A stretch of 64,000 nt of DNA from Syntrophorhabdus sp. PtaB.Bin027 (GTDB lineage Bacteria; Desulfobacterota; Syntrophorhabdia; Syntrophorhabdales; Syntrophorhabdaceae), in NCBI GenBank assembly GCA_002067585.1, contig MVQO01000179.1, positions 1-64,000 of the forward strand, in the 5' to 3' direction. A program made the position numbers and the translations under genes. The first letter of the stretch is position 1; the number at the start of each line of letters is the position of its first letter. This document shows positions 1 through 64,000 of this stretch, in pieces. The notes under the pieces were generated by a model. The model saw nothing but the letters and a program-made list of their open reading frames with translations, made no database searches and was not told the origin of the DNA.

Positions 1-528
1 AAGCGCATCTGGCTTGATGTGTTTTGCAATTACTTCGAAGGACTCCTCAAGAGCAGTCATCTCCACCTGACCGTTCCGGACATTCCCCAATTCGTTTTTG
101 TGATAGTCAAGCTGAACATCGATTATGACAACATCTGCGAACTGCAGTACATCATAAACATATGTGGCAACAAGCGTTTTTTTGTCAATCACGCAACGCC
201 TGATCATAGGCTCTACTTCAGGATCTTCAGCTTTTACAGGTGAAATGCCCTTGTTGAGCATGGGTATTTTCCAGAAACTCCTCACACTTGGCCGCTGCAT
301 CCCAATGACAAATTTTGTCGGCTTTCCATATTCATCGACTGTATCTGCTACGATGGCAGCCATCACAGCACCCACAAAACCGACTCCCATAACAACCACA
401 ATCTCCTGGTTTTTCTTCCTGGCTTTGTCGACTAACTGCCCTATCCTATCAAGTTCATTTTTATATTCCTCTGGTCGGGGCAACTGGTATTTTGCACCGT
501 CAGGACTAACAGAAACCTCATATTTCAT
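1..528 (-). CDS. Nucleotide-sugar 6-dehydrogenase, N-terminal part (runs off the window)
   Basis: The frame is open from an ATG at 528 to the window edge (176 codons), so the C-terminal part lies outside. A strong AGGAGGT sits 4 bases before the ATG. About 45 charged residues come first, then a Rossmann start (GVGFVGA) and stretches typical of UDP-glucose/UDP-ManNAc/GDP-Man dehydrogenases (IPMLNKG, DVVIIDVQ, VEMTALEESF). The family oxidises C6 of a sugar nucleotide to a uronic acid using NAD. The long N-terminal lead and the insert between the Rossmann motif and the IPMLNKG segment differ from ordinary Ugd, so the substrate is left open. The catalytic Cys region is not in the window. Confidence 0.75.
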   Translation of the reverse strand, partial: MKYEVSVSPDGAKYQLPRPEEYKNELDRIGQLVDKARKKNQEIVVVMGVGFVGAVMAAIVADTVDEYGKPTKFVIGMQRPSVRSFWKIPMLNKGISPVKAEDPEVEPMIRRCVIDKKTLVATYVYDVLQFADVVIIDVQLDYHKNELGNVRNGQVEMTALEESFEVIAKHIKPDAL

Positions 529-826
529 TTTGACCTCCTATGATCAGCAAGCCTATTACTGAATCTATTTTTATCCGGGATAAATCACGAGAACATGGCA
601 TGGGATTGTACTCATCCACGTTGTCACATGGCAAAGAAATCCGATCTTCTACATGCTGAGAAGGCTAATTATAGGGATAAAGCGATTAAAGCGCGATGTC
701 CGTGTTTACGAGAACAAGCCCAACGCAGATAATGATTGAGTTGACGTTCCAGGTTTATTCTCCTACCACAGACGATAACGGGGCTATAAAGACAATATTG
801 CAGGCATCCTTGATCTCTTTCTGAGG
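529..826. other. Gap without a recognised gene
   Basis: About 300 bases between the SGNH gene and the partial dehydrogenase. It carries the ribosome-binding site of the dehydrogenase (533-539). All frames on both strands are short and interrupted. I could not match any piece to a known protein and saw no clear hairpin terminator. Confidence 0.5.
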
Positions 827-2392
827 CTATGGTGCTGGTTGAATCGTAAAGCCACCATCGCTCTTGTCCAGGCCTATCGTCCGGCCATTGCTATCTTTCA
901 GGACAATCTTGACCTTACATTTTGTCTCAGGTTTGGAGACAATTGGCGCAACCCAGGCAAAAAATCCGGCATCCGCATCAACGGCCTCAGGAATTTTCTT
1001 CCATGTACCGCCATTTTTGAGTTTATAAAAAATTCTTGCAGAATCTGCAAGTACATTTTCCGACTTGGTCCATGTGATGGTGCAGACCTCTCCTCCCATA
1101 CAGGTATCTTTCTCTGTATTGGGAAAGGTTATTCTTACGCCTTCTATGGCAAAGAAATCATCTGTTTTGGCAGTACCAATTTTCTTACCACGGTCGTCAT
1201 ACGCAGTAATCTTTATACGACACTTGGTTTTGTTCTTTTTAACGATTGGAACTTCCCACATGGTTTCATGAACAAGATTGACAGTGCCGATTTTTCCTCC
1301 TGGATAGGCTGAGAGCTTAAATGTAGTTGCATCAGGCGGTGCTTCCCATTGTATTGCATATACTGAACCCGTTTGGATGGTCTCGCCACTTTTCGGAGAA
1401 AGAAGTTTCACGTCTCCAACAAGACGAAAGGCGGCTGTGACGGTTCGATCTCTTTCCAGGGTTACAGTGCATTTCCTTCCCACAACAGAATCGCAGCCTG
1501 TCCATCCTAAAAAAGCATTGCCATAATCTGCAGTTGCCGTGAGGCTGATTATGGTGCCATAAGGGAGAGATGCTTCACAGGTGTCTCCGCAATCGATGGC
1601 AGCAGGGCTGCTCGTAATCGTTCCTTCCCCGGTGCCAGTTTTTTGAACTAACAATTGCCGTGATAACAAAGGCTCAAGTGCAGTCAACCACACATCTGCC
1701 ATCTTGGCATACCCGGTCGCATTGGGGTGGAGTGCATCATCCATATCGGACGAATAATTCAGAGCATGTTCCATGTCGACCAGGTAGAGCGTGTTACCAT
1801 ACTCCGCCCGGCTTTTTGCCAGTACACCAAGAGCATTATTATACTGCGTTGTCCGAAGTGCTTTGCTGTCAGTTCTGTTGATAATCTGAGCTAAGACAAC
1901 AATGATATCCGGATTGTAACGGTAGATCTCATCGAGAATAGCTCCAACTTCCGCAGCATTTTCATGACCAGCAGATACATCATTTGTTCCGATATGAAGC
2001 AAAATGATATTAGCGGGGTTGTTAGTTAAAAAATTATATACATTATCTAATATATCTCCCATTGTACTAACACAACCATCAGCACACCATCCGCTGTGTC
2101 CTTCATGATTAATATCGAATACTGGTCGTGCCAGGCTCCCCGAGTTCATGCTCCCCACAAAATCAACATCATAACCCCTATTAATGAGGTCAAGGTACAG
2201 GTTTTGCCGGTATCCAACTATGTAGTTATTGTCCTGCATGCTAACGCTGGAACCCCGAGTGATTGAATCCCCAAGGGGCATAATGCGGATTGGGCCGGCG
2301 TAAACAATAGAAAGACTGGCAAGTAGCAGGAAAATTGTCGCAGGTATTAGGGATTTGATTTTCATTGTGACTATGCTGATTACACCAAACAT
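827..2392 (-). CDS. Secreted SGNH/GDSL-type esterase with repeat-type C-terminal domains
   Basis: The ATG at 2392 is chosen because AGGAGG (2400-2405) lies 7 bases upstream; an earlier TTG at 2416 falls inside a decayed gene. The N-terminus is a hydrophobic export signal ending near VYAG. The SGNH domain (about residues 35-230) shows the serine block GDSITRG, the GTNDVS block and the DALHPN block, as in carbohydrate or lysophospholipid esterases. Next comes an InlB-like divergent repeat (GEGTITSSPA, FLGWTGC) and two beta-sandwich repeats of the Ser-Thr-rich/Kre9 type (LLSPKSGETI, ITFPNTEKDT). The protein is probably periplasmic or extracellular and removes acyl groups from the glycan. The N-terminal domain resembles that of the gene at 5021-7660. 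Confidence 0.8.
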   Translation of the reverse strand: MFGVISIVTMKIKSLIPATIFLLLASLSIVYAGPIRIMPLGDSITRGSSVSMQDNNYIVGYRQNLYLDLINRGYDVDFVGSMNSGSLARPVFDINHEGHSGWCADGCVSTMGDILDNVYNFLTNNPANIILLHIGTNDVSAGHENAAEVGAILDEIYRYNPDIIVVLAQIINRTDSKALRTTQYNNALGVLAKSRAEYGNTLYLVDMEHALNYSSDMDDALHPNATGYAKMADVWLTALEPLLSRQLLVQKTGTGEGTITSSPAAIDCGDTCEASLPYGTIISLTATADYGNAFLGWTGCDSVVGRKCTVTLERDRTVTAAFRLVGDVKLLSPKSGETIQTGSVYAIQWEAPPDATTFKLSAYPGGKIGTVNLVHETMWEVPIVKKNKTKCRIKITAYDDRGKKIGTAKTDDFFAIEGVRITFPNTEKDTCMGGEVCTITWTKSENVLADSARIFYKLKNGGTWKKIPEAVDADAGFFAWVAPIVSKPETKCKVKIVLKDSNGRTIGLDKSDGGFTIQPAP

Positions 2393-2406
2393 AGCCAAAC
2401 CTCCTT

Positions 2407-2660
2407 TTATGAGCAATTCCTGAGATACTCTATCGTCATTTCAAGTCCTGCGTCAAGGTCTGGCTCTGGTGTCCAATCGACTAGTTTTTTGCCTTTACAA
2501 TATCAGGGCATCTTTTTTTTGGATCATCCTCGGGGAAGGTCTTCATACACTATTGTAGAATTCGACTGTAAAAGTGTTACCACCTTCTGAGCATTGTCTT
2601 TGATGGTAACCCCATAAGAGTTCTCAAAGTCGTTAGCACCTCCCAGGACCTCATACTGAT
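2407..2660 (-). pseudogene. Remnant of UDP-glucuronate decarboxylase, C-terminal end
   Basis: Reading the minus strand over about 2660-2407 gives pieces of the conserved C-terminus of UDP-xylose synthase/UDP-glucuronate decarboxylase: a stretch ending YEDLP, then EDDPKKRCPDIVKAK, then LVDWTPEPDLDAG and EYLRNCS before a TAA. At least two frameshifts are needed, one near a C run (about 2535) and one near an A run (about 2487). The order and spacing match the intact family (PLPEDDPKxRxPDI...LGWxP). It abuts the Ugd remnant and ends just upstream of the SGNH ribosome-binding site. It cannot make an active enzyme. Confidence 0.75.
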
Positions 2661-2689
2661 TCTTGCCAAGAGGAATTTCGGGCCAATCC

Positions 2690-2879
2690 GTAAATCACTT
2701 CCCAGGCTCCTCATGGCCATCATGATATCAGCGCCGAGCCTATCATAGATATTCACCATCTCGTTCATGAAGGATATCCTTGTTGCAAGCATGGAGTTGG
2801 CTGCAGCGTATTTCGTCATTTAACTGGATCTGGTATATACCAAACCGACATAACCGACTCCAATTACAGGAATGCGCAT
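2690..2879 (-). pseudogene. Remnant of UDP-glucose 6-dehydrogenase with large internal deletions
   Basis: An ATG at 2879 begins MRIPVIGVGYVGLV, the signature N-terminus of UDP-glucose dehydrogenase. A stop follows after 19 codons. Immediately after, the frame from 2819 gives a second Ugd block ([20 protein letters not shown], then LGSDLRIG), which in intact Ugd lies about 200 residues further on. The NAD-domain middle and the catalytic GGSCFPKD part are missing, and the reading passes into the decarboxylase remnant. Ugd supplies UDP-glucuronate to UDP-glucuronate decarboxylase, so two consecutive pathway steps have decayed together. Confidence 0.8.
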
Positions 2880-2919
2880 ATTACCTTCAGATATCTTTAT
2901 TTACCGTGCTATTTCGAGA

Positions 2920-3846
2920 TCAGATGATTTTTTCAATAGTGTACTCTTTACGTGATCTGCCGTGCACAAAAGACACGACCTCGCCCAGAAGCCCAAAACT
3001 TGCTAATTGAGACCCCGTGACTAAGCTTATGATTCCCACTATGAGCAAAGGCCTCGCTCCGATGGGCACACCAAATAATACCTTCTGTACAGCAATATAC
3101 AGCAAGGCTATCATTCCGATAAGCATAATGCATGCACCAACCAGATTGAAAAATCTCAGAGGCTTCTTTGAGAAATTTGTACTGAAGAATAGATTCAAAA
3201 GCTCGGTCAAGCGAGTCAGGTAGATTCTGGGGCTATATAACTTTGTCCTCCTGATTCTGTCGGATTCTTCGCATTCAATCTCCCTAACCCTAAATCCTTT
3301 GTGCAAGACAAGCGCCGAAAAATATCTGGCCATATTCCCGTAAAGCTCTAAGCTTTCCAGGACCTCACGGTGTATCAATTTGACATTACAGCCTATATCG
3401 TGCAGCTTACTTCTCAGCAAGACTCTTGTTATAGTATTGAGGGCCTTTGAATGGAGCCTATTAAACAAAGAGCTTTTTCTCAATTTCCTGTAAGGAACAA
3501 CAAGGTCAACCTCTTCTGTCATAGAGGAGATGAGTCTTTCATAGGAGGCTGTATCCAACTCCTGAGTAGCCCCCAGAAGCATGATTATTCTCCCACTGCA
3601 TTCATTCAGTATAGCATTAACACCTATAGACGAGGGTACCCTCCTCTGAAAAGTGATCACTTTCACTTTTTCTGTGTGGCCCCTCAGCAAGGCCAACTGA
3701 GCCATTATAAAGCGGTCAGTTCCATTTGCAACAACCAGCATCTCAAAATTTTCTGTCTTTTCTTTGATAAGCTTTAAGATAGTATCAAAGAATTGGAAAA
3801 AATCCCCATTTTCTTCTTCAACTATAAATACGATTGAATATCTCAT
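2920..3846 (-). CDS. Degenerate GT2 (GtrB/ArnC/DPM1-like) membrane protein
   Basis: This 308-residue protein aligns in layout with its upstream neighbour (3843-4874), with which it overlaps by 4 bases (ATGA). The shared middle part is visible: HDIGCNVKLIHREVLESLEL here against YDYGCSLKAYRAECIKPISA there, followed by two C-terminal membrane segments (about residues 230-300). The GT-A sugar-nucleotide motifs are gone: the usual DDGS is ANGTD and the DxD loop (DGDLQNDP in the neighbour) reads GATQELDT. It is likely catalytically weak or inactive and may act as a partner subunit. The frame is intact, so it is not a simple pseudogene. Confidence 0.7.
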   Translation of the reverse strand: MRYSIVFIVEEENGDFFQFFDTILKLIKEKTENFEMLVVANGTDRFIMAQLALLRGHTEKVKVITFQRRVPSSIGVNAILNECSGRIIMLLGATQELDTASYERLISSMTEEVDLVVPYRKLRKSSLFNRLHSKALNTITRVLLRSKLHDIGCNVKLIHREVLESLELYGNMARYFSALVLHKGFRVREIECEESDRIRRTKLYSPRIYLTRLTELLNLFFSTNFSKKPLRFFNLVGACIMLIGMIALLYIAVQKVLFGVPIGARPLLIVGIISLVTGSQLASFGLLGEVVSFVHGRSRKEYTIEKII

Positions 3847-4874
3847 AACGTGCTATGATGTGACAGCGCATCTCTGTCACTGGAAGCCAGACACACAGAA
3901 ATTACCTTTCGGGTCATTTGCGGCAATCTGGTATGAGACAGGTCGCTTGCGTTAACCACCATCTCAGAGACAATTCCAAGGGCAATGAGATGAAACATTC
4001 CAAGGAAGCAAAGCCCGGAAACAATGGTAAAAAATAAGGCTTTCCCATGTGTCCAGTCCAGGCCAATCGCTAAAATGGAAAGAACAGAAAAGAAAACAGC
4101 GAGGAAGAAAAAGGGCAAAGAACAGATTGAAAAACCTAATAAAGGTCTACTTGAAAACTTAACGATAAGGATAATTGACAGAATATCACTCAATACCTTA
4201 AATATTCGATTAAAACCATACTTGGATGTGCCATATTTTCTCGCATAGTGACTTACCGGTATTTCTGTAATCAATGCTCCGGTCATGCTTGCAAGAACAG
4301 GGAAAAACCTGTGCATTTCGCCATATGCTGATATCGGCTTTATGCATTCGGCGCGGTATGCTTTTAATGAGCATCCGTAATCATGCAACTCAACACCGGT
4401 AACTGCAGAAATCATCCAGTTCGCCACTTTTGATGGAATCACCCTAGACCAGTGGTCCTTTCTATCTTTCCTCCAGCCGCTGACAATATCATATCCCTCA
4501 TTCATTTTATCGAGTAGTATGGGAATATCGGCAGGATCGTTTTGGAGATCTCCGTCCATGGCTACTATGATTTGACCGAGCGAGTTGTCAAATCCAGCGA
4601 CCATGGCACCGGTCTGGCCACAATTGCGCCTGAGCTTGATCCCCTTTAGGTGGGGTACTTTTTCTTTCAGGCGCTCAATACACTTCCAGGTACCATCTGT
4701 TGATCCATCATCTATCAATAGTATCTCATAAGCGAACTTGAATCCGGATCCCACTTCCAGAAGTCTGGCCACAAGCTTGTCAACAGATTCTTCTTCGTTA
4801 TAGAGCGGAATGACGATACTTAGATACGGTAAAATAGCTTCTTTTTCAAAAAAAAGAACCTTATCTTGACCCAT
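3843..4874 (-). CDS. GT2 polyprenyl-phosphate sugar transferase (GtrB/ArnC/DPM1-like)
   Basis: This 343-residue protein has an N-terminal GT-A domain with SIVIPLYNEEES, LLIDDGSTDGT and AMDGDLQNDPADIP, the last being the DxD-type metal site of the dolichol-phosphate mannose synthase/ArnC/GtrB group. Two membrane helices follow (about residues 235-300). Members move a sugar from UDP- or GDP-sugar to undecaprenyl phosphate at the inner face of the membrane. It is translationally coupled to the degenerate paralogue downstream and lay just upstream of the now broken ugd-uxs pair, which suggests a historic link with a modified pentose or uronic acid. Confidence 0.85.
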   Translation of the reverse strand: MGQDKVLFFEKEAILPYLSIVIPLYNEEESVDKLVARLLEVGSGFKFAYEILLIDDGSTDGTWKCIERLKEKVPHLKGIKLRRNCGQTGAMVAGFDNSLGQIIVAMDGDLQNDPADIPILLDKMNEGYDIVSGWRKDRKDHWSRVIPSKVANWMISAVTGVELHDYGCSLKAYRAECIKPISAYGEMHRFFPVLASMTGALITEIPVSHYARKYGTSKYGFNRIFKVLSDILSIILIVKFSSRPLLGFSICSLPFFFLAVFFSVLSILAIGLDWTHGKALFFTIVSGLCFLGMFHLIALGIVSEMVVNASDLSHTRLPQMTRKVISVCLASSDRDALSHHSTL

Positions 4875-5020
4875 GATTTTCGAGCCTTTAATTGTGTATA
4901 TTTTTATTTATAGCATGGCATGCATGCTGATCAAGGAATTTGTTGAAGATTTCCGATTCCTAAAATAACTGCTATATGATCAGCAGATTAATGAATCACT
5001 GGCAGAAACTCATATCGAAA

Positions 5021-7660
5021 TCATCGGGGAAAACTTTCCAAGCCGGTAATTTCAGAAAGCTTTTCAAAAAAATTCATCTTACGAGTTGAGCTGATAGACC
5101 AATCTACAGGCAAAGACTGAAATCCTTCCTGAAATGGTTCTCCAGCCCTACGATAGTCAAAATAACCCCATGAGGCATAGCTCTGAATTGCAGCAACAAG
5201 GTTATTCTCAGCATCGTCAAAACCATAATGATCATCTTCATTGATTAAAATCGGCATCGGTCTATATTCTGTTAAATTTCGCGTCAAGCGAATCATTTCT
5301 GTTATCATCGCAGGATGATCCACACCATTCCCATGAATAAGAATGAAATCTGATGATTTTACGACATTATTTGTGGGGATTGAGCCACCGTTAAAGGAGG
5401 TGCCAACCAGAAAACGAAATCCATCCTTTTCTATAGACTTCGCAAGCTCAATGAGTTCGTGAATTCTGGGCGCAGTAAGAATAGTATGATCATAACGCCC
5501 ATGATCACACTCATTATTAATTTCAATAATTACATTGCGATACCCTTTGTCCATCAACCAGTTGATGACGTTCGATAATGCATTCTTGACAGATGCTTCG
5601 TTTGTTAAATATTCATCCTGTCCGAAATAAAAGAGGCCCAGTATCACCACCATACCGAGCTCGTCAGCTTTGTTGATGATGCTCTCCAGGCGATCCATAT
5701 AGTCGGTTCGAAGATTCCCATCTGCAAAATATCCTGGATTAAGCCAATTTCCACTGCCGTAACCCGTAGGGCTTCCACCCTGGATATTGAGTGAGAAAGC
5801 CAGCATTCCTTGGTTTCTCCATTCCTGCATCGCGTTTACAAATTCGGAGGTATTTCTATTCGGATCCCATATGCCTGTGTCTGGGTATTTCCACAAATTT
5901 ACCGTCTGAGGATTGAGATCATCGAAGATACCATTAACCAAACGAGCATTAAAAAGCAGACCTTCGATTATATTTCCATTCCATGTGCGACCCTCATATG
6001 TGAGGTGGTCGTTTATGTAGAATTGTTCGTTTTGAATAGCAACTGTAGTGTACCTCACTGTGGTAATTTCCACATCGATTACAAAACTCTGAGTGTCACT
6101 CCCGAAGCTATTGCTGACACGCACTGTGACGTTAAATGAGCCTGTCGCAGTGGGAGTCCAGCTGATAAGCCCTGTTGCCGGGTTAATGGTCATCCCACCC
6201 GGCGCGCTCGTTAGTTCATAGAGGAGAGTGGGGCTGCCATAGGCTTGCACATCGTACGTGTATGGTAACCCTACACTGCCGGTAGTTATGGGATCCGATG
6301 TTATCGTTGGAGCAGAACTACCGATAGGGACAAATCGCACGGCATCCGCGCAGGTCGTCAATGTGCTCTCAGTTGATATGATCTGCACCCGGGCCACTCC
6401 GGAAAAATTGTACGTACCCAGATAGTTCCATTGGCCGCCGTTCAATCTCTGGTTCACATATACAGTAGACGATGCGGCGCCATCATATATCTGAATCGGC
6501 ACGTTGGTGTTTCGATTAGAATATGTGGTCCACCACAGGTAAACCTCTTGCAAGCCGCTCCTGGCAGCCTCGAACGTGTAGTTGTCAGATCGTGTTGTGC
6601 TGTAAAGGGACCGTCCTCCGTAAGGATTAGGGCCCGTAGACTCAATCCATTTGCCGACCGGTATCGTTCCCGGCTGTCCATCATCAATCACAAGCTCAGT
6701 AGTGGCAGGATTCCTCACATCGATTACAAAACTCTGAGTGTCACTCCCGAAGCTATTGCTGACACGCACTGTTACGTTAAATGAGCCTGTCGCAGTGGGA
6801 GTCCAGCTGATAAGCCCTGTTGCCGGGTTAATGGTCATCCCACCCGGCGCGCTCGTTAGTTCATAGAGTATTGCAGGGTTGCCGTACGCCCTGACTTGAT
6901 ATGTATATGGCACAGTGACAATTCCCAGCGTCTTAGGTGCTACAGCACTTGCAATAATATGGGGTGGCCCATTGCACAGGTCATTAGCTAAAGGTTCCAG
7001 GGCCGTTTCCCAGACCTGGGCCATCTTGCTATACCCTTCGTCATTTGGATGTAAAGGATCGGCAAGGTCATCAGGATAGATGAGCGCACCCTCCTGGTCA
7101 ACTATAATAATCTTGTCACCGTTGTTGATCCTGTTCTGGGCCATTGCCAGAAGGTTATTATTAAATATGGTTACTGTTGCATTGTACGGATCCTGGTTGA
7201 TTATCAGGGCAAGGATTACCCATGTATCAGGGCTGAATCGATCAATCTCATTCAGAATAGCCTCAACCCCTGAAGGAGAGATTGTTAGGCTGTTTGTCCC
7301 AGCATGAAGAAGGACAATTTCAGCAGGGTTATTTCTGAGCCAAGAAAAGATGTTCACAGCAAGCTGGGATGCTGTCCACCCTCCATGTCCCTCATGATCA
7401 TTATCAAAGGTTTCAGGACCAGCATTTAAGGAACCTACGAAATCAAAGCTATAATTAGTGTTTATATCTAACATGCTAGCAAGTGACTTTCTATAGCTGG
7501 ACAAATCTGAGCTTCCAACACCCAGAGTAATTGAGTCCCCAAGAGGCAACACCCGGTATGAGCACGTTTGGCCGTAGGAGAAGAAAGGTAACAGGCAAGT
7601 TAGAAGAGTCCAAAAAACAAGCCCTTTGATAACTGAGCTACATTTTATATGATTTCGCAT
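5021..7660 (-). CDS. Secreted SGNH esterase / putative glycoside hydrolase multidomain protein
   Basis: The ATG at 7660 is preferred over GTG at 7666 because AGGAG lies 5 bases upstream. Order: signal peptide (to about residue 30, ends SYGQ); SGNH esterase (about 35-230, GDSITLG, HAGTNSL, DPLHPND); a putative-Ig/cadherin-like (He_PIG) domain; a golvesin/Xly-type carbohydrate-binding-like domain (about 330-455, begins LVIDDGQPGT); a second near-identical He_PIG domain; and a C-terminal TIM-barrel (about 550-870). The barrel has EINNECDHG near residue 716 (acid/base NE of clan GH-A) and LINEDDHYG near 807 (nucleophile region), resembling GH5-type enzymes. It probably combines deacylation and cleavage of the glycan outside the cell. 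Confidence 0.8.
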   Translation of the reverse strand: MRNHIKCSSVIKGLVFWTLLTCLLPFFSYGQTCSYRVLPLGDSITLGVGSSDLSSYRKSLASMLDINTNYSFDFVGSLNAGPETFDNDHEGHGGWTASQLAVNIFSWLRNNPAEIVLLHAGTNSLTISPSGVEAILNEIDRFSPDTWVILALIINQDPYNATVTIFNNNLLAMAQNRINNGDKIIIVDQEGALIYPDDLADPLHPNDEGYSKMAQVWETALEPLANDLCNGPPHIIASAVAPKTLGIVTVPYTYQVRAYGNPAILYELTSAPGGMTINPATGLISWTPTATGSFNVTVRVSNSFGSDTQSFVIDVRNPATTELVIDDGQPGTIPVGKWIESTGPNPYGGRSLYSTTRSDNYTFEAARSGLQEVYLWWTTYSNRNTNVPIQIYDGAASSTVYVNQRLNGGQWNYLGTYNFSGVARVQIISTESTLTTCADAVRFVPIGSSAPTITSDPITTGSVGLPYTYDVQAYGSPTLLYELTSAPGGMTINPATGLISWTPTATGSFNVTVRVSNSFGSDTQSFVIDVEITTVRYTTVAIQNEQFYINDHLTYEGRTWNGNIIEGLLFNARLVNGIFDDLNPQTVNLWKYPDTGIWDPNRNTSEFVNAMQEWRNQGMLAFSLNIQGGSPTGYGSGNWLNPGYFADGNLRTDYMDRLESIINKADELGMVVILGLFYFGQDEYLTNEASVKNALSNVINWLMDKGYRNVIIEINNECDHGRYDHTILTAPRIHELIELAKSIEKDGFRFLVGTSFNGGSIPTNNVVKSSDFILIHGNGVDHPAMITEMIRLTRNLTEYRPMPILINEDDHYGFDDAENNLVAAIQSYASWGYFDYRRAGEPFQEGFQSLPVDWSISSTRKMNFFEKLSEITGLESFPR
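6071..6223. repeat. 153-bp direct repeat, copy 1
   Basis: Differs from 6716-6868 at a single base (the two read ACTGTGACG and ACTGTTACG). It encodes most of the second He_PIG domain of the multidomain hydrolase (core GGMTINPATGLISWTP). Such identity, including silent positions, means recent duplication or gene conversion. Confidence 0.95.
6716..6868. repeat. 153-bp direct repeat, copy 2
   Basis: Second copy of the unit at 6071-6223, encoding the first He_PIG domain of the same protein. The sequence diverges at once outside the unit on both sides. Recombination between the copies would remove the golvesin-like domain in frame, because the 645-base offset is a multiple of three. Confidence 0.95.
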
Positions 7661-7713
7661 ACACACTCCTCTCTTCCTGTCTGGTGAGCCATACGTTTCA
7701 TTATTATATGCAA

Positions 7714-7741
7714 ATTATAGCATGTTTCTTTAAATGTTGAA
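7714..7741 (-). promoter_or_regulatory. Likely sigma-70 promoter of the esterase/hydrolase gene
   Basis: On the minus strand a perfect TATAAT (7719-7714) lies 16 bases after TTCAAC (7741-7736), about 50 bases upstream of the ATG at 7660. The surrounding DNA is AT-rich. The -35 match is weak, so the -10 box carries the call. Confidence 0.5.
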
Positions 7742-7748
7742 CAATTAT

Positions 7749-7762
7749 TGGGTTCTAACCCA
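7749..7762. promoter_or_regulatory. Inverted repeat upstream of the promoter
   Basis: TGGGTT-CT-AACCCA forms 6-base arms just upstream of the predicted -35 box. It has no T run, so an operator is more likely than a terminator. Confidence 0.35.
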
Positions 7763-7843
7763 GGAAATTGGTTGAAGATTAACCGGGAAATTCCCCAATT
7801 CCTTTATTCCCACGAAAGACCACAATGATTAAGCATATGGTCA

Positions 7844-8881
7844 TTAATAATCTAAACGGGAGGATGGTAAACCTGCCAATGTCTCCTGTTCTTCAAAGTC
7901 TCTTTCCTTTGTTCTTTTGCCGGCCTTTCCAAACAGGAACAATGCTCCGCCTGACAAAGAAAATAGCAGGGATATTGCCCTTAACATCAATCCTACAGCC
8001 AAACCTTCAGTTGGGCCGGCTCCTGCTTCAGCAAGAAGGATGGTAAAGGTCCATTCCCACCATCCAATATTGTTTGGAGATACAGGCAAGGTGTTTAACA
8101 GAAGGATAACGGGGGTAATCACAGCAATATCCAAAAAAGATGGGTCAAAATTGATCGCCAGACAACACAAATAGACGTTAACGCTTGTCATGAAGTGAAA
8201 TATAAAGGAGTATGCCATGGCCTTCATGAGAAGCCTATACTTGCCCTTGAAGTACAAAATATCGTTTTGCAATACCGAAATCTTTTGAAAAATAACCTTA
8301 AGAAAAAAGACAGAGCTAAACTTTGCCATGCACCATTCAACCAGTCTTCTGTTAAATAACAATCCGATCGAAAGGAAGGAACCAGAGGCAATGCAAACAA
8401 TCGCGAAGCCAATCGTGGGTTCCTTGAGCATCTTCGTGTTTATCACGAAAAAAAAGACAGCAAGAACTATCAGGGCAATCAACCCCGTGAATCTCTCCAG
8501 AAAAACACTGGCAAATGACTGGGAGTGGGAGTTGATCTGTCTGCCGAGCAAATAAGTTCTTGTCAAATCCCCCCCAATCATACTCGGTATAAAGTTACTG
8601 AAAAACTTTCCAATAAAATACAGGCTCAACAATCGGAAAAGCGAAACATTGAATCTCCTTTCCTTTAGGAAAAGTCTCCACTTCAGGCAGCTTATCCAGT
8701 TCAGTGTGAAGCCAACAAGGAACAGAACAATAACAATTTCCAGCCTGACAGTTCGTACAAGCCTCCAGAGGCGTTGTGCGTTATTATCCCACAGTAACAG
8801 GCCAACCAGGAGAGCTATTCCTAGTAAAAACCTGCAGATCGACAGAACCCGTTGTAGATTCTTCTTTCGCCTGAATTCCAT
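7844..8881 (-). CDS. Flippase-like membrane protein (LPG synthase TM / AglD family)
   Basis: The start is placed at the ATG at 8881, which overlaps the previous gene's stop as TAATG; a longer reading from 9145 would lie inside that gene and gives a non-family N-terminus. The 345-residue product has about 8 membrane helices and family features of the lysylphosphatidylglycerol synthase transmembrane domain (IGKFFSNFIPSMIGGDLTRTY, LERFTGLIAL, SPNNIGWWEWTFT). Such proteins are suspected lipid or lipid-linked-sugar flippases. It is the last gene of the compact cassette 7844-16407. Confidence 0.8.
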   Translation of the reverse strand: MEFRRKKNLQRVLSICRFLLGIALLVGLLLWDNNAQRLWRLVRTVRLEIVIVLFLVGFTLNWISCLKWRLFLKERRFNVSLFRLLSLYFIGKFFSNFIPSMIGGDLTRTYLLGRQINSHSQSFASVFLERFTGLIALIVLAVFFFVINTKMLKEPTIGFAIVCIASGSFLSIGLLFNRRLVEWCMAKFSSVFFLKVIFQKISVLQNDILYFKGKYRLLMKAMAYSFIFHFMTSVNVYLCCLAINFDPSFLDIAVITPVILLLNTLPVSPNNIGWWEWTFTILLAEAGAGPTEGLAVGLMLRAISLLFSLSGGALFLFGKAGKRTKERDFEEQETLAGLPSSRLDY

Positions 8882-9639
8882 TAAGGGGATTTTCCCTTCC
8901 TCATCTTGTTTATTTTGGCCGGTACACCCATTGCAATAGCCATTGGAGGAATATTTTTTGTTACCACTGCGCCCGTTCCTACAACAGCGCCGGAACCAAC
9001 GATAACTCCTCCCAGCAAAGCCACCCTGGCACCCAACCACACACCGTTCTCCAGCACAGAACCTCCTGTGATCCTGGTATCCTGCTGAGCTATGGGTATG
9101 TCGGTTCTGTCGAGGGCGTAACTCCCCCCACCTGTAATGTAACACTGCTGCCCTAAAGCCACGTCTTCACCGATAGTTACGGGATTATCTTTGCCGGCAT
9201 GAATTATCGTTTGGGCACCAATTCCGCAGCGAGACCCTATGCGTACCACTCCGTTCTTGCATGCAATGCGCACATGAGTTGAAAGCATGCAGTCGTCTGA
9301 CAATCTGATAGCAATGTCTTCTGAGGGGTTTCTCGCATCGAGAACACAACCCTCCCCGATAACGACCCTGTCACCGATGGATATGCGGTTGGGGTGACGC
9401 AGAATGATTTGTGAACCAAAGAGAACCCCTTTTCCGCACGATTTAAAGAGGAGTGGCCAGAAAAACTTTCTCAGCAAAAGTCCGCATGCACCAGGGATTA
9501 TCGACATCATCATGCACATTTCATAGTATAAACAATAGAGTACGGATCTACTTCCAACTATAGAATCCTGGTATCGACGAACAATGCTTTTATTGCCTGT
9601 AATGTCCTTATGTGTCCTGGTAATTTTTATATCTTTCAA
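8881..9639 (-). CDS. Left-handed beta-helix acyltransferase
   Basis: 252 residues. After about 60 N-terminal residues with a hydrophobic patch, the protein is built of hexapeptide turns (ISIGDRVVIGEGCV, VRIGSRCGIGAQTII, VTIGEDVALGQQCY) ending in the usual cap GSGAVVGTGAVVTKNIPP. This is the serine/O-acetyltransferase (LbH) fold that moves acetyl from acetyl-CoA to a sugar hydroxyl or amine. It is coupled to the flippase-like gene by a one-base TAATG overlap. Confidence 0.8.
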   Translation of the reverse strand: MKDIKITRTHKDITGNKSIVRRYQDSIVGSRSVLYCLYYEMCMMMSIIPGACGLLLRKFFWPLLFKSCGKGVLFGSQIILRHPNRISIGDRVVIGEGCVLDARNPSEDIAIRLSDDCMLSTHVRIACKNGVVRIGSRCGIGAQTIIHAGKDNPVTIGEDVALGQQCYITGGGSYALDRTDIPIAQQDTRITGGSVLENGVWLGARVALLGGVIVGSGAVVGTGAVVTKNIPPMAIAMGVPAKINKMRKGKSP

Positions 9640-9715
9640 TAATCTATTCCTTTAGATCTAACACCTGACGTCTCAGTCACCTGTTTCTGTAACTCAGACA
9701 AGTTCCACAGTCCTA

Positions 9716-10699
9716 TCATATATATCGTTCTTTCGTATACCACATGGCTGTTCGGCGAAGTCCTTCATCAATGTCAACTGAAGGCTTATAACCAAGTTCA
9801 CGTTTTGCCTTGTCAATTTTGAAGGCCCTCACCTGTCGGAACCAGTCTACCCGTCTGGGAAAGAGCGGGGGAGTCCAGTTAATTGGCTTGAATATCTTTT
9901 CACAAATATGCCCTGCCAGAACAAGCGGCATAATAGGCAGATGAATTATTCTCACTTTAATCCTCATAGCATCGCCGGTCTTCCGAACGAGCTCATTTAT
10001 CGGCAGGTATTCTTCGTCAGCTATCAAATATGTTTCCCCCCTGCCTTTGTCTGAATCTAAGGTCAGCATAAAACCATCGATCAGGTTATCAATGTAAACA
10101 GGGTGGTAGAACGTCATTCCGCTGCCAAACATGGGGAAATAGCCTTTTTTTGCCCAGCGGAAAATCATCAGGAATCTACCGGGGTCACCTGGTCCATAAA
10201 TAGCTGTTGGGCGAATAATTACAGCATTCATCCCCTGTTTCATAAATTCGTGAACCACCAACTCGCCCTCATATTTGGTCTGCTGGTAGTAGTCCGCAGG
10301 TGAAATAGGAGAATTCTCGTCACCGGGAGGATTGCTTACATGCCCGTGGACACCCTGGGTGCTGCAGTAAACAAACTTGAGCACGTTCCTCTTTGCTGCC
10401 GCCTCCAAAACATTCCGAGTGCCATTTACGTTAACATCATAATAATGTTTATCAGGCACATTAAGTTCCCTGAAAGCAGCGGCTAAGTGGAATACCATGT
10501 CAACGTTCTGCATGCTCTTTGCAACATCAGATTTATCCGTGACACTACCAACGATGAGTTCTGCTCCCTCTTTTTCGAGCTTATCCCAGGCAATACCTTT
10601 CTGGTAATCCAGCGACTTTACAGAATGGCCAGCAGAGAGCAGCCGCAGGACAAGAGCGGCACCAGTGAAGCCTGTGCCTCCCGTTACGAGTATTCTCAT
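9716..10699 (-). CDS. NAD-dependent sugar epimerase/dehydratase (extended SDR)
   Basis: 327 residues. N-terminal Rossmann motif TGGTGFTGAALV, a catalytic YQQTK (YxxxK) and the nearby CSTQGVHG serine region define an extended SDR. The AIYGPGDPGRF block is usual in this family. Substrate is probably a nucleotide- or lipid-linked sugar, not decidable from sequence. It overlaps the preceding GT4 gene by 4 bases. Confidence 0.85.
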   Translation of the reverse strand: MRILVTGGTGFTGAALVLRLLSAGHSVKSLDYQKGIAWDKLEKEGAELIVGSVTDKSDVAKSMQNVDMVFHLAAAFRELNVPDKHYYDVNVNGTRNVLEAAAKRNVLKFVYCSTQGVHGHVSNPPGDENSPISPADYYQQTKYEGELVVHEFMKQGMNAVIIRPTAIYGPGDPGRFLMIFRWAKKGYFPMFGSGMTFYHPVYIDNLIDGFMLTLDSDKGRGETYLIADEEYLPINELVRKTGDAMRIKVRIIHLPIMPLVLAGHICEKIFKPINWTPPLFPRRVDWFRQVRAFKIDKAKRELGYKPSVDIDEGLRRTAMWYTKERYI

Positions 10700-11901
10700 T
10701 CACCCACTCCTTTACCACTTCTCCCCAGCGGGTCTTTTTTCTTAATTTTTTGTTCAATCCAATCATAAGCTCCGTGCAGTCTGCGCTGGTGAGCAACATA
10801 AGTGTGTTCCTTTTCAACGAAACTTTTTCCCTTTTGTCCCAGGCGTGCCCTAAGTTGCTCGTCCTCGCTCAACTTCACAATTTCCTTTGAAAAATTGACC
10901 GGATCTGCTGGTGCTAAACAGGCTACATCTTTTGGAATAACCTGGCTGTGTGTATATAAATCCGTGAGAAGGACAGGCTTTCCGGAATGCAGATAAGGAA
11001 AGACTTTCATCGGTGTATTGATGCCCTTAATTCGTGGAGCAACTAAAATATCAGCCTCCGCAAGGTATTCATCCAGCTCTTCAAATGGTCTGGGCCCTAT
11101 GAAATGTGTCTTTGTCTCAATTCCCAGTCTTCTTGCTTTCTCTCCGTAGTGCTTGATGTCCTCCTGTGTTCCACCTATAATAACCAAATCAACCTTGTCC
11201 GTTGTCGCACAGGCCAATTTAAAGCTCTCAAGGAGCAGATCAATCCCTTGATATACCTCAAGATTACCAATGTAGAGAAGGATTAAATTATTGATGCCTA
11301 ATTCTTTTTTGAGTCTGCCTGAGTTTGGTAAATCCGGGTTCTTCAACTGTGAGATGTCATGGATAACCACAGTTTTCTGAGAGCCATTGCGGTCACACAA
11401 GTCAGCCAGTGCATTGCATACCGGCAGATTGATAAGGCTGTTGCCTATTGCCATCTTTTCCCACCAATTGAACAAGCGTGCAAAAATCGACAGTTGAGGT
11501 ATTTTCTCAATCATCTGCTGGGCAATTGAAGAATCCAAATCATACGCATAGGGAACCCCATACAGGAATTTCATCAACATAGCAATAAAAACAGCTTCCT
11601 CTCCAGCGTGAATGAGATCATAACGACGCTTACCAACCATCCTCCAGGCTTGAACAAGCATAAAGAAATCACATATAATCTTTTTCAAAGAAAATCCTGG
11701 ACGGATATGCCGGGTTATTCTCAAATTTGGAGTGCGGTGAATGCTGAGATTAGGCAGTGAAACATCTGATCCTTCATTATAAGTGAGCAGATCAACTTCC
11801 GTCCCATCACGCTCAGCAAGCCCCCGGAGGACAAGTAAGACATCGATGGGCGTTCCTCGATTTTGAAAAAACGGGTGTGGTGCAAGCACCAGTATTTTCA
11901 T
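10696..11901 (-). CDS. Glycosyltransferase family 4
   Basis: 401 residues with two Rossmann halves. The N-terminal half starts ILVLAPHPFFQNRGTPID, typical of GT4. The C-terminal half has LLYIGNLEVYQGIDLLLES, LVIIGG and the donor-site acidic region ADILVAPRIKGINTPMK. It would transfer a sugar from a nucleotide sugar with retention, probably in the cytoplasm on a lipid carrier. It sits 4 bases after the GlpD-like gene, within the same operon. Confidence 0.85.
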   Translation of the reverse strand: MKILVLAPHPFFQNRGTPIDVLLVLRGLAERDGTEVDLLTYNEGSDVSLPNLSIHRTPNLRITRHIRPGFSLKKIICDFFMLVQAWRMVGKRRYDLIHAGEEAVFIAMLMKFLYGVPYAYDLDSSIAQQMIEKIPQLSIFARLFNWWEKMAIGNSLINLPVCNALADLCDRNGSQKTVVIHDISQLKNPDLPNSGRLKKELGINNLILLYIGNLEVYQGIDLLLESFKLACATTDKVDLVIIGGTQEDIKHYGEKARRLGIETKTHFIGPRPFEELDEYLAEADILVAPRIKGINTPMKVFPYLHSGKPVLLTDLYTHSQVIPKDVACLAPADPVNFSKEIVKLSEDEQLRARLGQKGKSFVEKEHTYVAHQRRLHGAYDWIEQKIKKKDPLGRSGKGVGE

Positions 11902-11905
11902 AATA

Positions 11906-13543
11906 TCAGTTAAATTGCAGGTAATGCTTTTTCAGATCTTCTATTTCCTTCAGCTTATATATCTGAGTCCAACCCAAAAAAGAGGCTGCATAATCGGCCA
12001 CCCGAACCAATTCATCTTCCGGAGGCAAGCCGTCTGTGCCTCTGTCTGTCCGGCGTCTCACAATATCATCCAGGGTCAGGGCCATTTCATTCTCAATCAC
12101 ATAGGCAACCTCGCCCCGAACAAGATCAATGCCATTGTCTTTCCCTGCAGATATACTTACACACTGGGAAGCAGATTTGAGAACATCTTCAGCGAATGGC
12201 CCGTATGTTGACGCGATTCGTCTAACCTGCGATTCACCAAAGACAGAATCCCAACGGGTTTGCAAATTTGGTAAACGTTCTGGTTTGTCATCTGCAGTGG
12301 AGAAGCCTGTAGCTGTAACATAGTTTTCAATATATCTTTCAGGAAATAAGAAACCAAGCACACGTCGGGCCACACCGGCCGCTGTGGTATATTTGACACC
12401 AATTACGCTTACAACGCGTCTCTGACCAAATTCACTGTGGTCAAGAAGCCGAAAATGGTTCCAGGGTTTTAATTGGGGTCCAGTTGAACTACGAGTTAAA
12501 CTACCCGGGACGAGTCCGCCAAGGGCATGCTGTACATCGTGGAGGCCAAGATTAGCAGGAGGATAAGCTTTGTTAAAACCCTTGAGTAATTCAGCGCAAT
12601 GCTCTTCCTTAATCTTGAATTCTCCAGGATTGCCTTTATAGGCAAACCATTCTGTCCCAAGAAGTGAATGGCCTCTCCATGGTACGACAAAATAAAGCCT
12701 GCTTGCCGGGTCCGCTGGATCTCGCAATCCAACAGCTACCCTGTGAGAAAATATGGCTCGTGTAATCACGTTGACACCAGCCACAAAATGAAGATCGTGC
12801 AATTGTTTTTCAGCTTCTGCGGGTTTTATCAGGTCTCTGATCCAGGGACCGCAACAATTGGCCACCTTTTGTGCAACAACATCAAAATTCGTATTTCTTA
12901 TGAGGTCCCTGCACGTCACCGACACATAATGAGTATTCTTTCGTTCCATTTTTTCAGCGAGCACGTAATTGGCTATCCCGGCACCAGAATTGTAAGCTGA
13001 TCTTATAAAACCGAGCACCATCCTTTCTGTGTTCATGCATATGGCATCGTGCCATTCCGCACTCCCTCTCAAACCCTGAGTCTGCAGATCGGGAAGCAAC
13101 TGAAGGGTATCAGCCTTAGATAATACCCTACAGGGTGGTATGGCTTTGGAAGCCGGCATACCATCATTCCTGCTATGGCTGATCAGATTATAAAAAGATA
13201 AACCCGCAGTCAAAACCTCTTTTCCTTTGATTCCGTATCCGAAAATGGGCATGATGCATCGCAACGGATCAATCAGATGGGGGGCAAGCTGCAACATGCG
13301 CTTGCGCTCTCTGACCGATTCCATAACCCTGGATAGATCTAAACTCTGAAGGTAGCGCATTCCACCGTGAATAATCTTCTGAGTGTTGGCAGAAGTTGCT
13401 TCCCCAAAATCACCCTTCTCAATCAGAGCCGTGGTTAACCCGGCTGAGGATGCCATCCAGGCAAGAGTAGCACCGTATATCCCACCGCCGATGATTAACA
13501 AATCGAAGGGTTTTTCTACAAGACGTTCGGGGGCTCTCCTCAT
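11906..13543 (-). CDS. FAD-dependent glycerol-3-phosphate dehydrogenase-like oxidoreductase
   Basis: 545 residues. FAD motif LLIIGGGIYGAT (about residues 16-27) and the GlpD signature region EKGDFGEATSANTQKIIHGGMRYL are clear, as are the GWR-like substrate part (VVPWRGHSLLGTEW) and a C-terminal GlpD cap. Classical GlpD oxidises glycerol-3-phosphate to DHAP at the membrane. Its place between a GT4 and a GT39 gene suggests a substrate such as a glycerol-phosphate or polyol unit of the glycan; that is inference. Confidence 0.8.
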   Translation of the reverse strand: MRRAPERLVEKPFDLLIIGGGIYGATLAWMASSAGLTTALIEKGDFGEATSANTQKIIHGGMRYLQSLDLSRVMESVRERKRMLQLAPHLIDPLRCIMPIFGYGIKGKEVLTAGLSFYNLISHSRNDGMPASKAIPPCRVLSKADTLQLLPDLQTQGLRGSAEWHDAICMNTERMVLGFIRSAYNSGAGIANYVLAEKMERKNTHYVSVTCRDLIRNTNFDVVAQKVANCCGPWIRDLIKPAEAEKQLHDLHFVAGVNVITRAIFSHRVAVGLRDPADPASRLYFVVPWRGHSLLGTEWFAYKGNPGEFKIKEEHCAELLKGFNKAYPPANLGLHDVQHALGGLVPGSLTRSSTGPQLKPWNHFRLLDHSEFGQRRVVSVIGVKYTTAAGVARRVLGFLFPERYIENYVTATGFSTADDKPERLPNLQTRWDSVFGESQVRRIASTYGPFAEDVLKSASQCVSISAGKDNGIDLVRGEVAYVIENEMALTLDDIVRRRTDRGTDGLPPEDELVRVADYAASFLGWTQIYKLKEIEDLKKHYLQFN

Positions 13544-13583
13544 AGCTATACAAAATGTTTATGTAGCCTGTTCGCTTATATCG

Positions 13584-14384
13584 TTAATTATGAGGGGGGT
13601 GCATTAGACGTTTACGCAATTGCATTTTAAACTGGTTAAAAACAAAGTGCCGGAAATCTTCCAGCTTCCCATAAGGTTTCAAGATGGCTTTATCATCTGT
13701 AATCAAAGAACGCAAACTTGCAGAAGGGTACTTCGTGTCAAGGTTTCCGTTTACACTGAAACCAAAGCTGCCAGTCTTCAAGTATCCCCCTGCAACCGGC
13801 AATGGATCACTACCTGGCAGTATTGGGATTCCTTTTTGTATTGACTGTTCGAAATGCCTGGGATGTCGCCAAAAACGCGGACGACCACTGTTATCTCCGA
13901 GAAAAAACTCTCGGTCTCGACAGTCAGAGATAAGATCACTGATTATTCTTCCTCGTTTCCCGGTCCACTTGCCAACCCCCCAGGGTAGCACAGGTATGGC
14001 GCCAGATGCGCGCACGTTTTCGATCACATCACGTATGGAGTCACCATCCTTGAAAACAGTGTTTGTAGCCAGTGCCAAAACCTCTAAACCTTCAGCAGTC
14101 ACGATTTGCCGTCCACGAATCACCCACAATAGGTGTCCGTCGTTTCGTTTCGCCAGAAAACTTTCATTTTCGCTAAGCTGCTCATATTGCCAGAATAAAG
14201 ATAGACCTGAAACTGCAGTATCATCCTCATCTGCCAGCATTAACACACCAAAGAAGTTATCCTGACTTTTTTTATCAGCAGCGGCTGCTGAAAAGTTTTT
14301 GTAGGCCGCATCAAAAACATTGTCTGCAGGTACGTCCGGATACAGATGGACGTGGGCATCAACAAGAATCATAGAATTCTGCAT
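13584..14384 (-). CDS. Amidohydrolase/PHP-like metallohydrolase, function unknown
   Basis: 266 residues. The N-terminus LVDAHVHLYP gives the HxH metal site of TIM-barrel amidohydrolases and PHP proteins. A later HPRHFEQSIQKG and ILPGSDPLPV supply further candidate His and Asp ligands. I cannot name a substrate. It is 4 bases from the GT39 gene and 40 from the GlpD-like gene, so it belongs to the cassette; a role in processing a sugar or phosphodiester is possible. Confidence 0.6.
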   Translation of the reverse strand: MQNSMILVDAHVHLYPDVPADNVFDAAYKNFSAAAADKKSQDNFFGVLMLADEDDTAVSGLSLFWQYEQLSENESFLAKRNDGHLLWVIRGRQIVTAEGLEVLALATNTVFKDGDSIRDVIENVRASGAIPVLPWGVGKWTGKRGRIISDLISDCRDREFFLGDNSGRPRFWRHPRHFEQSIQKGIPILPGSDPLPVAGGYLKTGSFGFSVNGNLDTKYPSASLRSLITDDKAILKPYGKLEDFRHFVFNQFKMQLRKRLMHPPHN

Positions 14385-14388
14385 TGCC

Positions 14389-16407
14389 TTATCTTATTTC
14401 TATTTTCCAGACTTCCACTCTCCTATCACGTCCCGGTATAAACACCTGAACATCTTTGACCTGTCCTGGCCAGACTGATTCAGGATCCAGCTTCAACGAA
14501 CCCCATCCCGGGTAAAGGGCGAGCCAGACACGTTTTGAATTTCGTGCAAGATCAATGACCTCGGGGATTGAACTTATCATGGGCTTACCTGACCACAACT
14601 CTCTTGTTCCACGGTCACGGCTTACAACCTCGTAATCCGCTGCATCTCTGGGGAAATAGATTGTGTATTCCCGGGACAGATAAAATCCAAGAGTATCGAC
14701 ATCTCGTGACACGATGATAGTATCACCATCATATGTTGCTCTATTCAAAAACTCTGCAGGCCACTCAAAATCCCATCTCTGATACCAGTGATCAGAGAAT
14801 CGTTCATACTTGCCAGTCCTATAAGCCACCGCATCCGAATTGGCATGGCACAGGTGAAATGTGTCAAAATCCTCAGTCAAGGAAAAACCAAACAAACACA
14901 ACCCAATAATTATATACTTCGTAATTCTTTTGGACTTCGTAAAATAACGTCCCAGTGCTTCAGCAACCTGTCCGGCAGACAACAAAGCGACGCACAGGAC
15001 TAATGGATACAGGAAGTACATGTACCTCGTCTCAAAAAAATTTGGCGGCTGAACTCCCATAAGGACAACAACAACCACAACAGGAATAGCCGGGTTCTTC
15101 AAAATAACTTCTAAAGTTGATTTGCGAATCCGGATTATCTGATATACAACTGCAAGCCCAAGACAAAACCCCAGTATCGGTAGTGTTCTTGCCCATTTAT
15201 TGATGACCGGCAAGTATAGATCCGGGAATACAAAAAATTGCTGGCGTATTGACCTCCGATAAGCCTTCACCGTATTCATCACACCATCTGCGTCATTCCA
15301 TGATTGACTTAACCATAGCGACACAAGCCAAAAAAACGCAAATACAAACAGTAAGAAAAGAAAATATATGTGTGGTTTTTCAAGAAAAATCTTTGGCTTT
15401 CTCAGTAAAACAATAAACATGATCACAGTACAAAGAGCAAACTGATGAAATACAGCACAACATGCCGCAACAGCAATTAGACCGCATAGCACTCGTTCTT
15501 CCATATCGACTCGTGCACGCTTTCGAAAAATGTAGTAACCATACCAGCCGGCTATGCAGACTGCCAGGAGAACTCCGGCAACCAAAAATAAGTTCTTGCC
15601 AAATAAATCCGCCCCAAAAGCTAACCAGGGCGGAACCATTTGGCCCTCTTTTATGAAATCAGCAGGCAAAGGGTTAGTCACACCAATAAAACGAAAGGGA
15701 TATTTAACCAGAAAAACGCCTATGAGGAGTACAATTATGCTCATCACAATATAAAGTCTCTGCCCTCGAAGCCTCTCTCGCCAGTTTTTATCGAGCCAGG
15801 TCAGAACGGGCAGAAACAAGAAGATTGCAACAAATAAAAACAACTCATGAGTTAAAACTCCGACCATTGCAACTGCAATTGCGAAATATCTTTTGATAGA
15901 AGTTTCGTCAAAAGAATGCCGGTACAAAGACCAGAAAAAACAAACAGCCACAAACTGAAATGGAGCATACATTCGTGCAAATTTAGAGAATTCTGTTTCC
16001 CAGGACGAGAAGGTGAGGATCATTGCCAGCAATATACTCCATGTTCGTTCGAGAAACTGGCGGCCCAGGAAATAAGACATGGCAATTGTCCCTGTTCCAA
16101 AGAGTGCAGCAGGCAAACGATATGCAAAATTTGTGTCGCCGAACAAATAAATTGATATAGCTGTCAGGTATTGCGGGAACATTCCCCGAACATAATACCC
16201 CCCATCTGAATATCTGGGCAAACCGAATTCCAGGATATTGCGCACACTTGTTACAAAATAGTATTCATCCTGAGCCAACTGGCGATCGCCAAGAGCATAC
16301 ATCCGAAACCAGAATCCAGAGGCCATCAGAACCAGCAAGAGGGAAACGGTGATCAGAATGCTACAGTCAGAAGTGGCTTGGCACTTAAAAGTATCAGTTT
16401 TTTCCAA
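14389..16407 (-). CDS. GT39/ArnT-type membrane glycosyltransferase
   Basis: 672 residues with about 12 membrane segments followed by a soluble C-terminal part (about 530-672). The first outside loop has DRQLAQDEYYF, matching the acidic pair of PMT/ArnT-type GT-C enzymes, and the region EFSKFARMYAPF is also family-like. These enzymes use polyprenyl-phosphate sugars on the periplasmic side. The start is a TTG at 16407 without a good ribosome-binding site; no in-frame ATG precedes the first helix, so the N-terminus is uncertain. Confidence 0.8.
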   Translation of the reverse strand: MEKTDTFKCQATSDCSILITVSLLLVLMASGFWFRMYALGDRQLAQDEYYFVTSVRNILEFGLPRYSDGGYYVRGMFPQYLTAISIYLFGDTNFAYRLPAALFGTGTIAMSYFLGRQFLERTWSILLAMILTFSSWETEFSKFARMYAPFQFVAVCFFWSLYRHSFDETSIKRYFAIAVAMVGVLTHELFLFVAIFLFLPVLTWLDKNWRERLRGQRLYIVMSIIVLLIGVFLVKYPFRFIGVTNPLPADFIKEGQMVPPWLAFGADLFGKNLFLVAGVLLAVCIAGWYGYYIFRKRARVDMEERVLCGLIAVAACCAVFHQFALCTVIMFIVLLRKPKIFLEKPHIYFLFLLFVFAFFWLVSLWLSQSWNDADGVMNTVKAYRRSIRQQFFVFPDLYLPVINKWARTLPILGFCLGLAVVYQIIRIRKSTLEVILKNPAIPVVVVVVLMGVQPPNFFETRYMYFLYPLVLCVALLSAGQVAEALGRYFTKSKRITKYIIIGLCLFGFSLTEDFDTFHLCHANSDAVAYRTGKYERFSDHWYQRWDFEWPAEFLNRATYDGDTIIVSRDVDTLGFYLSREYTIYFPRDAADYEVVSRDRGTRELWSGKPMISSIPEVIDLARNSKRVWLALYPGWGSLKLDPESVWPGQVKDVQVFIPGRDRRVEVWKIEIR

Positions 16408-16502
16408 TTTTGCGGGTCTGTCTACTGAATGAAGTTAACTTCAAAATTACGAAGGGCTACAAACGACAAAGCATAAATGAAGGCCTTGCCTGGGAATATC
16501 TA

Positions 16503-18029
16503 TTAATTGCTCTTTAGGCTGTGAAACGCAAGGAATCCCATTTGGTATAAGTTCCGTAAAAATTCTCGAGTCTTAGGAATACAGAACAAGACAAGGATAT
16601 ATACACCTGTTCCGAACGGGGCGAACGATGCGACCCCTATTAACACATTTTGAGGTTCCCAGACTGTCCTTAGAAATGTCATTAGAATTGACACCCCGCA
16701 AGCTGTTACAACAAAAGGGGCACAAGCCAAAATCAACTTTAAACCGGACATGCCGATTTTTTTGCTCACAAAAAAAACAAGCCAAAGACGAGTGACAATT
16801 CCACTCAACACAAATCCCACTGCAACTCCCATTATACCCCAGGGCAACCCTGCGAGGATGCATGCGAGAACAACGACAACCGTAACAGCCCACCAAACCG
16901 CCATACTATTAGGTTTTCCTGAGGCCACGAGAATAGTTCCGAGCAGCCATGATATGGGTTCCAGTAAACCAAATATGGCAAGCAATTTAAAAACCGGTAT
17001 CGTTTCTATCCATTGGTTACCGAGCATCAAAAGTACAATCCAGTCAGCGTTCGAGAAAATTACCATAACCAGAATAGAACCCCCAAAACACAGGATCTCC
17101 GTTAATTTGATGGTAGCCCTTCTGAATTGGCTGGGGTCAATAATAAGCCTTGAAAACATAGGGGTTGACACTTTCATAACCGGAGGAAGAATCTGCGCCA
17201 GGGGTGTGTTCAAAAGCGCTTGAGCTTTTGAGTAGAATCCAACAGCAGCTCCACCAAGAAATTTGCCTATCAGAATATTATCCATATTGTGGTTGGCGAA
17301 AGCCAACATGCTACAGATGGTTTGAGCCCCACCGAACTCTAAGAGCTTACGAAGGCCTGCTGCTCGCTTCGGAAACCCCGGCCTCCATCCCGATTTCAAC
17401 CATAAAAAGATTGTCCCTGAGATTGTATTGGCAGCCTGCATGATAATCAAAGCCCAAAATCGCAATCCAAAAAAAGCTGAAATAATCCCGCAGATTACAC
17501 CTACCAGCAAAGCAGACAGATCCCGAGCCGCAAGTGTCCCAAACCTCATTTGTCTCTCTAAAACTGCTGAATGTTGCGCACCCAAACTGCTTATGATTGC
17601 AATCCCACCAAATGCTATAGTTATACTTTGCGCACGAGGCTCTCCATAAAAAAAACCAATTATTGGTGCGCAGGCGAAACATACTGTCATAGCTATTAAA
17701 CCTAATAACACATTCACCCAGAAGAGACCTGTCAACTGGTCTTCTGTAATGGACTGCTTCTGAATGGTTGCGATAGATAATCCAAAATCTCTGAACATGG
17801 TGACAAATCCAATGAACGAGGAAACCATTGCTACAAGACCAAAATCGGAAGGTGTAAGGAGGCGTGCCATCACAACAGTGCTGCCGGCGCGCAGCAAAAA
17901 TTTAAGGGCTTGATTACCAATCGAAATAGCCCCACCACGTATCGACTTTTTTCTGAGATCACTCAGGTCAACGTCATTAAAAAAAGCTCCATTGTTTTTA
18001 TTATCTACTCGCATTTGTCGAGAATACAT
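16503..18029 (-). CDS. Wzx-type oligosaccharide flippase (WzxC-like)
   Basis: 508 residues with about 12-14 membrane helices and the start ISIGNQALKFLLRAGSTVVMARLL typical of MOP-superfamily polysaccharide exporters. Motifs such as LLTPSDFGLVAMVSSF are WzxC-like. It would move lipid-linked repeat units across the inner membrane for polymerisation. Together with 24811-26175 (Wzy/ligase), 61565-62938 (Wzz) and 62975-63736 (Wza) it completes a Wzx/Wzy pathway. Confidence 0.9.
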   Translation of the reverse strand: MYSRQMRVDNKNNGAFFNDVDLSDLRKKSIRGGAISIGNQALKFLLRAGSTVVMARLLTPSDFGLVAMVSSFIGFVTMFRDFGLSIATIQKQSITEDQLTGLFWVNVLLGLIAMTVCFACAPIIGFFYGEPRAQSITIAFGGIAIISSLGAQHSAVLERQMRFGTLAARDLSALLVGVICGIISAFFGLRFWALIIMQAANTISGTIFLWLKSGWRPGFPKRAAGLRKLLEFGGAQTICSMLAFANHNMDNILIGKFLGGAAVGFYSKAQALLNTPLAQILPPVMKVSTPMFSRLIIDPSQFRRATIKLTEILCFGGSILVMVIFSNADWIVLLMLGNQWIETIPVFKLLAIFGLLEPISWLLGTILVASGKPNSMAVWWAVTVVVVLACILAGLPWGIMGVAVGFVLSGIVTRLWLVFFVSKKIGMSGLKLILACAPFVVTACGVSILMTFLRTVWEPQNVLIGVASFAPFGTGVYILVLFCIPKTREFLRNLYQMGFLAFHSLKSN

Positions 18030-18107
18030 CTTGAGGGCTTATCCCACCAAAAGGGTATAGCTGATTCGAACAAAAACAAACCATTTCATTAAAACGACAA
18101 CCCTATT

Positions 18108-18123
18108 GCTTGTTCGGACAAGC
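18108..18123. other. Short perfect hairpin
   Basis: GCTTGT-TCGG-ACAAGC between the GT2 and flippase genes. It can form a 6-bp stem with a tetraloop. No T run follows on either strand, so it may be an RNA stem or protein site more than an intrinsic terminator. Confidence 0.4.
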
Positions 18124-18154
18124 GTTACAAAGCGATATGTCCCTTTGCTCTTTT

Positions 18155-19129
18155 TCATAGTCTTTTCAAAACGTAAGATTTCAAATCTTTGATTATCCAT
18201 TTTAAGGCCACCAAAGTGTTAATTTTGAAACCTCCAAGAACCTTCTTCATGGCATTGAAAAATTGCTTCTTTTTAAGAAATAATCGGCTATAATCCAAAT
18301 GAGCCCGGACAAAGCTCTCTTCGATTATTTTCCGTTGATCAGGGTTCATCATGTTGTTATAGCGCCATAACTCTTTATAAAGTAAAATAGTGCAATCATG
18401 ATATCTGGGCGTTTTGCTGTCCAGCGCAACAGTCAGGCGTCCGCCTCTGTCATCATCTGATGACATGACCGTTCCAATCCCAGAAACTGCACAAGCCGGG
18501 TAAAACAAACATACCCTGTAAAAAAAGAAGGTGTCTTCCCTGGTCACCAAGGCCTTCGGTATTCCTGCTTCAATATAAATTTGACGCTGTATTACACTTG
18601 CTTGCAGCATCATGGGTTGCCTTCTCAGCCCGAGGGCATACCTGCTTGCATCCTGTCTGAATTCGTACCTCCCACTAATGCTGAATCCGCAAAAATCCCA
18701 GTATGAACCGCCCTTCTCATTTACATTGTGTTCAATATCAGAAAAATAGAGCACCGCCTTTTCTTCTGTGTCATGCATTGCATAAACAATATGTTTGAGA
18801 TGATGGGGCAGCCAATAATCATCCGAGTCTAAAAATGCTATCCATCCGAACTTTGCTTCACTAACGCCCCGATTCCTGGCTGCCGCAACACCTGCATTGT
18901 CCTGGTAAACATACCGCACCTTGTCACCGTACTTTTGAACTATTTCCCTGGTAGCGTCTTTGGATCCGTCGTCTATCACTATTATTTCAGCAGGAGGGTA
19001 TTCCTGTGCAAGCACGCTTTCTATGGCACGGGCTATGGTTTTTTCCCGGTTATAGACCGGAATTACGGCACTTATTTGAATTTCTTCAAGCGCTCTGCAA
19101 TCTAATGCGTCCGATTCCATTGGCTTCAT
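18155..19129 (-). CDS. Glycosyltransferase family 2
   Basis: 324 residues. ISAVIPVYNREKTIARAIES, VIDDGSKDAT and the DxD region AFLDSDDYWLP mark a GT-A inverting enzyme. The C-terminal part is alpha-helical and basic. It overlaps the next upstream GT2 gene by 4 bases (ATGA), so the two are co-translated. Probably adds one residue of the repeat unit in the cytoplasm. Confidence 0.9.
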   Translation of the reverse strand: MKPMESDALDCRALEEIQISAVIPVYNREKTIARAIESVLAQEYPPAEIIVIDDGSKDATREIVQKYGDKVRYVYQDNAGVAAARNRGVSEAKFGWIAFLDSDDYWLPHHLKHIVYAMHDTEEKAVLYFSDIEHNVNEKGGSYWDFCGFSISGRYEFRQDASRYALGLRRQPMMLQASVIQRQIYIEAGIPKALVTREDTFFFYRVCLFYPACAVSGIGTVMSSDDDRGGRLTVALDSKTPRYHDCTILLYKELWRYNNMMNPDQRKIIEESFVRAHLDYSRLFLKKKQFFNAMKKVLGGFKINTLVALKWIIKDLKSYVLKRL

Positions 19130-20145
19130 GTACGTTTCCCTGATAGATTGTACAACAGTTTATCCCAGTTCCACGCTATAGTCTGTTTCACTCTTGCCGA
19201 TGTCATCTTCGTTCTTTTTGCCAGATTCTGGCCAAGCACCTTTTTCGCAAAAGCATATTTCCAGTCAACAACAGGGGGTAACAACCGTCCTCCCAGTTCG
19301 ATAGCAAGTTCATCAGCCTTTTTCAAAATATCTCCGCGGCCCCGGCTGAATGTTCCTGCGCCGACCTGAAGCACCCGAAGGCAGGCTGCCCTGGTTCTCT
19401 CACTGTCTTCAAGGGATAATAGATACCCTGTACTCATACGCATTGAAAGAAGGATGCCCTGAAGAGCTTTATCTGAAGGATCTTTGCTAAGGCTCTTTGG
19501 GTTACTTTTTCTGTAATAACATCTTGCCTCTTGCACAAATCTGACCTTTTTAGAGGCAACTACCACCCGAGCAATATACTCTCCATCGTCATCCGGTGCT
19601 GTTCTCACATCCCAGGGGCCAGCCAAATCCGTTAATTCACGGCTCACAAGCCATACAGCAGGATTCATGAATACATTCTCGTTGAATTTTGTGATAAGCC
19701 AGTCTGCAGGCTCAAGATCCTGCCAGAGATTGTCAGGTATGAATTTGGCCTTTTTGTATCGATAATAGAATTTTGCCCATGATGAGGTTAGCAATATTCT
19801 CGGTTCATCCTCTTCTGCCACCGCCATTTGCTTCTCAATCTTGTCAGGCGCGAGAAGATCGTCTGCGTCAAGCCACTGGATATAATCGCCCTGCGCATAT
19901 TCATATGCCTTGTTCCTCGCCGCAGCAGCGCCTTGATTCTCCTGGGTTATTACCTTTACGCTCTTACTTTCATATTGTCTTGCAATTTTTAACGAATTAT
20001 CTGTAGACCCATCATCGACAATGATTATTTCCTTGTTTGGCCATGTTTGGGATAGGGCCGACTCCATGGTTTCCCAGAACCATTGTTCCGCGTTGTATAA
20101 GGGTATCAGAATTGAAACAAGCTTAGACATCGTGTTTGTTACCAT
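19126..20145 (-). CDS. Glycosyltransferase family 2
   Basis: 339 residues with VSILIPLYNAEQWFWETMES, IIVDDGSTDNS and QWLDADDLLAPDKIE (DxD). A GT-A inverting transferase. An ATG six codons in (20130) is an equally possible start. It overlaps the GH2-like gene upstream by 7 bases, an odd coupling of a secreted hydrolase to a cytoplasmic transferase. Confidence 0.9.
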   Translation of the reverse strand: MVTNTMSKLVSILIPLYNAEQWFWETMESALSQTWPNKEIIIVDDGSTDNSLKIARQYESKSVKVITQENQGAAAARNKAYEYAQGDYIQWLDADDLLAPDKIEKQMAVAEEDEPRILLTSSWAKFYYRYKKAKFIPDNLWQDLEPADWLITKFNENVFMNPAVWLVSRELTDLAGPWDVRTAPDDDGEYIARVVVASKKVRFVQEARCYYRKSNPKSLSKDPSDKALQGILLSMRMSTGYLLSLEDSERTRAACLRVLQVGAGTFSRGRGDILKKADELAIELGGRLLPPVVDWKYAFAKKVLGQNLAKRTKMTSARVKQTIAWNWDKLLYNLSGKRT

Positions 20146-23100
20146 CTGAAAAAGCGATATGGATCATCCCATTCTTCCGGAAAATCCAGATACAAACCAT
20201 TCAACCATCTTTTCTCCCAGTTGGTAATCACCGGAGTATAAAAACGCTGCAGAAGTGGAGTCGACCCTCTCACCCCTATATTGGCAAGCAACCGTGAAAG
20301 GAGAAACGAAGTCCTGCGATATGTCCGTTTGGTATTCTGCTTCGTATAGTCAAATTGCCAGGGAACCAACTGGCAAAAGACTGCATTTGTTTTTTCTGCA
20401 CTGGCAAGAACACCATTGCCCGGCAACGAATCACCTTCTGACATAAGAGGCAAAACACGCGGGTCACGGTTGTGGATGTCCGCGGGCCCAATCCCTGCAA
20501 AAACCGAGTCTTTACCAGAACTTTTAAAAAAAGCGGCTATGTGCTCTGCTCTTTTCATGCTTATTTTTTTTGGCAGGAATGCGTTTGTCTCTCCATCATC
20601 GAGACCAATCGCCAGAATGTTGCCCCCTTCCTTCAACCAATCATTGAAGAGTCTGGCTTGCATTGAAAGTTCTTTGCCACCACCCGGGCCGACAATCATA
20701 ACATGATCTGTTGTCAGAGTTCTTGTACTGATGCTCTCGAGAGGGATACCTGCTGCCTCAAGATGTTTTTTTCCGAGATTGTCTCCAACGTAAACAGCTT
20801 TTCGTGTCTTTTTCGGTTTCCAATCAGACACATATTGAAGAATATTTCGAGCCATTTTGGTCGCAACTGGTTCACTCTCTGTCCGCCCCGTAACATCCAT
20901 CTGACAGAAAAAAATGAACCCTTTGCCTTCACGATATTCCAAAAGGGGACTGTACTGCAGACTGAAACCACCGTCTGCTACAGGAAGAAAATCACCGCGA
21001 TGGGGTTTTTCAATAAGAACAGATGCAACATTGCCTCGATTCCCACACCTCCACACCCGTGTGGCTTCAATACCGCACCATTTAACCGATGGTGCATTGT
21101 CAAAGCGGCTGCTACGCTGGTATGCCAACCTCGGCGAAAGGATTGTCGCCTCTCCTCGCCAGTCTCGCAGATGTTCTGCTGAAATTCCATTGAGAATAGG
21201 GTGGTCAACCACCCGGTGAAAAACGTTCCGTAACCCGTATTCTGCCACGCGAAACCCAAGCCTCTTTTCCAGAACATCAGCCTTCTGCTCAAAGACGACC
21301 ACCTTCAATCCCTCACGCACACGGCTCAGGTCAGGACCCTGCCCTTTTAAAGTCAAAGCGCCTTTGCCAATGATGAGTATATCGAAGCCGTTAAAGTTTG
21401 CATCCACACTGACTTGCTTGCACTCGATTCCCAGGGTTTTCATCAAACTTCCCGTTTCACCTTTAGGATCAAACAGGGCAACCCTCCCCTTCATCTTTAA
21501 AGGGGAAACCTGGGATAAAACGTGAACTACAAAAGAATCATCCTGAACTTCTCCTGTACTGAATTTAACTACAATTTTTAGTTTGTATGCCCCTGGAACA
21601 AGCTCATCCGGCAGATCAAGACTCAGGAGGATACGCTCCTGTTCGCCTGTTCTTACGGTAATCTTCTTGCTTCCCTTCACGGCTCGCGGAAGGTTGAAGA
21701 TCCATTCACATTTAGCTGATACAGTCTCGCGGGAATTGTTTATGATAATAATCTGCTTCTCAACTGTTTCTCCTGGGAAAAAATTGTGATCTTTGCCCGT
21801 AAACCGATCACGTTTGCCTCCGATATAAGCCAGGAGAGGCTGGTTGTTCCGAATGATAGCTTCACCTGCAGCCGTTGGAATCCAGTCTCTTCTTTCAAAT
21901 GCCAGATCCATCCTTTCGTATCGATCTTCAATGTAGTCAGGACTGAAACCCGGCCGCTGCAAATTCTCCCAATCAACAAGAAGCTCTGACCTGTCCCTGG
22001 CAACTCCTCCACGCACCTTCCATAAGTGGCCGAACTCCCAAGGAGAAATTGCAGACACTCCCCAGGTGCGAAAGGCTCGCCAACTCTCCGTAAAGTACAT
22101 AGCAAATACTGAGTGGCGATCGTCAAAATCCCTGGACATTACACGATGGGGGTAATCCCACCGATGCCAGACACTGCCCAGCCTGAATTGCTTTGCTTCC
22201 CACCGTAAATTCTCCTTCTCCATTGGGCTTATTTTAAAGGCACGGTCGCCTAAAAACTGTGAGTTCCATTCCGCAACACAGAACTCCCAGGGTACTTTGG
22301 CATTCCCATAAGCACGTTTGCCTTTGTACCACCCCCGGTACATGGTCCAGTCCCAGGAAAATGGTGCACCAAATTCGCACGTAAACAGAGGCTTAACCCC
22401 GCCTAGTGCCCAATGCTCAAACCAATCCGAAAGCTCCTGCGCAGGTACAAAGTTAGGATAGAAATTGGTCGTGTGCATGGAACCCAGGTTGCCTGACGAG
22501 TGATGGTAAATGATTCGGCTCTGGTCGAGGCGTTTCACGATAGACTCCGCCCGCAAGGCCAGCTTAGCATTCTTTGATGATTTCTGGTCCCGTAAGCTGT
22601 TGATTCCATCAATCAGGTCAGGGTTCATGTCTTCATTATAACCTGTTGCGTTGTGACTCATGGAATACATCACCACTGAAGGATGGTTTTGCACAGCCTT
22701 CACATAGTATTCCACATGCCTGGCGTAATGATTTTTTTGTTCAGCGTCCGCGTTGTTCCATTCATAGTGTTTGAAATGGGGCTGTGAGAAGGATACGAGT
22801 ATTCCAACATCATCAGTGGCCTTCAGAATCTCTGCAAAACTCAGGTGAGAGCCCGGTTCACAACCATAATTATGTGTGTATACCATGTTAATACCAAAGC
22901 TTTTTAACCGTAGAAGACTCTCTTTTGCAGCCGTATAAGTTGCCCACGCTGCGCCTGCCTGTGCGTTGTCAAGCGGAACAGAGGAAAGAAAAATTCTTGT
23001 ACCGTTAAGGTAGAAATCCCTGCCTTCAATCCAAAATTCCCGGAACCCGAATCGCACATCATGGGCTGTGTCCAACAGCTTATCCCCGATTTCCATGAGG

Positions 23101-24029
23101 GAAAGCCGAAGGTTAAAAATATTTTGCGGTGTATGAATATCCCAGAGTTTATCCGGTTTCCACTTACTTTTGAACGAAATGCGACCGTTTTTGAGATCAC
23201 CCTTCCTGAAAGCCGTACTGTTAAATTTTTTAACGATACGTCCCTTGTCATATATGCAGGCGTACAGCGTATATTCGCCATCCGTATTTAGATTCTTAAG
23301 GGCGGCGCTGACAGAAATCTCTTCTTTCCGGAAAGAGGTATCAACCTTCACATCACCAATCCGAGCAGCACACGATTCCCCGACCAGAAAAATGTCGCCG
23401 CAAAGACCACGGCGCGCTATGGTTCCTTTATTGTCACCGGTCAGGGGTTTATCCCTGTGCGAGCGCATAACATCATTTAAAGACATCGCTACAACGAGCA
23501 TTGTAAGGACATGTTTGTTGCCTACTCTGCAAATCGATGTCAGATCAATCTCGCCTCCAGGAAATCTGATTTCTCCCACGTGCTTGCCGTCCAGGTAGAC
23601 CGCTGCATAGGAATTCAGATATTCTACCGACAAAGCAACCCTACAGTTATTCCATCCGCGGGGGATGGTAATTTCCCGCTGGTACCATGAAGCCCGGGTT
23701 TCCCGCAGATTATTGCCCGCCCAATCTGGATGGTAATAAATCCGTTGTGAATCTTTTTGTATGTAGCTGGTAATTCCCGGCCAGGAACCGGGCACCTTGA
23801 AATAACCCCAACTGCCTGATGGCACCTCAGCCGCTATTTCCTTCGCTGGTTGCCATCGCCATAGACCATTCAGGCAGACACGTTCACGGGTTGCGGTGGT
23901 CTCCCGAAAAGCCTTTTTTATGTTCCAGACAGCTTTTATTCCATCAGGAAGTTGTACATTTGCATTTGCAGTGTATGCAAACCCGGCTATCTGGATACAC
24001 AGCAATAGACCCAAAATAAAAGGCATCAT
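20139..24029 (-). CDS. Large secreted glycoside hydrolase family 2-like protein
   Basis: 1,296 residues with a signal peptide (ends about residue 23). Order: sugar-binding jelly roll (about 45-240, LNGLWRW, VPGSWPG, ASWYQREI), Ig-like domain, TIM barrel (about 345-640), further beta domains, and a C-terminal part with a GATase/ThuA-like look (VALFDPKGETG, HVMIVGPGGG). The nucleophile region CEFGAPFSWDW is near residue 550. At the acid/base strand, HPSVVMYSMSHNATGYNE replaces the usual W-S-L-G-N-E, so the Glu is displaced or absent. Likely exo-acting on the locus glycan or a host/plant glycan in the periplasm. Confidence 0.8.
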   Translation of the reverse strand: MMPFILGLLLCIQIAGFAYTANANVQLPDGIKAVWNIKKAFRETTATRERVCLNGLWRWQPAKEIAAEVPSGSWGYFKVPGSWPGITSYIQKDSQRIYYHPDWAGNNLRETRASWYQREITIPRGWNNCRVALSVEYLNSYAAVYLDGKHVGEIRFPGGEIDLTSICRVGNKHVLTMLVVAMSLNDVMRSHRDKPLTGDNKGTIARRGLCGDIFLVGESCAARIGDVKVDTSFRKEEISVSAALKNLNTDGEYTLYACIYDKGRIVKKFNSTAFRKGDLKNGRISFKSKWKPDKLWDIHTPQNIFNLRLSLMEIGDKLLDTAHDVRFGFREFWIEGRDFYLNGTRIFLSSVPLDNAQAGAAWATYTAAKESLLRLKSFGINMVYTHNYGCEPGSHLSFAEILKATDDVGILVSFSQPHFKHYEWNNADAEQKNHYARHVEYYVKAVQNHPSVVMYSMSHNATGYNEDMNPDLIDGINSLRDQKSSKNAKLALRAESIVKRLDQSRIIYHHSSGNLGSMHTTNFYPNFVPAQELSDWFEHWALGGVKPLFTCEFGAPFSWDWTMYRGWYKGKRAYGNAKVPWEFCVAEWNSQFLGDRAFKISPMEKENLRWEAKQFRLGSVWHRWDYPHRVMSRDFDDRHSVFAMYFTESWRAFRTWGVSAISPWEFGHLWKVRGGVARDRSELLVDWENLQRPGFSPDYIEDRYERMDLAFERRDWIPTAAGEAIIRNNQPLLAYIGGKRDRFTGKDHNFFPGETVEKQIIIINNSRETVSAKCEWIFNLPRAVKGSKKITVRTGEQERILLSLDLPDELVPGAYKLKIVVKFSTGEVQDDSFVVHVLSQVSPLKMKGRVALFDPKGETGSLMKTLGIECKQVSVDANFNGFDILIIGKGALTLKGQGPDLSRVREGLKVVVFEQKADVLEKRLGFRVAEYGLRNVFHRVVDHPILNGISAEHLRDWRGEATILSPRLAYQRSSRFDNAPSVKWCGIEATRVWRCGNRGNVASVLIEKPHRGDFLPVADGGFSLQYSPLLEYREGKGFIFFCQMDVTGRTESEPVATKMARNILQYVSDWKPKKTRKAVYVGDNLGKKHLEAAGIPLESISTRTLTTDHVMIVGPGGGKELSMQARLFNDWLKEGGNILAIGLDDGETNAFLPKKISMKRAEHIAAFFKSSGKDSVFAGIGPADIHNRDPRVLPLMSEGDSLPGNGVLASAEKTNAVFCQLVPWQFDYTKQNTKRTYRRTSFLLSRLLANIGVRGSTPLLQRFYTPVITNWEKRWLNGLYLDFPEEWDDPYRFFRW

Positions 24030-24037
24030 TCTTGTGT

Positions 24038-24814
24038 TTATTCAATCCTGGTCTCTTTAGCGAGCTGAAGCCTCTCAAGGGCATCAATAACAGGCAATAT
24101 CACCGCACCCGACTGAGCGGCATATTTGACAACTTCTGTGAAGAAGTGAGGTGTACAACCGTATGGTGATGGTTTCTCTGTAACATCATGTGTTGCGAAA
24201 ATGAGCCATCCTGAGGATGAAATGCTGTGATCGATTATCTTTTTTATCGATTCAATATCCACGTTATTTCTCTTGTCAATAAAATACGCCTTAAGAAGAT
24301 TCAGATCTGCAAATCCCACGTTAGGTATCTGCCCCCCACCCCTGCAACAAAGAAAATGTTTTTCAAGTTGTGACTTGACAGATGGCCTTGGCACACCTAT
24401 CGGATATGCAAACGTTTTGAAACAGATTCCGGGTATAATTGACTCGAGTACCAGCTTGTTCCTTGTAATCGACTCAATAAACTTTTTGGGGTTTGTTTGC
24501 CATGTATAAAGATGATCAAATGTATGGCAACCAAGCTCATGTCCCTCATTAACTGCACGCAAGAGGTCATCAATAGACGCGATGGTTCCAACTTCTGTGG
24601 TTGCGCCGAGCAATCCAAGTGATACAAAATATGTGGCTCTAGCCCCATAGGAATGTAAGATATTTCCTCCTGTATGAAATGCCGTTATTGGCGCATCATC
24701 AAAGGTAAAGGAAATTAGTGGAACTTGCGTCTCTATCGAAACCATACGTCGATTGAGTCGATAGGCCACCAACCTACGGTATTTGCTGACAACCTTAGAA
24801 AGAATTGTGCTCAT
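24038..24814 (-). CDS. Polysaccharide deacetylase (NodB/CE4 family)
   Basis: 258 residues. The motif set is complete: TFDDAP (catalytic and metal Asp), GHELGCHTFDHL (HxxxH metal site) and FAYPIG. CE4 enzymes remove N- or O-acetyl groups from sugars using a metal. There is no signal peptide, so it may act on lipid-linked or nucleotide-linked intermediates. It overlaps the Wzy/ligase gene by 4 bases. Confidence 0.9.
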   Translation of the reverse strand: MSTILSKVVSKYRRLVAYRLNRRMVSIETQVPLISFTFDDAPITAFHTGGNILHSYGARATYFVSLGLLGATTEVGTIASIDDLLRAVNEGHELGCHTFDHLYTWQTNPKKFIESITRNKLVLESIIPGICFKTFAYPIGVPRPSVKSQLEKHFLCCRGGGQIPNVGFADLNLLKAYFIDKRNNVDIESIKKIIDHSISSSGWLIFATHDVTEKPSPYGCTPHFFTEVVKYAAQSGAVILPVIDALERLQLAKETRIE

Positions 24815-26175
24815 GCAGTTTGTTTAATGCCATTCGCTGCATCAAGTTTCGTGGTTTCGTTGACAAAGTGCTTCTGACTGTTGGCTTCAGTTATGCCAAA
24901 CAATAAAAGTAGCCACATGTTGTTTATTCCATAGAATGAAGCCTCTGTATAGTTGTAAAGAAGGGCAGACACGATGAAACAAAGGCTTAACATACCAAGG
25001 GGGTAATCGACAATAAGCTGTCGTCTAACCTTGAGCAGGCCTGCCAAGATAATTGCACCCGTAAAGAATAGACCTATATAACCAAGGTTCAGATATTGTT
25101 CAAGATACCCATTGTGGGCCTGATTAATGGTCCTTCCCGTAAATCCCCATATTACTTGGAGTCGTTCGCCCATCCAAAAACTATAGTAGCCGGCACCCAT
25201 AATTGGGTTCGTGACCATACCCATGAGAAATACCCATATGGGCACCCGTGTCGTGAGGCTTCTGTCACGTCCGAGGAGATCAAGTACCAGGTCTGTCAAA
25301 CTAAAGGTTACCTCCAAAAGAAAAAAAACTGGAATAAAAACAACTAGAAAAGTTATTATGTTTCTTGGCCTTTTAACAAACATTTCGACACGACTCGCAA
25401 GAAGCAAAAACACCACAACCACCAAACAGACGATGGCGGTCGCACTCTTGGAAAGATTAAGAAGCCAAACAGTCAAGACCATGAGGATAAGATCAGCTAT
25501 ATTTTCCTGCCAGTTCCATCTAAACTTATTTTTGTATTTCAAAAGATATTTCCACGAAAAATAAATGCCACAAATCAAACACAACATGCCAAGGGAATTC
25601 TTTTGCTGGCCAACACCAGTTGCATACAATTCTCCAGTGCTCTCGTGGAATTGCCGCCCCAGTGTAGGAAAATACTTAAAAAATACGATCGACAATGGTA
25701 GCCACGCCACTGCAAGACGCCTTAAAATGCTGTCAATTGCCTCTACTGGACGCCTGTCGGTCAGAATGACCAGTACCATGATTGGATTGCCTAACTCTTT
25801 AATCCATCTTTTAAATGATACAAAGGGGAAATCAGACCATACAATACTGACCCCGCAATAGAGAAAATAAAGCCATATCCATTTATTCTGCCTGACCAAC
25901 AAATTCCAGTCAATCTTTCTCCTGGATAAAACGTACAGGCCGCCAACAATCAACAAGGTAAAAACTATGGCATCAAGCGGGCTTCCCTCGTGATAGGCCT
26001 CTAATTGAGAGGGAGACCAATTCAACCATTGAGAAACATACCGACTACCGGCCAAGAACATCCATATTAAGGGAATCCACAACTCATGTGATGGACCATC
26101 TTTTGTCTTGATATCTATCCAAAAGATGTAACCTATAAAAAGAAGGCAGAGAAAAAGTGCAAGTTGAGGTGGCAT
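24811..26175 (-). CDS. O-antigen ligase/polymerase family protein (Wzy/WaaL-like)
   Basis: 454 residues with about 10-12 membrane helices. The Wzy_C block is clear: VPIWVFLMGMVTNPIMGAGY followed by AHNGYLEQYLNLGYIGL, where the His-Asn pair is a family hallmark. The protein either polymerises repeat units or ligates them to a lipid acceptor on the periplasmic side. Presence of Wzx and Wzz in the locus favours polymerase. Confidence 0.85.
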   Translation of the reverse strand: MPPQLALFLCLLFIGYIFWIDIKTKDGPSHELWIPLIWMFLAGSRYVSQWLNWSPSQLEAYHEGSPLDAIVFTLLIVGGLYVLSRRKIDWNLLVRQNKWIWLYFLYCGVSIVWSDFPFVSFKRWIKELGNPIMVLVILTDRRPVEAIDSILRRLAVAWLPLSIVFFKYFPTLGRQFHESTGELYATGVGQQKNSLGMLCLICGIYFSWKYLLKYKNKFRWNWQENIADLILMVLTVWLLNLSKSATAIVCLVVVVFLLLASRVEMFVKRPRNIITFLVVFIPVFFLLEVTFSLTDLVLDLLGRDRSLTTRVPIWVFLMGMVTNPIMGAGYYSFWMGERLQVIWGFTGRTINQAHNGYLEQYLNLGYIGLFFTGAIILAGLLKVRRQLIVDYPLGMLSLCFIVSALLYNYTEASFYGINNMWLLLLFGITEANSQKHFVNETTKLDAANGIKQTA

Positions 26176-26247
26176 ACCTACAAAACTCTTGAGGTGTTAT
26201 TGTGTTCAAACAAACAGTAATAAAAATCGAAAAAAACTTTAAACATA

Positions 26248-27963
26248 TTAAGGACTGTCTACGAAAAACCTGTTGACAAGCTCGGCAGTAAGAGCACTAG
26301 CAATCTCGTTTGTATAATCACTTTCCCCCCGTATGTGAGTTTCAACACATTGTTCGAGGAAACTTTTATTGATATGTGGTCTTTCCAATGAACGTTTGTC
26401 GAGGAGAACCTCTCTAACCCAGCCTGATAGTTCATTGCAAAACCATTGTCCCGGATAGGCAGGGTAATTCTCATGGTCTCGTTTTCGCAAGAAACCCAAC
26501 AAAGAACCCAGAACTCCTCTTACCTTGGAATCAGTCTTTTCTGCAAGGAGAGGATTTCCGTCCCGTATCAGCCTCACACAAGTTCCTTCATCTTCTCTGA
26601 CTTCGTCAAGGGCTCTGTACATAAGGCCCACAAGGTCATTGTCCAACAATGGTGTCCTAACTGCCATTTGAGACTGGCCTATGGACAGCTTTCCCGAACA
26701 GGACCACGGAATTGCCTTACTCAAACTAAACGTTAAACTGTCTGATGATAACTCTTTGAATCGACCTGCTACCTCTTTTACCACATTCAAAAACTCACGG
26801 TTAAATAAATGTTCATCCAGGCTACTGCTGTGTATCAGGCGATCTTTCCTCAAGACCACGCCGCCATAGGTACCTGTTACTTGAATAGGAGCTATCTCCC
26901 GTGCCCGCTCATGAAAATAAAGCTCAGCCGCACCAGATATATCAACAGCGCCATCGGAAATAAACAATACATCTTGCATCAGCCTGGGATATTCTGTAAC
27001 AAAATTGTCATCAGGCGCTATCATGTGCAGCGCCTGACCTGTAACTTCCGCTATTTGTCGTGCTATTTTTAAATCTTCGGTATTCACAAAATGCCCACTG
27101 AGCGTATAACACGGAACCTTCTCGGGTCCATAAAGGGCATTGGCAAGGATTACCCTTATCCCCAGATCCTTTGACAGGGGTATTCCTATTCTGTCTTCTG
27201 CCCTGAAATAGCGCTTTAAAAGCTTCTGTAGAGTGTAAACCAACCTCTCGTAATGAAACTCGTTCTCCAGTAAGGGCTGAGTCTCCAGATTAGATGGGTG
27301 GAAGTAAGTCTTTTTGTCAATCCTGCCATCTTCTTCAAATATCCAGGCTGATCCTCCCGGAAGCAAAAAAATATCTTGGAACAATGATCTGTTATCAAGG
27401 ACGCATCCGTACGAAAAAAACTCGGCCAGACTATGTATATTTATCTGCTTCGCATCAGACGGGAGAACCCCAAGTATTGCCTTTGCTTCGGTGGAAAAGT
27501 AAAAGGCACCCTTGCCTTCATAATAGTAAAGCCTGTGGAGTCCGTATCTATCATTAAAAAGAATAACCTTTCCATTTCGTCGATCTATCAGCAGTCCATG
27601 AAAATTGCCATTCAGCATGAGCAAAAAATCTTCGCCCCATTCTTCGTACATATGAACTATATACGAGGCATTTTTCTTATCATATGAGTGGTTTCTTTTT
27701 TTTATTTCATCCATATCTTCTGGATCATTGAAGTTTTCACCGGAATAAATAAGTGTAATATCTTTTTTTTCATTATTGATTGGCCCACAGTCAGAAAAAG
27801 CTCCTTTGTGACATGTCCAACCCACGTATACACCGCAATCGGCAAATGCAAGTTTCCCACTGTGATAGAATGCCTCCATGTGCAAAAAACCGCGCATTAA
27901 CTCAAGCTCATTATTGTTTACTTCTTTTGATCTTTTACTTATTATTCCTAAAATACCGGGCAT
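26248..27963 (-). CDS. Asparagine-synthetase-like protein, degenerate in both domains
   Basis: 571 residues in AsnB layout: an N-terminal Ntn-glutaminase-like domain (to about 210) and a synthetase (PP-loop) domain. The protein begins MPGILGI, so the glutaminase Cys that follows Met is Pro, and the RGPD motif is missing; FNDRYGLHRLYYYEG is retained. The ATP pyrophosphatase loop, normally SGGxDS, reads PLSKDLGIR near residue 262. It is paralogous to 31127-32968 (shared REIAP, ISGAAELY, CYTxSG). A transferase role is doubtful; a structural partner of the paralogue is possible. Confidence 0.8.
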   Translation of the reverse strand: MPGILGIISKRSKEVNNNELELMRGFLHMEAFYHSGKLAFADCGVYVGWTCHKGAFSDCGPINNEKKDITLIYSGENFNDPEDMDEIKKRNHSYDKKNASYIVHMYEEWGEDFLLMLNGNFHGLLIDRRNGKVILFNDRYGLHRLYYYEGKGAFYFSTEAKAILGVLPSDAKQINIHSLAEFFSYGCVLDNRSLFQDIFLLPGGSAWIFEEDGRIDKKTYFHPSNLETQPLLENEFHYERLVYTLQKLLKRYFRAEDRIGIPLSKDLGIRVILANALYGPEKVPCYTLSGHFVNTEDLKIARQIAEVTGQALHMIAPDDNFVTEYPRLMQDVLFISDGAVDISGAAELYFHERAREIAPIQVTGTYGGVVLRKDRLIHSSSLDEHLFNREFLNVVKEVAGRFKELSSDSLTFSLSKAIPWSCSGKLSIGQSQMAVRTPLLDNDLVGLMYRALDEVREDEGTCVRLIRDGNPLLAEKTDSKVRGVLGSLLGFLRKRDHENYPAYPGQWFCNELSGWVREVLLDKRSLERPHINKSFLEQCVETHIRGESDYTNEIASALTAELVNRFFVDSP

Positions 27964-28069
27964 GAAAACATCTCATTCTAATTTGACATTGTGTTTATGC
28001 TCTATGCAATTATGATGTTAAATTATCTAAAGAGCTGATGGAACCCCTGGTGGCTTATTAATATTTTAT

Positions 28070-28972
28070 TCAATGTTTGCTCTTCGAGTATTTTATGGAA
28101 TACAGGGTTTTACGGGCTCTTCTCAAATATTTTGTCAGTTTCTGCGGAAGGAGATTTTTGACCCCCTTATGAAGCCCTAATGTTAACATACAGCTACCGA
28201 ACGGGCTTATGGGAACATAATAGCGGGGAATAATAATGTTTTCAAAGCCATTAAATTTTTTGAATTCCTGCAAGCTGTCGCTGCCCAATTTTCCATAATC
28301 ATATTTTGCATATGTCAGAAAAGGTACTTTCTTTGCTGCACATATCTCCACTGCTTTAGCAAGCAGAAGATTCATTGGTGATTTGTCTCTGTGGCGCTCT
28401 TTACCCAAAATACCCATGGTTCTTGCGTATCTGTCTGTATATACTACTTTTATATAGCCAATCAGTTCTCTCTGGTAATATGCCCCTATAAAGTCGGCTC
28501 TGTCCAGAAACGTGCTGTTCAGCCTTCTTACTGTCTCAAGGTCCATGCCGTAATATTTATTTTTTCTTTCTTGTTTGATACGTACTTCATTATAAATATC
28601 CGATATTCCTTTCACCAATTCTTCGTCAAAGCAGACATGCCTTATCTCTACTCCCGTTTTCTGGGCTTTCTTAATTCTGTTTCTTGATTGCTTCGTGATC
28701 TGATTTTCCTGCCAATACTGATAGGTTTTTATTGGAATCGCTGCGACGTTATCCCATTCCATGAAGAAATCATATTTTGGCCTGGATTCCGGCAACCTTT
28801 GAACAAAAGTAAAGAGGTCTAACCTCATTCCACTTTTCTTGAGATCATCCGCGACCGACTGAGGGTCATCAACATCTTGATCCCATTCTTCTTTGACTTC
28901 AGCAATCTTAAAATATTTACCCTTTATAATCAGCTCTGTACCATTACTTTCTGTAACATCAAACGCTTTCAT
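28070..28972 (-). CDS. FemAB/GNAT-like acyl- or aminoacyl-transferase
   Basis: 300 residues; AGGTG lies 9 bases before the ATG. The C-terminal half (about 125-270) has a GNAT-like fold of the FemAB/BioF2 kind (FLDRADFIGAYYQRELIGYI, YAKYDYGKLGSDSLQEFKKF, FENIIIPRYYVP). Family members transfer amino acids from aminoacyl-tRNA or acyl groups from CoA to peptidoglycan or sugars. Close to the AsnB-like and ATP-grasp genes, it could put an amino acid or acyl group on the glycan; that is inference. Confidence 0.65.
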   Translation of the reverse strand: MKAFDVTESNGTELIIKGKYFKIAEVKEEWDQDVDDPQSVADDLKKSGMRLDLFTFVQRLPESRPKYDFFMEWDNVAAIPIKTYQYWQENQITKQSRNRIKKAQKTGVEIRHVCFDEELVKGISDIYNEVRIKQERKNKYYGMDLETVRRLNSTFLDRADFIGAYYQRELIGYIKVVYTDRYARTMGILGKERHRDKSPMNLLLAKAVEICAAKKVPFLTYAKYDYGKLGSDSLQEFKKFNGFENIIIPRYYVPISPFGSCMLTLGLHKGVKNLLPQKLTKYLRRARKTLYSIKYSKSKH

Positions 28973-29171
28973 ATACTATCGCACCTGCTACATCTTGGCA
29001 CAAATGTATTCGACCACACTATCGATTGCGGTTTTTTGCGCAACAAAAAAACAACAAAATAATCTTACACGTTCATTGACAGGTTATTGCAAGAATTAAG
29101 CGGGGTCATCTTTGTTGCATGTACTAGAAGCATACCAACAAATAATTCTTTGGCAAACCCAATTGTATTTT

Positions 29172-30707
29172 TTATTTCACAAGTTTAAATCCTTTGGGTG
29201 CTGATATGTCAGGACTGGGTGGCATGGGACTGTCGGTGATCAGCGGATGTGGGTAAGGGAATGGTTTATATGTGCTATTTATTCCACTACAGTTTAAAGG
29301 TTTTGTAGTTGCATGGTAACAGAAATCCCTGTTGTTTTGAATATGGGTTTTGTTATTGAAATCATCTCTCACCACAGGATTAGTGGGATTACCGTTATAT
29401 GTGTTGTTCCAGAACAATGACGGGTATTTGGTCAACTGACCACGTATCGTGCCGTTAGGCGCAACGCCAATCTGGTCACGACAGGGATAGCCTGAACCAT
29501 CTTCGTTCCCGTCTAAGTTCTGGCAGGACCCTGCCTCTCCCCCGCAATCAGCATCACTTGAGCAGGAAATTGCGGCCGTCTTTGTACCAAGGCATATCTT
29601 TTTCGTAGATGAGCCACATCTGTCGCCCCAAGGAGATATATGTTGGTACTTTTCCATCGACCTGTCATTTTGCAAAACTATGGCTGTTGTTCCACTCCAC
29701 ATACCATTTGTTGACCGCGCTCCGTTTCTTGTCTCGAGAATGGTGTTATTATATATAATATGTGTCCCACCACGAAGGAAAAACCTTGGATCTGCTGAAT
29801 ATGCTTGTACATCTACTAGACGCACCGTATTGTTATATGCTTCGTACTGGACTATACCCCTATCCGAAGTTGTCGCATCATGCCCACCCAAATAATAATT
29901 TGTTATGTCGTTGTATCGTACGACAATCCGTCCACCGTTCTCGCCATCGCAAAACATTGTGTTTACGTCCGAATTTGATTTTGTGGCCACATTATCCTCA
30001 AAATACACGGCGTCCTCTGTTCCTACGCTTATAGCTCTGTTCCATGATTGATTCGCTTGAGCTTTGACGCCTTCCCACACAGTGTTTGCTTGATGACCGA
30101 TATAGTAATTATTGTGGTCGATAACCCCATAAGTATATCCATAAATTCTGATCCCTCTCGGCGACCCTGCTGCTCTGGTTGTGTTAAAATTGTTATGGTC
30201 TATCCTGAATCCGCCACCCGTGCTTGGCTTGGATGTGCCTTTCACATAAATAACACCGTCATATCCCGTAAAAGCACCAGTAAACTTGATGTTGGCGATG
30301 CGAAATTTCTTATCAGCTGTGCCGGTAATAACAATCGCAGAACTGAGACCTGAACCTTTAATTGAAGTCATTTCCGCACTCCCGAATGAGGGTATAGTAC
30401 CACTGCCTAAAATGTTGAGTGAGGTCACTTTTGTAAATCCATTTGACATGTTTATAGTCAATGGGCTAGACCATGTAGTAGAACAAGCAGGGAGATTAAT
30501 TGTTACATCCCCAATTCTACTTGATGCATCTGCTACGCATGCTGCCACGTCTGAATTAGCACAGGATGTGGGCATACCTGTATTGTCTGCCCAAATGCAA
30601 GCCCCACAAACATTGTTCACAAACCCGAAAATAATAAAAACACAAACGAACAACTTAAATACTATTTTGCTTTTGTCCATTCCAACAAATGAGCAATTAT
30701 TTATCAT
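29172..30707 (-). CDS. Secreted right-handed parallel beta-helix protein
   Basis: 511 residues with AGGAGA about 8 bases before the ATG and a signal peptide ending near VCGA. Short turns such as FRIDHNNFN, GVIDHNNYYIG, RIVVRYNDITNYY and IVQYEAYNNTV are typical of pectate-lyase/polysaccharide-modifying beta-helices. There are several Cys (CIWADNT, CANSDVAAC), suggesting disulfides. No DPHD motif of mannuronan C5-epimerases is visible, so despite the nearby AlgD-like gene an epimerase call is not supported. It may be a lyase or glycan-binding protein. A consensus sigma-54 promoter lies upstream. Confidence 0.7.
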   Translation of the reverse strand: MINNCSFVGMDKSKIVFKLFVCVFIIFGFVNNVCGACIWADNTGMPTSCANSDVAACVADASSRIGDVTINLPACSTTWSSPLTINMSNGFTKVTSLNILGSGTIPSFGSAEMTSIKGSGLSSAIVITGTADKKFRIANIKFTGAFTGYDGVIYVKGTSKPSTGGGFRIDHNNFNTTRAAGSPRGIRIYGYTYGVIDHNNYYIGHQANTVWEGVKAQANQSWNRAISVGTEDAVYFEDNVATKSNSDVNTMFCDGENGGRIVVRYNDITNYYLGGHDATTSDRGIVQYEAYNNTVRLVDVQAYSADPRFFLRGGTHIIYNNTILETRNGARSTNGMWSGTTAIVLQNDRSMEKYQHISPWGDRCGSSTKKICLGTKTAAISCSSDADCGGEAGSCQNLDGNEDGSGYPCRDQIGVAPNGTIRGQLTKYPSLFWNNTYNGNPTNPVVRDDFNNKTHIQNNRDFCYHATTKPLNCSGINSTYKPFPYPHPLITDSPMPPSPDISAPKGFKLVK

Positions 30708-31126
30708 AAAAAATCTCCTTTCTTTCTGAATACGTTATGGTACAAATTTTTTTTAAAAAAAGCCAAGTATCATTCTTCATAAACAATCAGATACAAAAAA
30801 CTAATCTATACCATAGCAGAAGAACTTGTTAATTCAAAATGATGATTGTCAAGTTCATTTAGCCATCCAAATTGATATGAGCTCTTTGAGTGAATGACTT
30901 TATTTGCTATTCTAGCAAACTATGTGCCAAGACACTATGATACCTTTTGTAGTGCGATGCAGGCAGGCGCGACCTACTTTCAATTGTATTTTTGTTAACG
31001 CTTTATTGCATGAAATTCCCTACATTTAGCGCCAACTTATGCAGGTTTCCACCACTTATCTCGTGAGCATTCGTTCACAATACACTGTAATAGATTTTAG
31101 CCCTTAAACACCTTCCTTAAACTACA
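30708..31126. other. 419-base intergenic region with a sigma-54 promoter
   Basis: AT-rich gap between the second AsnB-like gene and the beta-helix gene. It contains the sigma-54-type site at 30914-30929 and the ribosome-binding site of the beta-helix gene. I saw no open frame of interest and no clear terminator. The stretch upstream of the promoter (about 30940-31060) is where an enhancer-binding regulator could bind. Confidence 0.6.
30914..30929 (-). promoter_or_regulatory. Sigma-54 (RpoN) promoter, perfect consensus
   Basis: On the minus strand the sequence is TGGCAC-ATAGT-TTGCT, a complete match to TGGCAC-N5-TTGCW with correct GG/GC spacing. It points at the beta-helix gene, whose ATG at 30707 is about 210 bases downstream. 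Sigma-54 promoters need an activator ATPase; none is encoded in the window. Confidence 0.8.
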
Positions 31127-32968
31127 TCAACACTCATCGCAATAGTTCGTTTCTATTAACAACCGTTGAATTAATTCGCAGGAGAGTGCATAGTGTATCT
31201 CAAGGGTATAATTTCCCTGACCATCGGTGTGGTCCTGCACCATTTTTTCAAGAAAACGCCTACTCAGGTAAGGCCTAGTGAGAGCACTTTCGTCAAGTAA
31301 AATATTCCGTACGTATCTAGACAATTTGTCTCGATACCAGATACGGAAGTGATAAAATTTGTGCTTTCCGAGGAAAAACTTTTCGAGATGCAGAGGTGAC
31401 AGGGCGCCATCAACACTCGCCAACCACTGAGGCATTCCATAATCGTAGGCGTATTCAGCCTTAAATGTAAACTCCCGGTATAAATGGTTCACTTTTGTCC
31501 ACAGTGGTATAGGGCGATACAGCATACCACGGTCAGTCGCTATTTTCCCCAGCGCAGAACTGCCTTCGGTAATCAGACGTAAAGAAAGCTCCTTGCTGTT
31601 AACTGCGGTATCCTGTGTTTGAAAGGCAAGGGCAACAAGATTGTTGTCCAAGTACGGCGCCCGCAAGGTAAGCTGCGACTGCTCAAGGGCGAAACGGGAA
31701 AAATGATGCCACGGAACCTGCTTGAAGGTAACAAATGAAAGTCTGTTTTCATTTAGTTCTTCAGCATAAGTTTGTTCGGCAGTTCTGAGGAGATGGCCAA
31801 ATTCCTGGTCAAAGAGTCGTTCGTTCAGCAATTTGGGCCTGAATGCAATTGAACTTCTGAGAACTTCCTGGCCATAGTTTCCTGTCAGGCGCACAGGCGC
31901 AATTTCCCTGGCCCGTTGATTGGCAAAAAGATCGGCTGCACCACTGACGTTCATGGCTCCATCAGTAATATATACTGTTTTCTCGGCCAAAATGGGGAAC
32001 TGGGAAATGAAGTCATCAGTCACACGGATAACATAATGGGGTTGCTGACAAATCCTGGCTATCTTGCGGGCAATCTCAACATCTACGGAATCCTGGAGCA
32101 TTCCTCCAAACGTATAACAGGGCAAAGTATTGGGGGGTAAATTCGCCCAGGCCATTATCATGCGTCCATCAACACCACCGGTGAGTGACATAGCAATGCG
32201 CTCTTTGCCCTGGAAATATCGAGGAAGAATCCTCGCCCACGTTTCCTTTAATTTATTGTAATAGTTAGAGTAGCTTAAAGATTCCCCGTTTTCCCAGGAT
32301 GACCTGTTAAAGTAGGAGGTTTTATTCGTTTTCTTCCTGTGAGAGAACCGCCATGCTGATGCCCCTGGAAGCAGAGAGATGCCTGAAAAAAGAGTTCTGT
32401 TTTGCAGCACGCAGCCGCACGAAAATGTTTCTGCCAGGCCTCTGTAATCTATTTGTCGCAGCTCCGGCAAAACTCTTAGAAGTGTCTTCGCCTCAGAGGA
32501 AAAAAAGAAACCATCTTTGTTCTCATGGTAATAGATCCGCTTCAATCCAAACCGGTCATTGAACAACGTGGCGCTCATATTCCGAAGATCTACCAGCACG
32601 CCACAAAACAAACCATTGAGTTTCTCAAAGAACTTTGTACCTGTCTCCTCGTAAAGATGGACCAGGTAGCTTGCGTCATCCGTTGAAAAGTTATGGTCTC
32701 TGGCCCTGAGGCTCTGGAGCTCCCCTGGCTCTCTAAAGTCTTCTCCTGAGAATATAAGGCAGATATTCTTTGTCTCATTCCAGACAGGCATACAATCTGA
32801 AAAAGAGCCCGAGTGGCTCACCCACCCAAGCCACAGACCGAGCTGTTCGTTAATATAAGTTCCCGAAGTGTAGAATGGTTCGTGCATCATACACCGCACC
32901 ATCTCTCGAATGGCAATTGAGTTTTTCTCAGGATAGGTAATTCCTATTATTCCGACAATGCCTGGCAT
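31127..32968 (-). CDS. Asparagine-synthetase-like amidotransferase without glutaminase Cys
   Basis: 613 residues. It starts MPGIVGI, so the Cys nucleophile is Pro and free ammonia or another nucleophile must be used instead of glutamine. The ammonia-domain remnant keeps FNDRFGLKRIYYHE. The synthetase domain has a recognisable ATP loop (MSLTGGVDGR, near residue 262) and LTGNYGQEVLR where AsnB has GEGADELFGG. AsnB relatives amidate sugar carboxylates in some O-antigens; with an AlgD-like gene two genes upstream, amide or peptide bond formation on a uronic acid is a reasonable guess. Confidence 0.8.
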   Translation of the reverse strand: MPGIVGIIGITYPEKNSIAIREMVRCMMHEPFYTSGTYINEQLGLWLGWVSHSGSFSDCMPVWNETKNICLIFSGEDFREPGELQSLRARDHNFSTDDASYLVHLYEETGTKFFEKLNGLFCGVLVDLRNMSATLFNDRFGLKRIYYHENKDGFFFSSEAKTLLRVLPELRQIDYRGLAETFSCGCVLQNRTLFSGISLLPGASAWRFSHRKKTNKTSYFNRSSWENGESLSYSNYYNKLKETWARILPRYFQGKERIAMSLTGGVDGRMIMAWANLPPNTLPCYTFGGMLQDSVDVEIARKIARICQQPHYVIRVTDDFISQFPILAEKTVYITDGAMNVSGAADLFANQRAREIAPVRLTGNYGQEVLRSSIAFRPKLLNERLFDQEFGHLLRTAEQTYAEELNENRLSFVTFKQVPWHHFSRFALEQSQLTLRAPYLDNNLVALAFQTQDTAVNSKELSLRLITEGSSALGKIATDRGMLYRPIPLWTKVNHLYREFTFKAEYAYDYGMPQWLASVDGALSPLHLEKFFLGKHKFYHFRIWYRDKLSRYVRNILLDESALTRPYLSRRFLEKMVQDHTDGQGNYTLEIHYALSCELIQRLLIETNYCDEC

Positions 32969-33148
32969 ATCATTACATTTTTACCTTCATCACAAACTTT
33001 TTGGATCACTTTGCTGGAAGCTTTTAGTTGCTCATTTCTGATAAACCCGTTTTAGCTAAGCTTTTTTTAATTTTTTTGGATAAATGTTTTACACTGCACC
33101 TTAACTCAATCAATGGAAGGTAATTTGATTACAATTCGATGTTGATTA

Positions 33149-34264
33149 TTATTTTTTATTCACAGAATTCGCAAGAGCTAAAGCTTTTTGGAATACGGGG
33201 TTATTACGATAACCACCATAAGCTATGTCCGACAATTGCATATCATAATACCGTGCGTTACCCTCTATCAATACAGGTCCGTGATTAGAAATCGCTATAT
33301 CCCAACCAATCATTGCCTGAGGCATTAAACTTGCTGCATCGAGGGCGAGTTGCTTTACATCAGCAAAAAATGGCAGCTGGAAATTTGAAAATAAAATTTC
33401 GGAATCCGGATGCATAGAGTAAGTCCTCGCTCCTTTCATTAACTTGTTTCGACCATAAGCTCTTAATCTTCCATTTTCGATGTCTATTGGTACAAAAATT
33501 CCGCCGGCCTGAATGTTATCAATGTGGCTACCAGACAACCCTACACGTAGAAATGCCGATAGTATTTCCGGCCTCTTGCCACGCGCTTTGAACGTGTCCA
33601 TCCTAATAGTATTTAGGCTTGTATCATTTAGGATACCAAGATCCATATGCTGTATGATTTCGTCTTGGATGAGAAACGATCCCTTTGACAAAAAGGTAAG
33701 GGTGTCTACCATCTGTTGCAAAGAAAAATGACTAGATATTCTAATTTTCTTGGTACTATGCCCGCAAGATCCGGTTATGGGCTTAATGAATATGGATTTA
33801 TTCATGGACTCAGCTAAAACAAATGACAGATACTCACTACCAGAATCAAAATCACTAATATCATAGCGCACCCAGTTGCCATCCTTGCAACTAAAACCAG
33901 ACTCGTAGATATTGTAGCCAAGTAAATGAGGAAGACTAATATTATGCAACGCATAATATTGATGAAAACTTAGCTTATTACCGAGGATGTCGACAGCCCC
34001 AGCGTCGCAAATGATCTCTTGGATAAGGTTCATCTCTTTTTTTCCGAGATGAGCCATCAAGTTTTTTTGCCCTTTTTTATAGAGAAAACTGGTAAAATAG
34101 TGAACAGGTAGCTCCCTCATTTTCATACACAAGAAGATAAACTCGCAAATCATTTGACATACTGGTTTTCTATCGCCATCTCTCAAGGCCATTCTCAAAT
34201 TAGACAGCCAGTGAGAATTAGGCTGCAACAAAGCGTATTGTGTTGATGTCTTTGCGTCGTGCAT
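33149..34264 (-). CDS. Sugar-transfer-associated ATP-grasp protein
   Basis: 371 residues; AAGGGGG precedes the ATG. The ATP-grasp part (about 120-360) shows IFIKPITGSCGHSTKKIRI (ATP-binding), FLIQDEIIQH, SLNTIRMDTF, GGIFVPID and MIGWDIAISNHGPVLIEGN, the last carrying metal-binding Glu and Asn. This matches the ATPgrasp_ST family found in polysaccharide loci. ATP-grasp enzymes join a carboxylate to an amine through an acyl phosphate. With the Cys-less AsnB-like pair and a FemAB-like gene it forms a possible glycan amidation/peptidylation set. Confidence 0.85.
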   Translation of the reverse strand: MHDAKTSTQYALLQPNSHWLSNLRMALRDGDRKPVCQMICEFIFLCMKMRELPVHYFTSFLYKKGQKNLMAHLGKKEMNLIQEIICDAGAVDILGNKLSFHQYYALHNISLPHLLGYNIYESGFSCKDGNWVRYDISDFDSGSEYLSFVLAESMNKSIFIKPITGSCGHSTKKIRISSHFSLQQMVDTLTFLSKGSFLIQDEIIQHMDLGILNDTSLNTIRMDTFKARGKRPEILSAFLRVGLSGSHIDNIQAGGIFVPIDIENGRLRAYGRNKLMKGARTYSMHPDSEILFSNFQLPFFADVKQLALDAASLMPQAMIGWDIAISNHGPVLIEGNARYYDMQLSDIAYGGYRNNPVFQKALALANSVNKK

Positions 34265-34392
34265 GCGCGCCCCCTTTTGTCGTTATTTTTAATGGCTACT
34301 GTCTCACATGACTTTGTGTTTAGAAAATCGCCGCAGACACAATGAATAACGCATTATTTAACTTTTTCCTAGACTGATATGTCTTCACTTTC

Positions 34393-35712
34393 TTACCAAC
34401 ATATACCGTAATATTCGCCTGGTACCCTGGCACCATCCTTAACGATTCGGACAAGATCAACCACTATCTGGTTTTCTCTTACGTGTGAGAGCACAGCAGT
34501 TTTGAACTTGTCTGTATAATTTCCTATGACTATTATGTCTGATGATTCAATCAGCATTTCGGGCGTTGGACACATCAGCGATGATATATGCGGAATTTCT
34601 TTTGTGATATACTCTTTATTGGCGCCAACCAAACCTGCCAATGACACATTTTCATCATAGATCTTTACATCAAACCCCTTGCCCAACATTGTTTCGATAA
34701 GTTCAACATGTGGACTTTCTCGCAGGTCGTCGGTTCCCGCCTTGAAGCTTAGGCCCAAAAATCCAAGTTTGAGTCCTTTATATTGCATTAGTTTTGTTAC
34801 AACCTTTTGAATCTGGCGTTTATTGCTTGGCAGGATTGCGCTCAGAACAGGTGTGTCCACATCCAGCATCTTCGATTTGTATGTAATAGCCCTTACGTCC
34901 TTTGGCAGACACGAACCACCGAAGGCAAAACCCGGCTTAAGGTAATAAGGGGACAGATTAAGCTTATCATCCATACAAAATATTTCCATCACTTTGTGCC
35001 CATCGATACCTAATTCTTTGCAAACATTTCCTACTTCATTTGCAAAAGTGACTTTGAGCGCATGGAATGAATTGTCCGCATACTTAACCATCTCTGCCAC
35101 CTTAATTTTAGTTCTGACCATCGGGCCTCCGATTGGTTTAAACATTTTTTCAAAGGGATCACCAGATGCTTTGTCATATTCTCCAATTACTGTTTTGGGT
35201 GGGTTATAAAAATCTTCTATAGAGCTTCCTTCTCTAAGGAACTCCGGTATCATGGACACCCCAAAATCAATTCCCAACTTTTTTTGTGAATTCTTCTCTA
35301 TTATTGGACACACAACGCCTTCAACTGTTCCTGGTAATACAGTGCTTCGAATTCCTATCGTAATGTAATCTTTTCTTCTTGCCAGCGCCTGGCCAATCTG
35401 CTCAGATACTCTCTCTACGAACATTAAGTTGATACTTCCATTTGGGTTGCTCGGGGTACCAACACATACAAGGACTGCTCCTGCTTTTTGTACGGCGTCG
35501 GCCCAGTCAGTTGTTGCCTGGAATTTTTTTTGGTTTACAACTTTCTTTATCAGACCTTCTATATCTTTTTCTATAATCGGGCTTCTGCCTTCGTTGATCA
35601 ATGACACCTTCGTGTCGTTAGAATCAACTCCAATCACTTCATGGCCCAATTCTGCTAGACATGCCCCTGTAACAGCACCTACGTATCCCAAGCCAAAAAT
35701 TGCAATTCTCAT
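34393..35712 (-). CDS. algD: GDP-mannose 6-dehydrogenase (AlgD-like)
   Basis: 439 residues with AAGGAG before the ATG. The start IFGLGYVGAVTGACLAELGH, the block FAFGGSCLPKDVRAITYKS with the catalytic Cys, SFKAGTDDLRESPHVEL, HISSL and the terminal GICW are closer to AlgD (GDP-mannose dehydrogenase of alginate synthesis) than to UDP-glucose dehydrogenases. It oxidises GDP-mannose to GDP-mannuronate with two NAD. No alginate polymerase (Alg8/44) is in the window, so mannuronate probably enters a heteropolymer. Confidence 0.85.
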   Translation of the reverse strand: MRIAIFGLGYVGAVTGACLAELGHEVIGVDSNDTKVSLINEGRSPIIEKDIEGLIKKVVNQKKFQATTDWADAVQKAGAVLVCVGTPSNPNGSINLMFVERVSEQIGQALARRKDYITIGIRSTVLPGTVEGVVCPIIEKNSQKKLGIDFGVSMIPEFLREGSSIEDFYNPPKTVIGEYDKASGDPFEKMFKPIGGPMVRTKIKVAEMVKYADNSFHALKVTFANEVGNVCKELGIDGHKVMEIFCMDDKLNLSPYYLKPGFAFGGSCLPKDVRAITYKSKMLDVDTPVLSAILPSNKRQIQKVVTKLMQYKGLKLGFLGLSFKAGTDDLRESPHVELIETMLGKGFDVKIYDENVSLAGLVGANKEYITKEIPHISSLMCPTPEMLIESSDIIVIGNYTDKFKTAVLSHVRENQIVVDLVRIVKDGARVPGEYYGICW

Positions 35713-35809
35713 AGCGAGCTCCTTGAATAGATTTTGTGTTATTTTTAGATTGTTAAGTGCGCTGTCAAGATATTTTATAGAATTTTAATTAATATAAACA
35801 ATGTATTGT

Positions 35810-36910
35810 TTAGCTTTGCATCGGATCCGGGTTTGGCTTTAAGCCGAGCGAGTCCAAACAACTCTTAAAGCCTTCAAACATATTCTGAATAGATCCATGC
35901 TTTAAGATGTCCTCTCTTGCGTTTGCTGAGAACTTGTTCCGCTCCGTGTCATTGGTCAATAAATAAAAAATTCTATCCTTAAGTGCTGTCAAATTGTTGT
36001 TCGGCACAATAAAACCATTTCTGCCATGCACAAGATAGTTAATCTCAGGAGGTTGAGAGCCTTCCTCGGTAACCACAGGCAAACCCCAGTAAAAAGCTTG
36101 ATTTAAGCCCAATCCGACATGCCCTGGGAGCGAAAATACATCAGCCATTTTGAATATTCTACTAATTTGAATATGTTGGGGGTCATATATTTCCCCAAGA
36201 TAAATGATGTTTTTTCTATTCATTACTGCCTGCAAATCGTCATTAACCCCCGCACCAACCACAACCAAACCATGGTCAGAAGAATTCACATGTTCAAAAA
36301 CTCTTATCAGATGGTCAAGTTTTTTTCTGCCACCACCCTCATTCATTCTGCCTACTGCAAGTACAACCTTGTCAAAATGAAGCCCGAGGCCTTTCTTGAT
36401 CTCTTCTTTAGACTCTTTTATTTCAGGAAAATCTTCAAAATTCAATGTATTATTTGCAACATGTACCTTGTGATGATGCCGTGAGTGTATGTATTTCATT
36501 TCGTTGCGAGAATATAGTATGAGCCTATCGAAGCTTGCATGTGTAAATTTGTAAAGTGATCGGCTAACTATCCCGTTTGGATTATCCAAGTTAGCGCCCT
36601 TGGTCCAGAAAATCACGGGTATTTTCTGAGATTTTAACCAAAAAAGGAGGGGCCAGATAATACAATTTTTAAGATGGAGAAAGATGATTACAGCATCCGG
36701 TTTGCTTTGTGTTATTTCTCTCTTATACAATGAAAACCTAAAAGGAATTTCCCTAAAATCAAAATTTATTTCGTGGGGATTCTGCTTCTGCAACTGATCA
36801 CTCCGCACAATAAAATCCCATCCAACCTCATTAAAACGTTTCGCAAAATAATTATAGATAGACACCCTGTAATGCATCACTCTGTTTGATATCAGGAGTA
36901 CTTTTTTCAT
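35810..36910 (-). CDS. Glycosyltransferase family 4
   Basis: 366 residues. The N-terminal half is the acceptor domain (LLISNRVMHYRVSIYNYFAK) and the C-terminal half the GT4 donor domain, with VVLAVGRMNEGGGRKKLDHL, LVVVGAG and the acidic donor site FSLPGHVGLGLNQAFYWGLP followed by VTEEG. It likely adds a residue in the AlgD-derived branch. It lies 97 bases upstream of the AlgD-like gene. Confidence 0.85.
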   Translation of the reverse strand: MKKVLLISNRVMHYRVSIYNYFAKRFNEVGWDFIVRSDQLQKQNPHEINFDFREIPFRFSLYKREITQSKPDAVIIFLHLKNCIIWPLLFWLKSQKIPVIFWTKGANLDNPNGIVSRSLYKFTHASFDRLILYSRNEMKYIHSRHHHKVHVANNTLNFEDFPEIKESKEEIKKGLGLHFDKVVLAVGRMNEGGGRKKLDHLIRVFEHVNSSDHGLVVVGAGVNDDLQAVMNRKNIIYLGEIYDPQHIQISRIFKMADVFSLPGHVGLGLNQAFYWGLPVVTEEGSQPPEINYLVHGRNGFIVPNNNLTALKDRIFYLLTNDTERNKFSANAREDILKHGSIQNMFEGFKSCLDSLGLKPNPDPMQS

Positions 36911-37017
36911 TTCAATCCAATATCAATCATTATTTTGAGACCATGAAATCTTTAAAAACACAGACATGTTTATATGGGTAAGTATGTATTCTACGGATAC
37001 TTTAGCCGTCCTCAAAA

Positions 37018-37935
37018 TCAGTAATTTCTTGCCTTAACCGTGACGAGCTTCAACAGGGTCAACAACCTGCTGAAATGATGTATGCCTTTTATCAGCAATT
37101 TCATGGCAAGCCAGAATCCGAAAAATAATGAAAAAGGTAAAAGAAATGAATAAATTGTGCATGCCGTGAGGGATTTTGAGAAAACATAAGTTTTTTGCAT
37201 TAGTGTTAAAGGAACTTGGTATTTTAATGAAGTGCTGCCTTGAACAAAAGCCCTTCTGAAAAAATATGATTTTTTAAAACGCTCAAATGGAATGACTTCG
37301 TAAACTATTGCCTCTCTGCACCAGACAAAAATGTGACCTCTTCGATGCATTTCTCGGAAGAATTGAACATCTTCACCTTGGACACCAAAATCAGGATTGA
37401 ATGGATGCAACAAATCATCAAATATGCCTTTATTTAACAGTACGTTTCCTGTGCGCGAACTACTCCAGTGTATTTGAGTACCCGTCTCATAATTGGGTCT
37501 TTCGCAGAACTTTCCTTTGACTATCCATTGTGGCGGTTTTGATTGGAAGCTGGGCATGACAGGGCCAAGGGTCCCGTCTGACTTGAATCGAATAGTGGTT
37601 TCGTAAAGCCCACAAAGCCAATTATTTACTGGAAACTCATCATCGTCAATAAATGCAATATAGGTGCCCCGTGCGTTTTCGACAGCCTTATTTCTTGCAC
37701 GAGCTATGTTCTGAACTGGCTCCACGTAGTAGGCAATCGAGAGATTCGACTGTTCTGCAAAGGATTCCACAGTTTGACGCGCAGATTCGGCAACGTCATT
37801 ATCAACAACAACAACTGAATACTCGAAAAGACCTGCCGTTTCCTGTTGCTCAAGCTTTGACAACAATTTTTTCAGTAGAACAGGCCTTTTATAAGTACAA
37901 ATACAGACGGTTATATGCTTAACCTGTTTTGTCAT
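37018..37935 (-). CDS. Glycosyltransferase family 2
   Basis: 305 residues: ITVCICTYKRPVLLKKLLSK, VVVVDND and YIAFIDDDEFPVNNWL (DxD) indicate a GT-A enzyme. After the catalytic domain there is at least one hydrophobic membrane-like segment (about 255-285, FLLPFSLFFGFWLAMK), so it is probably membrane attached. Confidence 0.85.
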   Translation of the reverse strand: MTKQVKHITVCICTYKRPVLLKKLLSKLEQQETAGLFEYSVVVVDNDVAESARQTVESFAEQSNLSIAYYVEPVQNIARARNKAVENARGTYIAFIDDDEFPVNNWLCGLYETTIRFKSDGTLGPVMPSFQSKPPQWIVKGKFCERPNYETGTQIHWSSSRTGNVLLNKGIFDDLLHPFNPDFGVQGEDVQFFREMHRRGHIFVWCREAIVYEVIPFERFKKSYFFRRAFVQGSTSLKYQVPLTLMQKTYVFSKSLTACTIYSFLLPFSLFFGFWLAMKLLIKGIHHFSRLLTLLKLVTVKARNY

Positions 37936-38006
37936 GGCAAATCAGAAAGCTTTGTGACAAACTTTTAGTAATGGAATGTAGTTGATCAATCGATAAACAG
38001 GCAGGA

Positions 38007-39182
38007 TTATGTTCTTTGCATTTCGCGAAGCAGATGAGAAAGTGCTTTATACATTGTTGCCTGTCCCCAGTGAAGCATTGGGGTCTTTGCTTTTATGCCA
38101 CCAGGGTAGATACGGTAATAAAAATGCCCATCCCGGGCCTGCATATTGTCAATTGTCCATAGGGCAACTTTCTCCGCAAGTTTGAATGAATCGGGGTCTT
38201 CTTTGGAAAACATTACAAGTGTATCAATTGCCTGTGAGGCACACTGTATGTCGATGGGGTATGCCCGATTGTGATAGTACTTTGGACAACCGGATTTTTC
38301 AAAGAAGTTCTCTTTAAAAAAGGTAAAGCCTCTCTTCAGATGTTCCGTAAACGCGCCATCACCGACAGCATCGTTATACCGTTTCAGACTGTCAAGGTTA
38401 TAACCTGTGTGAAAATTATCAAACCAATGGTGCATGGGCTCTTCTCCATAGTACCATGATCCGTCAGGAAGCTGTCGGGTACAACTGTATATCATTGCCT
38501 CTCTGGCCACAGCGAGGGCCTCTGAGTTGCCGGTTATTTTTGATGCCCGTGCCAAAAAACCGGCTCCGAGCATGTTGGAATTATGAACAGAGTTCTGTTT
38601 GAAGGCCACATAGCTCAGACAGGTTCCGTTTTCGGTTCGCTCTCTCGGCAAGTCGAGGATCCATCCAGTTATACTTTTGGCGATCTCCACGAAACGCTCC
38701 TCTTTGAACATCTGATAGGCGTCAAGATATGCATGCCCGATAAGACTTGTCCAGACGATAATAGGTTCAAGCTTTGGGAGCCTGCCCGATCGGCTTGTAA
38801 AATCAAAATGGTTTCCCCAGCTATGAAATTTGTACCGTGATGACTTGTTCCGGTCAAGCCAGTCCAGGCATTGTATAGCCTTTTCCTTATAAACCTGCTG
38901 TTTCGTTTCCCTGAACCTGGCCAGGTATCCCCAGGCCATATATCCCACTCCCTTTGTTGACTCCTGAGGTTTGACCCCAAACAAGGGACGCAGATTAATG
39001 GGGCTCTGTCTCACGACTTGTTGTAAGATTCTTTCCCCGTAAAGGGTATTAAATGTTAATGGACGAAGAAACGAGGACAGACCGTCAAAAGGCTCGTAGC
39101 CTTTGTATTCGTGCTTTTCAACCCATTTCTCCAGACGTTCTGTGCTGTCGCTCAATTTTAGTCTCGTATTTTCCAGTGCCAT
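38007..39182 (-). CDS. (Alpha/alpha)-barrel protein of polysaccharide loci, function unknown
   Basis: 391 residues, all-helical with repeated aromatic-rich helices (HSWGNHFDF, HNSNMLGAGFLARASK, DGSWYYGEEPMHHWFDNFHTGYN, FYYRIYPGG). This is the six-hairpin toroid layout of glycosidases, lyases and sugar epimerases. There is no signal peptide. Similar proteins sit in exopolysaccharide loci under uninformative names. The HHWFDNFHTGYN stretch (about residue 265) is a candidate active-site loop. The role in the pathway is not known. Confidence 0.6.
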   Translation of the reverse strand: MALENTRLKLSDSTERLEKWVEKHEYKGYEPFDGLSSFLRPLTFNTLYGERILQQVVRQSPINLRPLFGVKPQESTKGVGYMAWGYLARFRETKQQVYKEKAIQCLDWLDRNKSSRYKFHSWGNHFDFTSRSGRLPKLEPIIVWTSLIGHAYLDAYQMFKEERFVEIAKSITGWILDLPRERTENGTCLSYVAFKQNSVHNSNMLGAGFLARASKITGNSEALAVAREAMIYSCTRQLPDGSWYYGEEPMHHWFDNFHTGYNLDSLKRYNDAVGDGAFTEHLKRGFTFFKENFFEKSGCPKYYHNRAYPIDIQCASQAIDTLVMFSKEDPDSFKLAEKVALWTIDNMQARDGHFYYRIYPGGIKAKTPMLHWGQATMYKALSHLLREMQRT

Positions 39183-39328
39183 TTTTCTGACCTTGTGCTT
39201 CGATTAAGTGTTCCTGTATCTGCGCGAGGCAGGTTGACAACTCAGTTTTAACTTTGCTGATGAAAACATTTTTTTTGGTGCCCCGTGACTTCCCATCCAT
39301 TTGTCGCCTTTATTTAAATATTTTTGTC

Positions 39329-40507
39329 TCATGCTGCTATCCCGGCAAATAGTGCACAGAACTGAGGTCGTTCCGTATCCCACCGGTGGGCTTGATAAAC
39401 CTGCAGGCCACGGACCAGTATCTGCTCACGTTCCTCGGGATTGTACCATGCCTTCAATATTGTTTCTGCCAGGCTGTCAGCACTCCCCGGCTCAAAAAAA
39501 TAAATCGATGATTCATCGAAATAATCCATGATTCCTCTCGTGCGAGGAGCAATCACAGGTTTGCCCATGCTCAGATACTCAAATATACGGGTGGGAAAAT
39601 TGATTTCGGTGAATTCTGTTCGCATGTTCGGAATCAAACCGATATCGCATTTCATTATTTCTCCGGGTATGTCGTCGAGGTGAACATGCCCGTGGTAATG
39701 AACGCTGTCAGTCAACCCTTTTTCCCGGACCAGCCTTAGGAATGTTTCGACATAGTCACCTTCTCCGTAAACATCGAAAATTATGTTCAACCCTTCACCC
39801 CTCAGAATCGGCAAAGCATCGAGGGCCGTCTGCAGGCCATGTCTCTCCACAACAGTTCCATGATACATCAACCGTAAAATGCTTCTGCTTTTGTCCGTAT
39901 CAACCCGACCCACAGCATGGATTTCCCGGAATATGCCAGGATCAGGCGAGTTCATTACAATATGTATTTTGTTCTCAGGACAGCCGCGGGCTATAAAAAG
40001 ATTTCTAAAAGCAATGTTTGGTGTCAGAACAAGATGAGCATAACGGATGCTTATTTTCTCTAAAAACCGCAATACCTTCACAACAGGATGTTCAGGCCCC
40101 ATGGAATATTTGGCCATGTAGACCTCCGGGGTTGGGTCATGGAGGTCGAGCACAATTTTGCTTCCTGTAAGTCGGGGTAAAAGCGCTGTGAAAACCAAAA
40201 AATCTGGCATGTTATGGACATGCACCACGTCATAACGTCTCGATACATGGCGCACTGACAAACGCATGAGGGCCAGCAGCGTAAAGGCAAAGTATTCAAA
40301 TATGTATCTAAACTGCCCTGCACGTTTACGCCCTAAGGGCAACCTCCTGACAGAGACACCATTGATCGTTTCTTCCTTAGATTCGCCTTCCTTCTGCAAG
40401 CATATGACATCCACTGACATCCCAGCTTCCACAAGCGATTCTGCCTCCCGCCGAACACGGGCGTCCCATCTGTAATACGAAAACACTACTGCTGCTACTT
40501 TTGTCAT
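39329..40507 (-). CDS. Glycosyltransferase family 4
   Basis: 392 residues. VAAVVFSYYRWDARVRREAESL opens the acceptor domain; DVVHVHNMPDFLVF and LDLHDPTPE are typical of GT4 N-domains. In the C-half, RLMYHGTVVERHGLQTALDAL and GLIPNMRTEFTEINFPTRIFEYLSMGKP form the donor-binding site. It is 4 bases from the WbsX gene. Confidence 0.9.
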   Translation of the reverse strand: MTKVAAVVFSYYRWDARVRREAESLVEAGMSVDVICLQKEGESKEETINGVSVRRLPLGRKRAGQFRYIFEYFAFTLLALMRLSVRHVSRRYDVVHVHNMPDFLVFTALLPRLTGSKIVLDLHDPTPEVYMAKYSMGPEHPVVKVLRFLEKISIRYAHLVLTPNIAFRNLFIARGCPENKIHIVMNSPDPGIFREIHAVGRVDTDKSRSILRLMYHGTVVERHGLQTALDALPILRGEGLNIIFDVYGEGDYVETFLRLVREKGLTDSVHYHGHVHLDDIPGEIMKCDIGLIPNMRTEFTEINFPTRIFEYLSMGKPVIAPRTRGIMDYFDESSIYFFEPGSADSLAETILKAWYNPEEREQILVRGLQVYQAHRWDTERPQFCALFAGIAA

Positions 40508-40511
40508 TTTA

Positions 40512-41615
40512 CTACTTGTTCCCTTTCATCTGCTTTTCAGCATTTCTATTCTCAATCTCTTCTTTGAAAACCTCCAAGTATTTTCTTTCAAATTTCAGGT
40601 CTGGCTCTAAGTGATTACCTTCTGCCCATTCATTCCAGGACTTTATGAATATGAGACGATTGTCATAACGCTTGTTTGATACTTGCTTTATAGCAGCTCT
40701 CAGATGTTCGCGAAACAATTCTGGTGTCGATTTGTGAAGGACAACTCCTCGCTTTCCAGATCGGGGGGTATTATCCCAGTTCGGAACAACGCATGGGTGT
40801 ATATGCTCTTCTTCTGCACCCGGCATCAAAAGATATCTATGAATCTTTCCATAATCATATATCTCTTGCGGCCATTTCAATATTTTCCTCACGTAACGTC
40901 GAATCCTTCGTGTTCCTTTCAACTCGGTTAAAGCTGCTAAAGACAGAAAACGTCTTATAATCACCTGTCCATCGAACCCAAAATCTTCGGGTCGCCAATC
41001 ACTGTATTCGATTCCTATCAAATAGAGGTCTTCAATACCATCCTGCCTCGCCATCTGTCTCCAGGTGTCGGTCGTTCTTTTTGGATCAGGTAATTCTTTG
41101 GGTGAGTACACAAGAAAAATCGGCTTTCCATCAACTCTCATATAACGTTTGTCTTTAAATGCCTTTAGTAAAAACCTTAAATGGTTCTCGTCGTCTTCAG
41201 GCCCGGGATAAGTCTGTTCAATCAAAACCCTATCGGGACTTCCATGCCATATCCCAGTCCAGGATTGGTTAGCCCAGCACAGGCAAAAAGGGAAGTCTGG
41301 CACACCTGTATTTAATACCTCATTGAACGGCCTTTCAATAAGCCTTTTTCCTGCAAACCAATAATGATAGTAACAAAAACCCTCAATTCCATACTCTTTC
41401 GCCATTTCTGCCTGAGCTATCCTGGTTTCGGGAACTCGTAAGTCATAGTATCCCAGGTCAGATGGCACGTGCGGCTGATAATGCCCCGGAAAAAGCGGCT
41501 TTGCCTTCCCTGTATTCGTCCATTCGGTAAAACCCTTTCCCCACCATTCGTCGTTTTCAGGAATAGGATGAAATTGGGGAAGATAAAATGCAATAGCCCG
41601 AGCAACTGTTTCCAT
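40512..41615 (-). CDS. WbsX-type GH99-like protein
   Basis: 367 residues without a signal peptide. AIAFYLPQFHPIPENDEWWG, GFTEWTN, GIEGFCYYHYWFAGKRLIE and FCLCWANQSWTG are diagnostic of the WbsX family (glycosyl hydrolase 99-like fold). These proteins are common in O-antigen and capsule loci; a transfer or trimming role in the cytoplasm has been suggested but the reaction is not settled. Confidence 0.9.
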   Translation of the reverse strand: METVARAIAFYLPQFHPIPENDEWWGKGFTEWTNTGKAKPLFPGHYQPHVPSDLGYYDLRVPETRIAQAEMAKEYGIEGFCYYHYWFAGKRLIERPFNEVLNTGVPDFPFCLCWANQSWTGIWHGSPDRVLIEQTYPGPEDDENHLRFLLKAFKDKRYMRVDGKPIFLVYSPKELPDPKRTTDTWRQMARQDGIEDLYLIGIEYSDWRPEDFGFDGQVIIRRFLSLAALTELKGTRRIRRYVRKILKWPQEIYDYGKIHRYLLMPGAEEEHIHPCVVPNWDNTPRSGKRGVVLHKSTPELFREHLRAAIKQVSNKRYDNRLIFIKSWNEWAEGNHLEPDLKFERKYLEVFKEEIENRNAEKQMKGNK

Positions 41616-41650
41616 TGCTTTGCCTCAGGGTAGGGGTATAACCTTGAGCA

Positions 41651-42370
41651 TCATTGCTTCACTCCGAGGAAGAGACCACGGTCCTTCTGAAAACCTGACT
41701 CGATAAATGTTGTAGACAAGCCACTATTCTCCATAGCATGCTGAATCTCTTGCCTGTCAAACAATCCTACCTTGTGTTTGTCTATGAAATGTTTGACCCC
41801 AGCACCCGTTGCAACTAGAAAGTGAAAATCAAGGATTGCCACATCTGTCTGGCGGCGGTTGACATTCATTCTCGCTATTTTTAAATTTGGCTCGTCGACA
41901 AAGGTGGCGAAAGGTTTGCCCTCGACAAATTCATCTTTTGTCATGAAGGGTTCAATAATTGTTACCCCTCCTTTTTTTAAGTGATTGGAAATATTGGATA
42001 TTACTTTGATAAGGTTTGTGTGAGATCTCGCATAAGCGATGGAAGCGTAAAGACATATGACGGCATCGAATGTTCTTTTAAGGTCAAAGGAAGTCATGTC
42101 AGCACTAACAAATTCTATCCCGGGAAATTTGTCTCCGGCAATTTTGAGAATACCTGCATTCTTATCAATACCGGTTATCTTGTAGTGCTTCTTCAGATAT
42201 TTAATATGGTTTCCGGTTCCACAGGCAATGTCAAGCAAATCCCTGCCCGCTGATTTTTTGTGTTTCATGATCAGGGTATGAACCAGGGTGCATTCAGCCC
42301 TATAATCCTTCCAGGAAACGCTTGCATCATAATATTCCGCAAGCTCCATATACATTTTCTCGTTACCCAT
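41651..42370 (-). CDS. Amino-sugar N-methyltransferase-like (DesVI/TylM1 type)
   Basis: 239 residues. SAM-binding motif LLDIACGTGNHIKYL (about 44-58) and acidic GIDKNAG follow an N-terminus YYDASVSWKDYRAE. The ending LFDRQEIQHAMENSGL with KDRGLFLGVKQ resembles the DesVI/TylM1 family, which N,N-dimethylates nucleotide-linked amino-deoxy sugars. This family resemblance is from pattern memory, not a search. It overlaps the acetyltransferase gene upstream by 8 bases. Confidence 0.75.
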   Translation of the reverse strand: MGNEKMYMELAEYYDASVSWKDYRAECTLVHTLIMKHKKSAGRDLLDIACGTGNHIKYLKKHYKITGIDKNAGILKIAGDKFPGIEFVSADMTSFDLKRTFDAVICLYASIAYARSHTNLIKVISNISNHLKKGGVTIIEPFMTKDEFVEGKPFATFVDEPNLKIARMNVNRRQTDVAILDFHFLVATGAGVKHFIDKHKVGLFDRQEIQHAMENSGLSTTFIESGFQKDRGLFLGVKQ

Positions 42371-43118
42371 TTGAATTCCTCAATGGTTTTTGATCTTTCA
42401 CCTTTATATCTGAACGCATTTTAATAACTCGTGCCGGCATTCCCACAGCTACAGCACCGTCAGGAATTGAGCGGGTCACAACGCTGCCTGCCCCGACTAC
42501 GGCACCCTTACCAATATGTACTCCGGAAAGAACTATCACTCCGTATCCAAGCCAGACGCCATCCTCAATTCTGATGTCCCCTTTGGTTGTCAAAGGCTGT
42601 TCAAAGATCATCACGCCAGTCAAAATCCCATGGTCATATGGGTAAAAAGCGCATCGGGGTGCAATTTGGACATCCCGTCCAATTTCAATTGAGCCTTTGT
42701 AAGCCAAAAGATGGCAGCACGGCTGGATGTGAGTATTACTGCCAATCCTAACGCTCCCACCTTGTGCTGTATGAATGTATGTATCTCCAAGCAAGAGGAC
42801 ATTATCACCAAGATTAACCGGACCACCATCTCCCGCGTTAAAAATGACAACCCGATCACCAATGTAAACGTGATTGCCACAAATTACATTGTTATGCGTA
42901 ATCGTTGCATCAGGTGAGATAAATCCTTTTTTATTCTTGCTCGCAAGTTGAATACCTCCTAAGTACCCAGGAGCAACCCAGGTGGCAAACCGGGTAGCAA
43001 TGCGACGCCAAAAACTTGTCCCGGCAAAATGCATCCAGAAGCGAACCCAATAATTCTTAATACTGTAAGGAATCATGGCAGAAAATGATGACGAACATTG
43101 AATCCGGAAACCGCTCAT
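42363..43118 (-). CDS. Left-handed beta-helix acetyltransferase
   Basis: 251 residues with hexapeptide repeats (ATITHNNVICGNHVYIGDRV, VRIGSNTHIQPCCHLLAY, IEIGRDVQIAPRCAFYPYDH) and the terminal cap GKGAVVGAGSVVTRSIPDGA. The H in FYPYDHG is a likely catalytic His. Transfers acetyl from acetyl-CoA to a sugar. Next to the N-methyltransferase and the exporter genes. Confidence 0.85.
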   Translation of the reverse strand: MSGFRIQCSSSFSAMIPYSIKNYWVRFWMHFAGTSFWRRIATRFATWVAPGYLGGIQLASKNKKGFISPDATITHNNVICGNHVYIGDRVVIFNAGDGGPVNLGDNVLLLGDTYIHTAQGGSVRIGSNTHIQPCCHLLAYKGSIEIGRDVQIAPRCAFYPYDHGILTGVMIFEQPLTTKGDIRIEDGVWLGYGVIVLSGVHIGKGAVVGAGSVVTRSIPDGAVAVGMPARVIKMRSDIKVKDQKPLRNSNG

Positions 43119-43135
43119 TTCTGGAGATTTTACCG

Positions 43136-44452
43136 TTAATTTGTACCCGGCTGTCGAGCCGGGCTAAATACAGTAGTCCATTTCAGGAGTGGCCTGACAG
43201 TGCCACTGATGTCCCCTGTATAATCGCCACGAGCCGATTCCCCATCATTACTTTCAATAATCTGAAAAGCAACCACATCAGGCTCATAAAATTGAACAAT
43301 CAGCGGTTCAAGAGTTATCAGGGCCACCCACACAAAGTGCAGGCCTTCCTGCAAAAGGTTGCCGGGAATAAGAGCTTTGCTTACAAAATGTCCGGCAGGT
43401 CTGCTGCGTTTCCTCCAGGCAGGATCAATGTCTAACGCCTTAAAAACAATGACGCCTTCTTCATTCATTAATTGGAAGTGAGGCAAGAGGACATATCCTG
43501 GCTTGAGAACATCATACTCCATTTCAACTTCCACTGATTTATTAATGGCTACAGTATTAGCTATCTTACCATCTTCCGTTTTAATCCGGACAGCGCATAG
43601 TCGGGCAACCTCGCCACCGGGCATCTGCTGGGCATTTGTCCAAATACGTTCACCTGCTGAGGCATCGTCAGAACCCGATAGATAGGTCCGAACGATTGTG
43701 TGGGCCGGTCCTTCAGCTATTAATTTTCCTTCATTGAGCAGGATTGCTCGTTTGCACAAACGGGTGATGGTCGGCATGCTGTGAGATACAAAAAGCACTG
43801 TCCTCCCCTGTTCGCCAACTTCCTGCATCTTGTTCAAGCATTTTCTTTGAAACCGGGCATCCCCGACTGCTAAGACTTCATCCACAATCAGTATCTCTGA
43901 TTCCAGATGCGCCGCAACAGCAAAAGCCAACCGCAGATACATACCACTGGAGTAACGCTTGATAGGTGTATCTATAAATTTCTCTACCTCTGCAAATGCC
44001 ACAATTTCATCAAATTTCTGACGAATCTCACCCTTCTTCATACCGAGGATTGCGCCGTTTAAATAGATATTTTCCCTCCCGGTCAACTCAGGGTGAAACC
44101 CTGTCCCGACTTCCAGGAGCGAACGTATTCGCCCAACAATTTGGACCTCCCCGCTTGTCGGCTCAGTAATCCGTGAAAGGACCTTTAAAAGGGTGCTCTT
44201 TCCAGACCCATTTCGCCCTATGATGCCCAATAAATCACCGCCCCTGATCTCGAATGAAACATCTTTCAATGCCCAGATGGTTTGATCAGATTCGCTCAAC
44301 CCCGGGGCAGATCCACGGAAAAGTCTCTGAGCGCGACGAAAAGGTTCTTTCAAAGACTCTTTGATAGCCTCACGAAAATTTCTGTTTTTTTGGCTCGCAC
44401 CAATTCGGTATTGCTTGCTTAGATTCTCAACTCGAATTACGATGTCAGACAT
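43136..44452 (-). CDS. wzt: ABC-transporter ATPase of polysaccharide export with Wzt-type C-terminal domain
   Basis: 438 residues. Nucleotide-binding domain (about 1-240): Walker A GIIGRNGSGKSTLL, signature YSSGM, Walker B ILIVDEVLAVGD. The C-terminal part (about 270-425) is a beta-sandwich like the O-antigen-recognising domain of E. coli O8/O9a Wzt. This domain in known systems binds a modified chain end, so a terminal modification (for example methylation) may control export. Separated from wzm by a four-helix-bundle gene. Confidence 0.9.
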   Translation of the reverse strand: MSDIVIRVENLSKQYRIGASQKNRNFREAIKESLKEPFRRAQRLFRGSAPGLSESDQTIWALKDVSFEIRGGDLLGIIGRNGSGKSTLLKVLSRITEPTSGEVQIVGRIRSLLEVGTGFHPELTGRENIYLNGAILGMKKGEIRQKFDEIVAFAEVEKFIDTPIKRYSSGMYLRLAFAVAAHLESEILIVDEVLAVGDARFQRKCLNKMQEVGEQGRTVLFVSHSMPTITRLCKRAILLNEGKLIAEGPAHTIVRTYLSGSDDASAGERIWTNAQQMPGGEVARLCAVRIKTEDGKIANTVAINKSVEVEMEYDVLKPGYVLLPHFQLMNEEGVIVFKALDIDPAWRKRSRPAGHFVSKALIPGNLLQEGLHFVWVALITLEPLIVQFYEPDVVAFQIIESNDGESARGDYTGDISGTVRPLLKWTTVFSPARQPGTN

Positions 44453-44458
44453 TGGTAA

Positions 44459-44848
44459 TTACTTTGGCTTAGAGCTCAGAGCTGTGGGCTCAGAGTTTTT
44501 CTTCAGGGTTCTGCGGAAACCACTTAGCATTTTCGATAGGCTTTCTGCGCTTTCGTAAGTTCTTTGGAAATCTTCCTCATCCAAAAATTGCTGCTTTTGT
44601 GCAATAACAAGCTCCGAGACAGACTCAAGCAACGACCCATAAGCTATCTCAATAAATCTTGCCAGATCAGCATCGGAAGATCGCGAAGTCCCCTCCGCAA
44701 TATTAGAAGATATCGAAACTGTTGATCGACGTAATTGATTTATCCGTCCAAATCGCTCTTCTTTTGGAAAAGAACGGGTCAGCACATAGATATCATCTGC
44801 ATATTCTATCGCTCTTTTCCAGATATCTAACTTCTCGAATTTAAACAT
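44459..44848 (-). CDS. Four-helix-bundle protein (S23/IVP family)
   Basis: 129 residues. FEKLDIWKRAIEYADDIYVL, LRRSTVSISSNIAEGTSR and a C-terminal helix match the 23S rRNA intervening-sequence protein family, which is often found in loose genes within surface-sugar loci. It interrupts the usual wzm-wzt pair. The end of the gene and the following bases carry AGAGCTCAGAGCTGTGGGCT repeats. The biological role is unknown. Confidence 0.9.
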   Translation of the reverse strand: MFKFEKLDIWKRAIEYADDIYVLTRSFPKEERFGRINQLRRSTVSISSNIAEGTSRSSDADLARFIEIAYGSLLESVSELVIAQKQQFLDEEDFQRTYESAESLSKMLSGFRRTLKKNSEPTALSSKPK

Positions 44849-44889
44849 CTTCAGCTCTCCACTCTCATCTCTTGGCTATCGTCTCTTCA

Positions 44890-45792
44890 TCACACTACAT
44901 CCGCAAACGTCTTTTCCATACGCCGGAAATAGAAGGCACCGGAAAACAACAGGGCAATCGCTACAAGAGAGGAGACGATAATCATGGGACCAGGAGCTGT
45001 GTTCGTGTCAAGCAATGCCCAGCGGAAGCCTTCAACCACACCTACCATGGGGTTGGCGCCATACAGGGTACGCCAAGGCTCACCAAGCAGGCTGCTCGGG
45101 TAGGCAATGGGTGTTGCAAAAAGCCATATCTGTGTGAGGAAGGGGACAATGTGGCGTATGTCGTGAAACTGAACATAGAGCGCAGATAGCCAGAGTGAGA
45201 CTCCAAGAGCGGTGATGAAGGACAGCATTAGTAAAAGCGGCAGCCAGACTATATTTATAGTCGGCACTATTCCGAAATAGAAGATCATGCCGAGGAGAAC
45301 GGCAAAGGCCAGTACAAAATCCACAATGCCTGCCAGGACGGATGCGATCGGCATGGCCATGCGGGGAAAATACACTTTGGTAATGAGGTTTGAATTTCCC
45401 ACCAGACTGTTCGAGCCCTGGTTTAGCCCATTTGCGAAAAAGCTCCAGGGAACCAGTGCAGCATAAGAGAATATGGGATAAGGAATCCCATCCGAAGGCA
45501 CTTTTGCTAATTTGCCAAAAAACAGACTGAAAACGACCATCGTAAAAAATGGCTGAATGACCGCCCATGAGCCTCCCAGAATTGTTTGCTTATAGCGCAC
45601 CTTGATGTCTTTCCAAACAAAAAAATATAGTAACTCCCGGTATTCCCAGAGTTCCCGGGGTTTGAGGGAAACCCATCCCCTGGAGGGCCTGATGCGAATC
45701 ACCGGCAACGCCTGATCTTTTGAAGAACTCTTTTTTTCAACGGCGGATCGTGCTTGTGAAACCAGATCGCTTACCATTTTATCTGTATTCAT
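44890..45792 (-). CDS. wzm: ABC-transporter permease of polysaccharide export
   Basis: 300 residues with six predicted membrane helices and the ABC-2 signature start ELLYFFVWKDIKVRYKQTILGGSW. The N-terminal cytoplasmic stretch ends with a conserved RPSRGWVSLKPRELWEYR. With the Wzt-like ATPase it forms a channel for undecaprenyl-linked polymer. Its presence beside Wzx/Wzy parts implies a second export route in the same locus. Confidence 0.9.
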   Translation of the reverse strand: MNTDKMVSDLVSQARSAVEKKSSSKDQALPVIRIRPSRGWVSLKPRELWEYRELLYFFVWKDIKVRYKQTILGGSWAVIQPFFTMVVFSLFFGKLAKVPSDGIPYPIFSYAALVPWSFFANGLNQGSNSLVGNSNLITKVYFPRMAMPIASVLAGIVDFVLAFAVLLGMIFYFGIVPTINIVWLPLLLMLSFITALGVSLWLSALYVQFHDIRHIVPFLTQIWLFATPIAYPSSLLGEPWRTLYGANPMVGVVEGFRWALLDTNTAPGPMIIVSSLVAIALLFSGAFYFRRMEKTFADVV

Positions 45793-45798
45793 GTTATC

Positions 45799-47082
45799 TC
45801 AGTTTCCGCCAACGACTCTCATTGCATCCGGTACTTCAATTTTTCTTTCTTTCGGAATGAAGCCGGTCAAAAACTTGGCAGCGCCAAGGATGTCGTGGAA
45901 TCCAAAATCTGCCCCGGAAATTTTTAAGCCCGTGTTAACCTCGCCACGCCTTACTTTTTCAGCGCCTGTAGATGTTATTTTTCTGATTTTCTTGGGCATC
46001 CTTACCTTTTCGGTCAGCCGATATGCTCCAAGATCCCCAATTTGAGACCGAACTCGTCTCCAAAACGGCTTCTTTACCAGTTGTTGCCTTTGAGAGATTT
46101 CCTTTTTCAAGGCAGGATTCTTGGTTAAATAAGCCTTCACTTCAGCAATTTCATGAGAAACATTAACTCCCATTCTTTTTCGTTTGGTCAACTCATTAAG
46201 CGTCTCGATTGTGTATTGCGCTACATCAAACGTGTACCTTTCCAGTTCTTTTGGATACAGTTTTTTGGCCATAAGAAGACCCTCAGCTACCAGGTTGCAA
46301 TAAGTGAAGTTTGTAAATGGTGCACACTTGGGTATCTTGTCAACATCATCAATATATTTTTTAATTTCATTTTTTCCCGGGTTACCCAATACTAAATTTG
46401 ACCCCCAGGACTTTTTTGTTCTTCCGCAGATAACGAGCGGCAAATCTATGTATACTATTTTGTTTGACAATACTGCAGCAAGAGGCCAGGCAAAAAATTC
46501 AACCCCGTTTGTTTGAAAAAAGCGACCTGTTCGATTAGCAACAGTATTTGCCAAAGTGCTGGAAAATGCAAATGCACTCGGATGATAATTGAGCGTTATG
46601 TTCCCAAAGGTAAACAACGGAATTAATAGTTCGTCCGCATCAATAATTCGGCTGGCCCCTGAAAAGGAGGGACATGTTAGTATATTTCGTTCCAGTCCAG
46701 GGAAACTGTTATCCTTGTATTCGGCAAGTTTTGAGAACAAAAATTCTGCATTATGTTGCCGGTATTCTTTGTGTAAGATTTCGAGCATTGCGGGCAAGAA
46801 AATGTCATCATCCGACATCATGATGATCAGGGTACCATTGGCATGTTTTCTGGCAAACTCAAAATTGTCAGAAAGAACAAAATGTTCAGGAGTCCGAATA
46901 TATTTGACCCGAGAATCTTTGAATTGGCTAACTACCGAAGCCGTACCATCTGTAGAGAAATTATCACTTATAATGATTTCGTAATCGCCGAATGTCTGCC
47001 AGAGCACAGATTGGATAGCATAATACAAGAGATCCTGACGATTATATGTTGGAATTACGATGCTGAATAGAGGTTTTGCCAT
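45799..47082 (-). CDS. Glycosyltransferase family 2
   Basis: 427 residues: SIVIPTYNRQDLLYYAIQS, IIISDNFSTDGT and IIMMSDDDIFLP (DxD) mark the GT-A domain; the C-terminal 130 residues are basic and helical. It starts 0 bases after the PIG-L gene's stop, so it belongs to that operon. Confidence 0.9.
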   Translation of the reverse strand: MAKPLFSIVIPTYNRQDLLYYAIQSVLWQTFGDYEIIISDNFSTDGTASVVSQFKDSRVKYIRTPEHFVLSDNFEFARKHANGTLIIMMSDDDIFLPAMLEILHKEYRQHNAEFLFSKLAEYKDNSFPGLERNILTCPSFSGASRIIDADELLIPLFTFGNITLNYHPSAFAFSSTLANTVANRTGRFFQTNGVEFFAWPLAAVLSNKIVYIDLPLVICGRTKKSWGSNLVLGNPGKNEIKKYIDDVDKIPKCAPFTNFTYCNLVAEGLLMAKKLYPKELERYTFDVAQYTIETLNELTKRKRMGVNVSHEIAEVKAYLTKNPALKKEISQRQQLVKKPFWRRVRSQIGDLGAYRLTEKVRMPKKIRKITSTGAEKVRRGEVNTGLKISGADFGFHDILGAAKFLTGFIPKERKIEVPDAMRVVGGN

Positions 47083-47784
47083 TTATTCCTCCGATTTACA
47101 TGGGCTTGTTTGATTTAATAAGCTTCGATTATGAGAGTTCCAGCTTACACGCATCTTGCGACAGTAAAATGCCTCGGCAAAACGCGTGGGTGAATTGCAC
47201 TCTAAACCACGAAGCCTTAGCAGCGCCCAGTATGTGTCTGCGGAAAACCACCGTTTCTCACGTTGAGACTTGAAACATTCCATGATCGTTTTGATTTTGT
47301 GTCTGCATACCGATTCCTCCAGAGGTACAAAGAAGTTCGGTGTGCCTAAATCCCCTTCGTACTTCGGTATTTCGTATTCCAAAATAAGATGATCCCGATA
47401 AGCACACCACGTGAGTTCGGCAATGACGCGATGGTCCTGATGCATATCCTCGCGACGATGGGTGAAAATGAGGTCGGGTCTGACTTCATCCTTTATCTGC
47501 TCAAAATACTCCTTGATCGACCCGTAGAATGCTGGAAAAAAAGAATCCCGGTAGTCCCGAAGAGTAACCTGCTTCTGACCGGATAATTCCATGAAACGTT
47601 CGGCACTGGCTGTTGCCTCGTGTGCACGGGATTCACTGGCACTGAAGACAACCCAGTGTACATCAATCCCCGGGTGGTTAGCCAGGATTTTCAAAAGCGT
47701 GCCGCCGCAGCCAATCTCCAGGTCATCGGCATGGGCCCCCAAACAGAGAATGCTGCGGATATCGTCAAAATGGAAGTCGTGCAT
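47083..47784 (-). CDS. PIG-L family deacetylase
   Basis: 233 residues. The metal-binding motif is GAHADDLEIGCGG near the N-terminus (the family usually has AHPDD; here Ala replaces Pro, the HxDD pattern is kept) and the second His lies in THRREDMHQDHR. PIG-L/LmbE proteins remove N-acetyl groups from sugars such as GlcNAc derivatives. Three bases separate it from the cytidylyltransferase. It likely deacetylates an intermediate of the branched-sugar pathway. Confidence 0.85.
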   Translation of the reverse strand: MHDFHFDDIRSILCLGAHADDLEIGCGGTLLKILANHPGIDVHWVVFSASESRAHEATASAERFMELSGQKQVTLRDYRDSFFPAFYGSIKEYFEQIKDEVRPDLIFTHRREDMHQDHRVIAELTWCAYRDHLILEYEIPKYEGDLGTPNFFVPLEESVCRHKIKTIMECFKSQREKRWFSADTYWALLRLRGLECNSPTRFAEAFYCRKMRVSWNSHNRSLLNQTSPCKSEE

Positions 47785-47787
47785 CGA

Positions 47788-48579
47788 TTAACGCAACTGG
47801 CTTTGGCGTCCCCACACCACCCAGGGTGCTTCACCACGGGCGTATATGTCATCCAGAAGCATTTTATCCTTATACGTATCCATGGGTCCCCAGAAGCCAT
47901 CATATTTCATTGCAGAAAGCCGACCTTCAGCGATTAACCTGCTGAAGGGCTCCTCCACAAGCTCTTCACCTGGGCCAATATAGTCAAATATATTTTTACT
48001 CATTACGAAAAAGCCACCATTAACCCAGATATCGGAACGCTCCATAGGCTCAATGCGGTTTACGTGGCCCTCGATTCCCAGATCAACCTTGTGCAAGCTC
48101 TGTTTTGTTCTAACACACAAAAAAGTAGCCGTGGCCTGTTGCCGTCGGGCAAACTCCACCAGATCAGGAAGGTTCACATCGGTTAGCACATCAGAGTAAT
48201 TTGCCAGAAACATCTCTTCACCTTCCAGGTACTTCTCTACTGCTTTGAGCCTCTGGCCAATGTTGGAATTCTGTCCTGTATCAACAAAGGTAATAGTCCA
48301 ATCGTCATCCTCGTGGTTCAGGAGTTCTACCTTCTTGAGGCCCGTACAGAGTTTGAAATCATTGGTCAGGCATTCGTTGTGGTTCAGGAAGTACTCTCTG
48401 ATCACGCTGCCCTTCCAACCAAGGCAAAGGATGAAGTCCTTATGACCGAAGTGTGCATAGTATTTCATGATGTGCCAGAGAATTGCGTGCTGGCCAATGG
48501 GGACCATCGGTTTTGGTATCGCCTCGGAATAGTCTCTTATTCTGAGGCCCTGACCGCCGCAAAACAAAACAACTTTCAT
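47788..48579 (-). CDS. rfbF: Glucose-1-phosphate cytidylyltransferase (RfbF-like)
   Basis: 263 residues. The start VVLFCGGQGLRIRDYSEAIPKPMVPIG is the nucleotide-binding loop of sugar nucleotidyltransferases; HAILWHIMKYYAHFGHKDFI and LNDGFFVMS-like text (WVNGGFFVMSK) match RfbF rather than RmlA. It forms CDP-glucose (or another CDP-sugar) from CTP and a sugar phosphate. It overlaps the methyltransferase gene by 4 bases, so the two are a translational unit. Confidence 0.85.
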   Translation of the reverse strand: MKVVLFCGGQGLRIRDYSEAIPKPMVPIGQHAILWHIMKYYAHFGHKDFILCLGWKGSVIREYFLNHNECLTNDFKLCTGLKKVELLNHEDDDWTITFVDTGQNSNIGQRLKAVEKYLEGEEMFLANYSDVLTDVNLPDLVEFARRQQATATFLCVRTKQSLHKVDLGIEGHVNRIEPMERSDIWVNGGFFVMSKNIFDYIGPGEELVEEPFSRLIAEGRLSAMKYDGFWGPMDTYKDKMLLDDIYARGEAPWVVWGRQSQLR

Positions 48580-49829
48580 GTATACACCTCCACTTCAGGG
48601 ATGGGCACAACGAACTGAGCCCCCCAATCACGGGCATAAGCCAGTTGTGCCATAATCTCATCCTTGAGATTCCAGGGCAGAATCAGGATATAGTCCGGTC
48701 GTGTCTGGGCAAGTCTCTCGGGTGGGAAGATGGGAATATGCGTACCTGGCAGGAATTGGCCTTGCTTGTACGGATTACGGTCGACCGTGTAATCGACAAA
48801 ATCCGTGCGGATACCACAATAGTTCAACAGTGTGTTTCCTTTTCCCGGTGCACCGTAGCCAGCAATGTGTTTTCCCTTGCGACGGGCAGCAATCAAAAAA
48901 TCGAGAAGCTTTCGCTTGGTCTCAGCAACACGGTCGCCAAAACCCAGGTAGGTCTCAATCTGGTCGTATCCTGCATCCATTTCCTTGCGGCGGAGTTTCT
49001 CTACCGATTGAAGCACCGGCCGGTCTGTTTCCTCTGCATGTCGGGCGTAAATGCGTAAGGATCCCCCATGAGTACCCAGTTCTTCTGCATCAAAAATGGT
49101 CAGGCCGTGGGCTGCAAAAACCCGTTCCGTAACTATAAACGAAAGGTAGCTGAAGTGTTCGTGGTAGATTGTGTCAAACTGGTTGCCTTCCATCAACCGT
49201 AGCAAGTGCGCGAACTCCATGGTGATCGTGCCACCTGGGGCGAGCAATACCTTTAGGCCATCTACGAAATCGTTCAGATCGGGCACGTGTGCCAGTACAT
49301 TGTTTCCTACCAGCAAGTCAGCCCGATTTGCCCCAACCACTAATTCCTCTGCGGTCTTACGCCCAAAAAATTTGACGAGAGAAGGGATGCCTTTTTCCTG
49401 GGCGACTTTAGCCACATTAGCCGCAGGCTCAATCCCCAGTACAGGTACCCCCTGAGCAACGAAATATTGGAGTAAGTAGCCATCATTACTGGCCACCTCT
49501 ACCACCAGGTTCTTTGGGCCGAGCGTGAATCTGTTAACTGCCATTTCCGCATATCTCCGAACATGATCAAGCCAGGAGTCTGAGTATGATGAAAAGTACG
49601 CGTATTCGCTGTAAATGTCTTCTGCCCGTACGTATTCGCGTAGTTGAACCAGCAAACAGTTTTCGCATACCAGAACGTTTAAGGGATAGAAAGGCTCCAT
49701 AGCGTCGAGCCGCTCGTACGGGACATAACTCTCACACAGCGGCGACATGCCAAGATCTACGAATGTTTTCTGCAAGGGTTGACCGCAGAACCGGCATGGA
49801 CCATAGCTTGTTTGTTGGGCTCCTATCAT
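48576..49829 (-). CDS. Sugar C-methyltransferase (TylC3/NovU type)
   Basis: 417 residues with AGGAGG before the ATG. Three parts are seen: N-terminal zinc site (CRFCGQPL and VCENCLL), SAM domain with VVEVASNDGYLLQYF (about 95-110), and a C-terminal domain GYGAPGKGNTLLNYCGI. This is the Methyltransf_13/Methyltransf_14 layout of NDP-deoxysugar C3-methyltransferases such as TylC3. It would put a methyl branch on a keto-deoxysugar made from the CDP-sugar. Confidence 0.9.
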   Translation of the reverse strand: MIGAQQTSYGPCRFCGQPLQKTFVDLGMSPLCESYVPYERLDAMEPFYPLNVLVCENCLLVQLREYVRAEDIYSEYAYFSSYSDSWLDHVRRYAEMAVNRFTLGPKNLVVEVASNDGYLLQYFVAQGVPVLGIEPAANVAKVAQEKGIPSLVKFFGRKTAEELVVGANRADLLVGNNVLAHVPDLNDFVDGLKVLLAPGGTITMEFAHLLRLMEGNQFDTIYHEHFSYLSFIVTERVFAAHGLTIFDAEELGTHGGSLRIYARHAEETDRPVLQSVEKLRRKEMDAGYDQIETYLGFGDRVAETKRKLLDFLIAARRKGKHIAGYGAPGKGNTLLNYCGIRTDFVDYTVDRNPYKQGQFLPGTHIPIFPPERLAQTRPDYILILPWNLKDEIMAQLAYARDWGAQFVVPIPEVEVYT

Positions 49830-49864
49830 TTCAGTCCTCCTGTATCAATTGTGACCGTAGCCAA

Positions 49865-49876
49865 AGACCGCGGTCT
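49865..49876. promoter_or_regulatory. 12-base perfect palindrome
   Basis: AGACCGCGGTCT lies 36 bases upstream of the methyltransferase ATG in the 74-base gap. It could be an operator; nothing else supports a regulator. Confidence 0.25.
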
Positions 49877-49903
49877 CTATCGAATTTAATTCTCCTTACG
49901 CTG

Positions 49904-51199
49904 CTATTTCTGCTCAATTATTTGGGCTGCATCCCGACTGCTTAAAACGCAGTCGTGTGTCATGAGATATCCCCACTCTGCATAACGTCCGACACGGACT
50001 ATTCCAAACTGATCCAAAAAGGCATTGATCGTCTCGAGGGCCGGCTTCCGGTTGTGATCAAAGATAACCTGTCCCCATGGAGAATGCCTCACATTTAGCG
50101 ATGTCACTGCCTGCTCGTCTTCAATAAGGCCCATTTCTATCAGCTCCTGTTTAACTTTCTTGCCCACCATGGGATGATCGGTTGGTAAAGGTCTGTAAGG
50201 GGAGCCGTAGACTTCTACTGCAATTCCACTGCAATTTGGAGGAGCATTGTTGGGAGAGAAATTTTCCATAATGCTGATCCGAGTACTCAACTTATCTTCA
50301 TCATAGACGTACAGCCACTGTTCATTCCTTTTCGCGCTGTGATTGAGTGTGATTTCAACTGATAGAAATGTAGTGCATCTTAAGAGTGAGGCCGCTTCTC
50401 GTACGTCTTGGGTTGCATCTTCCGAAAGTTCAATGAAAACTGGTAGGGGAATGGTCGAAACCAGTTTCTTGTATTGAGTGGTGGATTGGTCATCAAACCA
50501 TAGCATTCGTTTTGCGAAGTTAATTTTTGAAAGCTTTTTTTCGTACTTAATGCGCGATCCTTGAACAAACTTGTTACAGTATGACAGAAAGCCACCCTTT
50601 AAGGGGTAACGCCATCCTTGGACCCAATAGGTTAGTCTATCCAGAGGCCCTTTGGCGCCATTCACCACGTCTTCGATGTTCGGATAGAATACCCTCTCGC
50701 CAATCCAATCCACGCCCAAGTTCACCGGATCGGTCGTCCAATATTTCCTTGTATATGCAGCGGGAAAAGTTTCCGCAAATACAGGGCCAAACGCCTGATA
50801 GAGCCATTCCTGATAATTAACTGGCTGTGCTGGGTCCGGATTTTTCTTTCGAGTCTCTAAAAAACTGTCGAGACATTTCGTGCGTAAAGGTTCCGGAATC
50901 TGATATAAATTGGATTGGGCAGGATGCTCAATCCAATTTCCACGATAATAATTGCTGACACAGGTTGGACCTTCCACAAACTGGCCATCTACACTCTCAG
51001 CAAATAGTTTTTGGACATATTCACCAGGTCTGAAAGAAACATGTGGTCCATCATCCCACGTAAATCCGTCGCGGAGAGTACTATATATATGTCCACCGTA
51101 ATAAGGCTTGGCTTCATATATCTGACATTTTTGATGACCAACGTGAAAAGATGTGGACAGGCCTGATAAACCTGCACCCAGAATTGTAATTTCTTCCAT
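49904..51199 (-). CDS. FAD-dependent amine-oxidase/UDP-galactopyranose-mutase-like protein
   Basis: 431 residues; AAGGAGG precedes the ATG. FAD motif ILGAGLSGLSTSFH, then GGHIYSTLRDGFTWDDGPH, as in protoporphyrinogen oxidase-like and UGM-like proteins of sugar loci. It may oxidise or rearrange the sugar ring. Catalytic specifics are not visible. Confidence 0.8.
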   Translation of the reverse strand: MEEITILGAGLSGLSTSFHVGHQKCQIYEAKPYYGGHIYSTLRDGFTWDDGPHVSFRPGEYVQKLFAESVDGQFVEGPTCVSNYYRGNWIEHPAQSNLYQIPEPLRTKCLDSFLETRKKNPDPAQPVNYQEWLYQAFGPVFAETFPAAYTRKYWTTDPVNLGVDWIGERVFYPNIEDVVNGAKGPLDRLTYWVQGWRYPLKGGFLSYCNKFVQGSRIKYEKKLSKINFAKRMLWFDDQSTTQYKKLVSTIPLPVFIELSEDATQDVREAASLLRCTTFLSVEITLNHSAKRNEQWLYVYDEDKLSTRISIMENFSPNNAPPNCSGIAVEVYGSPYRPLPTDHPMVGKKVKQELIEMGLIEDEQAVTSLNVRHSPWGQVIFDHNRKPALETINAFLDQFGIVRVGRYAEWGYLMTHDCVLSSRDAAQIIEQK

Positions 51200-51253
51200 T
51201 ACGCGTTCCTCCTTAAGTTCTCTAAAAGCAATTTAGCTTGTAAGCTCCATAAA

Positions 51254-52576
51254 TTATACTTCTTTTAAAAGATTCTTTTCCAAAAGCGCATGTGCTGCAA
51301 GTTGCACATCGCCAAACTTTAATTGACCTAACATGGCAATATCCAGCAAGCTATGATCTGCATCAGACATATTTAACACCCAAAGCATCGCAAGCGGATC
51401 AACGGCCTGCTTTTTCTTTCCCTCCATTCCATCATATAACTTTCTCTTTCCGAGTTGAGGCTCACATTTCGGGTACTGGTTTAAATATCGCCTATTATTT
51501 TCGATAATATTCAAGACTTCTAAATATTTCAACAAAGAATCTTCAAGAAACTCGGGTTTAACAAAATCCAGGTTATCCGCTGACGTGTGATATTCAGAAT
51601 AACGGTTGTAAGGCGTTCTCATGAGACAACCCACTGGTAGATTGAACCCTGGGGAACAGTATTGCCGTTCATCATACCCATAAGGGAAAAAGTCGAGGAT
51701 TTCGTGATCTTCATCTGATTCTTTCAGTGCTTGAATGACGGCCCTGTCAATCTCTGCATCACCACGACGGCTCTTCTTGTATGTAATTCTTCCCGAATCA
51801 CCCACGCCAGCCACAACAAGGCCATGTTTGATTCGAAAAACTCTATTTTCGTTCAGGGAAAGCCATGTAATAGCACCGATTGTTCCTGGAATAAAAAGAA
51901 ATCGGTATGAGTACCTCAATGAAAGAACTGAAAGATATTTTGCGAGGTAAGTAGCCAGTGATATACCGGATAGGTTGTCATTGCAAAGCGATGGGTGACA
52001 GATATGGCACGATATGAGAACTTCATCCTCTGTGGCCCCCGGCAGATAATACTCACCATATGTCAGGCTCCCTGCTGTCAGAGAACTATCGATACAAACC
52101 TCATACTCTTCATCTTTGAGTTCCAACAACTGATTATGGCTTAAGCAAAAGCCCCAATCCTCCTTGTAGTATGTAGTCCGATAGGGAATCCAGCCGGGAC
52201 GATCAGGGAGAGTGAATAAATGATCTTTTAACTCGGTTAAGAACATCTTTTTTTTGATTGGCACACTGTAACTGATCAAATGTAAATTGGATTCTTGAAA
52301 ATCGATAACCTTCTGCCCCAGACCGTTCTTGATGTAAGCATCACGTACATTCCATTCTTTTGGAACGGTCCAATCAAAGACAGTGGTTCCAGTCGGCACT
52401 TCATGAATTATAAGAGGAATGTATTGCCTGATGATATGAAGTGTTTCCCTGACACCGTTCCCGGTAATGCTCCGACAAATAGGATATAGCTTGGCGATCA
52501 AGGCATGCATCTTTCGGCCAAAATCCTCTTCTTGAAACTGCTCAAGAGAGCTCTTCAATTCCATTTCAGATTTCAT
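51254..52576 (-). CDS. DUF4910-type (M28-like) protein
   Basis: 440 residues. ISCHICHPSLCNDNLSGISL and SEYHTSADNLDFV hold the His/Asp metal pattern of the M28-like DUF4910 family (with a C-terminal helical region). These proteins occur repeatedly in O-antigen loci beside RfbF-like and C-methyltransferase genes; the reaction is unknown. It overlaps the RmlC-like gene by 4 bases. Confidence 0.85.
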   Translation of the reverse strand: MKSEMELKSSLEQFQEEDFGRKMHALIAKLYPICRSITGNGVRETLHIIRQYIPLIIHEVPTGTTVFDWTVPKEWNVRDAYIKNGLGQKVIDFQESNLHLISYSVPIKKKMFLTELKDHLFTLPDRPGWIPYRTTYYKEDWGFCLSHNQLLELKDEEYEVCIDSSLTAGSLTYGEYYLPGATEDEVLISCHICHPSLCNDNLSGISLATYLAKYLSVLSLRYSYRFLFIPGTIGAITWLSLNENRVFRIKHGLVVAGVGDSGRITYKKSRRGDAEIDRAVIQALKESDEDHEILDFFPYGYDERQYCSPGFNLPVGCLMRTPYNRYSEYHTSADNLDFVKPEFLEDSLLKYLEVLNIIENNRRYLNQYPKCEPQLGKRKLYDGMEGKKKQAVDPLAMLWVLNMSDADHSLLDIAMLGQLKFGDVQLAAHALLEKNLLKEV

Positions 52577-53109
52577 TTATTAGGCTCAAAATCAGGATAC
52601 GTGTTGTCCCGTTCAGATATAAGCTGAACCTCCATAGGCCATTGTATACCAAAAGCTGGATCGTTCCATCGCACCCCGTCAGCATGATCAGGAACATAAA
52701 ACTCAGATATTTGGTAAAAAACCTCCACCTGGTCTGAAAGAGTCATGAAACCATGGGCAAATCCTTTTGGAATGTAAATCATGTTTCTTTTTTCCTGGCT
52801 TAAAGTTAAACCAAACCATTTTTTGAATGTGGGTGAGCCAGGTCGAAGATCAATTACCACATCATATATCGCACCACAGGTGCATCGGACGATCTTCACT
52901 TCCTCCCAAGGAGCAGTTTGAAAATGCATCCCCCGAAGCGTTCCTTTCTTAGGATTATAGGAGATGCTGCACTGAGCCAGTCTATTTTCAAGTCCATGGG
53001 AAGCCAATTCTTTTTGGCACCAGGTCCGGGCAAAAAAACCCCTTTCATCAGCAAGCCTCTCAGGTTCGATTATGTATACACCTTTGAGTTGAATCTCAGT
53101 GAAGATCAT
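52573..53109 (-). CDS. RmlC-like sugar 3,5-epimerase
   Basis: 178 residues, the usual RmlC length. DERGFFARTW, KGTLRGMHFQ (His of the catalytic pair), CTCGAIYDVVIDLRPGSPTF and YIPKGFAHGF are typical cupin features of dTDP-4-dehydrorhamnose 3,5-epimerase relatives. In this set a C3/C5-epimerase acting on a CDP-linked keto sugar is likely. Confidence 0.9.
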   Translation of the reverse strand: MIFTEIQLKGVYIIEPERLADERGFFARTWCQKELASHGLENRLAQCSISYNPKKGTLRGMHFQTAPWEEVKIVRCTCGAIYDVVIDLRPGSPTFKKWFGLTLSQEKRNMIYIPKGFAHGFMTLSDQVEVFYQISEFYVPDHADGVRWNDPAFGIQWPMEVQLISERDNTYPDFEPNK

Positions 53110-53131
53110 GGCAGAAACAGGTTGGGTGTTA

Positions 53132-54181
53132 TTATTTTTTGATCCATTCCAGATTATCGTTTAGCAAACCAGCGCTCTGAAGTTGTTTTAGTGTGTTCAG
53201 CCTCATAAAGTTGGATTCTCGAAAATCTGTGTTATTAAAAGATATTTTTTCTAACCCCTCTTTTAATTCTCTGACCGAGGTCGTAAGGTCAACTTGAGGC
53301 TGATGTTTGGGCGCGAGTTTTCTGAAAAGATCAAAATTGACTTTATATGATCGTTTGTCAGGTTGAGCGTCCTTGTTAATTGAAACCTCTACTCCTGAAA
53401 TCTGATCAGCCACTGCACGAGCTAGGTCTTTCACCTGGTAGTTCCATCCATCGGATCCTACATTCACTGCCAGGAAATTCCCGCCATTCGTGCCATTCCT
53501 GCTTATTGCCCAATCTATGGCCCTTGCCATATCTTTTACATTTATCAAGGGCCTCCATGGTGTTCCATCGCTCAGGATTACAATCCGTTTTGAGGCAACA
53601 GCACCTGCCACGAAATCATTCAATACTAAATCCAATCTCAATCTATCACTCCACCCGCAGGCAGTTGAAAATCTCAAACATGTGACAACAAACTTTTCCC
53701 CGGACAAAGGTTCCAAACCTCTTTCTGTTAAGACTTTAGATCTTGCATAGGCAGTTAGGGGGTTGAGGTCTGATTTCTCCGTTTTTGCTTCATCTTCTGC
53801 CGCTCCATACATGCTGCAACTCGATGCATACACGAAAGCCATGACACCTGCTTCCTTGGCTTTTTTTGCAAGCTCAACGCTACTACGATGATTCACATCT
53901 AACGTGACTTCTTCAAATCGGTTTCCCATAGGATCATTCGATATGGCAGCCAAGTGCACAATGGCATCAACACCCTCAAGCATTTCTTTCGGTATTTGCC
54001 TCACATCAATAAAGTATTGCACATCCACCCAACATTCTGGCAGAACAGATTCGGCAGTAAGACAATGAGCAAAGTACCCTATATCCAACCCCAAAATAAT
54101 TGCCTCAGGATAAGAATTACGCAAGTGTTTTACAACAACTGGTCCTATGTAACCCATATTTCCTGTTACTAAAATCTTCAT
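53132..54181 (-). CDS. NAD-dependent sugar epimerase/dehydratase (extended SDR)
   Basis: 349 residues; GAGGAGG precedes the ATG. ILVTGNMGYIGPVVVKHL is the NAD site, YASSCSMYGA and YARSK are the catalytic Ser and YxxxK. It may be the ketoreductase or dehydratase of the branched-sugar route. A typical CDP-glucose 4,6-dehydratase (RfbG) is not in the window, so this protein or a distant gene must provide that step. Confidence 0.85.
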   Translation of the reverse strand: MKILVTGNMGYIGPVVVKHLRNSYPEAIILGLDIGYFAHCLTAESVLPECWVDVQYFIDVRQIPKEMLEGVDAIVHLAAISNDPMGNRFEEVTLDVNHRSSVELAKKAKEAGVMAFVYASSCSMYGAAEDEAKTEKSDLNPLTAYARSKVLTERGLEPLSGEKFVVTCLRFSTACGWSDRLRLDLVLNDFVAGAVASKRIVILSDGTPWRPLINVKDMARAIDWAISRNGTNGGNFLAVNVGSDGWNYQVKDLARAVADQISGVEVSINKDAQPDKRSYKVNFDLFRKLAPKHQPQVDLTTSVRELKEGLEKISFNNTDFRESNFMRLNTLKQLQSAGLLNDNLEWIKK

Positions 54182-54249
54182 GCCATTCCTCCTCTTGAGG
54201 CGCTTTCCGACACCTGAAAAGTCACCTTACATGTTACAATACCTCACTT

Positions 54250-55383
54250 CTAATGCTTCTTTATTTTGTTAATTTCCATAACAACTGTCTCAATATGCTT
54301 GTCTGTCAGTTCCGGGTACATGGGCAGCGATACGAATTCAGATGCCACCTTCTCAGCAACAGGGAAACTGCCAGGTTTTAGACCAAGAGGCGCATAGGCG
54401 TTCTGAAGATGCACTGGTACGGGGTAATGAATTCCACAGTTTACCCCTTTTTCCGCGAGCTGAGCTATCAGGGCATCGCGGTTCTTTGTGCGTATAGCAT
54501 AGATATGGTAAACGTGTTTCGCGTAGTCCATTTCTGTTGGTGTAATAACTCCCTCCAGGCCGCGTAACAACTTGCTGTAAAGCTCGGCATTCTTCCGGCG
54601 GGCATCGTTCCAGGCTGGAAGGTATTTCAGCTTCACGCTCAGGACAGCACCCTGAAATCCGTCCATACGAGCATTCCAGCCAATACAACCATGATAGTAC
54701 TTTTTTTCCTGGCCGTGATCACGGATCATCTTCATCCTGGCAGCAAGCTCGCCATCATTCGTGGTGATAGCGCCAGCCTCGCCATACGCGCCAAGATTCT
54801 TTCCAGGATAAAAACTGAAGCATCCGGCAACTCCTATAGACCCGGCCGGTTTGCCCTTGTAAAGGGCGCCATGGGCCTGGCAGGCATCTTCTACCACAGA
54901 TAGACCATACTTTTTTGCAATTTCAAGTATTGGGTCCATATCAGCTGTCTGACCGAAAAGATGTACGGGGATGATAGCCCTGGGCAAACGACGGGGTTCA
55001 GGAACCGCGGCACAAGCAGCAAGATAGTGCTCCAGTTTGGCCGGGTCCATATTATAGGTCTTTTCGTCAACATCGACAAAAACCGGGGTGGCGCCACAAT
55101 AGCTTATTGCCTCTGCTGTAGCGATAAAAGTGTCTGGTACAGTAATTACTTCATCGCCGGGACCGACACCAAGAGCGAGAAGGGCAAGCCACAGTGCATC
55201 CGTTCCACTGCCAACACCCACGCAATGTTCAACCTGGCAAAATTCGGCAAACTCTTTTTCAAACTGAGCCACAAAAGGTCCACCGGCAAAGGCAGTCTGA
55301 TCTAAAACTCGCTGGATCGCATCGTCAATTTCCGATTTGATTGATAGATACTGGGCTTTCAAATCCAAAAATGGTACTGTCAT
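54250..55383 (-). CDS. DegT/DnrJ/EryC1 sugar aminotransferase (WlbC/WbpE-like)
   Basis: 377 residues; GGAGG precedes the ATG. FLDLKAQYLSIKSEIDDAI, GVGSGTDALWLAL and the PLP-lysine in FYPGKNLGAYGEAG define the family. In the WbpB/WbpE/WbpD (WlbA/C/B) pathway it turns the 3-keto sugar into a 3-amino sugar. The other two partners lie upstream (56556-57557 and 55871-56377), interrupted only by the four-helix-bundle gene. Confidence 0.9.
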   Translation of the reverse strand: MTVPFLDLKAQYLSIKSEIDDAIQRVLDQTAFAGGPFVAQFEKEFAEFCQVEHCVGVGSGTDALWLALLALGVGPGDEVITVPDTFIATAEAISYCGATPVFVDVDEKTYNMDPAKLEHYLAACAAVPEPRRLPRAIIPVHLFGQTADMDPILEIAKKYGLSVVEDACQAHGALYKGKPAGSIGVAGCFSFYPGKNLGAYGEAGAITTNDGELAARMKMIRDHGQEKKYYHGCIGWNARMDGFQGAVLSVKLKYLPAWNDARRKNAELYSKLLRGLEGVITPTEMDYAKHVYHIYAIRTKNRDALIAQLAEKGVNCGIHYPVPVHLQNAYAPLGLKPGSFPVAEKVASEFVSLPMYPELTDKHIETVVMEINKIKKH

Positions 55384-55490
55384 TTTATCCTCCGCTCGTT
55401 TTAGTAAACTTCAAATGTCAATACTCAAATCACAAATAAGGTTAGAAGCAAATTTCAAATTACAATGGTCTATATGAGAAAGAAACAACA

Positions 55491-55865
55491 TTATTTCGTG
55501 CTGCCGGGTTTGGGGTTTGATTTCTCAATAATGGATGAAAGGATTTTCACTAGTTCCATACCTTCTTGTAACATGGCCTCTTGATTGGAGGCGAGAGAAG
55601 CAGGTACTGTCAGCAGCTTTATCCAGTAACAGGATTCTTTAGCTTCCTTGCGACTTATTTTCACTCTCATCAAGAAATCTTTCTTGCTCAGAGCTTCGTT
55701 GGCTTCTATGTAGTTTGCCCCTACTGATCCTGCCGATCTAATCAACTGTTTGGCTATTTCATTATTGGCCAAATTCCTGGGAACTTTTCCTACAAATTCA
55801 ATAACATCTTTGGCAAATAGCAATGTGCGATCTTCTAAATCATATGGCTTGTTGCTTTTGCTCAA
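55491..55865 (-). CDS. Four-helix-bundle protein (S23/IVP family)
   Basis: 124 residues. LEDRTLLFAKDVIEFVGKVP, QLIRSAGSVGANYIEANEAL and KESCYWIKLL are the family hallmarks. It is inserted between the acetyltransferase (5 bases apart) and the aminotransferase genes. The DNA between it and the aminotransferase has repeated CAAAT-type A/T-rich units (about 55412-55470). Second such gene in the window. Confidence 0.9.
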   Translation of the reverse strand: MSKSNKPYDLEDRTLLFAKDVIEFVGKVPRNLANNEIAKQLIRSAGSVGANYIEANEALSKKDFLMRVKISRKEAKESCYWIKLLTVPASLASNQEAMLQEGMELVKILSSIIEKSNPKPGSTK

Positions 55866-55870
55866 AATTG

Positions 55871-56377
55871 TTATTTGCTCATTGAAATTTGGGATTTCGC
55901 GTCATCTTTGATTCGTCTGATGATGTTCGCTGGATTGCCGGCAACGATTGTGCCTGCCGGTACGTCTTTTGTGACTACGCTGCCTGCACCGATTATAGCG
56001 TTTTCACCAATCGTCACATGGCTGAGGATTGTACAGTTGGAACCTATGGATGCGCCCTTCTTCACCAGAGTTGGCTCTACGGACCAATCTGCCTCGGTCT
56101 GTAAAGCGCCGTTTACGGTAGCTCTCGGATAGGTGTCGTTGATAAACATAACGCCGTGCCCTATGAAGACGTCGTCTTCAATGGTGACACCCTCACATAT
56201 GAATGTATGGCTGGAGATCTTGCAATTACTTCCTATGTGAGCGTTCTTCTGTATTTCTACAAAGGCCCCAATCTTGGTATTGTCACCGATGGTGCAACCG
56301 TAAAGGTTGATGAATTTCGATAATTTGACATTTTTACCAAGTTTAACGTCGTCAGTTATACAACAGAATTCATTCAT
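55871..56377 (-). CDS. UDP-amino-sugar N-acetyltransferase (WlbB/WbpD-like)
   Basis: 168 residues of left-handed beta-helix repeats (DDVKLGKNVKLSKFINLYGC, VTIEDDVFIGHGVMFINDTY, cap AIIGAGSVVTKDVPAGTIVA). The EIQKNAHIGSNCKISSHTFI region with its conserved Asn and His is typical of the 3-N-acetyltransferases that make 2,3-diacetamido sugars. Partner of the Gfo/Idh and DegT genes. Confidence 0.9.
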   Translation of the reverse strand: MNEFCCITDDVKLGKNVKLSKFINLYGCTIGDNTKIGAFVEIQKNAHIGSNCKISSHTFICEGVTIEDDVFIGHGVMFINDTYPRATVNGALQTEADWSVEPTLVKKGASIGSNCTILSHVTIGENAIIGAGSVVTKDVPAGTIVAGNPANIIRRIKDDAKSQISMSK

Positions 56378-56555
56378 GAAAAACTCCTGGGTAGATTAAT
56401 TGATTGGTTGATTCTACGAGAACCAGCTGATTAAGTAGTTGGGATGATTGAGTTTATTGGGTTGATCTGTTGATTGATTAAGCAATAAACCACTTTTCTC
56501 TATCAACCAATAACACGGTCTGATGGCTTGTCAATTAACCAATAAACTGGTTTCC
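56378..56555. repeat. Repeat-rich gap (TTGGTTGATT units)
   Basis: The 178 bases contain several TTGATTGATT / ATTGGTTGAT words, with ATTGGTTGAT at 56402 and its inverted form ATCAACCAAT at 56502. A related inverted repeat lies at 57604-57633. Short intergenic repeats of unknown role; no gene. Confidence 0.5.
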
Positions 56556-57557
56556 TTATAGTTCTACCAGCCGGCCTTTGTCTTTGATTGAAGCATTCGT
56601 AGCCTCAAGCATTCTGACAACTCGTAAACCCGCCAAACCGTCGTTAACAGGCGTTTTATTGTTTTTCACGCAATCAACGAAAGTTTCTGCCTCCAGCCGA
56701 AGCGCCTCTATCTGAGCTATTCTGGGAACCCAGGCGTCTCCTGAACGGTAGCTTACGAGAAGATCGTAGACGTTTTCCCGTGTTTTTACATCTACGCCTT
56801 TGTCATAAATCTTCACTTTTTCGTCAGCTTCAAGGTCGTTCCAAACAAGCATCTTTTTGTCTCCACCAATCAATGTATTCCTTACCTTGACCGGCGACAG
56901 CCAGTTGACATTGAAGTGGGCAATTACATTGTTCTCGCAGTAAACGGTCACATATGCAATATCCTCAAAGCTATTGTAATGAATTTCTCCTGTAGCTGAT
57001 ATGGCAAGCGGCCTCTCCGGAACAACATAATCCATGATTGCAAAGTCATGAGGTGCGAGGTCCCAGACAACATTCACGTCGTGCTGGAAGAGCCCAAGAT
57101 TAACACGCATGGAATCATAATAATAAAGCTTTCCCAACTCTCCCTCGTCCACGAGCTGTTTTATCTTTTGAACAGCACCGGTGTATAGGAACGTGTGATC
57201 TACCATTATTTTCAAGTTCTTTTTCTCAGCCAGCTCGACCAGTTCATCTGCCTGTGCAATTGTTGATGTAAAGGGTTTTTCCACGAAGACGTGTTTGCCA
57301 TTTTCCAATGCTTTTTTTGCAAGCTCAAAATGGGTGAACACCGGTGTAATGATTGCTACTGCATCGATGTCTTTTGAGGACAGTATACTCTGAACGTCTG
57401 TGCTTGTCGCTAAAGAAGGGTAAAGTTTCTTGGCCTTGCCGAGAGCATCTTCATTTAAATCACACAATGAAGTAACTTTTGCGCCGTCAATAGCGTTGAA
57501 ATTCCTGACTATATTTGGGCCCCAGTAACCATACCCTATAACACCAATCCGTAGCAT
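56556..57557 (-). CDS. Gfo/Idh/MocA oxidoreductase (WlbA/WbpB-like)
   Basis: 333 residues; AGGAGG precedes the ATG. IGVIGYGYWGPNIVRNF binds NAD, EKPFTST is the EKP motif, and VVWDLAPHDFAIMDYV carries the Asp-His of the active site. In the WlbA/WbpB pathway it oxidises C3 of a UDP-GlcNAc uronate. It is the first of three consecutive pathway genes. Confidence 0.9.
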   Translation of the reverse strand: MLRIGVIGYGYWGPNIVRNFNAIDGAKVTSLCDLNEDALGKAKKLYPSLATSTDVQSILSSKDIDAVAIITPVFTHFELAKKALENGKHVFVEKPFTSTIAQADELVELAEKKNLKIMVDHTFLYTGAVQKIKQLVDEGELGKLYYYDSMRVNLGLFQHDVNVVWDLAPHDFAIMDYVVPERPLAISATGEIHYNSFEDIAYVTVYCENNVIAHFNVNWLSPVKVRNTLIGGDKKMLVWNDLEADEKVKIYDKGVDVKTRENVYDLLVSYRSGDAWVPRIAQIEALRLEAETFVDCVKNNKTPVNDGLAGLRVVRMLEATNASIKDKGRLVEL

Positions 57558-57603
57558 GTTAACCTCCTCGTTAAAAACGAAAAATTAAGTTGACTTGTCA
57601 TTG

Positions 57604-57633
57604 GTTGATTGATTTTTTAGTTTATCAATCAAC
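57604..57633. other. Perfect 10-bp inverted repeat
   Basis: GTTGATTGAT (57604-57613) and ATCAATCAAC (57624-57633) can pair around a 10-base loop rich in T. On the plus strand a T run is only inside the loop. Possibly a weak terminator or mRNA stem between the transferase and the oxidoreductase gene. Confidence 0.5.
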
Positions 57634-57675
57634 TCAATTAACTCGATCACTTAATTAGCCGCCTTTTTCTCCTAA

Positions 57676-58863
57676 TCAGTATGCTCCCTTACCCCTCAAG
57701 ACAACCCAGGGTGTTTTTAGGAGGATCTTTATGTCTTTCCATAATGACCATTCCTTGATGTACTGAAGATCCATGCGCACCATATCATCAAAAGTTGTTG
57801 AACTTCTCCCCCTGACCTGCCACAGGCCCGTTATTCCTGGCTTCATCTCCACCAATCTCTTTCGGTGCCAGACATCATACTCCACATACTCATATGGAAT
57901 TGGTGGCCTTGGGCCAACAAGGGACATCTGTCCCTTCAACACGTTGAAAAACTGGGGCAACTCATCAAGGCTTGTTTTCCTGAGAAATTGTCCGACAGGA
58001 GTGACCCGCGGATCATTGGTTAATTTGTAAATATTTGACTTTAATGCTCGTTTTTTTTCCTTTGCCTGGCTTTGTTGTCCGTGAATCAAATTCTTAACAA
58101 ACTCTCTATGTGTGGAAGGGTCGTTGTCTACATACATTGACCTGAATTTGAAGAACATAAATTTTTTTCCAAACAACCCAATTCTTTCCTGTCGAAAGAG
58201 AATGGGTCCCTCTGAGGTAAACTTGATTAGCATTGCAATGCCGAAAAAGATTGGTGAAAAAAGAACTAACACAAAAAGGCTACAGAAAATATCCAAAGTT
58301 CGTTTTATAGAGAGGGCAAGTCTCTTTCTTTCAATTCTGGCACGGACGTCAGGATATATCTTTGTGTGCTCATTTTCTTCTGAAAATACTTTCTCAAATT
58401 TTCCAGGAAATACATGCCAAGTTACCTGCATCCGTTCTGATTCACTGGCATCCAGTTCAGTTTCTAAAACACCCATGCACTTGTTGACAAGCTCTTTCTG
58501 TAAGGGTTTCGTGCTCATTCCGTCTGCTGTAATCTCTGTAAATATAACTCCTATGATTTCACTGTACTTATACCAACCTTTGATGTCCGTATCCCTGGTA
58601 ACCGACTGCAAAACATCTCCAATCTTCTTTGCTGCAGCATGTTTTTCGAACTCATCTACAATACGATGCAGGTCAAGAAGCATTAAAAGGAAAGGCCTCC
58701 TGGATCGTTCAGACCTTTTCCTTTCCATGCTCAAAAGTTCACAGAAATAAGGCTCCTGATACAATCCATTGTATAAATCTACAAGTTTTACCCTGCTTGT
58801 AGCGCGATGTCTGTCATCCCTGCGTATTTTATGATTCTTTTGGAAAAAATCAAGAATTGGCAT
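57676..58863 (-). CDS. Initiating sugar transferase fused to a degenerate GGDEF-like domain
   Basis: 395 residues. Residues about 25-115 follow the GGDEF plan (LVDLYNGLYQEPYFCELL, then RRPFLLMLLDLHRIVDEFEK, then HAAAKKIGDVLQSV) but the signature is KYSEIIG, so no cyclase. A membrane helix (about 190-215) and a bacterial sugar-transferase domain follow, with ILFRQERIGLFGKKFMFFKF, KTSLDELPQFFNVLKGQMSL and VGPRPP and MKPGITGLWQVRGRS. This PGT family moves a sugar-1-phosphate to undecaprenyl phosphate and starts each chain. The usual four-helix N-terminal part is replaced by the GGDEF-like domain. A sigma-54-like promoter lies upstream. Confidence 0.85.
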   Translation of the reverse strand: MPILDFFQKNHKIRRDDRHRATSRVKLVDLYNGLYQEPYFCELLSMERKRSERSRRPFLLMLLDLHRIVDEFEKHAAAKKIGDVLQSVTRDTDIKGWYKYSEIIGVIFTEITADGMSTKPLQKELVNKCMGVLETELDASESERMQVTWHVFPGKFEKVFSEENEHTKIYPDVRARIERKRLALSIKRTLDIFCSLFVLVLFSPIFFGIAMLIKFTSEGPILFRQERIGLFGKKFMFFKFRSMYVDNDPSTHREFVKNLIHGQQSQAKEKKRALKSNIYKLTNDPRVTPVGQFLRKTSLDELPQFFNVLKGQMSLVGPRPPIPYEYVEYDVWHRKRLVEMKPGITGLWQVRGRSSTTFDDMVRMDLQYIKEWSLWKDIKILLKTPWVVLRGKGAY

Positions 58864-58973
58864 TATTAATCAACACCCGTGGATATTCTTAATACAGCAC
58901 AGAAAATCTGCTCTATCATTATCAGTCATTTTGGTTTCCTTTCCAATCCATCTCCTAATACCTCACAGTATAG

Positions 58974-58989
58974 AGCATTCCCCGTGCCA
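58974..58989 (-). promoter_or_regulatory. Sigma-54-like promoter of the sugar-transferase gene
   Basis: Minus strand reads TGGCAC-GGGGA-ATGCT, one mismatch from TGGCAC-N5-TTGCW. It lies in the 292-base gap after the kinase gene and about 110 bases upstream of the ATG at 58863. The rest of the gap holds no gene. Confidence 0.65.
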
Positions 58990-59155
58990 ATAACGTAAAA
59001 AGTAGGTAAACTAAATAAAATAAGTATGTTACACACACTCACACAGAATTTAACTCTCTGTGTATGCTGTGTAACCAACATTTTTTGTTGATTCGTGCTT
59101 CGAAAATTGGAGGTTAGCAGATAGGGGGGCTTGTAATGTAGAATCTGAAAAGTTT

Positions 59156-59890
59156 TTACAACCGCTTATAAAGCCAATCAGGTATGTAGAATCGACGTTT
59201 ATTAAACACAATTCCAAGAACATTTCCACCATTTTTGATAATCTTTTCCTTGACGCTCGATGCGATGGGCCAGCGTGTTCTTTCAGCTTCTACAACGAGT
59301 ACCACCCCGTCTGTCTGCCTCACCAATGCAAGTCCATCTGGAAACAGCGTTGCAGGGGGGGTATCAAGAATAATCATATCAAAACGACCTCTCAGGCTTT
59401 CCCAAAATGCAGCGTTTTTGGCAGAATCAATGGTTTTAGGGTTCAGGGAAGATTGCTGAAAAAGTGGCATAACATAAAGACTTGTATCCTCCACCTGACA
59501 GAAAGACTTTTCGACTGGTTTGTCTGTTTTGATTACATCTTCCAATTCACACTCAGGAACAACATCAACGAAGACCTGAAATTCCGGGCGGCTTCTATCA
59601 AGATCAATAAGAAGAACTGCCTTGCCAAGTCTCAACGATGCTGTTTTGGCTAATTGCCGTGCAACGGTCGATGTCCCTTCGTTAGACTGGGAGCCGATAA
59701 ACATAACAACAGGACGCGACACGTCAGGTAGAAGTGAAGAAATATTCTGATACAGACTAAGCATCTCCGCTTCCATGCCCATATCAATCTCCGGTTCTCT
59801 GTATGTTTTGGGAAGCGGTACTTCTACTGGTTTTTCCGGAAAAACTTTTTTGCTCCGAGCGTATTCAAGGGCTTCGTAAATTTTGCTCAT
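59156..59890 (-). CDS. BY-kinase-like (CpsD/Wzc kinase) ATPase
   Basis: 244 residues; AAGGAGG precedes the ATG. It has VLLIDLDRSRP (Walker A'), MIILDTPPATLFPDGLAL (Walker B) and a C-terminal tail with Tyr residues (RFYIPDWLYKRL). The P-loop reads GSQSNEGTSTVARQL (about 66-80): Thr stands where the invariant Lys is expected. It is the cytoplasmic partner of the Wzz-like protein (61565-62938). Kinase activity is uncertain because of the altered P-loop. Confidence 0.8.
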   Translation of the reverse strand: MSKIYEALEYARSKKVFPEKPVEVPLPKTYREPEIDMGMEAEMLSLYQNISSLLPDVSRPVVMFIGSQSNEGTSTVARQLAKTASLRLGKAVLLIDLDRSRPEFQVFVDVVPECELEDVIKTDKPVEKSFCQVEDTSLYVMPLFQQSSLNPKTIDSAKNAAFWESLRGRFDMIILDTPPATLFPDGLALVRQTDGVVLVVEAERTRWPIASSVKEKIIKNGGNVLGIVFNKRRFYIPDWLYKRL

Positions 59891-59920
59891 CGGTCCTCCT
59901 TAAGGGCACCCTGCTGGTGT

Positions 59921-61300
59921 TTAATCTGCTGCTCGATTTGGGAATTTGATCTTGCTGCCACTCATAATAAGATTGGGATCAGAAACCTGGGGTTTGCTAT
60001 CTTGAATCAACGTCGTAAACTGATCATCAGAAATGTCACCTATACCCTTCTCGCTTTGTGGCGGCGTAGTTCTTGTTTTTGGGACCACCTTAACGGTTCG
60101 CTTTCTCGTAACCGGTCGTTTCTCCTCAACAACCTGCCTGGGTGCAGACTGTACTTCCTGTGCCACAACAGGCGGGGTCTTGACGACTGGAGCCTCTTTT
60201 TGTGCTTCAGCAGCTTTTGCAGTAGCTGGTCGCTCTTCTTCTATCTGTCTGACACGCCTTTCTTCTCTGGGCTTTGCAGTTGTTTTTAGCGGTACCTGTA
60301 CCTTTTTTGCTTCCAGATCGTTTTCAACCGACGATCTCGTGAAGAAGGTTCTCAAATGTGTCAAATTGCCATATAAAAAGATAGATTTCAAAGGTGCCAG
60401 ATTGCCATAGGAGATAGTAAGAAATACAGTCACAACCAGAATGACCGCTGCAAAACCCCACGCAAGGTGACGTATTGGAAGGGACTGTTTTCTTTTTCCC
60501 TCAATATCACGGATAACCTCCCTGACAACTTTTGAGGAAACAGGTTTTTGCTGGTATCCAAACCCGGTGATCAAGGCATTGTCACACAATATATTGATTG
60601 TACGGGGTATGCCACTCGCCTTCTTGCAAATTGCTTCGAGTGCGTCCTGAGTAAACACAGCCTTGCTGTGCGTTCCGGCCCTCAGTAATCTATGTTCAAT
60701 ATAATCGAGGCTCTCAGGTTTGGTTAATGGTAAAATCGTTGATCGTATGGCTATTCGCTGCTTAAGTTGTTTCAACTTCTCCATGTTCAATCTTTCTTCA
60801 AACTCAGGTTGACCCACCAGCACGATCTGTATCAACTTGTCTTTCGGGGTCTCGAGGTTCGACAGCATCCTCAAGTTCTCCAGTGTATCGACCGGTACAT
60901 TCTGAGCCTCATCGATAACAAGCACTACAGAATTTCCCTTTGTATATTCGTCTATCAGAATCTTATAGAGATTATTGACCATATCAAAAATGTCGTCTGT
61001 CTTGGAATCTATACCGAGTTCCTGATAGATCGTTTTTACCAGTTCTTCAAAGGTAAGTCTTGCGTTGAAAATATAAATGATCTTGAGATGTTTTTTGTCG
61101 GCAGTATCCAAATAGGATCTCAGAATCGTGGTCTTGCCAACTCCAACAGCGCCTATAATGACAACAAAACCTTTTTTCTGTTCTATGCCGTATATTATGC
61201 TCCCCAGAGCTTCTTTATGGCTCGGGCTCAGGTAAAGGAACTCCGGGTCAGGAGTAATATGGAAGGGTTCTTTCTTGAGGTTATAGTAGTTTAGGTACAT
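59921..61300 (-). CDS. ExeA-like AAA ATPase of exopolysaccharide loci
   Basis: 459 residues. MYLNYYNLKKEPFHITPDPE is the hallmark start; Walker A GAVGVGKTTIL (50-60), Walker B VVLVIDEAQN. After about residue 275 there is one membrane helix (FAAVILVVTVFLTISYG) and a long Pro/Lys/Glu-rich tail. Similar ATPases accompany EPS and exosortase-type clusters. No exosortase gene is seen here. Thirty bases separate it from the kinase gene. Confidence 0.85.
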   Translation of the reverse strand: MYLNYYNLKKEPFHITPDPEFLYLSPSHKEALGSIIYGIEQKKGFVVIIGAVGVGKTTILRSYLDTADKKHLKIIYIFNARLTFEELVKTIYQELGIDSKTDDIFDMVNNLYKILIDEYTKGNSVVLVIDEAQNVPVDTLENLRMLSNLETPKDKLIQIVLVGQPEFEERLNMEKLKQLKQRIAIRSTILPLTKPESLDYIEHRLLRAGTHSKAVFTQDALEAICKKASGIPRTINILCDNALITGFGYQQKPVSSKVVREVIRDIEGKRKQSLPIRHLAWGFAAVILVVTVFLTISYGNLAPLKSIFLYGNLTHLRTFFTRSSVENDLEAKKVQVPLKTTAKPREERRVRQIEEERPATAKAAEAQKEAPVVKTPPVVAQEVQSAPRQVVEEKRPVTRKRTVKVVPKTRTTPPQSEKGIGDISDDQFTTLIQDSKPQVSDPNLIMSGSKIKFPNRAAD

Positions 61301-61307
61301 AATATCA

Positions 61308-61318
61308 GCTCATAGCTC
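61308..61318. repeat. AGCTCATAGCT, left inverted copy
   Basis: Eleven bases that recur inverted at 61548-61558, bracketing about 230 bases of gap between the ATPase and Wzz genes. The bracketed DNA has no clear gene. Related words (AGAGCTCAGAGCTGTGGGCT) occur at the 3' end of the four-helix-bundle gene near 44470. Confidence 0.5.
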
Positions 61319-61539
61319 GTAGAAAAATAAAATATTGCGTTGTTTATCCAATTCTTTTCCCTGAAAATCTTTAACATGGTGATTGATTCATACAAAGGCC
61401 CATGCTCGATATAAAGAAACTGTTTGAACTCCTTATTGGAATAACGTCCTTAACCTTCCCGCTATATTCAAAGCCACAGAAGTGCATGATGATTCACCAC
61501 GTTTTCGAAGGCAAAAGTCATCAGCTTGCCTTTAACTTA

Positions 61540-61563
61540 GAGCTTACAGCTATGAGCTCTAAA
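61540..61563. repeat. Inverted repeat after the Wzz gene
   Basis: TAGAGCT and AGCTCTA arms pair around a loop ten bases long, just downstream of the Wzz-like stop. Inside is the inverted AGCTATGAGCT copy of 61308-61318. No T run follows, so terminator function is doubtful. Confidence 0.45.
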
Positions 61564-61564
61564 C

Positions 61565-62938
61565 CTACTTCTTCAGCGCTATCGCTGCAATGACGGGTAA
61601 GCCAAGATGTTTCTCGGCAGCCAGGGGCGTTGTCATGTGTTGAGGGATTTTCTCGCGTACGAATGCCAGCCCGAGGGCTGCTCCAAGAGCAAGAATAATG
61701 GAGGCAAGCATGTACTGCTGTTTTTTGCTCTTCACCGGTGATATAGGCACCGAAGCCGTCTGAAGTACGCTCACATTTGTCATTTTCTTCTTGTTCAGAT
61801 CATCCAATATACGAGCTTCTTCCAATTTGTTAAGGTAGGTCTTGTACTGTGTTTCCTGTGCCCCCATTTCTCTTCTCAGGTTTGTAAACTCTTTTTCACG
61901 CGAATCCAGGACCTGCAACTCACCGCTAATCTGTCCCACCTGACGGCGAAGCCCATCGGCCTTTGCCTGAAGCACAGCAAGTTCACCCTGTAACTTACTA
62001 AGCTCTATTCGACGAGCTTCTTCCATTAATTTTTTGTCAGATTCTCTGACCGCGTTCATTTCGTTACGAACAGATTGGACCATCCTGCTATTTTCAGTGT
62101 ATTTTTCCAGCAGTTCCCGCTCCTTTATCTGAAGGGCCGCAAGGCGCGTCCTCGATTCCGGCGTTCCTTCTGGTTGCCAATTATGGCCTCTGACAATGGC
62201 CATCCTCTCTTCTACCTGTCGAATCTGAGTCAACGTATCTCTGAGGTTGGTATCGAAACTTACCCGCTGTTGCCACAGTGAATTCCGTTGCTCATCGAGA
62301 GAATAGACCTGGTGTGATTGTTTAAAGCTCTGTAATTTGTCTTCTGCCTTCTTGAGTCGTTCACTGAAACTGCCAGTCTGCTCTTCTAGAAAAGAGGACT
62401 TGGGATCACTGTAAACATCGATGTGTTTGTCCTTGAAGTGTTCGATCAGTGCGTTCACCGCCTGTGCTGCAACTACTGGATTTTCGTGTTTGTAAGCCAC
62501 TTCTATCACGCTTGATTTAAGTACCGGGTAAGCAGTCAGATTCTTTGCAAAGGTTTCAGCGGCGATATCAATAACCTTACCGTCGGGAGTAGCAGGAACT
62601 TCCCAGTCAGGAAAAAGGTTTTTAATTCCTACAACTTCAATAACCTTCTTGATCAAATCAACATTCGTCAGAATCTTTATCTCATTATTCATAGCCTGTT
62701 CCTGGGTCATGACACGCTCAGCCCGACCCGGTGTTTCAGGCCGATACATGAACTCCTGACCAACCTTGACAAGGATACTGGCACGGGCTTCATATATCTT
62801 AGGTATGGTCAATGTTATCCCTACACCTGTTGCAGCTATCACCAGAAAGACAACCAATATCATTTTTTTGTACTTAAAGAAAATGGTGAGGAAATCCCTC
62901 AGGGCGCTCATATATGTAATCTGATTCTCGCTCTCCAT
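61565..62938 (-). CDS. Wzz/GumC-type chain-length determinant protein
   Basis: 457 residues. First membrane helix about residues 25-47 (MILVVFLVIAATGVGITLTI), a periplasmic Wzz domain with long coiled coil (about 180-370), and a second helix near 410-432 (YMLASIILALGAALGLAF). The usual Pro-rich motif before the second helix appears as ASVPISPVKSKK. No kinase domain is attached; it is the separate gene at 59156-59890. Controls polymer length with the Wza-like lipoprotein. Confidence 0.9.
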   Translation of the reverse strand: MESENQITYMSALRDFLTIFFKYKKMILVVFLVIAATGVGITLTIPKIYEARASILVKVGQEFMYRPETPGRAERVMTQEQAMNNEIKILTNVDLIKKVIEVVGIKNLFPDWEVPATPDGKVIDIAAETFAKNLTAYPVLKSSVIEVAYKHENPVVAAQAVNALIEHFKDKHIDVYSDPKSSFLEEQTGSFSERLKKAEDKLQSFKQSHQVYSLDEQRNSLWQQRVSFDTNLRDTLTQIRQVEERMAIVRGHNWQPEGTPESRTRLAALQIKERELLEKYTENSRMVQSVRNEMNAVRESDKKLMEEARRIELSKLQGELAVLQAKADGLRRQVGQISGELQVLDSREKEFTNLRREMGAQETQYKTYLNKLEEARILDDLNKKKMTNVSVLQTASVPISPVKSKKQQYMLASIILALGAALGLAFVREKIPQHMTTPLAAEKHLGLPVIAAIALKK

Positions 62939-62974
62939 ATCTATGCCTCGCTCAAATGGTAATCCATCTGTTCG

Positions 62975-63736
62975 CTATCTGCCGCTCTCCCCCCTGTCGG
63001 TAGTGTATCCGCCAAACGAATAGGTATAAGGGTTGTAGAATCCGCTGAATGCAGGAAACCGGGCAGGAATGGATAGATTTATGTACTCACTTACAAACTT
63101 ATCGATATTAGCAATGACAGATTTTGGAACATAGACAATGTCGTAGGGCATAAGAGTAATGTTCTGACTCAGGTCAGAGCCGTCTATGATTTTCCTGTAA
63201 TCAATGTTAGTGCTTATGGCTTTACCTTCAGAATCCTTCCTGATTACAATGACATTGCTAAGTCTGGCCGACTCTCTGAACCCGCGGGCCAGTGCGATTG
63301 CATTCACAAGGGATGTCGGGCCTTCTATCGTAACCATACCCGGGAACAAAACTTCTCCATCGACAAAAAGCTTATGTGATGTAAATCTTCGGACGATTAC
63401 TGCGACTTCTGGTTTATTGATCTCCGCTGCATATTTTTCTGAAAGCACCTTTCTTAGCTGATTGGGTGTCAAATTGGCAGCATGCACATCGTTTGCAAGC
63501 TGCAGCGAGATGCGCCCATCTGGACGAACTGGGACTGCCAGTTCGTTCAATTCAGGATTGTAGAGGAATTTGATATCGAGGGTGTCTCCCACTCCAATCA
63601 AGTATTCAGTCTGCGGGGCCAATCGGGCTGACTCTTCAAATTTAGCCAGAGGTGTAGGATTTTTCACAGTGTTTGGTGCGCACGCCACTACACATATGAG
63701 TAAAACTACAAGAGCAAAAAATTGAATATATTTCAT
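62975..63736 (-). CDS. Wza-like polysaccharide export outer-membrane lipoprotein
   Basis: 253 residues; AAGGAGG precedes the ATG. Lipobox VVAC (Cys at about residue 19) marks an outer-membrane lipoprotein. Poly_export domain YLIGVGDTLDIKFLYNPELN and VRPDGRISLQL, then an SLBB-like part VDGEVLFPGMVTIEGPTSLV. Shorter than E. coli Wza (about 380), so it lacks extra SLBB repeats and probably the C-terminal barrel helix. Confidence 0.9.
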   Translation of the reverse strand: MKYIQFFALVVLLICVVACAPNTVKNPTPLAKFEESARLAPQTEYLIGVGDTLDIKFLYNPELNELAVPVRPDGRISLQLANDVHAANLTPNQLRKVLSEKYAAEINKPEVAVIVRRFTSHKLFVDGEVLFPGMVTIEGPTSLVNAIALARGFRESARLSNVIVIRKDSEGKAISTNIDYRKIIDGSDLSQNITLMPYDIVYVPKSVIANIDKFVSEYINLSIPARFPAFSGFYNPYTYSFGGYTTDRGESGR

Positions 63737-63797
63737 GATGTAGCCTCCTTGAAAAAATTAGTTAAAAACCATTATATTTTTCATCAATGAATTTTCA

Positions 63798-64000
63798 TTA
63801 ACGTCCAGGAGTAGTCGTCTGTCCTGGAAGAGTCGATGGCTGATTGCTAGGCAAACCATAAACATCAACCCTGTCTCCAACCCTGTAGAGTTCAGTACGT
63901 CCGCCTGCATTTATTACCCTGCTTCCATCGGGACAACTCACCACGATTTCCGATACTCCACGTTTTTCGGTTATAACACAACCGGAAGGTGACTGGGCAA
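63798..64000 (-). CDS. Unknown small protein upstream of the export lipoprotein (C-terminal part)
   Basis: An open frame enters from the right window edge and ends with TAA at 63798-63800. The visible 67 residues read as a small beta-rich module (VSEIVVSCPDGSRVINAGG, ELYRVGDRVDVYGL) followed by a Pro/Thr/Gln-rich tail (PSTLPGQTTTPGR). This suggests a secreted or periplasmic protein of the export operon. Not recognised. The start is outside the window. Confidence 0.55.
   Translation of the reverse strand, partial: AQSPSGCVITEKRGVSEIVVSCPDGSRVINAGGRTELYRVGDRVDVYGLPSNQPSTLPGQTTTPGR

Follow-up and report, generated by a model that had tools for sequence, protein, structure and literature searches.

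To our knowledge, it is poorly established which genes give bacterial polysaccharides their amide-linked groups. The closest described system to the locus considered here is the Wbp/Vim linking-sugar pathway of Porphyromonas gingivalis and Tannerella forsythia, whose substrate is a Wbp-type diamino uronic sugar. In this pathway the AsnB-like WbpS makes a uronamide, the GNAT-like VimA adds Ser or Gly, and VimE is a CE4 deacetylase (PMC7468200). A first-pass annotation of the DNA analysed here had stated that no described pathway was known with a set of AlgD, ATP-grasp, paired AsnB-like and FemAB-like proteins. This was too strong, since in Wbp/Vim a uronamide-forming AsnB-like enzyme already works alongside a GNAT-like protein that transfers aminoacyl groups (PMC7468200).

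The locus lies inside a ~60-kb exopolysaccharide (EPS) cluster of Syntrophorhabdus sp. PtaB.Bin027, and the window is the whole 64,000-nucleotide stretch of contig MVQO01000179.1 that was analysed. Six contiguous open reading frames occupy positions 26248–35712, all on the minus strand and where the first-pass annotation had placed them. They encode AsnB1 (26248–27963), a FemAB/GNAT-like transferase (28070–28972), a secreted-looking protein (29172–30707), AsnB2 (31127–32968), an ATPgrasp_ST protein (33149–34264) and an AlgD-type GDP-mannose 6-dehydrogenase (34393–35712). The same strand carries genes for a Wzy_C polymerase/ligase (24811–26175), a family 2 glycosyltransferase (GT2; 37018–37935) and an (alpha/alpha)6-barrel protein (38007–39182). 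As in Wbp/Vim, and at the family level only, there are also minus-strand genes for a CE4-type, HfsH-like polysaccharide deacetylase (24038–24814; 152.7 bits, below the cut-off of 400) and for a WbpE/WbpD/WbpB-like set of DegT aminotransferase, hexapeptide acetyltransferase and GFO/IDH oxidoreductase (54250–57557). Relatives of at least one protein of this set are present in related loci L027, L033, L035, L038 and L044. The window contains no WbpA-type UDP-HexNAc 6-dehydrogenase; elsewhere in this genome, contigs C9 and C208 carry candidates for it.

The AsnB-like and FemAB/GNAT-like genes form a real conserved module. In a co-occurrence survey of 297 genomes of the phylum, the two families occur in exactly the same three genomes, which belong to three different taxonomic families, and the two genes are 0–2.2 kb apart. 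The chance of identical genome triples is 2.3e-7 if kinship is ignored. Among 32 related loci from at least five phyla, a FemAB-like gene lies no more than 5 kb upstream of the MPGI AsnB gene and on the same strand in 26, and is directly adjacent in 17; three of the remaining six have less than 2 kb of upstream DNA. One culturable organism with the pair is Acidobacterium sp. S8 (NZ_LMUM01000011.1). This part of the first-pass annotation, which had grouped the two genes, is strongly supported by these counts. A point against a joint unit is that divergence in the two families is only weakly correlated (Mantel r 0.26, with 6 of 5000 permutations as high). The core often extends to the (alpha/alpha)6-barrel protein and, in 14 of 32 loci, to a Wzy-type polymerase; GT2 recurs in 10, and a second, Cys-bearing AsnB is added in 12. 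No description of this gene pair was found in searches of a collection of openly licensed papers.

Both AsnB1 and AsnB2 begin with MPGI rather than MCGI. Glutamine-dependent AsnB and WbpS are characterized by the catalytic Cys, R49, N74 and D98 (E. coli AsnB reference), a set that the MPGI proteins do not carry. The Cys is replaced by Pro (C1P) in all 26 aligned MPGI proteins that show the position, R49 by Trp (R49W) in all 27 aligned, N74 is Asn in none (N74S), and position 98 is variable, with Asp in only five. The Cys-bearing AsnB enzymes of the same loci retain these residues. The MPGI start is not an artefact of the search pattern; loci with starts unlike the searched MPGI[VL]GII (e.g. 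L023, L024, L025, L028, L030 and L032, probably retrieved by a second pattern) still begin with MPG. Whereas WbpS belongs to eps_aminotran_1 (TIGR03108), the window's AsnB-like proteins, without a glutaminase site, reach about 105–108 bits against that model (cut-off 817), and about 97–105 bits against TIGR01536 (cut-off 267). The genome encodes two canonical AsnB enzymes elsewhere, so the MPGI proteins are not housekeeping enzymes. A plasmid search with AsnB2 gave no match.

The MPGI proteins nonetheless keep the AsnB fold without the glutaminase site. The predicted fold is confident (pLDDT 92.6), and the nearest structures found by Foldseek are the TsnB9 hydroxyamidotransferase, AsnB and beta-lactam synthetase (7ylz, 1ct9 and 1jgt). 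The GG[LV]D of the PP-loop is retained in 23 of 27 proteins, the family motif being TGG[LV]D[STG]R. AsnB2 has TGGVDGR (within SLTGGVDGR) and thus combines the PP-loop and fold expected of an AsnB-fold ligase. In AsnB1 the loop is broken, with SKDLGIR in its place (within PLSKDLGIR); AsnB1 is probably an inactive paralogue, and its origin as a recent tandem duplicate of AsnB2 is unsupported by the tree. The motif matching SGEGSDE of AsnB is mostly TG[NT][YF]G[SG]E in this family. Its Asp, which we take to be a metal ligand in AsnB, is present in only one of 27 proteins and the Glu at 348 is lost too, so adenylation by AsnB2 is itself not assured.

The transferase represents a distinct family, strictly partnered with the MPGI AsnB proteins. 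It had been called FemAB-like, but the window protein scores 19 bits against Pfam FemAB (PF02388), below the gathering cut-off of 24, and only 2 of 25 family members match that model at E<0.01. A GNAT-like identity holds up better by profile: Acetyltransf_6 is matched by 5 of the 25, and PaiA-type GNAT structures are matched at E 0.001–0.004. The window protein is likened to VimA by description, the profile comparison being with the related TIGR03019 family (hhalign against its members, 94.9%). These weak but consistent matches suggest a GNAT-type C-terminal domain, and the poor fit to FemAB models means that the acyl donor may be acyl-CoA.

The secreted-looking protein, with a signal peptide recognized by eye only, is probably a right-handed beta-helix, as had been proposed; the window copy has no Pfam match, while Beta_helix is matched by one of six aligned proteins (this copy and five relatives). 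It has no match in the PDB, and in several loci relatives with 24–35% identity turn up close to the module. The (alpha/alpha)6-barrel protein, a frequent module member, gives only weak, unspecific matches to the PDB by sequence. Because the epimerase/GH88/GH105-like fold that it matches is found alike in epimerases, GH88/GH105 and GH76, its activity is left unassigned.

The probable role of the pair is to place amide-linked groups on a sugar of the cell surface. With moderate confidence, we propose a horizontally spread EPS-modification unit, usually accompanied by the (alpha/alpha)6-barrel protein, GT2 and Wzy, in which the FemAB/GNAT-like transferase and the glutaminase-less AsnB2 carry out aminoacylation and glutamine-independent amide formation. 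The substrates, the order of steps and the reactions would be as follows. A sugar of the repeat unit would carry an amine, freed by the CE4-type deacetylase, and a carboxylate, as a uronic acid. The GNAT-like enzyme would acylate this amine, an amino acid being the likeliest acyl group. The ATP pyrophosphatase domain of AsnB2 would activate a carboxylate for coupling to an amine from a source other than glutamine, which may be free ammonia, an amino acid or an amino sugar. The part of AsnB1 may be that of an inactive or structural partner.

The first-pass annotation had instead taken AlgD to supply GDP-mannuronate, which the ATP-grasp, AsnB-like and FemAB-like enzymes would jointly amidate or peptidylate. 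The contiguity of all these genes on one strand favours this, as do the firm identities of the two additional proteins. AlgD matches the P. aeruginosa GDP-mannose 6-dehydrogenase 1mfz best and over its full length (residues 1–439, 484.7 bits, versus 228 bits for the best UDP-glucose dehydrogenase), contains the active-site segment GFAFGGSCLPKD characteristic of its family, and is by sequence a true GDP-mannose dehydrogenase. ATPgrasp_ST (PF14397) is matched with 143.2 bits against a gathering cut-off of 31.4, although the protein has no match among PDB sequences. An AlgD-type enzyme with 53% identity also occurs in two of the 32 related loci (L027 and L034). However, ATPgrasp_ST (25% identity) occurs in only one of these loci. 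Across the 297 phylum genomes it is found in 25 and AlgD in 4, and no genome other than that of the window combines even two of AlgD, ATPgrasp_ST and MPGI AsnB. The flanks examined at 29 of 32 module loci contain neither gene, and three of the nearest phylum relatives of the ATP-grasp protein instead adjoin a GDSL-type protein. Co-occurrence, the annotation's own yardstick, thus fails to support the mannuronate and ATP-grasp part and leads us to reject AlgD, ATPgrasp_ST and AsnB as a single unit. The two genes are additions particular to this locus, and joint modification of mannuronate is very unlikely, while the AsnB-FemAB part stands and amide decoration appears plausible.

It would be simpler to suppose that AsnB2 works with ammonia as its only amine. 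The AsnB-like protein would amidate a uronic acid much as WbpS does but without a glutaminase, and the GNAT protein would be an N-acetyltransferase for the same sugar. WbpS does make uronamides in known pathways (PMC7468200), UDP-glucose and putative UDP-HexNAc-type dehydrogenases are encoded in the genome, and the WbpB/E/D-like set is present; yet in the 12 loci with a second AsnB bearing the glutaminase Cys, a glutamine-independent uronamide enzyme would be redundant, and we regard this as unlikely. It is quite unlikely that the MPGI protein performs no ligation and is a pseudo-enzyme, serving the transferase and polymerase as a scaffold or a regulator. Loss of the glutaminase and alteration of the SGEGSDE-type motif in all members, departure from TGG at the PP-loop in 4 of 27, and loss of this loop in AsnB1 would agree with such a role. 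However, AsnB2 and almost every relative retain the PP-loop with Asp267 and Arg269, and the synthetase domain is well conserved across phyla. It is conceivable, if doubtful, that the MPGI AsnB proteins of EPS clusters in at least five phyla are a new class of amide ligases acting on glycans, with an altered synthetase site, which would use no glutamine, take an aminoacyl or amino-sugar amine from the GNAT/FemAB-like partner, and make substituted uronamides or amide cross-links.

The analysis corrects the proposed AlgD/ATP-grasp module. What remains as a clear target is a compact and portable pair of genes that strict co-occurrence defines and whose AsnB relative is unable to use glutamine. XrtA/PEP-CTERM EPS clusters, with their TIGR03108 amidotransferase and TIGR03019 FemAB protein, likewise unite AsnB-like and FemAB-like proteins, a deacetylase and glycosyltransferases, and an XrtA-type ATPase and chain-length and export proteins are encoded at 59.9–63.7 kb of the window. 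However, the window's AsnB and FemAB proteins are both below their family cut-offs, and there is no exosortase within the window, one being found on contig C47. In the Caulobacter holdfast, the FemX-like GNAT enzyme HfsK works with the deacetylase HfsH on a secreted polysaccharide, a combination resembling that of the GNAT and HfsH-like proteins here; HfsK differs from the window protein in its two GNAT domains and in binding c-di-GMP, and the available part of the source describes no AsnB partner (PMC5362036). The likeness of the module to beta-lactam-type ligases lies in an AsnB fold without glutamine-derived ammonia. In beta-lactam and carbapenam synthetases and lasso-peptide cyclases, which are AsnB-fold ligases, the N-terminal domain supplies no ammonia and the amine comes from the substrate. 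The structure match has only 13–14% identity, the catalytic motif is different, and the context is a glycan rather than an antibiotic. If substituted uronamides are made, the MPGI family would be a nucleophile-swapped AsnB branch in glycan chemistry, beside the beta-lactam synthetases and lasso cyclases.

Most of the window is occupied by a minus-strand EPS cluster, which contains the six genes under study (26248–35712, placed as in the first-pass annotation). Export, chain-length and XrtA-type ATPase proteins (59.9–63.7 kb), a phosphoglycosyltransferase (57.7 kb), a Wzm/Wzt-type ABC exporter (43–46 kb), Wzy (24.8 kb) and Wzx (16.5 kb) are accompanied by glycosyltransferases. The XrtA-associated-type ATPase (59921–61300) scores 286 bits against a cut-off of 324. 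No exosortase was recognised within the window, and the single one found in the genome lies on another contig (C47). UDP-sugar dehydrogenases are likewise encoded outside the window. A block at 47083–54181 (PIG-L, nucleotidyltransferase, C-methyltransferase, DUF4910/DUF2172/HTH_47 protein, RmlC-type epimerase and NAD-epimerase) resembles a portable cassette for a modified sugar; all six genes have relatives together in a locus of candidate division GN15 (L059; 36–62% identity). Just beyond the window, beside EPS export genes, a minus-strand ORF of 3570 residues (C179, L022 7558–18270) is possibly a giant adhesin.

AlgD is firmly a GDP-mannose dehydrogenase, matching 1mfz over its whole length with 484.7 bits, versus 228 for the best UDP-glucose dehydrogenase. 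The ATP-grasp protein matches ATPgrasp_ST with 143 bits. The FemAB label is weak, since the window protein reaches 19 bits against a cut-off of 24, but its family is GNAT-like by profile. For the secreted-looking protein the beta-helix label is weak too.

The set had been proposed to form one uronate amidation/peptidylation module. Each family was therefore sought in a common set of 297 genomes from the phylum. The AsnB-like family whose members start with MPGI occurs in three, that of the window (G000), G105 and G179, with scores set well apart (at least 670 bits versus at most 181 for all others). The GNAT/FemAB-like family occurs in exactly these three, so this part of the proposal shows strict co-occurrence. 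They are also among the 17 genomes with the (alpha/alpha)6 barrel family (window 38007–39182, minus strand). ATPgrasp_ST exceeds its cut-off in 25 genomes and AlgD is found in four (E < 1e-100); these overlap the module, and each other, only in G000, and therefore the proposed set of AlgD, ATPgrasp_ST and AsnB-like genes does not co-occur. In G105, a protein resembling the FemAB of XrtA/PEP-CTERM clusters (TIGR03019) lies at C6 5618–6601, ~10 kb from the module.

A scan of genome contigs gave 37 loci; the 31 close relatives among them were compared, together with G024 from the window's own family. The MPGI AsnB proteins of these 32 loci are 35–60% identical, and the hosts are Verrucomicrobiota, Acidobacteriota, several proteobacterial groups, Nitrospirota and Spirochaetota. 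Gene linkage is directly observed: counted by hand, 26 loci have a same-strand GNAT-like gene at most 5 kb upstream, which in 17 is directly adjacent, and three of the remaining six loci have a contig end within 2 kb. Other neighbours include the (alpha/alpha)6 family (19/32), Wzy (14/32), a Cys-bearing AsnB (12/32; ~490 bits to TIGR03108, under its cut-off) and a GT2 resembling that at window 37018 (10/32), with secreted beta-helix-like proteins recurring in several loci. AlgD-type enzymes appear in two (53% identity) and ATPgrasp_ST in one (25% identity). Phyla are intermixed on the MPGI AsnB tree, which points to horizontal spread, and the weak correlation of GNAT and AsnB distances (r 0.26) suggests that partners may have been exchanged. 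Close ATPgrasp_ST relatives within the phylum (L130, L131 and L132; 34–38% identity) adjoin large proteins resembling the GDSL/Ig/cellulase-like protein at window 5021–7666, which hints at an ATP-grasp and GDSL pairing.

AsnB1 and AsnB2 both start with MPGI. Residue losses are equally plain in 27 family members numbered by alignment to E. coli AsnB (1ct9): the glutaminase Cys1 is replaced by Pro, Arg49 is Trp in all 27, position 74 is never Asn, and Asp98 is kept in only five. Cys-bearing AsnB proteins from the same loci retain the glutaminase residues, making the alignment a fair control. In the MPGI proteins the glutaminase site is gone. The PP-loop is retained in AsnB2 (TGGVDGR; most relatives TGG[LV]D[STG]R) and lost in AsnB1 (SKDLGIR). 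In the second synthetase motif of AsnB, SGEGSDE, Asp is a metal ligand and Glu is catalytic; the family mostly has TG[NT][YF]G[SG]E, and thus Glu 348 and Asp 351 are replaced. The confident AlphaFold model of AsnB2 (pLDDT 92.6) matches the hydroxyamidotransferase TsnB9 and AsnB, then beta-lactam and carbapenam synthetases. The genome also encodes two canonical asparagine synthases, on contigs other than the window's. More distant MPGI AsnB-like proteins (L054, L055, L056, L057, L058 and L059; 23–29% identity) occur in Bacteroidota, WOR-3, GN15 and Dependentiae, most adjoining glycosyltransferase or nucleotide-sugar genes. They also lack the glutaminase Cys and differ in what else is lost, so that AsnB proteins of glycan clusters may have shed the glutaminase on more than one occasion.

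We infer reaction, substrates and order of steps as follows: in a uronic sugar belonging to the EPS, the GNAT-like enzyme would acylate an amine and AsnB2 would form an amide, dependent on ATP and independent of glutamine. AsnB-like and GNAT-like enzymes making amidated, aminoacylated uronic sugars are already known; in the limited openly licensed literature we found no description of a widespread AsnB family that lacks the glutaminase and is linked to a GNAT family of its own. Among described systems, the Wbp/Vim pathway comes closest in its logic, and the WbpB/E/D-like genes of the window provide a likeness to it. In that pathway WbpS converts a uronic acid to a uronamide; VimE is believed to remove an acetyl group, and VimA to put serine or glycine on the freed amine; and in exosortase EPS clusters VimA-related and AsnB-like genes adjoin (PMC7468200). 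A further likeness is the CE4-type deacetylase of the window (24038–24814, minus strand), which is HfsH-like; in Caulobacter, the FemX-like HfsK is a proposed partner of the deacetylase HfsH on holdfast (PMC5362036).
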